Origin: an uncultured Granulosicoccaceae bacterium
Lineage (GTDB): Bacteria > Pseudomonadota > Gammaproteobacteria > Granulosicoccales > Granulosicoccaceae
DNA length: 35,816 nucleotides
Reading direction: 5' to 3'
Assembly (NCBI GenBank): GCA_938045275.1
Contig: CALIMV010000227.1
Span: forward strand, 1 to 35,816
Part shown: piece after piece, positions 1 through 35,816 of the stretch
Layout: each line of letters begins with the position of its first letter
Position numbering within the stretch: position 1 is the stretch's first letter
The notes under the pieces: model-generated
What the model was told of the DNA's origin: nothing
Databases searched by the model: none
The model's input: the letters and a program-made list of their open reading frames with translations, nothing else
Program-made: the position numbers and the translations under genes

Positions 1-1232
1 CTAATGGTCGCCGTACCCGTTCCCAAGGGAGTAATTACGCCTTTAACAACTGATTGAAACGCTGCAAATTCAGTGCCCGCCACGACCGTCCAGGTCGTAT
101 CATCGTCGTCGGTTACATCATTGTCTTCATCGTATTCCGAACCGGTGGATACGCTCAATTGTCTGTTTCCCTGACTTAACGAAATTCTTTGGGTTCCACC
201 ACCATCAAATGCCAGATCAGTCGAACTGGAGCCATCATCCGCTTGAACGACAATGGTTCCTACCGCTTGAATATCATCGCCACAGGCTGCCGTAATTTCT
301 GGATTACCTTCCGCAATTCCCGCTACCAAGCCTTTAGTTGGGGCAACGTTGGACACAGTAGCGAAACCATTATCAGTTGGTAGTGACCAATTGACATATT
401 GAGTGATGTCGATAGGGGTAAGGGTTTCCTCGTCACCTCGCGGATAAAAACCATTGGCAAACACTTGCAAATCTGAACCTGCCATAACCGTCAGCAAGGC
501 CGGCGAGATTTCGATGCGATCCAAAGTAGAGCTAACAGTAAGGGGTTCGGTATCACTGAGATTGCCAACCGTGGCGGTCAATTCGAGCTCTCCAGCGTTA
601 AAAGCGGTTACCGATGTGGTGCCATTGAGTTGAGCTGTGGCTGACCCCATTTCTGGGTCGTTAACACTCCAGTCGACGTTCACTAACCCGCGCGAAGAGG
701 TAGCAGGCTCGCCGCTGAATGTATGAGTGAAAGTACCAGTAGCGCTGTACATTTCTGGCAGACAGCGCTCAAGCGAGCTTTCGCCTTCCATCGGGTCTTC
801 TTCGATCACATTAATTGCGGTTAGCGTTCCCTCTGCAACAGTTACGTCAAACTCTGCCGTCAAGCCACCAATTTGCAAACCAACCTGCACGAAGCCGTCT
901 GCAATACCAATAAATTTTCCATTGCCATCGATACTGGCCACTGCCGGGTTACTCACAGACCAGCGTCGATCGGCTACCGAGAGCGGCAGTGATTCACCGG
1001 CGCTATTGGTCGCTAAAATCGAAAAGTTAATTTGTTCACCCGGATTGACGAACAGCGGATTGAGTAGCCCAGTGGGTTGTACAATAGCAAGTCCATTCCG
1101 AACCAGGTTTAACTGATTGGTTTCAACCGCCTCCTCCAACGGACGACCATCACCCGAACACGACGCTAATACAATTGCTGAGCCCAGAACCAGACTCAAT
1201 TTAAATTTTTCAGCAGTTTTTAAGGTAATCAT
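1..1232 (-). CDS. Ig-like (BIG2-type) surface lipoprotein, C-terminus cut by window edge
   Basis: The reading frame is open from an ATG at 1232 to the left edge, giving at least 410 residues. The N-terminus has a short basic region, a hydrophobic stretch and a lipobox ending LAS-C at Cys25, so the protein is probably exported and lipidated. The rest is beta-rich and Thr/Ser/Val-rich, with repeated segments of the bacterial Ig-like type (for example a module beginning LDRIEISPALLTVMAGSDLQ, with a later NWS), typical of cell-surface or outer-membrane-associated proteins. No catalytic motif is seen. It starts 11 bp after the stop of the small barrel gene on the same strand, so the two are probably one operon. 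The specific ligand or role is unknown, and the missing C-terminus could carry an anchor or enzymatic domain. Confidence 0.8.
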   Translation of the reverse strand, partial: MITLKTAEKFKLSLVLGSAIVLASCSGDGRPLEEAVETNQLNLVRNGLAIVQPTGLLNPLFVNPGEQINFSILATNSAGESLPLSVADRRWSVSNPAVASIDGNGKFIGIADGFVQVGLQIGGLTAEFDVTVAEGTLTAINVIEEDPMEGESSLERCLPEMYSATGTFTHTFSGEPATSSRGLVNVDWSVNDPEMGSATAQLNGTTSVTAFNAGELELTATVGNLSDTEPLTVSSTLDRIEISPALLTVMAGSDLQVFANGFYPRGDEETLTPIDITQYVNWSLPTDNGFATVSNVAPTKGLVAGIAEGNPEITAACGDDIQAVGTIVVQADDGSSSTDLAFDGGGTQRISLSQGNRQLSVSTGSEYDEDNDVTDDDDTTWTVVAGTEFAAFQSVVKGVITPLGTGTATI

Positions 1233-1243
1233 GTCGCGCAATC

Positions 1244-1777
1244 TCATGGCATTTCGTACCGAAGCCCAATACTGAGTCCATCAACGGTTACGCCTGAATC
1301 GGCGAAGTCGTTGCGATACTCAACACCAAAGATCAATCCGTTGACTGATTTTAAACGTTGATGCACACCAATTCCAACTCGTACTCCGTTAAAAGACGTT
1401 TTCACCGTGCGTGCGTCAAAAATGCCGCTTGCTGTCTGATGCACATTGAAATTCACATAGCCAAGCAGAACATAAGCTGCCAGACCGCCAAGTTGTGACG
1501 GGGATTGTAATCGCAATGCCGCTCCAGAGGACTCAGCTACCTCAAGATCAAACCCGTCCTTTTCAAACGAAGCGATTGATGTATCGATAAACCCTTCGAT
1601 ACCAATGTTTTCGAACACAAAAACACCGGCGGAAAAGCTGCCGAATTGGGGGTAGAAATCGAGATCCGAGTGGCGCACGCCACCTGCGCCCAAACGGGCT
1701 TCCCCATAGAGTTTAATTGCTGCCTGCGACTGACTCGCGGCGAGAAGGATAAGTAAAGCGAAGACCAAGCGTGACAC
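1244..1777 (-). CDS. small outer-membrane beta-barrel protein
   Basis: The 177-residue product has a clear signal peptide (hydrophobic residues about 4-17, cleavage likely after SQSQA). It then shows alternating polar/hydrophobic strands with many Gly and aromatic residues and ends in an aromatic-containing strand (GLRYEMP). This is what a small eight-strand outer-membrane barrel looks like. The chosen start is GTG, because no in-frame ATG precedes the signal peptide, and no strong ribosome binding site is visible. It lies directly upstream of the Ig-like lipoprotein and probably shares its transcript. The family is not recognised beyond the barrel architecture. A structural or adhesion-related role is possible but not shown. 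Confidence 0.65.
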   Translation of the reverse strand: MSRLVFALLILLAASQSQAAIKLYGEARLGAGGVRHSDLDFYPQFGSFSAGVFVFENIGIEGFIDTSIASFEKDGFDLEVAESSGAALRLQSPSQLGGLAAYVLLGYVNFNVHQTASGIFDARTVKTSFNGVRVGIGVHQRLKSVNGLIFGVEYRNDFADSGVTVDGLSIGLRYEMP

Positions 1778-1881
1778 GGGACACCAGAAACATTAACCAA
1801 TCAAGGCCGTAACGATAGCATTGCTCCCGCAGGATTGCTTGTGTCGGTTTTGCAAAGCTGACCATTCGGCTAGGCTTTTAC

Positions 1882-2643
1882 TCACGGACACCTCGCCGCA
1901 CCCAGGATTTCACCTAGCTGTTCTCGCTGAATAAGTACCGCACAACCCCGATTTTCTCCACCAGAGTACGACACCTGCAGGGGCTTATCACCGGCTTTTG
2001 CCACGGTACCAATTGATTGCATATCGACCACAACATTGTGATTTTCCATGGTTTTATCGTGATTTTCACCCGCTGTGATGTTGGTGGTGGTTTTCTCCAG
2101 GAAATTCACCAGAAAAATGTGCGCATCACCCGCTTCTTCAGTTTGACCCGAAAGGCGAATATCGAGCGTGGTTGCATCGGCACGAGCAATACTGACCGAT
2201 ACAGGTCGCGCATTCTCAATTTTGAGCCCGGCTTTCAACGCGCGATGGTTCGAGCCAACATGCCCGAACACACCATTGATAACAGCCTGAGGCGTGTAAA
2301 CACCATTTTCCCCGTGAAGATTTAACGCACTGTATTGTCGCTGCCGCTGCGTATATTCGGCGGCCGAGAATGGATCTTCCCAATTACCCGAATTGCGGTA
2401 TTGCAACTGATTCCAGTAGTCAACATGAAATTCCAGATTCAGGATGTCGGCGTCTTTGGCCGCCATTTCAGCCAGCAACTTATCGGCCGGTGGGCACGAA
2501 TAGCACCCTTGCGAGGTGAACATTTCAATAACCTTAAGCTCGCCAGCAACAATCGGCGAATTGACCAATAAAATGGCAACGCACATCAGCAACTTTTGCC
2601 TGAGTTGGTCCGCTTTACAGAGGGTAAGTAACTGTTCGTGCAT
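1882..2643 (-). CDS. secreted DUF1223 (thioredoxin-fold-like) protein
   Basis: The 253-residue protein belongs to the DUF1223 family. It carries the family hallmark MFTSQGCYSCPPADKLL, with a CxxC pair at Cys47 and Cys50, followed by FHVDYWN and a YTPQAVINGV segment typical of the family. A hydrophobic stretch at about 17-33 acts as a signal peptide, so the domain should sit in the periplasm. The start could also be Met20 (at 2586), which would leave a conventional signal sequence; neither start has a good ribosome binding site. DUF1223 proteins have a thioredoxin-like fold, but their biochemical role is not established. A thiol-redox function is inferred from the CxxC. The gene is followed by the barrel/lipoprotein pair about 100 bp downstream on the same strand. 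Confidence 0.85.
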   Translation of the reverse strand: MHEQLLTLCKADQLRQKLLMCVAILLVNSPIVAGELKVIEMFTSQGCYSCPPADKLLAEMAAKDADILNLEFHVDYWNQLQYRNSGNWEDPFSAAEYTQRQRQYSALNLHGENGVYTPQAVINGVFGHVGSNHRALKAGLKIENARPVSVSIARADATTLDIRLSGQTEEAGDAHIFLVNFLEKTTTNITAGENHDKTMENHNVVVDMQSIGTVAKAGDKPLQVSYSGGENRGCAVLIQREQLGEILGAARCP

Positions 2644-2858
2644 ATGCCAGGGCTCTAGTAAATGGAAGGGTCGAAGAATCAGACGAGAACGCTGGTGAAA
2701 AGTTCGATGATTGACAAACGACCAGGTGCAAACTGTCTAACCAGTCCGCAATTTCTGTCAATTGACTTGGATTAGCAGGATAGTCTGCTGATACAAGCAT
2801 GCACCCGCGACTGTGCAATCCAAAACGATAAATTAAGTCGTTGATCGCTGTTTCGATT

Positions 2859-4304
2859 TCACTGCGGACTTTTTATTGTTTCAAAAGCCGCCAAAGCACG
2901 CTGCCGACTTTCTTTCAAATCAACCAATGGAGCAGGATAATTCAACGAGCAACCCTGCTCGAGCACCCATTCCCAGGGTTTATGTATGAATTTATCCGGC
3001 ACACTGGCAATTTCGGGAACCCACTGCCTGACATAGGCACCCTGCTTGTCAAATTTTTCGCCCTGCAAAACGGGATTGAAAATACGAAAGTACGGCGCTG
3101 CGTCCGCACCACTGCCAGCTGCCCACTGCCACCCCATTGCATTGCTTGCCAAGTCAGCATCCACAAGTGTGTCACGAAACCATTTTTCGCCGTCCTGCCA
3201 GGGTATAAGCAAATTCTTAATCAGATAAGACGCCACGATCATGCGCACACGGTTATGCATCCAACCCGTTGCATACAACTCACGCATGCCTGCATCGACA
3301 ATGGGCACGCCTGTCTTACCTTGCTGCCAGGCAGTTAGTCGCTTCTTGTAACGCTTCTCCCACGGGAAATGCTCGAAACGTTTATCCAATGGCTTGTTGA
3401 TTGTGTGTGGGAAATAAAACAACAGACTGTAAGCGAACTCACGCCAGATAAGCTCTTTGGCAAACGTTTCTTCACCTGCGGTTAGGCCAGAAAGATCTTT
3501 CGCACCTTTGTTCAACACATGCATGATTTGACGTGGGCTGATTTCTCCAAAGTGCAAATGCGCAGACATTCGCGAAGTACCGATTTGCGATGGAATATTG
3601 CGAGCATCGGTATAGTCGTGAACGGCGGCTTTCAGAAAACGATTCAATGACGCTTTTGCCGCCTTTTCGCCCACTTGCCAGTGAGACATCATGCTGACAT
3701 GCCAGTCCAGTTTGGGCAGCAAGGCTAAATCTTCAATGGTTGCTGGCTTGAACTGAGCAGAAGCCTTTGTGCCCTTTTTGCTTTTTTTAATACCCGGTAT
3801 GGCGCGCGGTGCGCTCAATGGCTTGGGTCCGGGCAGCGATTTCGAACGCATTTTCCAAAAGGGGGTGTAGACGCGGTACGGTGTATCGTCCCCTTTTAAT
3901 ACCTCCCACGGTTCGGCATTGAGCAATGCATTAAAACTCTCGGGCTGTAAATCGCTGAGCGATTGCTTTATTTTGGTATCACGCTTGATGCTGACTGGGT
4001 CATAACACCGGTTCCAAAAAAGGTGCGTTGCACCGTAGTGAGCGCTGGCTTGCGCTAACACCTCTTCACTGTCGCCTACTGCAAAAACCAGCTCGGCACC
4101 ACGTTGCTGTAGCGATTGCTGCAAGCTTGTTAAACTGTGATGCAACCACACACGACTTGCAGAACCCAGTTGGCTGATAGTTTGATCTTGAGGGTCGTCA
4201 ATGAACAGGCAAACCACTGTGTCGCAACTGGCTACCGCTGCGTTTAATGCAGGATTATCGGCAATACGTAAATCTTGTCGGAACCAAAGGATACCCACAC
4301 TCAT
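2859..4304 (-). CDS. phrB: deoxyribodipyrimidine photolyase (class I CPD photolyase)
   Basis: The 481-residue flavoenzyme uses near-UV/blue light to split cyclobutane pyrimidine dimers. The N-terminal alpha/beta antenna-chromophore domain (about 1-165) opens with GILWFRQDLRIADN. The C-terminal helical FAD domain (about 200-475) contains ELIWREF with the dimer-contacting Glu289, GWMHNRVRM, DADLASNAMGWQW and DAAPYFRIFNP. Asn388 matches the flavin-N5 Asn378 of E. coli. By comparison with E. coli, Trp392, Trp369 and Trp315 would be the electron-transfer triad. The length matches the family (about 470). Whether the antenna is a folate or a deazaflavin cannot be decided by eye. It lies 59 bp downstream of the acetate kinase fusion on the same strand and has no recognisable terminator. 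Confidence 0.95.
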   Translation of the reverse strand: MSVGILWFRQDLRIADNPALNAAVASCDTVVCLFIDDPQDQTISQLGSASRVWLHHSLTSLQQSLQQRGAELVFAVGDSEEVLAQASAHYGATHLFWNRCYDPVSIKRDTKIKQSLSDLQPESFNALLNAEPWEVLKGDDTPYRVYTPFWKMRSKSLPGPKPLSAPRAIPGIKKSKKGTKASAQFKPATIEDLALLPKLDWHVSMMSHWQVGEKAAKASLNRFLKAAVHDYTDARNIPSQIGTSRMSAHLHFGEISPRQIMHVLNKGAKDLSGLTAGEETFAKELIWREFAYSLLFYFPHTINKPLDKRFEHFPWEKRYKKRLTAWQQGKTGVPIVDAGMRELYATGWMHNRVRMIVASYLIKNLLIPWQDGEKWFRDTLVDADLASNAMGWQWAAGSGADAAPYFRIFNPVLQGEKFDKQGAYVRQWVPEIASVPDKFIHKPWEWVLEQGCSLNYPAPLVDLKESRQRALAAFETIKSPQ

Positions 4305-4363
4305 AGATTTTTCACCTGAGACTTTTCACTTGCAGAAGCCGATTACTATGCGTGACTTAACCA

Positions 4364-6169
4364 CTAAAGTTTGGGTTTCACACTGACCACATTCGCATGA
4401 ACTTTTGACACGTTTTCATAGACATTCTCAGCCACATCATCAACATCGGCATGCTGTAATGTGCCACTCGCGCCACGCCCTAATTCAGCCGCATTGGCTT
4501 CGTCTGTATCGATGTGCATTTCCAGTGCGTAGCTGTCTTTTACGCGAATAAGCACATCTCCAAAAATCAAGTCTCTTTCACCACCTACCACAGCAATTGA
4601 AACTTCGTCTTTATCGTTAACACCAAATTGCTCAGCATCGTTCGTGTGCATATGGATATGTCGACGCGCACAGATTAGCCCTTCACTTAAGTGCACGGTA
4701 CCTGCCGGGCCTTCTACTGTAATGGGTGCAGAATCTTTAACTTTGCCAGAATCACGCACTGGCGCATCCACCCCTAGCTTGAATTCATCCGTGCGTGATA
4801 TTTCTATTTGATCAACGCTACGCAACGGCCCAAGTAAGCGTACACCATCAATACGATCACGCGGTCCGATCAGATTAATGCGCTCTTCACAGGCGAACTG
4901 ACCTGGTTGTGACAACGGCTTATATTCGGTTGGTGTGGCATCTTTTCCAAACAGTTTTTCAAACGTTTCTTGCGTCAAGTGGCAATGCCTGCCACTGATA
5001 GCGATGGGAATTGCCTGATTAGGCTTGGCAGTGGACGCATTAACGACACGCCGTGATTCGCGTGCAATCATGAGTTCTTCATTGGTTTTAACAACAATTG
5101 CCTCAACCCGAGATCGCTCAGTGGTTATACGTGCAAAATCCTTATCACTCACCACGCTGGCATCACGGTTGCGGTCTTCATCCAGCACCACACCCAAAAA
5201 TTCAAGTCGCTGCAATATTCGACCGCGCATACTTGCGCTGTTCTCGCCTATTCCGCCTGTAAAGGCAATAACATCCACACCGCCCATGGCCGCAGCATAA
5301 GCGCCAATGTATTTTCTGGCGCGGTGTGCAAATACATTGATAGCCAGGCGCGCACGATCGTGTCCGTCAGCAGCAGCGCGTTCAATCTCCCGTAAGTCGT
5401 TACCCAATCCCGACAACCCTGCCAGACCACTTTGATGATTGAGTAACTCGTCGAGTGCGTCGATGTCGTATTCGCCGCTGCGTAACAAAGACAACAGCAC
5501 GCCTGCATCAACATCACCCGATCGCGTTCCCATGACCAGGCCTTCCAATGGTGTGTTGCCCATGCTGGTTTCAGCCGACCGCCCGAACTCAACTGCACAG
5601 GCGCTTGCGCCATTGCCTAAATGCAAAGTGATCAGCCGCAGTTCGTCCAAAGGCCGCTGCACAAACGTTGCGGCAATGCCGGCCGCGTACTGATGAGATA
5701 TACCGTGGAAACCGAATCGCCTGATTCCATGGCGTTTAGCAACATCCTGGTCGATCGCATAGGTGGTTGCGCGGCGCGGCATACCCGAATGAAAAGCGGT
5801 ATCAAAAACGGCCACGTGCGGTACTGCCGGCACGGCGTTCTGTGCTGATTCAATGGCCGCCAGACTGTAAGGGTTGTGCATAGGGGCATCTGGAATATGT
5901 CGCTCGATTTCAGCCTTTACTCGGTCGTTGAGCAGACAGGACTCATGGCATTCTTCTCCACCGTGCACAACTCGATGACCAACCGCATCTATCTGGTGTT
6001 CGCCCAGCTCGCTAAAAATGGTCGCTATGGCTTGGGCATGCGTCTCTTTTCGGTCATCCGATTTTTGCCCGAGTCGCTCGCGTTTACCGCTGATAAGCAT
6101 ATTCTCATCTGCATCAAACAAAGCGTATTTAACACTCGATGAACCACAATTTATAACCAGCACATTCAT
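4364..6169 (-). CDS. bifunctional acetate kinase / PduL-type phosphotransacylase fusion
   Basis: One 601-codon frame joins two enzymes of the acetyl-CoA/acetate pathway. Residues 1-374 are a full acetate kinase: start motif MNVLVINCGSSSVKY, GHRVVHGGE, FDTAFHSG, GFHGISHQY, GTRSGDVDAG, GGIGENS and TNEELMIARE. Residues about 385-565 are a PduL phosphate acyltransferase, with the metal-binding histidine clusters SGRHCHLT (RHCH about 394-397) and CARRHIHMHT, and the family end EMHIDTDEANAA. A tail of about 35 residues follows. The ATG at 6169 is chosen because acetate kinases begin exactly there; an in-frame ATG at 6202 adds 11 non-conserved residues. The fusion should convert acetyl-CoA and phosphate through acetyl-phosphate to acetate and ATP, or the reverse. 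No microcompartment encapsulation peptide or shell genes are seen. Confidence 0.93.
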   Translation of the reverse strand: MNVLVINCGSSSVKYALFDADENMLISGKRERLGQKSDDRKETHAQAIATIFSELGEHQIDAVGHRVVHGGEECHESCLLNDRVKAEIERHIPDAPMHNPYSLAAIESAQNAVPAVPHVAVFDTAFHSGMPRRATTYAIDQDVAKRHGIRRFGFHGISHQYAAGIAATFVQRPLDELRLITLHLGNGASACAVEFGRSAETSMGNTPLEGLVMGTRSGDVDAGVLLSLLRSGEYDIDALDELLNHQSGLAGLSGLGNDLREIERAAADGHDRARLAINVFAHRARKYIGAYAAAMGGVDVIAFTGGIGENSASMRGRILQRLEFLGVVLDEDRNRDASVVSDKDFARITTERSRVEAIVVKTNEELMIARESRRVVNASTAKPNQAIPIAISGRHCHLTQETFEKLFGKDATPTEYKPLSQPGQFACEERINLIGPRDRIDGVRLLGPLRSVDQIEISRTDEFKLGVDAPVRDSGKVKDSAPITVEGPAGTVHLSEGLICARRHIHMHTNDAEQFGVNDKDEVSIAVVGGERDLIFGDVLIRVKDSYALEMHIDTDEANAAELGRGASGTLQHADVDDVAENVYENVSKVHANVVSVKPKL

Positions 6170-6259
6170 GTTGGTGTATCCCGTAGATTTAGTTGGCAAC
6201 ATTGCAATGACTTATCGAGAATAGCAGCCGCATTCGAAAGCGACACTGAGCCTGGCATA

Positions 6260-6301
6260 TGCCATGCGTAAAATTTTTTAACCGATGTCAAACGCATGGC
6301 A
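6260..6301. promoter_or_regulatory. 10-bp perfect inverted repeat upstream of the acetate kinase fusion
   Basis: TGCCATGCGT (6260-6269) and ACGCATGGCA (6292-6301) are perfect inverted copies separated by 22 bp. On the minus strand a consensus -35 hexamer TTGACA lies between the arms (6291-6286), upstream of the kinase start. No convincing -10 was found at the normal spacing. The geometry suits an operator around a promoter, or an RNA hairpin in the leader. An adjacent 10-bp palindrome GGCATATGCC lies at 6254-6263. Confidence 0.35.
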
Positions 6302-6336
6302 GCTGACTAACTGATTGGCATAGGCAAAAATCAGGC

Positions 6337-6364
6337 AAAAAAAAACCCCGCCGAAGCGGGGTTT
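6337..6364 (-). terminator. rho-independent terminator of the cold-shock gene
   Basis: Read on the minus strand, the sequence AAACCCCGC-TTCG-GCGGGGTTT forms a nine-pair stem with a stable tetraloop, followed by a run of nine T (plus-strand A run 6337-6345). It lies 27 bp after the cold-shock stop codon and separates that gene from the acetate kinase fusion. Confidence 0.93.
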
Positions 6365-6391
6365 CCTTTTAAAAAAATCAGTTTACCCGAC

Positions 6392-6595
6392 TTAGACTGC
6401 GGCTACGTTGACCGCTGCTGGACCTTTTTGTCCTTGCTCTATATCGAAGCTCACTTTCTGACCTTCGTCTAGAGTCTTATAGCCGTCTCCAGTGATAGCT
6501 GTGTGATGAACAAATACATCTTTGCCACCGTCTTCGGGTGCGATAAAGCCAAAACCTTTGGCTGCGTCAAACCACTTTACTGTACCAGTACTCAA
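6392..6595 (-). CDS. cold-shock domain protein (CspA family), TTG start
   Basis: The 67-residue single cold-shock domain is an OB-fold binder of single-stranded nucleic acid, acting in the cytoplasm as an RNA chaperone. Both RNA-binding motifs are intact: RNP1 as [11 protein letters not shown] and RNP2 as DVFVHHTAI. It starts [10 protein letters not shown], the classic form. The initiation codon is TTG, not ATG, but it is preceded by a good ribosome binding site AAAGGG seven bases upstream, so the start is well supported. It is monocistronic, closed by the strong terminator at 6337-6364. Which Csp paralogue it is, and whether it is cold-induced, cannot be told from this window. Confidence 0.95.
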
Positions 6596-6912
6596 GATAT
6601 TACCCTTTAAAAATTACGAGATTAATAAAATACTAGAGAAAAATTGATATTGGGGTTGCTTATATACGGGAATGGTCGGAAGGGACAGGGTTATGCAGAA
6701 ATTCACTGTGTAACACTAAACCGAGCGAACCGCCCGTCAAACTATAAACGTACTCCAAATTTTCTCCGCCCTTCGCAGGAAAAACCTGCCATGAGCCAAC
6801 TTCACCAGTGCCAATTGGCTTCTGGTAAAACCAATATAGGTACTTTGCCGGACGAATACAAGAAGTATTCACGGTACAATTGGGTAATTAGCCAGTTAAA
6901 ATCTTATTTTTG
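6596..6912. promoter_or_regulatory. divergent csp/avtA intergenic region with a small inverted repeat
   Basis: This 317-bp gene-free stretch separates the cold-shock gene from avtA and must hold both promoters plus the csp leader. Short frames here (for example 6644-6913) have no protein-like character. Near avtA there is a perfect inverted repeat GAATAC-AAGAA-GTATTC (6854-6870), followed five bases later by TACAAT (6875-6880), a possible -10 element for avtA. No good -35 was found. This is a weak prediction. Confidence 0.3.
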
Positions 6913-8160
6913 ATGCAATTCTCCGATTTCGGCAATAAATTCCGGGGTGGCGCCGGAATCGCTGAACTAATGCACGATCTGGCTAGCCCCATTACCACCC
7001 CGGGAATACCGGTCTATGAGCTCGGTGGCGGCAATCCTGCACAGATACACGAGATCAACCACGCTTTTGCGCAACAATTGCACGATTATGCCAATGCGCA
7101 AACCAATTTCAGCCAAAGCAGCACGCGATACGGCCCTCCACAGGGTCATCAAGAATTTATTCGTTCACTTGTTAGCATGCTCAATGCGCACTATGGCTGG
7201 TCATTAACTGAACATAATATTGCGCTGACAAACGGCAGTCAGAATGCTTTCTTTATGCTATTCAACCTGTTAGCAGGCAAATGCGGTTCAGAATTCAAGA
7301 AAATACTGCTACCAATGGCACCCGAGTACATTGGTTATGAGGATGTCGCCGTCGGCGAGCCTATTTTCATCTCGCAACGACCTGTCATTGATATTATTGA
7401 CGATCAATTGTTTAAATATCGTCTGGACACAGCATCGCTAAATGTCAGTCATGACATTTCAGCAATTTGCGTTTCCAGGCCAACGAACCCGACGGGAAAC
7501 GTGCTGTCTGACGCTGAGATCGACTATCTCGATCAACTTGCACAGCAAAATAACATTCCATTAATCATCGACAATGCCTATGGTGCGCCTTTCCCGAATA
7601 TCATTAACGTACCTTGCTCGATAAGCTGGCATGAAAATATTGTTCTTACTCTGAGCCTGTCCAAACTCGGACTTCCCGGCACACGTACAGGTATAGTCAT
7701 CGCGCGTGATGAAATCATTGATGCGCTGACGCAAATGAACGCTGTTATGAACCTGTCGCCCACCTCACTTTGCGCAGGAATTGTCAATCCAATGTTTGCT
7801 GATGGCTCAGTGCTTACACTTTGCAACAATCATATTCAACCTTTCTATCAGCAACGAGCAACCGACGCCATGCACTGGTTCAGAACGGCTTTCGCGCAGC
7901 TTCCAGCATTAGCTCATAAAGTCGAAGGTGCCATTTTTTTATGGTTGTGGTTTCCCGAAATGAGCATCACTGCGGAGGCGCTTTACAAGCGTTTAAAAAA
8001 AAGAGGCGTTGTTGTTGTACCCGGCCATTATTTTTTTCCGGGCCTAGATGATACTTGGCAACACAAACAACAGTGTATTCGTGTCAATATTGGCGGCCAA
8101 GCAGATGACATTAAAGCCGGGTTCGACATTATTGCAGACGAAATTCGAACTTTGAGCTGA
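6913..8160 (+). CDS. avtA: valine--pyruvate transaminase
   Basis: The 415-residue fold-type I PLP enzyme transfers an amino group between valine (or alanine) and 2-oxo acids. It closely follows E. coli AvtA throughout: VYELGGGNPAQIHEI near the N-terminus, IALTNGSQNAFF, APEYIGYED, VSRPTNPTGNVL, IIDNAYGAPFP, the PLP-lysine motif SLSKLGLPGTRTG, and EGAIFLWLWFPE and VPGHYFFPGLDDTWQH near the end. The ATG at 6913 is chosen over the TTG one codon earlier because AvtA begins at this Met. The ribosome binding site is poor. It is followed 50 bp later by rapA on the same strand. It acts in branched-chain amino acid and alanine metabolism in the cytoplasm. Confidence 0.95.
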   Translation: MQFSDFGNKFRGGAGIAELMHDLASPITTPGIPVYELGGGNPAQIHEINHAFAQQLHDYANAQTNFSQSSTRYGPPQGHQEFIRSLVSMLNAHYGWSLTEHNIALTNGSQNAFFMLFNLLAGKCGSEFKKILLPMAPEYIGYEDVAVGEPIFISQRPVIDIIDDQLFKYRLDTASLNVSHDISAICVSRPTNPTGNVLSDAEIDYLDQLAQQNNIPLIIDNAYGAPFPNIINVPCSISWHENIVLTLSLSKLGLPGTRTGIVIARDEIIDALTQMNAVMNLSPTSLCAGIVNPMFADGSVLTLCNNHIQPFYQQRATDAMHWFRTAFAQLPALAHKVEGAIFLWLWFPEMSITAEALYKRLKKRGVVVVPGHYFFPGLDDTWQHKQQCIRVNIGGQADDIKAGFDIIADEIRTLS

Positions 8161-8210
8161 CCGCCTTAACAATATCTTAATTTGAACACTATTTTTGAAC
8201 CGTATTTTTA

Positions 8211-10997
8211 ATGATCAATAATTTTAAAACTGGACAGCGCTGGATAAGCGACACCGAATCTGATCTTGGCCTGGGCACCATTCTCGAAGAAGAGTTCCGA
8301 CAAGTCACTGTCGTGTTTATGGCCACTGGCGAAACACGAATCTATGCAAAAGAAACGGCACCGTTAACGCGCGTTATGTTTGCCGCCGGTGATGTTATAA
8401 CCAGCCATGACGATTGGAACATGGAAGTCAATTCGGTGGTTGACGAAGATGGCATCCTTACCTACCTGGGCGTTCGCGAGGATACCGGTGAAAAGGCCAG
8501 CTTGCCCGAATCAGATCTGAATAATTTCATGCAGTTTCGTTCACCTCGGGACAGGCTGTTTGCAGGGCTTCTCGATGGTCACAGATGGTTTGCGTTGCGG
8601 CGCCAGGTTTTCGAACACAAATACCGTTTGGCTCATTCAAGCATTCGCGGTATTGAAGGAGCACGCGTTGCGCAATTGCCGCATCAGACTTACATAGCCA
8701 TAGAAGCCACGCGGCGTTTGCACCCAAGAATTTTACTGGCCGATGAGGTTGGTCTGGGAAAAACCATTGAAGCAGGACTTATTCTGCATCGTCAGCTCAT
8801 TACACAACAAATTTCTCGCGCACTGATTCTGGTTCCGGCAGCGCTGCAACACCAGTGGCTGGTTGAAATGATTCGCAAGTTCAGCCTGCACTTCAGCATC
8901 ATGGACGGCGAACGTTATGCTGAAATGGCAGATTCTGCCCCCGACGGCAATCCGTTTCTGGGCGAACAGCTTATTTTGTGCAGCACCGATGATTTAATCG
9001 AAGATGACGTAATGGCAGATGCAGCCATTGCTGCGGGTTTTGATATGCTGATTGTTGACGAAGCCCATCATCTTAGCTGGGAGCCCGACAACATCTCCCC
9101 GGCCTACGAATTTGTTGAAACGCTCTCAGCTTCCATTCCATCCGTACTGCTTTTAACAGCAACCCCTGAACAATTAGGACAAGCCGGGCACTTTGCGCGT
9201 TTGCGTTTACTTGACCCGGCTCGATTTAACGATTTTGATCGCTATTTGCAAGATGAAAAAGAGTATGCGTGGGTGGCCAAAACGGCACAGATGCTTAACG
9301 ACGATATGGCGCTGTCAGAAGAGCAAGTCAAGAAACTCGAACAAACACTGGATACACCTTTTTCAGACACTGAAAAAACCACTCTTGGTAGCGACACTGC
9401 GCTGGCAATGAGCGATCTTGGCCTTAGTTTGATCGATCAACTGATTGATCGCCATGGCACCGGCCGACTGATGTTTCGCAATACCCGCAGTGCAATAAGC
9501 GGATTTCCAAAAAGGCAACTGCATCAGTATCAACTCGAAGATGAGCTACCCGAAACGCTGGCAATCTGGCTGGTGGAATTTCTGGCTGAACATTACCCGG
9601 AAAAAGTGTTGGTCATTTGTTCTGAGCTTGACACCGTGCTTGAGCTTGCCGAGAGTTTGCGTAAAGCAGGCGTAGCATCAGCGCAGTTCCATGAAGAGAT
9701 GTCCATTGTCGAGCGTGATCGCGCAGCAGCCTACTTTGCCGACCCTGAAGATGACTGCCGTATACTGTTGTGCTCCGAAATTGGCAGCGAAGGTCGCAAC
9801 TTCCAGTTCCTTCATCACCTGGTCACTTTCGAATTGCCGCTCACGCCAGACTTACTTGAACAACGCATTGGTCGACTCGACCGCATTGGCCAAACCGAAG
9901 ACATTCAAATTCATGTGCCTTTTGCCAAAGGTTCCTTTGACGAGCTGCTGGCCCGCTGGTATCACGAAGGTCTGAACGCATTTGAATCCATTGGCAAGGC
10001 CGGTTCAACCATCACCAGAAAGTTGGCACCACAATTACATGCAGCGGCGATGCACGTTGAACAAAGCGATGAACCCTACCCTGGTCTTGATCAATTGATT
10101 GAAGACACCGCAAAGCTTGCGCAAGAGATAAATCAGGAACTTGAAAACGGACGTGATCGCTTACTGGAACTCAATTCGAATCGGCCCGATCGTATTCAGG
10201 TAGAAATGGATGCCTTGGCCAGGGCTGAACGAGATTATCGGCTGCGAGATTTTATGTCTGCCGTTTTTGACCGATTCGGTGTTAACGTCGAAGAGCAAAC
10301 CGACAACTGGATTTTGCACCCAAGCGATAACATGCATGTGGAAAGCTTTCCCTATCTGCCCGCATCGGGTTTGACGATTACGTTTGAACGTGCAGTTGCT
10401 TTAACCCGAGAAGATTTTACGTTCATCACCTGGGATCACCCCATGGTGCACGCTGCAATGGACATGATTCTCAACGAAGGCTACGGACAGGCGGATTGTC
10501 GAGTTGTGTCGTTAGATGTTTTGCCCAAAGGCTTGGCATTTGTTGAAGCTATATTCACGATTGGCTGCACCAGTGATCATCGTCTCAATGTAGAGCGCTT
10601 TATACAGGCCAGTTTACAAACTTACTACGTTGGTATTGACAAAAAAGACTACACCGAGATTATCGAGCAAGTTGATCTGGATTCGGCATCTCAACGTTAC
10701 GATCGCAACAAACTAAAAGGCGTTGTGCAAAAACATCGCTATCTAATCGACTCTGTCATAGATCGTTCAACTGAGATAGCTGAAGAACAAATTCCTGTGT
10801 TCGTCAGCGATGCGCGTGAATTGATTGAAACTGAATTTAACGAAGAACGCACACGACTGGTGGCTTTACAACGCGTAAATCCTACCGTAAGAGATGAAGA
10901 AATAACGCAGATGGACGAACGGCGTGATGCGCTTTTAGCGGCGTTGGACAGTGCGCAGGTACGCCCCGTATCGGTTCGAGTGTTGTTCAACAATTGA
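8211..10997 (+). CDS. rapA: RNA polymerase-associated SWI/SNF-type ATPase RapA
   Basis: The 928-residue protein is close to E. coli RapA (968). RapA binds core RNA polymerase and uses ATP hydrolysis to help recycle stalled enzyme. The N-terminal beta-rich segments (1-110) begin with the GQRWISDTES motif. The helicase ATPase follows: Walker A ADEVGLGKTIEAG at about 177-189, DEAH box at 283-286, LLLTATPEQ at about 313-321, and the second lobe with SEIGSEGRNFQF and the arginine-finger motif RIGRLDRIGQ at 552-561. The RapA-specific C-terminal region completes the protein. No frameshift is seen. The gene sits 50 bp after avtA and 11 bp before xthA, probably as one transcript. No clear ribosome binding site precedes the ATG. 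Confidence 0.96.
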   Translation: MINNFKTGQRWISDTESDLGLGTILEEEFRQVTVVFMATGETRIYAKETAPLTRVMFAAGDVITSHDDWNMEVNSVVDEDGILTYLGVREDTGEKASLPESDLNNFMQFRSPRDRLFAGLLDGHRWFALRRQVFEHKYRLAHSSIRGIEGARVAQLPHQTYIAIEATRRLHPRILLADEVGLGKTIEAGLILHRQLITQQISRALILVPAALQHQWLVEMIRKFSLHFSIMDGERYAEMADSAPDGNPFLGEQLILCSTDDLIEDDVMADAAIAAGFDMLIVDEAHHLSWEPDNISPAYEFVETLSASIPSVLLLTATPEQLGQAGHFARLRLLDPARFNDFDRYLQDEKEYAWVAKTAQMLNDDMALSEEQVKKLEQTLDTPFSDTEKTTLGSDTALAMSDLGLSLIDQLIDRHGTGRLMFRNTRSAISGFPKRQLHQYQLEDELPETLAIWLVEFLAEHYPEKVLVICSELDTVLELAESLRKAGVASAQFHEEMSIVERDRAAAYFADPEDDCRILLCSEIGSEGRNFQFLHHLVTFELPLTPDLLEQRIGRLDRIGQTEDIQIHVPFAKGSFDELLARWYHEGLNAFESIGKAGSTITRKLAPQLHAAAMHVEQSDEPYPGLDQLIEDTAKLAQEINQELENGRDRLLELNSNRPDRIQVEMDALARAERDYRLRDFMSAVFDRFGVNVEEQTDNWILHPSDNMHVESFPYLPASGLTITFERAVALTREDFTFITWDHPMVHAAMDMILNEGYGQADCRVVSLDVLPKGLAFVEAIFTIGCTSDHRLNVERFIQASLQTYYVGIDKKDYTEIIEQVDLDSASQRYDRNKLKGVVQKHRYLIDSVIDRSTEIAEEQIPVFVSDARELIETEFNEERTRLVALQRVNPTVRDEEITQMDERRDALLAALDSAQVRPVSVRVLFNN

Positions 10998-11008
10998 AGG
11001 TTTGATCA

Positions 11009-11824
11009 ATGAAAATAGTTTCGTTCAATACCAACAGTATTCGTCTGCGATTACACCAACTAGAAGCACTGCGTGATACCCACGCACCAGACATTATCGG
11101 TATTCAAGAAACCAAGGTTACCGACGAGGCTTTCCCGGTTGATGAATTAAAAGCCTTGGGCTACGAGTCTGTATTCTTTGGTCAGAAGACACACTACGGT
11201 GTTGCCATGCTGTCTAAAACGCCAATGAAAAATGTTCAGTATGGCTTCAAATCCGATGCCGAAGATGCGCAGCGACGACTCATCACAGCCACAGTAACAT
11301 CGAGTAAGGGCAACGATGTAACCGTTATCAATGGTTATTTTCCTCAAGGTGAAAATCGAAAACACGAAGTCAAATTCCCGGCCAAGGAAAAGTTCTATCA
11401 AGATTTGCAAACAAAACTTGAAACCGAACACAGTGCCGATGAACATTTAGCCGTTATTGGCGACTTCAATGTTGCACCGGTTGACAACGACATCGGCATT
11501 GGTGCCGACAACATCAAACGTTGGCTGCGCTCAGGTGCTACCTGTTTTTTACCAGAAGAGCGCGAGTGGCTACAGCGATTGATGGATTGGGGTCTGGACG
11601 ACAGCTACCGAGTTAAGTACCCGGACGTTGATGATTTGTATAGCTGGTTTGACTACCGCAGCAAAGGATTTGATCGCACCCCAAAACGGGGTATCCGAAT
11701 CGATCATGTACTAACGACATCTGTTATGACCAAATCGCTAATCGATTCAGGTATTGACTACGATATTCGCGCCATGGAAAAACCATCGGATCATTGCCCG
11801 GCCTGGTCTGAGTTCGACGTTTGA
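11009..11824 (+). CDS. xthA: exodeoxyribonuclease III / AP endonuclease
   Basis: The 271-residue enzyme removes 3' blocks and cuts at abasic sites in base excision repair. All catalytic elements of E. coli ExoIII (268 residues) are visible: IQETK with metal-binding Glu34, NGYFPQG with Tyr110, GDFNVAP with Asp152 and Asn154, RIDHVL with Asp232, and the closing KPSDHCP with Asp261-His262. The chosen ATG has an AAGG ribosome binding site and lies 11 bp after the rapA stop, consistent with cotranscription. It converges with the next gene: only three bases separate the two stop codons, and no terminator hairpin is evident between them. Confidence 0.97.
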   Translation: MKIVSFNTNSIRLRLHQLEALRDTHAPDIIGIQETKVTDEAFPVDELKALGYESVFFGQKTHYGVAMLSKTPMKNVQYGFKSDAEDAQRRLITATVTSSKGNDVTVINGYFPQGENRKHEVKFPAKEKFYQDLQTKLETEHSADEHLAVIGDFNVAPVDNDIGIGADNIKRWLRSGATCFLPEEREWLQRLMDWGLDDSYRVKYPDVDDLYSWFDYRSKGFDRTPKRGIRIDHVLTTSVMTKSLIDSGIDYDIRAMEKPSDHCPAWSEFDV

Positions 11825-11827
11825 CTC

Positions 11828-14203
11828 TCAGTCAGGCACTGCTTGAAGTTGCCGCGTACGGCGAGCAGCTTTGCGCAATAACAACATAAATGCAGCGAAT
11901 ACCAACATACCTAATGTAGGGTCATTGGCCGATGTAACCGAACAACCAAGTGCATTCTTGCCACCACCCGAAGTTGATGCACTGCCAGTAGCGCCAGATT
12001 GTGAAGTTCCGTCTCCAGCAGCCCCTGCAGTTAGTCCACCGGTATTTTCAGCGCTGCCGTTGCCAGCATCGTCAATCGCACCTGCAGTAACTGTTCCACT
12101 GGCAGTGCCATCGGCGTTTCCATTGATGCCAGTGTCGGCGCCGTCGGTTACTCCGGCGCTGGCGGATGCACGATTACCAACAAAGAACCTGCCCGCATCG
12201 CTGTACTTCAAGTTCCAGGATGCATAGTCCTCTGAATAAAATTCAACGCCTATTGTGTGCTCACCTATACCCGCTGCTTGTGGCCAACGAAACGAGATTG
12301 TCATGGTCTCACCAGCAGGAACCAAAAATACTTCTTCAAGTTCCAGGTGGGCAACCTGCAAGCCGTCGGGGTTATAAATATTGGCAAGTATTCTGAACCG
12401 ATCGTTACCCAGATCGTTTCTAACAAGCACATCGAATTCAACAGGAGAACTAATTTCGTGATTATCATCCGAAAAAATGATGTCCTGAACAGACGGTACT
12501 ATGGGTGTAACAAAATTCGGGTCGGGTACTTCAACAAACTGAAAGGTTGAGCGACTTACATTAGTACCAGCAGTTCTGACAGTTAGCGTCACTTTGTACT
12601 TGCCAAACTTTTCGTACTGGTGCTCTACCAGCGCTTTATTACCTGCGGTTGTGCCATCGCCAAAATCCCAACTGTAAACAAGATTTGCACCGGCAGGATG
12701 ATAAGAAGTAGACGCGTTTATGGTGAATATTGAAGGGTCAACCGGATCGGCAACGCTGAAAAAGCCTGGCACCGGCAATAACGGCGTTGAGCCGTCATCG
12801 TCATAACCAATACAACGAATTTCTGATACCGGTATGCCATCGACAATACCCGTTTCATAAGCCACATAACAGACTCGTCCATTTCTGTCCGTCATTAGAT
12901 CGGTCGCTTTTCCTGCTCCTGATAAAATGAGCGTAGACGATGGATTACCGACCGTATTTTCATTAAAACTGACCATTTCAATGGTGTCGAAAACATAGTC
13001 ACCAAAAACACAGCTGCCTTTAAAACTCTCCGGGTACTCATCGGCAGTGGGACGTGCACAACCTATAACAGCACCGGCAGGAATTTTGTTGCCATCGACA
13101 ACGATATCCACGTGGGCGTAGGTGTAGTCAGGCAGATTGTAGGTTCCAGGTTCCAACGGGCAACGTGCCAACACGTCGCCGTCTCGTCTTAACACTGTAT
13201 TCTCGTAGCCGTTGGCCACAGGACCGTTTTCAATACAGGGCCAACCTGCGTTGTCACCTGGATTGATACAGTAAATACCTTCTTTTGAATACCACCCAAC
13301 ATTACCCACGCAAAACTTTCCAGTTGCCGGGTCAAACGATCCGCTTTTCGGATTACGCATGCCCTTGGCAAAAACTTTTGATGCGTTATCCCATTTATTT
13401 CCAGTAAAAAATGGATTGTCTGCCGGACCCGATCCATCAGGATTTACGCGCAATATTTTGCCTGACAGGTGGTTGTTAATCTGCGCGTACAGCGCGTGAG
13501 GTTCGGGTTTGAAATAGCCTGCACCATCACCGGTACCAATGTAGATTTTCCCATCTGGACCGTACTGCACAAACGTAAACGAGTGAGCAGCAAAATCAAC
13601 CGCACCACAATCAGCACCAAGTGGTCGCATGTTGCAAGACGGGAATTGTTCGGTGGCCTTGAGCTTACCGATGATAACGTCTTCTTCAGTAGGCGCATCG
13701 GCAAAATACGAACGCGTTCCATCTGCGTCCACTTCCTCTCGTACAGTCAAGCGTGCAACACGGGCGTATTTTGGTTGCCCCTCATCAATTGGCGTAACGC
13801 CTGCATAATGTGTGTACGTAATAAGAATTTCTTTGACATCCGGAAATTGCGGATGCACGGCAATGCCACCCATACCGCTATCGATATAATCTGAAACCTG
13901 GTCGCTCATATCAAGCACGGCAATCGGCTGTGTGACGCCGTCGACAATAACGCGCACCCTGCCCGGTTTCTCCACAGCAAAAATCACGTCAACATTTTTA
14001 GCGAAAGCGAACGCTGATACCTTGGTAAGACCCACAAATTGCCTGTCTATGTACGGCTGTTCCAGATTGGCCACATCATTCACTGTGGACCCAATGGTTT
14101 CAATGTAAAAACCGGGTGTTTCGATCTTCGGAGCTGCGTTGGATACTGACATGTAAAGCAGAGTCATACAGGCGGTTGCCAGGACTTTGGAACTAAGGGT
14201 CAT
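11828..14203 (-). CDS. secreted PQQ-type sugar dehydrogenase-like protein with PKD domain and C-terminal sorting tag
   Basis: The 791-residue exported protein has a signal peptide (1-23, cleavage near SNA-AP). A six-bladed-propeller glucose/sorbosone dehydrogenase-like region follows (about 50-465), with GMGGIAVHPQF, FVQYGPDGKIYIGTGDG and AKGMRNPKSGSFDP. A PKD domain (about 474-560) has the signature YSWDFGDGTT, and a further beta-sandwich-like segment covers about 565-675. A low-complexity Gly/Ala/Thr/Ser linker spans 680-750. The end is a small cassette: GC pair, DPTL, hydrophobic helix (about 764-776), then RKAARRTR. This layout resembles GlyGly-, JDVT- and MYXO-type C-terminal sorting domains. 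Oxidation of an extracellular sugar is inferred from the family. Paired cysteines suggest disulfides. Confidence 0.85.
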   Translation of the reverse strand: MTLSSKVLATACMTLLYMSVSNAAPKIETPGFYIETIGSTVNDVANLEQPYIDRQFVGLTKVSAFAFAKNVDVIFAVEKPGRVRVIVDGVTQPIAVLDMSDQVSDYIDSGMGGIAVHPQFPDVKEILITYTHYAGVTPIDEGQPKYARVARLTVREEVDADGTRSYFADAPTEEDVIIGKLKATEQFPSCNMRPLGADCGAVDFAAHSFTFVQYGPDGKIYIGTGDGAGYFKPEPHALYAQINNHLSGKILRVNPDGSGPADNPFFTGNKWDNASKVFAKGMRNPKSGSFDPATGKFCVGNVGWYSKEGIYCINPGDNAGWPCIENGPVANGYENTVLRRDGDVLARCPLEPGTYNLPDYTYAHVDIVVDGNKIPAGAVIGCARPTADEYPESFKGSCVFGDYVFDTIEMVSFNENTVGNPSSTLILSGAGKATDLMTDRNGRVCYVAYETGIVDGIPVSEIRCIGYDDDGSTPLLPVPGFFSVADPVDPSIFTINASTSYHPAGANLVYSWDFGDGTTAGNKALVEHQYEKFGKYKVTLTVRTAGTNVSRSTFQFVEVPDPNFVTPIVPSVQDIIFSDDNHEISSPVEFDVLVRNDLGNDRFRILANIYNPDGLQVAHLELEEVFLVPAGETMTISFRWPQAAGIGEHTIGVEFYSEDYASWNLKYSDAGRFFVGNRASASAGVTDGADTGINGNADGTASGTVTAGAIDDAGNGSAENTGGLTAGAAGDGTSQSGATGSASTSGGGKNALGCSVTSANDPTLGMLVFAAFMLLLRKAARRTRQLQAVPD

Positions 14204-14635
14204 CGGGTCTATCTCTGGTGTTTAGGCACTGATTCAACAGTTTTTTTTTGGATATTAGTATCGTAGAACAGTTCGACAAAACTTGTGGGGTTCGAGACCG
14301 CAGATGACTGAATTTCGACGGTAAAAGCACAATATTTCTAAATATTTCACAATTTGTCAATATTTTTGAACCCGATCAATATTTTCTTCACCATCCTAGC
14401 CGTTATTACTAATTACACAGTAGTTTACTTTTCCCACACGCAATAAAAGTCCGGCAACTTTTCAGCCCTATTTCATCTGGGAATGCGAAAATGGGTTGGA
14501 GTAGCAGTCTCGATTTTCATTTTGCTGCACCGTAACTAAACTGTATTAATGGATTGGAAAATGTTGACTTTGGCCAATGAAGTGAGGGTTCCAAGCCTCA
14601 CGTCCAAAAGTAACAATAACAAGAGGAAAACGGCA
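14204..14635. promoter_or_regulatory. AT-rich divergent control region with repeated CAATATTT boxes
   Basis: This gene-free region separates the PKD sugar dehydrogenase from the GH16 gene and should carry both promoters. Its centre is markedly AT-rich. The octamer CAATATTT occurs exactly at 14330-14337, 14358-14365 and 14377-14384, with a one-base variant AAATATTT at 14340-14347. The spacings are 10, 18 and 19 bp, close to whole helical turns for the later pairs. A direct-repeat regulator binding site is possible. No assignable -10/-35 pair stands out. A nine-T run at 14242-14250 has no stem and is not a terminator. Confidence 0.35.
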
Positions 14636-16930
14636 TTGAACAAGCAACATGTTGCTCTATTAATCCGAAATTTTGTCATTCTGGTTACTTTCGCAGTCTT
14701 GCCATCTTTGGCCCACGCTCTGGAAGCGCCTCGCGATACCAGAGGAACCCTCATCACTTCAGATGTAATCAAGTGGGAATGGAACGGCGTCAACGGAGCA
14801 ACTCGCTATCAAGTCAACGTCAACGGATCTTTCGTCTCAATGACGAACGATAAGCATTTCTACAGTCGTAATCTCTCACCCGGTAACTACACATTCAACG
14901 TTCAGGCGGTCAACAACGAAGGTCGGTATTCCTCTCCGTCAGCAACATCCGCAGCGCTTACCGTGGGTGGCTCATCTGGTGACTCATCACAGAGCAATTC
15001 TAATTTGCCCGCCCCCAGAGACCCAAGAGGGACTGTGGTTCGTGCTGGCGAATCTAAATGGGAATGGGCACGGGTCGAAGGCGCCGGACAATACGAAGTG
15101 TTTGTTAACAACAACCCCGTCGGACTCACTACCGATTTATACGTGTACACACCTGGCTTAAGCGCTGGCGAACACACAATGAAAGTACGGGCTGTGGACA
15201 ACAATGGCGGTCGATCTGCCGACTCGGCGATCGCAAGAGTTACCATCGCTGGCGGCTCTGGTAGCAGCAATAACACAAGTAGCAACGCCTCAAGCGGCAA
15301 TGCGACCAGTCGCTCCAGTGACAATACCGGTTCCAACAATCTGGCAGCGCCAAGAGACCCAAGAGGTACTCGAGTACGCCCGGGTGAAATCAAATGGGAA
15401 TGGGCTCAGGTTTCTGGCGCCAGCGGTTATGAAGTTACCGTTAATGGCACCACTTACAACGCTTCACCACTGTTTCTGTATACGAAAAATCTGCCGATTG
15501 GTGAACACACCATGACCGTAAAAGCGCTCACCAGCGATGGACGAACGTCTCCTGCCTCCAACCAGGCCAAGGCGTCAACCTGGGAGAACGGACCTGGTGG
15601 CCCCATCGTTAATAATCAAAGTCAGAGTCAAAGTACCCAGAGCACTCAAAGTACGCAAAGCAACGAATCTGCTGACGTAGCTGTTAACACCCCTACCAAT
15701 GTTAGAGGAACGCAAATCAGCGATATAGAAATCAAATGGGAATGGCAGGAAGTGCCTGGTGCAACTGGCTATCAGCCTTATCTTAACGGATCGGCTGCAA
15801 ATATTACTCAAGACGGGCATCTGTACACAGGTAACTTGCCCAGTGGTGATCACTCGTTCAGTGTGGCAGCCGTAGATGCACAAGGTCGGCACACAGCCCA
15901 ATCTGTCAGTGCTGTTGTTACACTCAATGGCAACTTTTCCGATACCAGCAGCGGCGTTGCACCGCCTCCGCCAGCTAACGACAATGGTTTGATCGACCCA
16001 GCATCTTGGAACTACAGTGAAGTCAGCCAGAAGCCGGGCTACGAACTGGTGTTCAGTGATGAGTTCAACAGCAACGCACTAAACCGGAATCGTTGGAACA
16101 CCCAATTACGTTGGGACGGTTCGTACAACGGCGAACGGTACGAATACCGCTTAATTAATGGCGAGTCGCAGTTCTATGTAAACACCTATTCTGAAGATCC
16201 GGCACATTTGGACAAGGTTGCTTCGGTGTATAACCCGTTTGAATTCGATGGCAATCGACTGGCTATTCGCGCTATAAAAAATCCGCTAAAAAATCGCGAT
16301 ACGAAGCGACTGTACGGACCACTGGACGATATCTACCAACAACAACCCTTTCTGTCTGGCGCAATCTCCACGTACGATAAATTTAGCCAGAAGTACGGTT
16401 ACTACGAAGCACGAATTAAGATTCCATCGCATGAGGGCACTTTTCCAGCTTTCTGGTTACACCATCAAAGACGCGAATGGGAAGGTACGAATAAAACCGA
16501 AATCGACATTATGGAAAACCTTGGACACAGGACTGACTATGTGTACACCGCCGGGCATTACTACACCGGTGTCAGTGAAACCCATGGTGGTACAGCACAT
16601 GCGATTAAGCCATCTCCGCAAGGGCAAATTCATACGGGCACGTATTACAGCGACGACTATCACGTCTATGCCGCGGAATGGAGCCCTGGTGTAATTCGCT
16701 ATATGATCGATGGCCAACAAGTCAGTGAAATCAGAAACGGCGCATTCGACCACGAACCGTTGTATATGATCTTTAACCTGGCCGTTGGTGGCATCTGGTT
16801 TAATATGCCAACAAACGCAGGCGGCTCGGGTCGCTCATCAGACAATCGTTTCCCAACTCAGCAAGATATCGATACATGGGGAAATCCTGCTCTTGAAATT
16901 GACTGGGTTCGGGTTTACAAAGCTCAGTAG
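14636..16930 (+). CDS. secreted GH16 family beta-glucanase with four N-terminal repeats
   Basis: An exported glycoside hydrolase. The catalytic GH16 domain occupies the last 300 residues and has the family active-site motif EIDIMENLGH (nucleophile Glu, assisting Asp, acid/base Glu), plus HVYAAEWSPG and a closing EIDWVRVYKAQ. Before it are four FN3-like modules of about 80 residues, each with PR(D)xRGT, KWEW, GAxxYxVxVNG and a final Tyr-rich strand, joined by Ser/Asn/Gln/Thr linkers. The frame is open from an ATG at 14549, but I prefer TTG at 14636: AAGAGG lies at good distance before it, and it leaves a normal signal peptide ending SLAHA. The ATG form has a 30-residue polar extension and no ribosome binding site. 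Activity on laminarin-type or related beta-glucans is inferred; the exact substrate cannot be assigned. Confidence 0.9.
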   Translation: MNKQHVALLIRNFVILVTFAVLPSLAHALEAPRDTRGTLITSDVIKWEWNGVNGATRYQVNVNGSFVSMTNDKHFYSRNLSPGNYTFNVQAVNNEGRYSSPSATSAALTVGGSSGDSSQSNSNLPAPRDPRGTVVRAGESKWEWARVEGAGQYEVFVNNNPVGLTTDLYVYTPGLSAGEHTMKVRAVDNNGGRSADSAIARVTIAGGSGSSNNTSSNASSGNATSRSSDNTGSNNLAAPRDPRGTRVRPGEIKWEWAQVSGASGYEVTVNGTTYNASPLFLYTKNLPIGEHTMTVKALTSDGRTSPASNQAKASTWENGPGGPIVNNQSQSQSTQSTQSTQSNESADVAVNTPTNVRGTQISDIEIKWEWQEVPGATGYQPYLNGSAANITQDGHLYTGNLPSGDHSFSVAAVDAQGRHTAQSVSAVVTLNGNFSDTSSGVAPPPPANDNGLIDPASWNYSEVSQKPGYELVFSDEFNSNALNRNRWNTQLRWDGSYNGERYEYRLINGESQFYVNTYSEDPAHLDKVASVYNPFEFDGNRLAIRAIKNPLKNRDTKRLYGPLDDIYQQQPFLSGAISTYDKFSQKYGYYEARIKIPSHEGTFPAFWLHHQRREWEGTNKTEIDIMENLGHRTDYVYTAGHYYTGVSETHGGTAHAIKPSPQGQIHTGTYYSDDYHVYAAEWSPGVIRYMIDGQQVSEIRNGAFDHEPLYMIFNLAVGGIWFNMPTNAGGSGRSSDNRFPTQQDIDTWGNPALEIDWVRVYKAQ

Positions 16931-16953
16931 ATCTGAGAATAAATTAAGACTCG

Positions 16954-16999
16954 AAAAGGGGTCGGTGGGATTACTTAAATCCTTCCGGCCCTTTTTTTT
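16954..16999 (+). terminator. rho-independent terminator of the GH16 gene
   Basis: AAAAGGG (16954-16960) pairs with CCCTTTT (16989-16995). Inner pairing comes from GTCGG with CCGGC-type bases and from GGATT with AATCC around a small loop. Eight T residues follow (16992-16999). It lies 24 bp after the GH16 stop. Confidence 0.85.
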
Positions 17000-17059
17000 G
17001 GTTGTCGACAAAACGTCATTGTCTCAATCGCTTGATGGTGTCTGTATCACCTCTACACG

Positions 17060-18067
17060 TTAGCGTCTGGTTCCATTTTTTTTGGCAGCTACCTTCGTCT
17101 TCCTTTTTGATTTCTTTTTAGCCATCGTCGGCCTTTCAACGTTTGCATCTGGTACCTTAATTTTTTTCCCGATTGTTGTGGTAAGAAGGTCTTTTAGTCG
17201 GCGAGTTTCCTGCGCCTTCACTTGAAGTCTCTCTGATCTTGCTCTAAGTATCATTTCTTCGCCAGTGAAAGGGTTCAGACCTTTACGCTCGGGCTTGCCC
17301 TCTCTGAAGGATGCGCGCAATTTCATGATTGTCAGTAAACATGTTTTGTTCTTCTTCTCAAGATCGTCGATAAGGCATTCTTCGTATGCTTGTAGGATAG
17401 TCTGCACATCAAATTCCGAATGACCCGTTTTCTCAGCAACTAGTTGAATATGTTTCTTATTACTACTACTGAGTGAACCTGAGAAACCAAGGTCGCTATA
17501 TCGTTCGGGTTTGTCATCTTTGGATAGTTCGTTATCTGAGGCTGGACCTGGAGTTGTTGATTCTATAGCTTTTGGAATGCTAGAAAACCTGTCTTGTGAA
17601 CGTTTCGAAAGTGCTGTTAGCGATCGCTTAACACGACCCTCAAGTTTCTTGAATATCTCATCCAGCTCTTGTAGATTCTTTGTTTTCTTCAGGCGCTTTT
17701 GCAATACTTCGTGAGCTGCCTCGTCTTCCTTTTTCATCAGCTTGATGGTTGGTGCTAGCGTCTTGTTGCTTGTGACAAGTGCATCGCGATCATCAGCTGT
17801 GAATAGAAAACCACATATTAGAGATTGAGTGTAGTAATTTAGGTGTTCATCATCATCTATATATTCAGAAGACAAATCACATATCGCTTGAAAAGCTTCT
17901 TTTCTGACGGCAAAACCACTTTCAAATTTTTTTAACTCAGCATGTTTAATGTTGCGGCTAGCTACCGTCATGTAGTGTGAAAGGACACGGTGATCACCTG
18001 CACGCCAGCTCATTTGCCAAATCTCAATAGAAGCAATTGTTCCTAGAACATAGCGACATTTCTCCAT
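17060..18067 (-). CDS. HU/IHF-like DNA-binding domain protein with novel N-terminal region
   Basis: The 335-residue protein is not recognised as a whole. Residues about 201-297 look like the HU/IHF fold: an opening KKHIQLVAEKTGHSEFDVQ helix pair, a middle beta segment, then the arm/return signature KGLNPFTGEEMILRARSERL and a last helix RRLKDLL. HU proteins have RNPxTGEEI at the same place. The tail 316-335 is strongly basic (AKKKSKRKTK), like histone H1-type tails. Residues 1-160 are alpha-helical and Lys/Glu-rich with no known motif; 160-200 is a polar linker. The ATG at 18067 is used; an alternative ATG at residue 19 (18013) is possible. A DNA-structuring or nucleoid role is inferred from the HU domain. 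It stands alone between carbohydrate genes and has a more AT- and Lys-rich composition than its neighbours. Confidence 0.75.
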   Translation of the reverse strand: MEKCRYVLGTIASIEIWQMSWRAGDHRVLSHYMTVASRNIKHAELKKFESGFAVRKEAFQAICDLSSEYIDDDEHLNYYTQSLICGFLFTADDRDALVTSNKTLAPTIKLMKKEDEAAHEVLQKRLKKTKNLQELDEIFKKLEGRVKRSLTALSKRSQDRFSSIPKAIESTTPGPASDNELSKDDKPERYSDLGFSGSLSSSNKKHIQLVAEKTGHSEFDVQTILQAYEECLIDDLEKKNKTCLLTIMKLRASFREGKPERKGLNPFTGEEMILRARSERLQVKAQETRRLKDLLTTTIGKKIKVPDANVERPTMAKKKSKRKTKVAAKKNGTRR

Positions 18068-18194
18068 TCCGCTTGAATGGATAACACTGAGAATATATGT
18101 GCGATGTAGGCTCTTTGTATTTGCGCTGCTTCAGTTTAGCCGTGATTTGGGTATTCAGTACAAGGCTGCTTTTGCACTTGCTCGTTTTCCTAAA

Positions 18195-20480
18195 CTACAA
18201 AGAATCGATCCAATCGCCGATTATTTTAACGGCTGCCTCATCAACAACATGCGTTGACAATGGCGGCATGCGGGCATCGTCGAGTGCACGCATGCGATGC
18301 CATAACACGCTGCGTTCTTTACTGCCTCTGGCAATAATGCGTGCGTCCACAATGTCGAAGCTACCGGCTTGCGGGACAACATCTATGGCATTCATGACAC
18401 CGTTGTCGGCATCGACTCGAAAATTCATGGTGGTAGGCGCTGGGCCTTGCGGTTGATGACAGTTGCTGCAATTAACATCGAGGTACGCACGCGCCCGTTG
18501 CTCAATAGTCGCCGATTCATCAGTTAACGGTGGCAGCACTTTGTACTGATCGACCGCGCCAATATCGCTATTGAACAATCCAATTGCATTTAAAGTTTGC
18601 AACTGATTGGCCGTAGTGGCCCCATAAGCAAAGTTCGCATTCAACTGCCCAGTCTCCAAGCCCAGCAGGAAGGTGGATGCATCGTTGTGGCATGCACTGC
18701 AGTCGGCCTGACTTGGGTAATCGTATTGCTGCACACGTGTGCTGCCATCGTTCAGACTCACCGTTAATGATTCTGTTTCGCGCCCCAGCAGCAAATTAGC
18801 TTCCGTTTCAGCCGCGTTCCAGCGATAGGTAAAGCCTTGCCAGCCCTGATTCGTGTTGTACATAACACGAGTTTCCAGACGTCGTCGGCTGTCGGGTGCG
18901 TTTTGCACTCGCTCAAATTCAAAGTGTTTTATCGATACTGACCCTACAGGAAACGTCCAGTCATCGGCAGTAAAGTCTATCTTGGCATTGTCAGGCACAC
19001 CAATCCAACGGCGCTTGACGGTGCCATCAGACCAGAAGGGGTGGCTCGGTTCGTATTCAATAAAACCACTGACTGGCGTTAACGATGCCAGATCACTGAA
19101 TAACCCTGTTGCCGATAGCGTGGCTGGAAACGCTATATTTCCTGTGCTCTCAACAAATTTATACAATCCGTTGTAACGCGATACCACAAGCAGTTCGCCA
19201 TCCTTCGTTTCACCAAAGCTGGTTGGCGAACCTACATTGCCCACAACATCAACTGAGGTAACCGAATCTCCTGCAAGCGTTAGCGCTGTTACCGTGCCGG
19301 CAGTAAAATCTGAGTAAATGTATCGGCCTTGCAAAGAACTCACGGCTCCGCGGTAAACATAGCCACCAATAACAGCCAATCCTAAATCATGGGTGTACTC
19401 ATGAATGGGCGGTATAGCCACACCATCGGGTAACGGCTCCTGGCCGGCTCTGAGGCCTGCACCCTCGTATACCCGCCAACCGTAGTTACCACCGGCGGTG
19501 ACTTTGTTGATTTCTTCAATATCGTTCTGTCCAACATCGCCAACCCACAAGTCACCTGTTTGACGATCAAAGGAAAAGCGCCAAGGGTTGCGAAAACCAT
19601 AAGCGTAAATTTCTGTACGTACATTGGCTTCACCAACAAACGGATTGGAAGGCGGTACCACATAGCCCACACCATCGGGCGTGTTGACGTCAATTCGCAA
19701 TATGCTGCCCAGCAACGTATTGCGATTCTGGCCATTGTTGTTTGGATCGCCACCATCGCCACCATCACCAAGCCCGAAGTACAAATAATTGTCTGGTCCA
19801 AACGCCAGCATGCCGCCGTTGTGGGCAAAGAACGGCTGTTCTACTTGCAGCACAATTTTTGCACTAGTCGGCTCGAGTTTATCCGTTGCGCTATCCCAAC
19901 GCAGTCGTGTAACGACTGAATCCCATGTGCCTACCTGGGTGTGGTAGATGTAAACAAACCGGTTTTCAGTAAAGCGTGGGTCGAACGCAAGACCAAGTAA
20001 TCCTTGCTCGCCACTGTCCTTTGCTACATTGCCAGAGTAATCGAGAATCTCTGTGGCAGTGGTAACAGCTGGGTTGTCGTCAAATACTTTGATCTTGCCA
20101 AATTGCTCCACTACCACCAGGCGGTTTTCACCCGGAACGTCGTCTACAAACAAAGCTTCCTGGAAGGTCAGGTTTGGATAGGCGTTAACTAATTCATAAT
20201 TGCCCTGCCTCACTCCATCGATTGGCAGATTAAAAGCTGCCAGTGATGCCCGTGTACTCAAGCCAACAGTGTCACCCGTACTGGTGGTACCGGCGCTTGT
20301 GTCATTGGAGCCTGTTGCGGTGGTCGTTCCACCGTTGTCCGATGCGCTTACTAAGGCTGTGCCCGTATCGTCGCCGGTATCGGTTGCTTGTGGCACACTT
20401 GCGCTGTCGCTGCTGTCACAAGATGCGATAAACAGGCACAGCGCGAATAAAATTGAAGAGTTGTGAGAGAGATTTGGCAT
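18195..20480 (-). CDS. PQQ-type sugar dehydrogenase fused to a dihaem c-type cytochrome domain, lipoprotein
   Basis: The 761-residue predicted lipoprotein has the lipobox FIAS-C at Cys21 and a long Asp/Thr/Ser/Gly tether to about residue 75. Residues about 95-445 are a glucose/sorbosone (soluble aldose) dehydrogenase propeller: GEQGLLGLAFDPRF, FFAHNGGMLAFGPDNYLYFG, GDGGDGGDPNNNGQN, YGFRNPWRFSFD and GGNYGW. Residues about 450-761 match the SO2930/HNE_0200-type dihaem cytochrome region, with haem motifs CSACH (594-598) and CSNCH (671-675) and a late RMPPL that may supply an axial Met. The design would pass electrons from sugar oxidation straight to haem on the cell envelope. PQQ dependence is inferred from the family. 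It has its own 5' region with a LacI-like operator. Confidence 0.9.
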   Translation of the reverse strand: MPNLSHNSSILFALCLFIASCDSSDSASVPQATDTGDDTGTALVSASDNGGTTTATGSNDTSAGTTSTGDTVGLSTRASLAAFNLPIDGVRQGNYELVNAYPNLTFQEALFVDDVPGENRLVVVEQFGKIKVFDDNPAVTTATEILDYSGNVAKDSGEQGLLGLAFDPRFTENRFVYIYHTQVGTWDSVVTRLRWDSATDKLEPTSAKIVLQVEQPFFAHNGGMLAFGPDNYLYFGLGDGGDGGDPNNNGQNRNTLLGSILRIDVNTPDGVGYVVPPSNPFVGEANVRTEIYAYGFRNPWRFSFDRQTGDLWVGDVGQNDIEEINKVTAGGNYGWRVYEGAGLRAGQEPLPDGVAIPPIHEYTHDLGLAVIGGYVYRGAVSSLQGRYIYSDFTAGTVTALTLAGDSVTSVDVVGNVGSPTSFGETKDGELLVVSRYNGLYKFVESTGNIAFPATLSATGLFSDLASLTPVSGFIEYEPSHPFWSDGTVKRRWIGVPDNAKIDFTADDWTFPVGSVSIKHFEFERVQNAPDSRRRLETRVMYNTNQGWQGFTYRWNAAETEANLLLGRETESLTVSLNDGSTRVQQYDYPSQADCSACHNDASTFLLGLETGQLNANFAYGATTANQLQTLNAIGLFNSDIGAVDQYKVLPPLTDESATIEQRARAYLDVNCSNCHQPQGPAPTTMNFRVDADNGVMNAIDVVPQAGSFDIVDARIIARGSKERSVLWHRMRALDDARMPPLSTHVVDEAAVKIIGDWIDSL

Positions 20481-20843
20481 AAAAAATCAGTTTTCTATTG
20501 CTGGTTATTGTTCGAGCGCAGTACAGTGCATTATTTGATACGAATATAGAGCGACGGCGGTTTTTACGTGGGCTAAATATCGTTAATTGTGACGTATTTA
20601 CGTATTTGTAACCGCTTACGATTGCATTACCACATTAGTTTACAGCTTTACGCAAAATGCGGCCGGCGGCCATAGAACAGGCTGAAGCTGGCCTTCGGCT
20701 ACTTATCGGCATTTAGCGTTCCGGTAGCCAAAGACGTGGGCACTATTTCGGCTTTGACTTGGCAAATCTACGTAGCCGGACATGACTAGAACCAACGCTA
20801 ACATTGCCCAATTTGTTACCTTTCCGAACCAACAAGCGATCAG
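20481..20843. other. 363-bp gene-free region between NYN gene and sugar dehydrogenase
   Basis: No plausible reading frame was found. The right-hand part holds a hairpin GCTGAAG-CTGGC-CTTCGGC (20681-20699, one G-T pair) and a looser pair GGCTAC/GTAGCC. It lies downstream of nothing on the plus strand and downstream of the NYN stop on the minus strand, so it may end that transcript, although no T-run follows. The left-hand part is the control region of the dehydrogenase. A tandem ACGTATTT pair lies at 20592-20607, next to the operator-like site at 20608-20619. Confidence 0.5.
20608..20619. promoter_or_regulatory. LacI-family-like operator upstream of the dihaem sugar dehydrogenase
   Basis: GTAACCGCTTAC fits the common LacI/GalR half-site pattern GTAAnCGnTTAC with the central CG. 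It sits 128 bp upstream of the dehydrogenase start codon. Sugar-responsive repressors of this family often use such sites. No LacI-type gene is in the window, so this rests on the motif alone. Confidence 0.4.
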
Positions 20844-21329
20844 TTAGTTATTTGGCGATAACAGCAATGCCTTATCGATTGAGTGAAATTCACTCGCTTC
20901 GTTTATCAGCGAATTAGCCGTCAATTTAGCCACACCGTATACTTCCACTCGTTTTTGTTTACCAACTCGAATTTTATTGGCAAGCAGATCAAAATCACCA
21001 TCGCCAGATACTAAAACGATGATGTCAGCGTGGTCTGCGTAATCCATCATGTCAATGGTGATTCCGACATCCCAGTCGCCTTTGGCAGAACCATCAGAGC
21101 GCTGAATAAACGGTTTTAGTTTTACCTCAAACCCAATGGCTCTGAGGATATTTTGAAACTCTTTTTGTTTTTGATCGCCTCTGTCGATTGCATAGGCAAA
21201 GGCCTTAACAACTTCTCTGTTATTGGTGGCTTGATACCAGAACTTGTTATAGTCAAAGTGCTTTCCAAAGGTTTGTCTTGTTGTGTAGTAAACGTTTTGG
21301 ACATCAACAAAAATGGCAACTTTTTTCAT
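20844..21329 (-). CDS. NYN domain protein (LabA/DUF88 family), predicted PIN-like nuclease
   Basis: The 161-residue single NYN domain is a PIN-like metal-dependent nuclease fold. The acidic positions of the family are all visible: VAIFVDVQN with Asp9, KGDWDVGITIDMMDYA with Asp85, Asp87 and Asp93, and VLVSGDGDFD with Asp110, Asp112 and Asp114. The length is normal for stand-alone members. The ATG at 21329 is chosen because the family begins MKKVAIFVD; the TTG two codons upstream is less likely. A 92-bp relic of a second copy of its codons 19-48 lies at 22138-22229. RNA cleavage is inferred from the family. The cellular target is unknown. Its neighbours on the same strand are a lipoprotein gene and an AAA ATPase gene. 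Confidence 0.9.
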   Translation of the reverse strand: MKKVAIFVDVQNVYYTTRQTFGKHFDYNKFWYQATNNREVVKAFAYAIDRGDQKQKEFQNILRAIGFEVKLKPFIQRSDGSAKGDWDVGITIDMMDYADHADIIVLVSGDGDFDLLANKIRVGKQKRVEVYGVAKLTANSLINEASEFHSIDKALLLSPNN

Positions 21330-21399
21330 ATGCAACTAGCGTTATTATTAGCGTGTTGTACTTATCACGATTTATTTGGCTAAGGTATTTTCAAACCAT

Positions 21400-22101
21400 T
21401 TACAAGACAGAAACATCTTTTAAATAACTTACCACTTCCTCAGCTATTGTTCCCAGTGCTTTTGCCGTTGCCTCTAATTCTGCCTTTTTTATTGTTTCAG
21501 AAAAATTATTATCATCGGCCGTTTTTACAGCTGCAAAACTTTCGGTACTCGCGATAGATTTGACAATAATTCCAGACCTTATATCGAGCAAAATAGCTTC
21601 GACCGAACAATAAGACTTTGTTTCATCATCTGAGAGGATTCTGTATTTCTGGTACGAATTGCACAAAGTACGATAACCAAAAAGCAAGTCAGCTTGAAAT
21701 CGTGCAGCCGCTTCTCGCAGTATAGGAACAGATTTATCCGCAGGTATTAACATAGCTGGCAGAATTGACGCATCGTAGACTCTTTCAGAAGACCGCAATT
21801 TGTCAATTAACTGCGTAACAATCGAATCGGTGAGTTGGGTGAAGTCATCTGAATAAAATCGCCATCGACTCTCCCCGTTTAGTTTCAATATCGCTATCCG
21901 GCTAGACTTAGGCAGGGTTACGCGATAATTGAGCAAAGCCCGAATTTTTTCGTCGTTATCCGCAAGCGTTATTTCATTAAATAGGCCGACTTGCTCATTC
22001 GTTGAAGCGTCTTCGTAGTAACTACTGGGCCTCTCTACAGAGCTAACGGTCGCGCAAGCTTGTAAGAAAATCGTAATGACAACAATCAATAGTAATTTCA
22101 T
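21400..22101 (-). CDS. predicted lipoprotein of unknown function
   Basis: The 233-residue product has the signal sequence MKLLLIVVITIFLQAC, so Cys16 should be lipidated. The start is well supported: ATG at 22101 has the ribosome binding site AAGGA six bases upstream. A longer frame to 22209 only reads, out of frame, through the NYN relic. The mature part has alternating helix and strand character (RIAILKLNGES, VYDASILPAMLIP, FQADLLFGYRTLC, VEAILLDIRSG) and ends in a helix. This resembles the general layout of several small outer-membrane lipoprotein families whose domain assembles around secretion or stress systems. I could not place it in a named family. Two cysteines (in TLCNSY and SYCSVE) could form a disulfide. 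Confidence 0.8.
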   Translation of the reverse strand: MKLLLIVVITIFLQACATVSSVERPSSYYEDASTNEQVGLFNEITLADNDEKIRALLNYRVTLPKSSRIAILKLNGESRWRFYSDDFTQLTDSIVTQLIDKLRSSERVYDASILPAMLIPADKSVPILREAAARFQADLLFGYRTLCNSYQKYRILSDDETKSYCSVEAILLDIRSGIIVKSIASTESFAAVKTADDNNFSETIKKAELEATAKALGTIAEEVVSYLKDVSVL

Positions 22102-22137
22102 ATTTTTCCTTAACTGGCTAGAAGCTCGTTTAAGTGC

Positions 22138-22229
22138 CAATCGCATGGGCAAAGGCCTTGACAAGCTCCCTGTTGTTCGTGCCTTGAGACCGGAACTTGT
22201 TATAGTCAAAGTGCTTTACACAGGTTTGT
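22138..22229 (-). pseudogene. relic of a second NYN-domain gene
   Basis: This 92-bp stretch aligns without gaps to 21185-21276 inside the NYN gene (constant offset 953) at about 80% identity, ending abruptly at both sides. Read in the NYN frame on the minus strand, it gives QTCVKHFDYNKF, then TNNRELVKAFAHAI, against QTFGKHFDYNKF and TNNREVVKAFAYAI in the intact gene. It then meets a stop. Many differences are third-base changes, so the copy diverged as a coding sequence before it was cut down. It lies between the AAA ATPase stop and the lipoprotein start. Confidence 0.85.
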
Positions 22230-22238
22230 ATTAATTCC

Positions 22239-23003
22239 TCACTCACTATCCGACGCTATCAGGTTATTTAACATCCCTTCTCTGTTATTCATGAATTGGC
22301 GAGTAATTCGAACATGCTCAGTCTCTTCATATTCTGTTTGTGCCAGCCCGGAATCCTCTAACACATAAATGAGCGCTTCTGGGTACGCCATTATGATCGG
22401 TGAATGGGTCGCTACAATAAACTGACAGCCTTGTTTAACCAGTTCATCCATGCGAGCCAGCATAGCGAGCTGCCGTGTTGGCGACAAAGCGGCCTCAGGC
22501 TCATCTAAAATATACAACGATGATCCTGAAAAACGGTTTAGCAACAGCGCCATAAACGATTCGCCATGTGATTGTTCATGTAAAGACCGATCACCATAGT
22601 AGCTGATTATTTTTGGCCCAGCGGGATAGATGTCCTCTTCGTCCAGGTTTTCGATTTCTGTAGCAACATTGAAAAAGCTCTCTGCTCTTAGAAAAAACCC
22701 GTCTTTGGGTTTTTTGATACCCCTGGACAAGCGCAAATACTGATCGAGCACAGAGTGTGATTTTCGTGTGTTGAATCCAAAGTTCTTTGAACCACCTTCC
22801 GGATTAAAACCTGCAGCGACAGCAATAGCTTCCAGCAATGTTGACTTTCCTGAACCATTCTCGCCAATAAAAAAAGTGACTGCGGGGTGCAGTGCTACGC
22901 TGTGCAGTTGCTTTATAGCTGGCAGGGAAAATGGGTATTCAGCAAAGTTGTCTATTTTTTCGCGTTTAAGTTTTACATCGATAATAAACTGTTCAGACAA
23001 CAT
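22239..23003 (-). CDS. AAA/ABC-type ATPase (AAA_21-like, predicted ATP-binding protein)
   Basis: The 254-residue cytoplasmic ATPase has the SMC/ABC-like arrangement but no membrane domain: Walker A FFIGENGSGKST (45-55), an ABC-type signature SHGESF (145-150), Walker B LYILDEPEAALSP (163-175) and an H-loop ATHSP with His200. The N-terminal strand set before Walker A (LKREKIDNFAEYPFSLPAI) is typical of the AAA_21/AAA_23 group, whose members occur alone as predicted ATP-binding proteins or as parts of OLD/Ppl-like defence and repair systems. No partner effector domain is fused. Downstream on the same strand are a NYN relic, a lipoprotein and an intact NYN nuclease. A shared function with them is possible but not shown. 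Confidence 0.88.
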   Translation of the reverse strand: MLSEQFIIDVKLKREKIDNFAEYPFSLPAIKQLHSVALHPAVTFFIGENGSGKSTLLEAIAVAAGFNPEGGSKNFGFNTRKSHSVLDQYLRLSRGIKKPKDGFFLRAESFFNVATEIENLDEEDIYPAGPKIISYYGDRSLHEQSHGESFMALLLNRFSGSSLYILDEPEAALSPTRQLAMLARMDELVKQGCQFIVATHSPIIMAYPEALIYVLEDSGLAQTEYEETEHVRITRQFMNNREGMLNNLIASDSE

Positions 23004-23084
23004 AGCTATGTTCGTTTGTTGTGAGCGTTGCGTTTTCGCGATAAGAATACTACTGACTCATGCAGTTATACAGAAGTGGCTTAT

Positions 23085-23756
23085 TTATTTACCCAATGGT
23101 TCAAATACACCGTTCTTTTCCTGCGCTTTTTTATAAGCTGGACGTGCCCGCATACGGCTCAGGTAACTTTGTGCATTCGGGTAGCGAGCATCCATTCCAC
23201 AACGCACCTCTGCCACCTCAAGACAATACCCCATCGCTATATCGGCAACACTGAACTGTTCGCCAGCGAACCAGGTTGATTCGGACAGGTCGGATTCGAT
23301 CTGGGCAAGGATATTGTTGAGCTTCGGTTGTAAAAAAGATTTGTTGGTTTGGGCGTCGACCATTTTCATTGCCGGTTTTAAAGGCCAAGGCACCCGACCC
23401 TTGAGGCGACTGAATACCAACTGCATATACATTAACGGCACAATTGAGCCCTGTGCTGCGTGAAGCCAATACAAATAACGAACACGTTCGGCCGAACCCG
23501 GCTGTGGTACAAGGCCTTTATTTCCATGTTTATCGAGAATGTATTGAAATATGGCATTGGATTCCGGTAACACCACATCGTCGTCTGTGATGATCGGTGA
23601 CGTACCCACACGATGCAGTTTTCTGAGTTCAGGCGGGGCGAGTAACGTCTTTTTATCGCGTTTGTAGTGTTGGATTAAGTAGTCAACGCCCAGCTCTTCG
23701 AGAAGCCATAAAATTCGAATAGATTGGGATTTCTCCAAATGATGCACTGTAATCAT
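23085..23756 (-). CDS. glutathione S-transferase family protein
   Basis: The 223-residue cytoplasmic GST has an N-terminal thioredoxin-like domain (about 1-80) with KSQSIRILWLLEELG, then VGTSPIITDDDVVLPESNAI, which gives the cis-Pro and the ESxAI glutathione-gamma-glutamyl contact. The helical C-terminal domain follows, with the conserved FSVADIAMGY capping segment. The catalytic residue near the N-terminus is probably Ser10 or Ser12. The substrate cannot be predicted. Its ATG overlaps by four bases (ATGA) the stop codon of a short upstream frame that is a Nudix N-terminal relic. This suggests it once was, or still is, translated by coupling. Confidence 0.9.
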   Translation of the reverse strand: MITVHHLEKSQSIRILWLLEELGVDYLIQHYKRDKKTLLAPPELRKLHRVGTSPIITDDDVVLPESNAIFQYILDKHGNKGLVPQPGSAERVRYLYWLHAAQGSIVPLMYMQLVFSRLKGRVPWPLKPAMKMVDAQTNKSFLQPKLNNILAQIESDLSESTWFAGEQFSVADIAMGYCLEVAEVRCGMDARYPNAQSYLSRMRARPAYKKAQEKNGVFEPLGK

Positions 23757-23866
23757 CTGACATTGTCCTTATCGTCGTACACTTCTGCGGCGAGCCAACG
23801 TCCTTTGTGGAAGGCCAATCCAATAACTTTAGCGGTAATCGCTTGAACTGGACGCCAAACGGTCAC
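23753..23866 (-). pseudogene. N-terminal relic of a Nudix hydrolase gene
   Basis: A short open frame reads VTVWRPVQAITAKVIGLA, then FHKGRWLAAEVYDDKDNVR, then TGA. This is the strand-turn-strand opening of Nudix hydrolases of the form RPxxAIxVKxIGLAxRxGRLLAAEVxDDxGxV, which continue GVRPLGGxxEFGE. Here the frame stops exactly before the PLGG and Nudix-box part, and the GST start codon takes its place. It therefore looks like a gene cut off by a deletion fusion. The family call is from pattern memory, not a search. A 5' GTG (23866) is possible, but there is no ribosome binding site. Confidence 0.55.
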
Positions 23867-23904
23867 GGTTTTGCAGCGTTAATGATAGGCGTCAGGATAG
23901 CAGA

Positions 23905-23924
23905 GGGCGATTTCAACATCGCCC
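23905..23924. other. GGGCGAT hairpin between the BMP gene and GST
   Basis: GGGCGAT (23905-23911), six-base loop, ATCGCCC (23918-23924) form a perfect seven-pair hairpin about 36 bp after the BMP stop codon on the minus strand. No T-run follows, so it is a weak terminator candidate or a 3'-end stabilising structure for the importer transcript. Confidence 0.5.
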
Positions 23925-23960
23925 ACTGTTAATTTATTAAAGGTTTACGCAAGGAGTCTA

Positions 23961-25064
23961 TTACTTAGGCAATGCGCCCTGCACTCCTTCAACATAGTAG
24001 TCCATACCGAGTAGCACATCGTCTCCCAGCACGGCACCTTCAGCGACCACTTCTTCGCCTGCCTGATTCTTGATTGGACCCTGGAAAGGATGAAATGAGC
24101 CATCAACAATGCCTTCCTTGATGGCATCTGCTGCAGCTTTCACATCATCGGGTACATTTGCACCATACTCAGCAAAAGCAACCATACCGCTGTCGATACC
24201 ATCCCAAACATCTTGTGATTCCCAATTGCCATCCATTACAGCCCGGGTGCGTTCAACATAGTACTCGTTCCAGTCGTCAATAATGGACGTGAGCTGAGCT
24301 TCTGGTGCAAAAGCACTCATGTCTGAGGCTTGTCCAAAACCCATAACACCACGTTCCTGAGCTGCCTGCAAAGGCGCAGGAGAATCGGTATGTTGAGTGA
24401 TGATGTCGGCGCCTTGATCAATGAGCGTTTTCGCTGCATCACTTTCCTTTCCTGGGTCATACCAGCTATTGACCCACACAACACGAACTTCGGCCTCAGG
24501 GTTAACTTTGCGCATGGCAATCGTAAAGGCGTTAATGCCGCGTACTACCTCTGGGATAGGAAAGGACCCTATATAACCGATAACATTAGACTTGGTCATC
24601 ATGCCAGCCATAGTACCGAGTACGGCACGGCCTTCATAGAATCGCGCGGAGTAAGTAGACACGTTATCGGCGCGTTTATACCCAGTTGCATGTTCAAATT
24701 TAACGTCAGGGAAAGCCTTCGCAACCTTGTTAGTTGGGTTCATGTAACCAAATGACGTTGTGAAAATTAAATCGTGCCCGTCGCTGGCAAGTTTACGTAT
24801 AACACGTTCAGCATCGGCGCCTTCTGAAACACTTTCTACAAATGTGGTTTCAACTTTGTCTCCAAACTCGGCTTCTATCGCCAGGCGTCCTACATCGTGT
24901 CGGTAAGTCCAGCCATGATCGCCAATTGGCCCTACGTAAACGAAGCCAACTTTTACCGGGTCGGCCGCGAGTACTGACGCACTGCTGAAAGATAACAAAG
25001 CAGCCACAAGCGCTAACGACACTTTTCTAAGGCTTGCTGCTTTAAAAACTGAGCTTACAAACAT
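23961..25064 (-). CDS. BMP-family ABC transporter substrate-binding protein (purine/nucleoside type)
   Basis: The 367-residue periplasmic binding protein belongs to the basic-membrane-protein (PnrA/BmpA) family, which captures purine nucleosides or nucleobases for an ABC importer. It has a normal signal peptide ending SASVLA, then VKVGFVYVGPIGDHGWTYRH, the family opening in which the Asp-His-Gly-Trp loop lies at the ligand site. Later family motifs are IFTTSFGYM, GYIGSFPIPEVVRGINAF, VNSWYDPGKE and GADIITQHTDS. The start at 25064 is chosen because GGAG stands six bases before it. The frame stays open upstream through a 12-bp repeat, which would add 27 Lys/Val residues if a GTG there were used. 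It is the last gene of the importer operon and is separated from the permeases by 115 bp. Confidence 0.93.
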   Translation of the reverse strand: MFVSSVFKAASLRKVSLALVAALLSFSSASVLAADPVKVGFVYVGPIGDHGWTYRHDVGRLAIEAEFGDKVETTFVESVSEGADAERVIRKLASDGHDLIFTTSFGYMNPTNKVAKAFPDVKFEHATGYKRADNVSTYSARFYEGRAVLGTMAGMMTKSNVIGYIGSFPIPEVVRGINAFTIAMRKVNPEAEVRVVWVNSWYDPGKESDAAKTLIDQGADIITQHTDSPAPLQAAQERGVMGFGQASDMSAFAPEAQLTSIIDDWNEYYVERTRAVMDGNWESQDVWDGIDSGMVAFAEYGANVPDDVKAAADAIKEGIVDGSFHPFQGPIKNQAGEEVVAEGAVLGDDVLLGMDYYVEGVQGALPK

Positions 25065-25148
25065 CTTTTTCTCCACTATTTTCACGACAATTTTCACGAT
25101 TTTTTTCACGACTTTTTTCACCACTTTTTTCACCACTTTTTTCACGAC
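25065..25148 (-). repeat. seven-unit imperfect 12-bp tandem repeat in the BMP gene leader
   Basis: On the minus strand seven consecutive 12-mers of the form GTSGTGAAAAAA run directly into the ATG at 25064. The first four are nearly identical (GTCGTGAAAAAA or GTGGTGAAAAAA) and the last three are degenerate. The last unit supplies the GGAG ribosome binding site. The unit is in frame with the gene and has no stop codons, so it could also be translated from an internal GTG as a Val-Lys-Lys-rich extension. Copy number could vary by slippage and change leader length without shifting frame. Confidence 0.9.
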
Positions 25149-25158
25149 TATGTTGACT

Positions 25159-25175
25159 GGTAGCTCTTAGCTACC
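25159..25175. other. perfect GGTAGCT hairpin between permease and binding-protein genes
   Basis: GGTAGCT-CTT-AGCTACC is a seven-pair perfect inverted repeat five bases after the permease stop (minus strand) and just before the 12-bp repeat array. No T-run follows. It is placed as an intercistronic stabiliser or processing hairpin that could allow different levels of the binding protein and the permeases. Confidence 0.5.
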
Positions 25176-25179
25176 CACT

Positions 25180-26112
25180 CTATTTCGTTGGATGGAACGC
25201 TTGCCCTATACTGGCCGGTGCATTTCTGCGCAAACTACTACCAGTGCTCGAAATAAGTACAAGCACTGCTATTGTTGCAATGTAGGGTAGCATCGACATT
25301 AACTGTGAGGGAACAATAATACCGAACGCCTGAGCATGCAATTGAAGAATCGTAATTCCTCCAAAAAAATACGCACCAAATAAGAGCCGTCCTGGGCGCC
25401 AAGTAGCAAAAACCACTAATGCCAGCGCAATCCATCCCCTGCCAGCGCTCATACTTTCTGCCCACATGGGTGCGTAAGCCATTGACAAGTAACAGCCAGC
25501 CAGACCCGCACAAGCGCCACCAAATAGTGTGGCCAGGTATCTCACCCGCAAAACAGGATAACCCAGCGCATGCGCCGCATCGGGCGAGTCTCCAACGGCT
25601 CGAACAATCAAGCCCGCTTGGGTGTATTTAAGGAAAAGTGACACTGCCAGAACCAACGCAAAAGAGCCATACACCAGCAAGTCATTTTGAAACAACAGCT
25701 GACCCAATACTGGAATATCAGCCAAATACGGTACCGAGTAATTTGGAATACCCTCATAGGCAATACCAATCAATGGCTGCCCTAGCAACGCACTCAGACC
25801 GATACCAAAAATGGTCAGTGCCAGACCCGTCGCAACTTGGGATGCGCGTAAGCTTAAAGTAAGAAACGCGAAGATCAACGCGAGCAACATGCCAGCTCCC
25901 ACCCCGGTCAGCACACCAAGCAGTGCACTGCCAGTTAAGTGTGCGACAGCAAAACCACTCACAGCACCGGCGAGCATCATGCCTTCAACACCAAGGTTTA
26001 GCACACCTGACTTTTCAACTACCAGCTCGCCAATAGCGGCAAAAACAAGTGGAGTGGCCGCTGAAATGATGGTCAGGCCAATCATGACCAGCATGGATGA
26101 ATCAATACTCAT
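25180..26112 (-). CDS. ABC importer permease, BMP-associated (second subunit)
   Basis: The 310-residue inner-membrane permease of the BPD_transp_2 (LivH/RbsC-like) superfamily has about eight hydrophobic segments. The family motif GELVVEKSGVLNLGVEGMML lies near the N-terminus, and YPVLRVRYLATLFGGACAGLAG is the cytoplasmic coupling region. It pairs with the other permease to form the channel for purine-type substrates. The start is ATG at 26112, which overlaps the upstream stop in an ATGA; a longer frame to 26166 lies wholly inside the preceding gene. The coupling supports tight cotranslation with its partner. The last helix is followed by a polar tail. Confidence 0.93.
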   Translation of the reverse strand: MSIDSSMLVMIGLTIISAATPLVFAAIGELVVEKSGVLNLGVEGMMLAGAVSGFAVAHLTGSALLGVLTGVGAGMLLALIFAFLTLSLRASQVATGLALTIFGIGLSALLGQPLIGIAYEGIPNYSVPYLADIPVLGQLLFQNDLLVYGSFALVLAVSLFLKYTQAGLIVRAVGDSPDAAHALGYPVLRVRYLATLFGGACAGLAGCYLSMAYAPMWAESMSAGRGWIALALVVFATWRPGRLLFGAYFFGGITILQLHAQAFGIIVPSQLMSMLPYIATIAVLVLISSTGSSLRRNAPASIGQAFHPTK

Positions 26113-27209
26113 AACGACGCGCCATGCTCGCTTGAGGGCCGACGTGCAGTGCGGGCGCGACCCCAAACAACCCGATAATTGATCAGCACATCAGCTGCCA
26201 ACAGAAAGAATAACAACATGCCCTGAAAGACACCGGTGACTGCTACCGGTAGATTCAAACTGATTTGTGCCGATTCCCCGCCAAGATAAGACAAGGCCAT
26301 AACCAGTCCCGCAAACACCACACCGACCGGGTGCAGCCGGCCGAGGAAGGCAACAATAATGGCAGTGAACCCGTACCCAGGCGAAATACTTGGCAACAAC
26401 TGACCGATTGGACCGGCAACCTCATTTAATCCGGCAAGACCAGCGCAAGCACCACAAAATAACAATGAAAACCAAATAAGGCGATTCTGTGTGAAGCCTG
26501 CATAACGTCCAGCGTTGGGTGCCTGACCGTTTACTTTCAAAGCAAAGCCCAACATGGTTCGTGACAATAAAACCCATCCAATCACAACAATAAATAAAGC
26601 TGTCAACGCGCCAATATGCAATCGGGTACCTTGCATGATAATGGGTAGCGTTGCAGCATCATGGAGTAAGCGGGATTCTGGAAAATTAAAACCGTCTGGG
26701 TCACGTAGTGGCCCATGCACGAGCAGACTTAACAGCAGGCCTGCTATATAGGTAAGCATCAGGCTTGTCAGAATTTCGTTGGCGTTAAACTGTGTGCGCA
26801 ATAATGCCGGAATAGCAGCCCATAACATACCGCCGATAACTCCTGCCAGCATCATTAACGGCAACACATACCAGGCGTCTACTTCATAAAAATACAGAGC
26901 CACAGCGCCACCACAAATTCCGCCAAGAATAAGTTGACCCTCTGCACCAATATTCCATACATTCGCGCGATAGCCAATCGATAAGGCTACCGCAATCATG
27001 ATCAATGGCGCCGCTTTTACACCTAACTCAGATAACCCATATAAACTGCTCACAGGTTCTATAAAAAACGCATAAAAGGCCGCGCCTACAGGCACACCAA
27101 GCAATGCAAATAACACCATGCCTGACAGTAAAGTAATAACCAGGGCGATCAGCGGCGCTATATACCCCATGAGCTTTGACGGTTCGGCTCGCGGTTGAAG
27201 TCTGATCAC
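26109..27209 (-). CDS. ABC importer permease, BMP-associated (first subunit)
   Basis: The 366-residue inner-membrane permease has about nine or ten hydrophobic helices. The family signature SIGYRANVWNIGAEGQLILGG follows the second helix, and a later coupling segment is GRYAGFTQNRLIWFSLLFCGACAG. It partners the shorter permease encoded next. It starts with GTG at 27209, whose GTGA overlaps the ATPase stop by four bases; Met14 is an alternative but breaks the coupling. The C-terminus is a cytoplasmic basic tail (RARTARRPSS). Substrate class is inferred from the BMP binding protein and the neighbouring guanine deaminase. Confidence 0.93.
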   Translation of the reverse strand: MIRLQPRAEPSKLMGYIAPLIALVITLLSGMVLFALLGVPVGAAFYAFFIEPVSSLYGLSELGVKAAPLIMIAVALSIGYRANVWNIGAEGQLILGGICGGAVALYFYEVDAWYVLPLMMLAGVIGGMLWAAIPALLRTQFNANEILTSLMLTYIAGLLLSLLVHGPLRDPDGFNFPESRLLHDAATLPIIMQGTRLHIGALTALFIVVIGWVLLSRTMLGFALKVNGQAPNAGRYAGFTQNRLIWFSLLFCGACAGLAGLNEVAGPIGQLLPSISPGYGFTAIIVAFLGRLHPVGVVFAGLVMALSYLGGESAQISLNLPVAVTGVFQGMLLFFLLAADVLINYRVVWGRARTARRPSSEHGASL

Positions 27210-28750
27210 ACGTGCGCTCCTTGTTCGATGCTTGCACCGCCCATTAACAGACCTAACTGCTGCACGGAAACAGATTCAGTTAAATGTACTTTTGATAATT
27301 GACCAGCACATAGCGCAGCGATACGGTCGCTGATCAGCATTAGTTCATCCAGATCTTGCGAGATAACCAAAACGGCAGCGCCATTGTTTGCCATTGCCTG
27401 CAAGGATTTATGTATTGCAGCCGCAGCACCTGCATCCACACCCCAGGTTGGCTGCGATACAACAAACACACTTGGTTTTTGTTCAATCTCGCGGCCAACG
27501 ATAAATTTTTGCAGATTACCGCCAGACAAACTCCCCGCCAATGATAAGTGCCCATTACATTGCACGTTAAATTGTTCAATAACGCGTTCGGTGAAACGTC
27601 GACTTTTACGCTTATTGATAAGTCCGACGCTACGCAAATCTGAGCGATGATGCGCGGTAAGAAAGGCGTTTTCGCTCAGTGACATACCTGGCACTGCAGC
27701 ATGGCCAAGCCGCTCCTCAGGTACGCAGCACAGTCCGCGCTGCCGACGTTGTCCGGGCGAAAGAGTTCCAATTGGCTCGCCATCGAGCAACAAAGCTTGC
27801 TCGTCAGACAAGTATTGTTCACCGGAGATAACGGCGAGTAATTCATCCTGACCATTGCCGGCCACGCCCGCTATGCCAACAATTTCGCCCGCGTGCACAT
27901 TGAGATTGACTTGCCGCAAAGGAACATCGTGCTGCTCAACCGCAATAACGGACACGTTGTTCAGGCGAAGCATGACCTTATCGCTCGGTGTTCGATTTTC
28001 ACGCGAAGGTGCATCAAGCTCATCACCCATCATCAGGCTTGCCAGACTATGCGCACTTTCCGCAGTAGGGTCAGCACTGGCTACACGTTTGCCGTTGCGT
28101 AAAATAGTTGCGTTACTGCACAAGGCTTTTATTTCATTGAGCTTGTGACTGATATACAAAATTGCAACACCTTCGCGGCTAAGCCTGCGTAAAGTGACAA
28201 ACAATTCTTTCACTTCTTGCGGGGTTAACACAGAAGTGGGTTCATCCATAACGAGCAGTTTCGGCTCCTGCAATAAACAACGGACAATTTCAATGCGTTG
28301 GCGTTCACCAACCGATAGTGAGTAAACCTGACGATCAGGGTCTATTGGCAAGCCATAGCGGCTGGATACGTCAATGATTTTTTGCTGCAATACTTTGTTG
28401 GCCGGAACAGCCATACCCAAGGCAATGTTCTCCAATACAGATAAGGAATCAAATAATGAAAAGTGCTGAAATACCAGGGCGATACCTAGCTCACGGGCAC
28501 GTGCAGGGCTAGTGATATCAACTGGCACGCCCTGCCACTCAATATGGCCTGAGTCGGCTTGTAATAATCCATAGAGGATTTTTACCAGGGTGCTCTTGCC
28601 CGCACCATTCTCGCCGAGCAAAGCATGAATTTCACCGCGACGAACAACGAGATCAATTGCATCGTTAGCCAAAGTACCCGGATAGGCCTTGGTGATGCCG
28701 CTCATACTGACAAGCGCGTTTTCAAAGGATTTTGATTCGGTACTGCCCAT
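27206..28750 (-). CDS. ABC importer ATPase with two nucleotide-binding domains, BMP-associated
   Basis: The 514-residue cytoplasmic ATPase is of the sugar/nucleoside (RbsA/YufO-like) type with two ABC domains. The first is canonical: Walker A LLGENGAGKST, signature LSVGERQRIEI, Walker B LLVMDEPTSVLTP, then an H-loop YISHKLNE. The second has the degenerate Walker A GIAGVAGNGQDELL seen in this family, signature LSGGNLQKFIVGRE and Walker B-like VFVVSQPTWGVDAGA. It energises the two permeases encoded downstream in overlapping frames. The ATG at 28750 lacks a strong ribosome binding site, and Met16 is a possible alternative. It is the first gene of the operon, divergent from guaD, with about 114 bp between the starts for both promoters. 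Confidence 0.95.
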   Translation of the reverse strand: MGSTESKSFENALVSMSGITKAYPGTLANDAIDLVVRRGEIHALLGENGAGKSTLVKILYGLLQADSGHIEWQGVPVDITSPARARELGIALVFQHFSLFDSLSVLENIALGMAVPANKVLQQKIIDVSSRYGLPIDPDRQVYSLSVGERQRIEIVRCLLQEPKLLVMDEPTSVLTPQEVKELFVTLRRLSREGVAILYISHKLNEIKALCSNATILRNGKRVASADPTAESAHSLASLMMGDELDAPSRENRTPSDKVMLRLNNVSVIAVEQHDVPLRQVNLNVHAGEIVGIAGVAGNGQDELLAVISGEQYLSDEQALLLDGEPIGTLSPGQRRQRGLCCVPEERLGHAAVPGMSLSENAFLTAHHRSDLRSVGLINKRKSRRFTERVIEQFNVQCNGHLSLAGSLSGGNLQKFIVGREIEQKPSVFVVSQPTWGVDAGAAAAIHKSLQAMANNGAAVLVISQDLDELMLISDRIAALCAGQLSKVHLTESVSVQQLGLLMGGASIEQGAHV

Positions 28751-28864
28751 ACGCTTTGTGATTTTTCGTCGCTGGTGCCAAGTTTACCGAATTTGGGACG
28801 ACTACCTCACACTAGGAGCGACATACTTTCGCTACAATCGAGTTTTGCGTAATCGATTTTGTCC

Positions 28865-30169
28865 ATGCCATCGCACACACATGCCTATCGCGGCAGTTTC
28901 TTACATTGTTTAGCTGACCCTGCGCACGCCGGTACGGACGCGGTTGCGTATATAGACGATGGCATCCTGCTGGTCGAGGATGGCCTTGTAGTCTCGCTGC
29001 ATGCTGCTGACAAAACCACGCTGCAAGGCGATTGCACTGTTCATGATTTAACCGGCAAGCTTCTGGTGCCTGGCTTCATTGACACCCACGTGCACTACCC
29101 TCAGGTGGATGTGATCGCGTCTCACGGCACACAGCTTCTGCAATGGCTGGAGACTTACACTTTTCCTGTTGAACAGCAATTCGACAACATGGATACGGCC
29201 AGTGCGACCGCTGCATTTTTTCTCGATGAACTGATGCGTAACGGTACAACCACTGCATTAGTGTTCGGCACCGTTCACAAGGCATCTGTCGATGCATTTT
29301 TCCATGCAGCGCAATCACGAAATCTGCGCATGATCTGTGGCAAAGTGATGATGGACAGAAATGCACCAGACGCTCTGTGCGACACGCCGCAATCGAGCTA
29401 CGATGATTCAAAAGCATTAATCGAACAATGGCACAACACAGATCGACTTGCTTACGCGGTTACACCGCGTTTCGCCCCAACCAGCAGTGAAGAACAATTG
29501 CAACTAGCAGGAAAACTGCTTAACGAATTTTCCGATGTATACATGCATACCCATTTAAGCGAAAACATGGCTGAGTGTGATTGGGTTGCTTCACTGTTTC
29601 CTGATCAGCTTGACTATTTATCGGTGTACGAACGCTTTGGCCTGGTACGCAAGCGTTCTGTATTCGCTCATTCCATACACCTGTCACACAGCGAATGGAC
29701 TCGAATGAATAAGGCCTGTGCTGCAGTTGCGCATTGTCCTACTTCCAATCTGTTTATCGGCAGTGGCTTGTTCGACTTGCGCGCAGCCATGAAAGCCTGC
29801 GTGCCTGTGGGACTGGGCACCGACATTGGTGGTGGGGATTCATTCTCGATACTTCGTACCATTAATGAAGCCTACAAAATTCAACAATTGCAGGGCTTTA
29901 ACGTAATACCCGAACAAGCCTTCTACATGGCCACATTGGGTGGCGCAGTGGCACTCGATTTAGACAATCACATTGGCAATTTTGAACCGGGTAAAGAAGC
30001 CGATTTTGTTGCACTGGACACAACAGCCACACCGCTACTCCAACGTCGGGCTTCGGTTGCACAAAACTGGCAATCTACTTTATTTGCATTAATGATGCTG
30101 GGTGATGATCGCTGTATTTACGATACGTTTGTAATGGGCGAGTCGGTCAAACGTGGGCAGGCGCTTTAA
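28865..30169 (+). CDS. guaD: guanine deaminase
   Basis: The 434-residue amidohydrolase converts guanine to xanthine and ammonia. Zinc ligands are clear: GFIDTHVHYPQ (HxH), MHTHLSEN, FAHSIHL and GLGTDIGGGDSFS, the last giving the catalytic Asp. HCPTSNLFIGSGLFDL is typical of guanine deaminases. The length agrees with bacterial GuaD. The ATG at 28865 is preferred over the TTG two codons upstream. It is transcribed away from the BMP-type ABC importer, so uptake of purines and entry into catabolism are encoded side by side. No purine riboswitch core was found in the intergenic region. Xanthine oxidation genes are not in the window. Confidence 0.95.
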   Translation: MPSHTHAYRGSFLHCLADPAHAGTDAVAYIDDGILLVEDGLVVSLHAADKTTLQGDCTVHDLTGKLLVPGFIDTHVHYPQVDVIASHGTQLLQWLETYTFPVEQQFDNMDTASATAAFFLDELMRNGTTTALVFGTVHKASVDAFFHAAQSRNLRMICGKVMMDRNAPDALCDTPQSSYDDSKALIEQWHNTDRLAYAVTPRFAPTSSEEQLQLAGKLLNEFSDVYMHTHLSENMAECDWVASLFPDQLDYLSVYERFGLVRKRSVFAHSIHLSHSEWTRMNKACAAVAHCPTSNLFIGSGLFDLRAAMKACVPVGLGTDIGGGDSFSILRTINEAYKIQQLQGFNVIPEQAFYMATLGGAVALDLDNHIGNFEPGKEADFVALDTTATPLLQRRASVAQNWQSTLFALMMLGDDRCIYDTFVMGESVKRGQAL

Positions 30170-30192
30170 GCAAACCAGCACGCAGTATCTCT

Positions 30193-30225
30193 TAAGCGTC
30201 TTCTAAGCGTCTTCTAAGCGTCTTC
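30193..30225 (-). repeat. three exact 11-bp tandem repeats across the flavoprotein stop codon
   Basis: The unit GAAGACGCTTA (minus strand) is repeated three times without a mismatch. The first copy encodes the last residues of the flavoprotein and its TAG stop. The other two lie in the 3' untranslated region. The pattern indicates recent slippage. Because each copy brings its own stop in frame, changes in copy number would not change the protein. Confidence 0.9.
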
Positions 30226-31248
30226 GACGCCAAGTCGCTTCTGCAATAATGAGCTGGTCGTGGTGTATTGGGTGTACTGTTTTTTATCCGGTTCGAACTG
30301 ATGTTTGATGGCGTGAGCCGCCACGGCAGTTTCATGAAACCCGCTGAGTATCAGCTTTTTCTTGCCAGGATAGGTATTGATATCGCCAACGGCATAAATA
30401 CCCGGCACTGTGGTTGCGTAAGTTTCGCAGTTAACTTCAACCAGATTTTTTTCCAGAGCCATGCCCCATTCTTCGACAGGTCCGAGCTTGGGCGATAGCC
30501 CGAAGAACACCAATAGATCGTCAAGTGCTAAATCGACCTCTGACTTTTGCTCATCTCGAAGCACACAATGCACACTGCTTAACTTACCGTCGTTTTCGGC
30601 AAATCCTTTCACAGCGCCAAACAAAACGCGGACCTTGCCAGCGTCTTGCAATGCCATTAGCTTCTCGACCGACGCTTCGGCAGCACGAAAACGCTCGGTA
30701 CGATTCACAAGCGTAAGACTTGAGGCTTTGTCGGCCAGTGCGAGCGCCCAGTCTATGGCCGAATCGCCCCCACCGAGAATAACGATGTTTTTGTCGGCGT
30801 GCGTGGAAGGGTCTCGAACACGATAAAATAACTGGCTGGATTCAAACTTATCGATGCCATCCACTCGCAATTTCACTGGCGTGAACGAACCCGCACCAGC
30901 AGCAACAACCACAGCTCTGCATTGAACTTGCAAACCTTTGGAGGTGGAAAGCGTGAAAGTGTCGTCTGAATTTTTAGTTAAGGTATCGACAGTCTGATCG
31001 AGATGTACAGGTGCTTCAAATGGCGCTATCTGCTCCATCAGCTTATCGATCAACTCTCTACCTGTACACATGGGCACAGCCGGAATATCGTAAATAGGCT
31101 TATCCGGATACAGTTCGATACACTGCCCACCTGGGTCTGGCAATGCATCAATAACAACAGCGTTGAGCCCTTGCAGCCCAAGCTCGAAGACCTGAAACAG
31201 GCCAACTGGCCCCGCTCCGATAATTACTACGTCAGTTTGAGTTGTCAT
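30214..31248 (-). CDS. ferredoxin/flavodoxin--NADP reductase, thioredoxin-reductase-like type
   Basis: The 344-residue FAD/NAD(P) oxidoreductase of the YumC/FNR-2 type has an FAD-binding GAGPVG (11-16) with PGGQCIELYPDKPIYDIPA, an NADPH-binding GGGDSAIDWALAL (159-171), and the late FAD motif YAVGDINTYPGKKKLILSGFHE. It lacks the redox CxxC of thioredoxin reductase, which fits ferredoxin-NADP reductases of this class. The C-terminus is extended with a Tyr/Thr/Gln-rich tail, as in the family. The ATG at 31248 directly abuts one arm of a 9-bp inverted repeat and has no ordinary ribosome binding site. It converges with guaD. The electron partner (ferredoxin or flavodoxin) is not in the window. Confidence 0.92.
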   Translation of the reverse strand: MTTQTDVVIIGAGPVGLFQVFELGLQGLNAVVIDALPDPGGQCIELYPDKPIYDIPAVPMCTGRELIDKLMEQIAPFEAPVHLDQTVDTLTKNSDDTFTLSTSKGLQVQCRAVVVAAGAGSFTPVKLRVDGIDKFESSQLFYRVRDPSTHADKNIVILGGGDSAIDWALALADKASSLTLVNRTERFRAAEASVEKLMALQDAGKVRVLFGAVKGFAENDGKLSSVHCVLRDEQKSEVDLALDDLLVFFGLSPKLGPVEEWGMALEKNLVEVNCETYATTVPGIYAVGDINTYPGKKKLILSGFHETAVAAHAIKHQFEPDKKQYTQYTTTSSLLQKRLGVEDA

Positions 31249-31285
31249 GCGCTACCAGCTGATATTTAGCGATTGTTGGTAGCGC
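31249..31285 (-). promoter_or_regulatory. 9-bp inverted repeat abutting the flavoprotein start codon
   Basis: GCGCTACCA (31249-31257) and TGGTAGCGC (31277-31285) are perfect inverted copies. On the minus strand the second arm, TGGTAGCGC, is joined directly to the ATG and occupies the place where a ribosome binding site should be. In RNA it would form a hairpin with a 19-base loop that could control translation. As DNA it could be an operator. Confidence 0.55.
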
Positions 31286-31293
31286 GAATTGTA

Positions 31294-31947
31294 TCATTGC
31301 AAGTGGTAGCGAACTCCGAGCCCGAATGTCATTTCATCAATTAGATCGATTCCAGCGTAAAATTCACCAAAACTCGTGTCAGTAAACACACCACCGCCAA
31401 AGCCAAGCTCAGTATCGTCGTAGTCATCTTCGAAATCGAACTTGTGAATACCAAAATTCGCATACCAGCGCAGGTTACTTTCGCCAATCTTCTGACCACT
31501 GAACAAACCCTCAATGCTCAGTACATTGCCATCGGCTTCACGATTCGTATCAGATTCGTCCAGTGTTCCTGTGTGGTATGACACTTTTACGGCAAAATCA
31601 TTTGCCTTGGTAACACCCTTTACTTGATAGAAAAATCCAGCGCCGTAAGCCAATCCGTCAAAATCTTCGATTTCAGCCTGCACAAGATCAACGTAGAGCA
31701 TGACTTCATCCGATGTACGAACGTTGAAGCGCGCACCGAAACTCTGATAAGAAGCTTCGCCTATGTCTCCTGTGAGAACGCCAGCTTCAACCGATGAACT
31801 CGGTAAGGAGGCGATGTTTGCAGAACGACCCGTTGGAAATCCGAAGTACTCTGCATGTACTTGTGCATTACTGAACAGCGTAATAACGGTTACGATAAAA
31901 AGTGAGCCTATGCGCAGTAAACGTTTAGTGATATTAAATTTGTGCAT
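31294..31947 (-). CDS. outer-membrane beta-barrel protein, GRSAN-box family (copy 2)
   Basis: The 217-residue protein has a long signal peptide (cleavage likely near VHA-EY) followed by amphipathic beta strands. It is paralogous to the product of 32044-32712. Shared landmarks are FPTGRSANIASLPSSSVEAG near the mature N-terminus, FGARFNVRTS, DGLAYGAGFFYQVKG, DFAVKVSYHTGTLDES, LSIEGLFSGQKIGE, WYANFGIHKFD and SFGEFYAGIDLID, closing with FGLGVRYHLQ. The aromatic/polar C-terminus fits outer-membrane insertion. The ribosome binding site GAGG lies five bases before the ATG. Function is unknown, and no porin or transporter motif is visible. It lies downstream of its paralogue on the same strand with a strong hairpin between. 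Confidence 0.8.
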   Translation of the reverse strand: MHKFNITKRLLRIGSLFIVTVITLFSNAQVHAEYFGFPTGRSANIASLPSSSVEAGVLTGDIGEASYQSFGARFNVRTSDEVMLYVDLVQAEIEDFDGLAYGAGFFYQVKGVTKANDFAVKVSYHTGTLDESDTNREADGNVLSIEGLFSGQKIGESNLRWYANFGIHKFDFEDDYDDTELGFGGGVFTDTSFGEFYAGIDLIDEMTFGLGVRYHLQ

Positions 31948-31975
31948 ATTGACCTCTGTGTCTCTGCTAGGTTGT

Positions 31976-32008
31976 GTAAGGTGTTGCGCATTTCATGCAA
32001 CACCTTAC
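31976..32008. other. perfect 12-bp stem-loop between the two barrel genes
   Basis: GTAAGGTGTTGC (31976-31987), nine-base loop, GCAACACCTTAC (31997-32008) form a perfect 12-pair stem in the 96-bp gap between the paralogous barrel genes. It ends about 28 bases before the ATG of the downstream gene. No T-run follows on the minus strand, so it is not a standard terminator. It may stabilise the upstream message, dampen expression of the downstream copy, or be an operator. Confidence 0.75.
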
Positions 32009-32043
32009 GACCTGTAGTAATACAACCAATAAAAAGTGTCGGT

Positions 32044-32712
32044 TTAAAGATTGTAACGAACACCTGCTACGAACAGTGCACCGTCAATAAAGTCAATGCC
32101 TGCGAAAAATTCACCGAACGACAAAGCGCCGGTAATGCCACCACCAAACAAGAATTCGTTGTTGCTATCGCTAGCAGTTCCACTGCCAACAGTGCCAAAA
32201 CCTGGAATAAAGGTGGCTGCACTGAATTCGCTATCGATGATGTGCATACCAGCATTGGCGTACCAGCCAAAGTCAGTTTCACCTAATTGATCACCACTGA
32301 TGAGGGCCTCGATGCTTATTTCAGTGTAGTCGATGTCAACACCACTGGCGTCAAGTGTTCCAAGGTGATAAGCACCTTTCACTGCAAAATCAGTATTCTC
32401 CAGCAAGTTAACGTTGCGCAATTGATAGAACGCACCAAATCCGTATACCAGGCCGTCAGCGTCGCCACCGTTATTGTCTAGTGTAAGCATACCTACATCG
32501 CCAAATACCATTAGATCTGTGGACGCCTTGAAATTCACACGAGCCCCGAATAGCGTTCCATCTCCATCAAGATTAACTCCACCCTCAACAGACATGTCTG
32601 CCATGTTATCCATGTTCGCGCTACGTCCGTTAGCCAGACCTAAAATATCGGCCATGGCAGATTGCGCAACCAGGCTAAATACAACTACACACAAAAAACC
32701 AAACTTCTTCAT
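32044..32712 (-). CDS. outer-membrane beta-barrel protein, GRSAN-box family (copy 1)
   Basis: The 222-residue protein has a signal peptide ending AMA-DI and a barrel-like body. It shares the order of motifs with the product of 31294-31947: LANGRSANMDNMADMSVEGG, FGARVNFKAS, DGLVYGFGAFYQLRN, DFAVKGAYHLGTLDAS, ISIEALISGDQLGE, WYANAGMHIID, SFGEFFAGIDFID and a C-terminal FVAGVRYNL. The AGGAAA ribosome binding site lies before the ATG, which supports the start. A longer Gly/Thr loop near residues 165-185 (VGSGTASDSNNEF) is absent from the paralogue. It is the first gene of the pair and carries the promoter region. The cellular role is unknown. Confidence 0.82.
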   Translation of the reverse strand: MKKFGFLCVVVFSLVAQSAMADILGLANGRSANMDNMADMSVEGGVNLDGDGTLFGARVNFKASTDLMVFGDVGMLTLDNNGGDADGLVYGFGAFYQLRNVNLLENTDFAVKGAYHLGTLDASGVDIDYTEISIEALISGDQLGETDFGWYANAGMHIIDSEFSAATFIPGFGTVGSGTASDSNNEFLFGGGITGALSFGEFFAGIDFIDGALFVAGVRYNL

Positions 32713-32770
32713 CTTGATATTTCCTATTTCAGATTAATAATTAATGGCATGTATTCGAACACATTGAGCC

Positions 32771-32798
32771 ATTATTCCTACCACATATATTCGATCAA
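32771..32798 (-). promoter_or_regulatory. possible sigma-70 promoter of the barrel gene pair
   Basis: On the minus strand TTGATC (32798-32793), a 16-bp spacer and AATAAT (32776-32771) lie about 60 bp upstream of the ATG at 32712, in a strongly AT-rich gap. The spacing is acceptable and the match is moderate. Other AT-rich pairs exist nearby, so this is tentative. Confidence 0.3.
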
Positions 32799-32929
32799 CT
32801 TATACAATCAAAATTAAATTAATTCAAAATTAAATTATTTGATGAGATGTTGATCTAACTGCATTTATATAATTAAAAATTAGCCACAACCCTTTAGCTA
32901 ATTATTTTTACGAAAGCAAAAAAATTACC

Positions 32930-32991
32930 TGCCGTAAAAACTACCCATCTTAAAAACTAAATACTGTAAAACTATCCACTATAAAACTATC
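32930..32991 (-). repeat. four degenerate 15-bp direct repeats after prfC
   Basis: On the minus strand the heptamer TAGTTTT occurs four times with spacings of 15, 15 and 16 bp (starting at 32989, 32974, 32959 and 32943), within units close to GATAGTTTTACAGTG. The array begins eight bases after the prfC stop codon and lies upstream of the barrel genes. The regular spacing of about one and a half helical turns suggests either a slippage-born repeat or a regulator-binding array. Confidence 0.8.
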
Positions 32992-32997
32992 TGTCGC

Positions 32998-34584
32998 TTA
33001 ATTAAACACTTGCTCTCGGGTGGATAAAAACTCAACTTCTGGCCAGCGCTCCTGTGTCATTTGCAAGTTAACACGTGTTGGTGCGAGATAAACTAGCTCA
33101 TCCGCATGATCGATCGCAAGATTACTGTCAAGCTTATTTCGAAAATCTGCCAACATTTTCTCATCCGGACACTTTATCCAGCGAGTTTGTTGCACACCAA
33201 CAGCCTCAAATTGACACTCAACTTTGTATTCATCTCGCAAACGTTGAGCGACCACCTCAAATTGCAAAACGCCAACAGCCCCAAGAATTAAATCATTACT
33301 GACCAACGGCTTGAATAACTGCGTTGCTCCCTCTTCACACAGCTGACCCAAGCCCTTTTGCAATGCTTTCATCTTCAACGGATCTTTTAACACCGCGCGT
33401 CTAAAAAGCTCGGGGGCAAAGTTCGGAATACCGGTGAAGATCAGATTTTCTGAAGTGGTGAATGTGTCGCCGATTCGAATTGTTCCGTGGTTATGAATAC
33501 CAATAATGTCACCGCTGAATGCCTCTTCAACGTGGCCACGGTCTGCGGCCATGAACGTTAAAGCATCTGCAAAACGAACGTCTTTGCCCAGGCGCACATG
33601 CTTTGCTTTCATGCCTTTGGTGTATTGCCCGGAACAAATACGCACAAACGCCACGCGATCACGGTGTTGAGGGTCCATATTTGCCTGAATTTTAAAAGCA
33701 AATCCGGTGAAATCGCTTTCTTCTGGCTGCACCTCGCGTGACACGGTTTGCCGGGACTGCGGAGCCGGCGCATGTTCTACAAAGTCGTCCAATAGCTCTG
33801 CCACACCAAAATTATTGATCGCTGATCCGAAAAACACTGGCGTTAGTGTGCCAGCCAGATAGGCCTCCTTTACAAAAGGATTACAGGCCCCTTGCACCAA
33901 CTCAATCTCTTCGCGCAGTTCGGTTGCCATATCACCCAGGATTTCATCGAGTTTTGGGTTATTGAGCCCTTCGACTACCTCGCCTTGTTGCACTTTTCCG
34001 CCGTGTGTTGGTGAATAAAAATGCACTGTGTCGCTGCGCAGGTGATACACGCCTTTAAATCGCTTTCCCATTCCGATTGGCCAGGTAATGGGTGCACACT
34101 GAATGTTCAACATTTTCTCAACTTCATCCATTAACTCAATTGGCTCACGCCCTTCGCGATCGAGTTTGTTGATGAATGTCATTACGGGTGTGTCACGCAA
34201 ACGACACACATCCATGAGTTTTTCAGTACGAGTTTCAACACCCTTGGCCACATCTATAACCATTAATGCAGAATCAACAGCCGTTAAAGTGCGATACGTG
34301 TCTTCGGAAAAGTCTTCGTGCCCGGGTGTATCAAGCAAGTTTACAATGCGATCTTTATACGGAAACTGCATCACTGATGAGGTAACTGAGATGCCACGCT
34401 CTTGCTCCATGGCCATCCAATCAGAGGTTGCATGTCGCGCCGCTTTTCGGCCCTTAACAGTACCTGCCAATTGAATCGCGCCACCAAACAACAACAGCTT
34501 TTCAGTCAGCGTGGTTTTTCCGGCATCCGGGTGCGATATAATGGCAAACGTTCGCCTGCGCCGGATTTCGTCTATGGGGCTCAT
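32998..34584 (-). CDS. prfC: peptide chain release factor 3
   Basis: The 528-residue translational GTPase removes RF1/RF2 from the ribosome after termination. G-domain motifs are complete: G1 [13 protein letters not shown], switch I with [10 protein letters not shown]3 [16 protein letters not shown] and G4 INKLDREGR. Downstream RF3-specific segments include [19 protein letters not shown] and [13 protein letters not shown]. The length equals that of E. coli RF3 (529). It follows rimI by 57 bp, with a TATAAT hexamer in that gap, and ends just before the 15-bp repeat array. No ordinary ribosome binding site is visible at the ATG. Confidence 0.97.
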
Positions 34585-34618
34585 GATGCAATGGCAAAAT
34601 AACAGGTTTAAGCGGCTT

Positions 34619-34624
34619 ATTATA
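34619..34624 (-). promoter_or_regulatory. possible -10 element of a prfC promoter
   Basis: A perfect TATAAT lies on the minus strand in the 57-bp gap between rimI and prfC, 35 bp before the prfC ATG. No strong -35 is seen at 16-18 bp upstream, within the end of rimI. It may give prfC expression independent of the upstream genes. Confidence 0.35.
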
Positions 34625-34641
34625 ACTGTTAACGCCGAGCT

Positions 34642-35115
34642 CTAACGAGATACACCAATACTTTTAGCCATCACAATCGCATCTTCGCGACCTTCAGCGC
34701 TCTCATAGTAGGCACGACGCAGCCCAACTTCGTTAAAGCCTGCCCGTTCGTATAGTTGAATTGCTCGAGGAACTGATGGTCTGGCTTCCAGAAAAGCCAT
34801 CTGCGCACCCGCTCGCTCAGCTAAATCGAGCAGTTTTTCGAGCAAATGCCGAGCATACCCACGGCGACTGAATTCTTTATCGATGCATAAATTCAGTATG
34901 TGTGCTTCATCGGCGGATATTTGCATAACACCATATCCCACCAGGGTAAGGTCCAAACGCATGACTTGCATGGTGTAGCCAGCGGTAAAACAATCGCGGA
35001 ATATGCCCTCAGTCCACGGAAAGGCGTAGTTGCGATTTTCCAGCACCATCACATCTTTTAGATCGGAGATACGCATAACACTGGCGTGTGCAACAGGCTG
35101 GGAATTAGCTGACAT
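34642..35115 (-). CDS. rimI: [ribosomal protein bS18]-alanine N-acetyltransferase
   Basis: The 157-residue GNAT acetyltransferase of the RimI type modifies the N-terminal alanine of ribosomal protein S18. Family motifs are ENRNYAFPWTEGIFRDCF near the N-terminus, acetyl-CoA-binding RRGYARHLLEKLL, and FLEARPSVPRAIQLYERAGF, with Glu and Tyr of the catalytic region. The length is normal. The ATG lies seven bases after the stop of the upstream gene, and prfC follows, the same relative order as in E. coli. The three genes are probably cotranscribed, at least in part. Confidence 0.93.
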   Translation of the reverse strand: MSANSQPVAHASVMRISDLKDVMVLENRNYAFPWTEGIFRDCFTAGYTMQVMRLDLTLVGYGVMQISADEAHILNLCIDKEFSRRGYARHLLEKLLDLAERAGAQMAFLEARPSVPRAIQLYERAGFNEVGLRRAYYESAEGREDAIVMAKSIGVSR

Positions 35116-35122
35116 TTGATTG

Positions 35123-35816
35123 TTAGCCCAATCGAGCGCGTGCAGCCTTCAACACATGCCACGCTTGTCGCTTACGTTCGGGAGAGTCGCGTAATAGGGC
35201 TGGGTGTGGCAATTGCCAGGCAAGCATATCTGCTCTGGCCAATGGCACTAGCAAATCATCGGTATCGTGTGTGTCAGGTACAGACTGTCGAAACAACAAC
35301 ACAGCGTCTCGATGAGGTTTACACAAATCGCTGACTAAAGGCGTGTTGCTATCAACAAACAGCGATGGCGCAGATAATGGCGGCAGCACACCCAAACAAA
35401 CATCCTGCCGACGCCATGCAATAGCGCGCAGCATATCGTCGAATAATTTCGCATCAGCCGGTTCAAACGGATACTGGGTTTGTTGTGTGCTATTGGCCTC
35501 AACCAGTATAAGTAAAAGCGCATCACGGTTGCCCAACTGCGTACAACGCTTGCCGCGAAAGGGAATCTCAACCAGTGGCGTTTGCATGAAATCAACAAAA
35601 TCACCGGAGGAATCAGTTGTTAAAGCATCGCCCGATTGCTCCTCGGTAGCTATTGACGCGCCCGTTGATTGTGCCTCGGTAGTTATTATCTGAGTGACTT
35701 CGAGCGGCGCCTGTTGTGCTGAAGCTGCGTTGGTCAATGTCGACGCTGGATTTTGCGCATTGGAATTGTCAGTGACAACCAGTGCATCGTCTGGTCTTGT
35801 AGCAGGGTGTGAGTCG
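35123..35816 (-). CDS. holD-position protein (psi/UDG-superfamily-like), N-terminus beyond window
   Basis: The frame is open to the right edge, so the start is missing; at least 231 residues remain. The first 80 visible residues are a polar Thr/Ser/Ala/Gln linker. The rest is compact: LLLILVEANS, then FEPADAKLFDDMLRAIAW, VCLGVLPPL, and a C-terminal segment LPHPALLRDSPERKRQAWHV. E. coli psi (HolD) ends with a comparable PALTDLRANPTARAALW, and the HPxxLLRxPxxKRxAW pattern is also typical of uracil-DNA-glycosylase-fold proteins. Its place directly before rimI is where E. coli has holD. I infer a divergent psi subunit or related glycosylase-fold protein. No UDG catalytic motif is seen in the visible part. 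Confidence 0.6.
   Translation of the reverse strand, partial: DSHPATRPDDALVVTDNSNAQNPASTLTNAASAQQAPLEVTQIITTEAQSTGASIATEEQSGDALTTDSSGDFVDFMQTPLVEIPFRGKRCTQLGNRDALLLILVEANSTQQTQYPFEPADAKLFDDMLRAIAWRRQDVCLGVLPPLSAPSLFVDSNTPLVSDLCKPHRDAVLLFRQSVPDTHDTDDLLVPLARADMLAWQLPHPALLRDSPERKRQAWHVLKAARARLG

Follow-up and report, generated by a model that had tools for sequence, protein, structure and literature searches.

A large HU-family protein with a C-terminal basic tail and an N-terminal region without recognised relatives in a marine gammaproteobacterium

Overall architecture of P0001

We describe P0001, a protein of 335 residues from a marine gammaproteobacterium, in which an HU/IHF domain is joined to a long N-terminal region. 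Its sequence and structural model contain an HU fold with the HU arm motif, two arm insertions and a basic tail, and the gene is absent from the relatives searched. We consider it fairly likely that P0001 is a lineage-specific, fast-diverging architectural DNA-binding protein of the HU family, whose N-terminus would bind a partner or oligomerise and thereby bridge DNA or recruit that partner. HU cores comprise about 90 residues. The HU part of P0001 is ordinary in kind; its fusion to an orphan N-terminus of about 200 residues is unusual, as is the position of the basic tail, at the C-terminus and not at the customary N-terminus.

The gene lies in contig C227 of an assembly of 5.75 Mb, with 499 contigs and a completeness of 82%. 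This contig is the window, that is, the whole stretch of 35,816 nucleotides that was analysed. The gene and the parts of its product are:

17060–18067, minus strand: open reading frame P0001, 335 aa, stop codon included in the span
17564–18067, minus strand: residues 1–168, N-terminal region for which no relatives were recognised; helices appear only in a single-sequence model of low confidence
17468–17563, minus strand: residues 169–200, polar Ser/Pro/Asp/Lys linker, read from the sequence
17168–17467, minus strand: residues 201–300, HU/IHF domain, from PF00216, the structure model and PDB fold matches
17255–17287, minus strand: residues 261–271 (RKGLNPFTGEE), beta-arm tip with proline, from alignment with 46 HU proteins
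17063–17167, minus strand: residues 301–335, C-terminal segment, Lys/Arg-rich at 313–335, read from the sequence

The start codon was assumed to be the first ATG, at 18067; no strong ribosome-binding site was seen before it, and a consensus scan found no promoter-like site. A frame of 335 codons occurred in none of 1000 simulated intervals (first-order Markov, 1263-base interval), and the stop-to-stop length of the observed frame is 356, compared with a maximum of 271 in 1000 simulations. The linker has no regular structure in the weak single-sequence model. The Lys/Arg-rich tail that an earlier note on this DNA had placed after the HU part is present, with 11 Lys/Arg and no Asp/Glu in the 23 residues from 313 to 335.

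P0001 contains a divergent HU domain

An HU-like fold at about residues 201–297, proposed in the earlier note, is borne out by profile search and fold comparison, in that both a family match and an HU topology were found. PF00216 matches residues 207–278 above its cut-off of 22.4 (E 2.9e-7, 31.1 bits; 32.9 bits in the genome-wide search), and phrog_379 (PHROG 379) matches P0001 at E 2.3e-7. A profile (A2) made from the P0001 domain and 64 relatives, covering 17162–17482, matches 33 distinct sequences in the PDB, headed by pA104R of African swine fever virus (ASFV; 5.8e-23) and followed by HU (3.9e-14). For this alignment, 88 HU ORFs were reduced to 67 and then, with L138, L148 and L157 left out, to the 64 used.

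The AlphaFold model of residues 196–302 on the A2 alignment has a mean pLDDT of 89.6 and a pTM of 0.64, and is biased toward the HU fold, since the alignment is built from HU relatives. It has helices at 201–214, 218–237 and 289–300, the second and third being separated by five strands, giving the order helix-helix-strands-arm-helix over about residues 201–300. Foldseek comparison of this model with the PDB ranks pA104R first (2.4e-7), HU second (5.5e-6) and further HU and IHF chains next, while among viral models it retrieves phage type II DNA-binding proteins and p104R. A chance match to HU was considered and is ruled out by PF00216, the PDB profile matches, the pLDDT of the domain model and the Foldseek result.

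According to PMC7712801, HU-family proteins have a helical dimer body and arms with DNA-inserting prolines at their tips, and the tip proline inserts between base pairs. In P0001, N265, P266, F267, T268 and G269 form the NPxTG arm-tip motif, proline included, and R261, K262, G263, N265, P266, F267, T268, G269, E270 and E271 are each the majority residue in 46 relatives. Ten alignment columns are invariant in these 46 proteins; P0001 keeps six (K249, G263, P266, F267, A276 and K292) and differs at the other four, at residues 256, 257, 278 and 289. The identity of its core with the 64 relatives is 23–34%. Because of this strong divergence and the four altered columns, DNA binding by P0001 could differ from that of its relatives.

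The HU domain resembles the HU_ins branch

The genome encodes four PF00216 proteins according to the profile search, so that the P0001 gene is an extra copy. The other three are:

C84:13476: classical HU, PF00216
C84:46458: PF00216 protein taken as IHF-type, the label being ours
Contig C166: ordinary HU_ins-type protein, PF00216

Compared with the classical HU of its own genome, P0001 carries three extra residues at each of two places in the arm region. Both insertions are also present in the lysine-alanine-tailed HU proteins of the genus and in the HU_ins-type protein of the genome. According to PMC5683647, every HU_ins sequence contains an insert of 3 or 5 residues in beta strand 2, and most of them begin with a lysine-rich stretch of about 40 residues. 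From that description, we read the lysine-alanine-tailed proteins of the genus as probable HU_ins members. P0001 resembles HU_ins in its three-residue insert in beta strand 2, with a second insert in common with the HU_ins-type protein of its genome. It differs in that its N-terminus of about 200 residues lacks lysine-rich repeats and in that its basic tail is C-terminal. Specifically, residues 1–168 contain 29 Lys/Arg, 24 Asp/Glu and no KKA repeat, and thus do not form a lysine-rich extension. Since PMC5683647 ascribes such an extension to most and not all HU_ins proteins, the mismatch is compatible with membership.

In the trees, from which the PF00216 proteins of loci L172, L174 and L179 are absent, the P0001 domain falls on the HU_ins-type side (84/90 and 89/90), on a very long branch of 1.75–2.33 changes per column whose placement the program flags as unsure.

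The nearest structure, by profile and by fold, is ASFV pA104R (PDB 6lmh and 6lmj), whose arms likewise hold two additional sets of residues, as stated in PMC7712801. It differs in being a viral protein of 104 residues without the N-terminal region, and the likeness is to the entire HU_ins-like branch, not to P0001 specifically. Because arm insertions are known from both HU_ins and pA104R, the P0001 core is not a new fold. The suggestion that the protein had not been described accordingly fails for its HU part, which carries the arm insertion of the HU_ins branch published in PMC5683647. A separate observation concerns the viral protein: by the profile values given above, pA104R is by far the nearest solved structure to the bacterial HU branch of P0001, which hints at where pA104R may have originated.

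Actinobacterial HU proteins with a C-terminal tail, of which HupB is an example, share with P0001 a basic tail behind the HU core. In HU_acti_C, according to PMC5683647, this tail is on average 111 residues long and contains PAKKA repeats, whereas that of P0001 has about 23 residues and no PAKKA, and its core belongs to another branch. The Bacteroidetes HU_bacL proteins reach a similar total length through a long extension (mean 238 residues), but there, according to the same paper (PMC5683647), the extension is C-terminal and highly charged, while the long extension of P0001 is N-terminal. More generally, the HU extensions that PMC5683647 describes are mainly lysine-rich or charged tails.

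The N-terminal region has no recognised relatives

The earlier description of the N-terminal half as unrecognised stands after searches of Pfam, the PDB and PADLOC, none of which gave a convincing match. At E 0.001, residues 1–168 were found among 48 genomes of the order in their own genome only, and in none of the 26 other genomes of the genus, several of which are incomplete. Among 398 genomes of the phylum, five besides the own genome matched at E 0.05 (best 0.0178), which we take as chance. No match was confirmed in viral contigs, only two were obtained in phages, at E 3 and 4, and none in plasmids at E 10.

Searches with the whole protein lead to the same picture. At E 1e-6, 88 of 369 genomes of the class matched, own genome included; among the class-genome matches listed, only the own gene started before residue 150. 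One genome of the genus matched from residue 127, and its ORF encodes a lysine-rich HU of 147 residues (L006). Full-length relatives were found neither in viral contigs nor in genome contigs. A comparable N-terminal region is present in none of 46 HU ORFs taken from loci of the genus, the family and the class and in none of 88 from genome and viral contigs, these sets consisting of the best loci per search (in one case the best 80 of 529 confirmed stretches), so that a rare longer homologue could escape. The longest HU ORFs surveyed have 218 and 262 aa; in both, the extra length appears to be open frame ahead of a MAKK-type start.

The single-sequence AlphaFold model of full-length P0001 has a mean pLDDT of 39.1, with blocks of 30–42 over residues 1–168, and the fold of this region is unreadable. 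Residues 96–168 are basic, with a net charge of +9, and residues 127–161 are amphipathic (hydrophobic moment p 0.005, one of five stretches, uncorrected).

PADLOC returned a weak similarity of residues 107–171 to Cas8b (E 0.0026). Together with the two-part architecture and its linker, this could indicate that P0001 acts as a regulator or in a conflict system, with a sensor or effector at its N-terminus that the HU part serves only to anchor to DNA. We regard this as very improbable: the match takes in some 65 of the 658 positions of the profile, lies in a charged stretch and is probably an effect of composition, and no neighbour in the window was recognised as forming a known system with P0001.

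Genomic context and origin of the P0001 gene

The P0001 gene is flanked by two genes of sugar metabolism:

14549–16930, plus strand: GH16 glycoside hydrolase gene
18195–20480, minus strand: GSDH-type sugar dehydrogenase gene

As the earlier note had remarked, its composition departs from theirs, with a GC of 0.418 (GC3 0.37) against 0.497 and 0.509. AT-richness as a peculiarity of P0001 was rejected, the genes at 20844–22209 being alike (GC 0.402 and 0.415). The synonymous codon log-odds of P0001 is −0.043, compared with an average of −0.005 for wrong frames of other genes; among 25 genes scored, only 21400–22209 is lower. Since this codon usage is not that of typical host coding sequence, the case that P0001 is coding rests on its frame length and its HU match.

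Atypical codons, the very long branch, the loss of several invariant residues and the orphan N-terminus would all fit a degenerating HU_ins duplicate with little or no function, in which the core drifts and the N-terminus derives from formerly non-coding or rearranged DNA. We consider such decay distinctly unlikely, in view of an unbroken 335-codon frame that exceeds all 1000 simulations and an intact arm motif. The core also stands apart from the HU_ins-type protein of the same genome in the trees, where its placement is weak.

Downstream of the GSDH orthologues in genomes G015 and G010 there are different genes and no counterpart of P0001; the comparison was made with these two, the orthologue in G003 reaching a contig end. 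The GH16 gene of G015 is likewise followed by another gene, near a contig end. Because the neighbours differ among relatives, the interval is variable, and gain in the lineage of P0001 is the simplest reading, with loss elsewhere, among genomes of which several are incomplete, as a conceivable alternative. Absence from relatives and AT-rich composition are compatible with acquisition.

Acquisition could have been by a phage, plasmid or other mobile element that left behind an HU-like helper of DNA packaging or recombination as cargo in the chromosome. The low GC and atypical codons, the absence from all other genus genomes searched and from the region downstream of the two GSDH orthologues, and the occurrence of HU-family relatives on plasmids and viral contigs are in line with this origin. 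In addition, the gene is bracketed by a direct near-repeat of 12 bases, 11 of which agree, at 16933–16944 and 18087–18098; it may be a target-site duplication or chance, and two-copy short repeats often arise by chance. We nevertheless judge a mobile origin of this kind unlikely, and the mobile-element protein suggested in the earlier note finds no positive backing in the limited checks made: there is no tRNA, no integrase or transposase was recognised on reading the window ORFs, none of 50,697 phage records matched P0001 at a cut-off of E 0.1, and the plasmid matches, in 17 plasmid records, are restricted to the HU part.

A possible mode of action

We return to P0001 as a probable architectural DNA-binding protein, for which specialised nucleoid protein would be a reasonable label. 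We expect the HU_ins-type core to form a dimer by way of its helices, and the two long beta arms of the dimer, tipped with Asn-Pro-Phe-Thr-Gly, would clamp and presumably bend DNA. The Lys/Arg tail would contribute non-specific affinity for DNA. The flexible linker would display the N-terminal ~160 residues, a candidate oligomerisation or partner-binding module of which each HU dimer would carry two. With two such regions per dimer, bridging of DNA or recruitment of a partner becomes possible, and P0001 might in this way do more than coat DNA.

A bolder version, which we hold to be quite a long shot, is that the N-terminal region is a new domain through which the HU dimer either bridges DNA bivalently or acts as a regulator addressed to DNA, and that P0001 founds a type of large HU with the basic tail behind the core. 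As a non-repetitive N-terminus of about 200 residues on an HU_ins-type core, P0001 would offer a test case for nucleoid proteins gaining functions through domain fusion; because it comes from a single draft genome, it carries limited weight until relatives or a function emerge.

Other features of the window

Three further regions were noted in the window:

20844–23003, minus strand: AT-rich stretch encoding an NYN-domain protein (PF01936), a product that matches no Pfam family, and a small AAA ATPase
23961–25145, minus strand: listed frame that opens with a valine/lysine repeat, MKKVVKKVVKKVVKKIVK, before an apparent signal peptide
4364–6202, minus strand: one frame of 612 residues with acetate kinase (PF00871, 14–381) and PduL-type phosphate propanoyltransferase (PF06130, 399–574)

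The orthologue of the small AAA ATPase adjoins the GSDH gene in G010. The real start codon of the frame at 23961–25145 probably lies further in. The acetate kinase/PduL fusion has matches in 21 of 27 genomes of the genus, own included, at E 1e-50, and most of the best matches span both parts in a single open frame.

What the first reader, a model, noticed from the sequence alone, without database searches (positions are those of the whole stretch)
22138..22229. Coding relic of a second NYN nuclease gene next to the intact one
A 92-bp ungapped match (about 80%) to the NYN gene, in the same orientation and offset by 953 bp, retains the NYN frame and shows many third-position changes. So a diverged paralogue once stood here and was cut down to codons matching 19-48 of the intact gene. 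Intact copy, lipoprotein, relic and ATPase in a row suggest a site where NYN-containing units turn over.
Basis: seen in the sequence. Interest (0 to 1): 0.65.

Follow-up and report, generated by a model that had tools for sequence, protein, structure and literature searches.

The report
Dead scrap of duplicated NYN gene
Between two intact genes lies a 93-base leftover of a second copy of a neighbouring NYN-domain (predicted ribonuclease) gene; it is an ordinary, decayed gene fragment in a part of the chromosome where gene content changes often between species.

Summary
The repeat is real. Window 22138/22140-22232 (- strand) matches NYN gene codons 18/19-48/49 ungapped at 84-85% (E 1e-23 against the whole 5.7 Mb genome), in the NYN frame. 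It is a remnant of a second NYN copy. No other relative (at most 75%) is as close to it as the intact neighbour. It carries replacements at residues invariant in 42 intact relatives (W31R, Y46H), while at codon 32 it keeps the common serine where the intact gene has a unique tyrosine, so it is not a recent copy of the present gene. Nothing else of the second gene survives. No sister genome holds the relic or a second NYN gene here. One close relative has the ATPase directly followed by GSDH, without relic, lipoprotein or NYN. The site is a gene-content-variable island between conserved anchors, 31 bp to 12 kb wide across the genus. That supports gene turnover in general, not NYN-specific units. 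Ordinary: about 240-300 such intergenic remnants per genome are reported elsewhere.

The parts
22138..22232 (-). NYN relic: codons 18/19-48/49 of a second NYN copy, no start and nothing after residue 49
20844..21329 (-). intact NYN-domain protein (161 aa, Pfam PF01936, E 1e-44; solved relative 2qip, VPA0982)
21400..22101 (-). putative lipoprotein (233 aa, lipobox LQAC read by eye), no Pfam family; its only close relative found (61%) lies in a cassette array with attC-like sites in another genus
22239..23003 (-). AAA_21/AAA_15-type ATPase (254 aa), intact C-terminus; the relic begins about 10 bases after its stop
18195..20480 (-). GSDH/PQQ-type dehydrogenase with cytochrome part; directly follows the ATPase in relative G010
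20538..20626 (-). upstream region of the GSDH gene, conserved with G010; marks the inner edge of the extra segment (about 20627-22232)
22130..22246 (-). 38-aa reading frame (GTG start overlapping the ATPase end) that contains the relic; no evidence that it is used

Best explanation
The segment is a dead remnant of a second copy of the NYN gene. A stretch of roughly 1.6 kb (relic, lipoprotein gene, intact NYN gene and trailing non-coding DNA) lies between the ATPase and the GSDH gene in this lineage (shown by comparison with G010). At some time two related NYN genes stood on either side of the lipoprotein gene, by duplication or by arrival of a close relative of the gene (inferred). One was redundant, lost both ends by deletion, and the rest is drifting by mutation (inferred; the dead state is indicated by changes at invariant residues and by the missing ends). 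The remnant now only fills the spacer between the ATPase stop and the lipoprotein start.
For: Ungapped 93-98 nt match, unique in the genome. Closest of all NYN sequences found is the window's own gene: 85%, against at most 75% for others; the tree groups them, best in the topology test. Six of the relic's residues are never seen in 42 homologues, two of them at invariant sites (W31R, Y46H); no intact homologue has more than one change at an otherwise invariant site, and the one with most novel residues has five. At codon 32 the relic has the common S where the intact gene has Y, so it is not a fresh copy. No other NYN fragments in neighbouring spacers. No relic in 26 congeneric genomes. G010 lacks the whole segment. 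NYN genes are patchy and almost always single.
Against: No intermediate or full second copy was found in any genome, so the full-length stage is inferred. The tree is weak: on the 93 relic bases alone the relic pairs with G004's gene, and alternatives to relic + window gene are not rejected (AU 0.06-0.37). The share of replacements that fall on invariant residues is by itself what chance gives (P 0.6), which fits drift but is not a positive proof.
Confidence: 0.66

Rival explanations
1. Only a fragment was ever copied here: a short piece of the NYN gene was pasted into the spacer during faulty repair or template switching, and has drifted since.
For: Only codons 18-49 are present, with sharp loss of similarity on both sides and no other NYN pieces nearby. 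Differences are compatible with no constraint from the start (P 0.08-0.18).
Against: Slight deficit of replacements (8 seen, 10.5 expected; dN 0.115, dS 0.548), as expected if both copies were under selection for a time; not significant.
Confidence: 0.26
2. The segment is still functional, as a 38-aa peptide starting at a GTG that overlaps the end of the ATPase gene, or as a structured leader of the lipoprotein mRNA.
For: The frame is open; the 137-nt spacer folds slightly better than shuffles (z -1.9, 8 of 200).
Against: An open frame is expected in half of neutral cases (P(stop) 0.49); invariant residues are changed; no Rfam match; not kept in any relative.
Confidence: 0.05
3. A variant of the best explanation: the relic is the older resident NYN gene and the intact gene is the newcomer, or both came by separate transfers from near relatives.
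For: In G005 and G017 a NYN gene lies in the same island, just after the BMP operon; the relic-only tree pairs the relic with G004.
Against: The relic is most similar to the window gene; relic and window gene share residues such as the NN at codons 36-37 that most relatives lack.
Confidence: 0.2

Closest known systems
Intergenic gene remnants (pseudogene fragments) as catalogued by Pseudofinder (PMC9336565)
   Same: Protein-level similarity to a real gene in a spacer without a usable gene; 238 found in Shewanella MR-1 and 305 in Sodalis praecaptivus.
   Different: Here the parent-like intact gene stands one gene away, which is why it could be seen by eye.
NYN domain proteins, PF01936 / VPA0982-type (PDB 2qip)
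   Same: The intact neighbour is a full-length member; the relic covers residues 18-49 of the same protein.
   Different: The relic lacks the start and everything after residue 49, so it cannot make a NYN fold.
Chromosomal integron cassette arrays
   Same: The closest relative of the lipoprotein lies in an array with attC-like sites; a NYN relative in the same genus lies near such an array.
   Different: No attC-like site was found on the coding strand of the window segment.

Membership tests
decayed gene remnant (pseudogene fragment) | significant similarity to a functional gene | tested here: met
   E 1.4e-23 DNA, 7e-8 protein
decayed gene remnant (pseudogene fragment) | truncated, cannot encode the full product | tested here: met
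   32 of 161 codons; no further pieces nearby
decayed gene remnant (pseudogene fragment) | loss of constraint | tested here: inconclusive
   six novel residues, two at invariant sites; position bias and replacement deficit not significant
once full-length second NYN gene at this site | full-length counterpart at the same place in relatives | tested here: not met
   none in 26 congeneric genomes; only one genome of this species is held, so absence is weak evidence
in-lineage paralogue of the intact NYN gene | sister to the intact gene in a tree | tested here: inconclusive
   best topology, alternatives not rejected
integron gene cassette | attC site after the gene | tested here: not met
   pattern absent on the coding strand of the window; present repeatedly in L181 and L183

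The most novel reading that the evidence does not exclude
The spacer is a repeated landing place for NYN-carrying segments: single genes drawn from integron-like reservoirs (the lipoprotein, perhaps NYN) enter between the BMP operon and its conserved neighbour, and homologous NYN copies help integration and later excision, leaving scraps.
Probability: 0.05. Interest if true: 0.4.

Novelty: new member of a known kind. Interest (0 to 1): 0.13.

Why it matters
By itself little: it documents one gene-decay event. It does point to a gene-content-variable island in this genus, with conserved anchors, where gain and loss of genes can be followed in detail.

Tried and rejected
Integron cassette origin of the window segment: no attC-like pairs on its coding strand; a first attC detector was too strict to find even the real arrays and was replaced by a pattern check. 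Repeated or mobile DNA after the NYN gene: single copy in the genome. NYN on phages: none. RNA family: none. Further NYN pieces in spacers: none. Relic in the spacer of G010: none, scores at shuffle level.

Full report
Observation. The repeat is present at the stated place. The repeat search gives 21182-21279 against 22135-22232, 98 nt, ungapped, 84% identical, offset 953, same orientation. Searched against the whole genome (5.75 Mb in 499 contigs, 82% complete), the intact NYN piece has exactly one second match, 22140-22232, 85%, E 1.4e-23; the NYN protein likewise hits only itself and residues 18-49 at the relic, 72% identical, E 7e-8, without a stop. This is not chance.

Anatomy. On the minus strand the order is ATPase (22239-23003), relic, lipoprotein (21400-22101), intact NYN (20844-21329), GSDH dehydrogenase (18195-20480). 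The ATPase is intact to its C-terminus when compared with relatives. The match starts about 10 bases after the ATPase stop and ends about 35 bases before the lipoprotein start. No other part of a second NYN gene was found in any of the spacers tested.

What it descends from. I compared the relic with the NYN genes found in relatives and in public genomes. The window's own gene is by far the closest (85%); others reach at most 75%. A tree on the full alignment pairs the relic with the window gene (85% support); on the 93 relic bases alone the relic pairs with the gene of G004, with the window gene next to them. The topology test favours relic + window gene but rejects no alternative. So the relic is a near relative of the intact gene, and whether it is an in-lineage duplicate or a separately acquired close relative is open.

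State of decay. Of eight replaced codons, six carry residues never seen in 42 intact homologues; two of them (W31, Y46) are at positions invariant in all. D49 is also unchanged in the 26 homologues. At codon 32 the relic keeps serine, common in relatives, whereas the window gene has a tyrosine seen in no other homologue; hence the two copies have both changed since they parted. A period as a working paralogue is plausible but not demonstrated. The open frame means little, as half of neutral simulations stay open.

Sister genomes. None of 26 other genomes of the genus contains the relic, and none has more than one NYN match. In G010 the ATPase is followed directly, after 154 bp, by the GSDH gene, whose upstream region aligns with window 20538-20626. 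So the segment from about 20627 to about 22232 is extra in the window lineage, or lost in G010. More broadly, the BMP-type binding-protein gene at 23961-25064 and the gene pair at 8211-11824 are neighbours in twelve other genomes, with anything from 31 bp to several kb of changing genes between them; in the window they are 12 kb apart. In G005 and G017 a NYN gene also sits in this interval, one small gene after the BMP gene. This is a gene-content-variable island. It supports turnover at this place, but of many unrelated genes.

Origin of the neighbours. The lipoprotein has no good relative in the 57-genome near set (best is a weak partial hit) and one good relative among 369 genomes of the class (61%, G385). 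There it lies in a series of small co-oriented genes separated by attC-like sites (TAACAA...GGCGTTA). A NYN relative in the same genus as G385 lies near a similar array, but without such a site of its own. In the window no such site is seen on the coding strand, so a cassette origin stays a lead.

Verdict. A dead fragment of a second NYN copy, most likely the rest of a once larger gene, in an island of variable content. Intergenic remnants of this sort are common: 238 in Shewanella MR-1 and 305 in Sodalis praecaptivus were reported by Pseudofinder (PMC9336565). Ordinary, correctly spotted.

Taxon. The NYN contig of G022 has the same length as a public record named Granulosicoccaceae (48,104 bases), so the window belongs to that family; the genus is probably Granulosicoccus (inference from the genome size and single contig of G023).

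Noticed in passing
window 11824-23961: Gene-content-variable island between a BMP-type transport operon and a conserved convergent gene pair; 31 bp to 12 kb wide among 13 genomes of the genus.
   Followed up: partly
L181 1212-4702: The relative of the window lipoprotein in another genus lies in a run of small genes with attC-like sites, downstream of a tRNA-Leu.
   Followed up: partly
L183 7193-9036: attC-like array running to a contig end, about 1.5 kb after a NYN gene 78% identical to the window's.
   Followed up: no
window 25066-25157: 12-base tandem repeat (TTTTTTCACCAC-like), about seven copies, just upstream of the BMP-type binding protein start.
   Followed up: no
window 20640-20740: Inverted repeat of about 12 bp in the non-coding stretch after the NYN gene; folding of the stretch is no better than shuffles.
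   Followed up: partly
window 31294-32712: Two adjacent genes on the minus strand (31294-31947, 32044-32712) share several repeats of 70-77%, so they are probably tandem paralogues.
   Followed up: no
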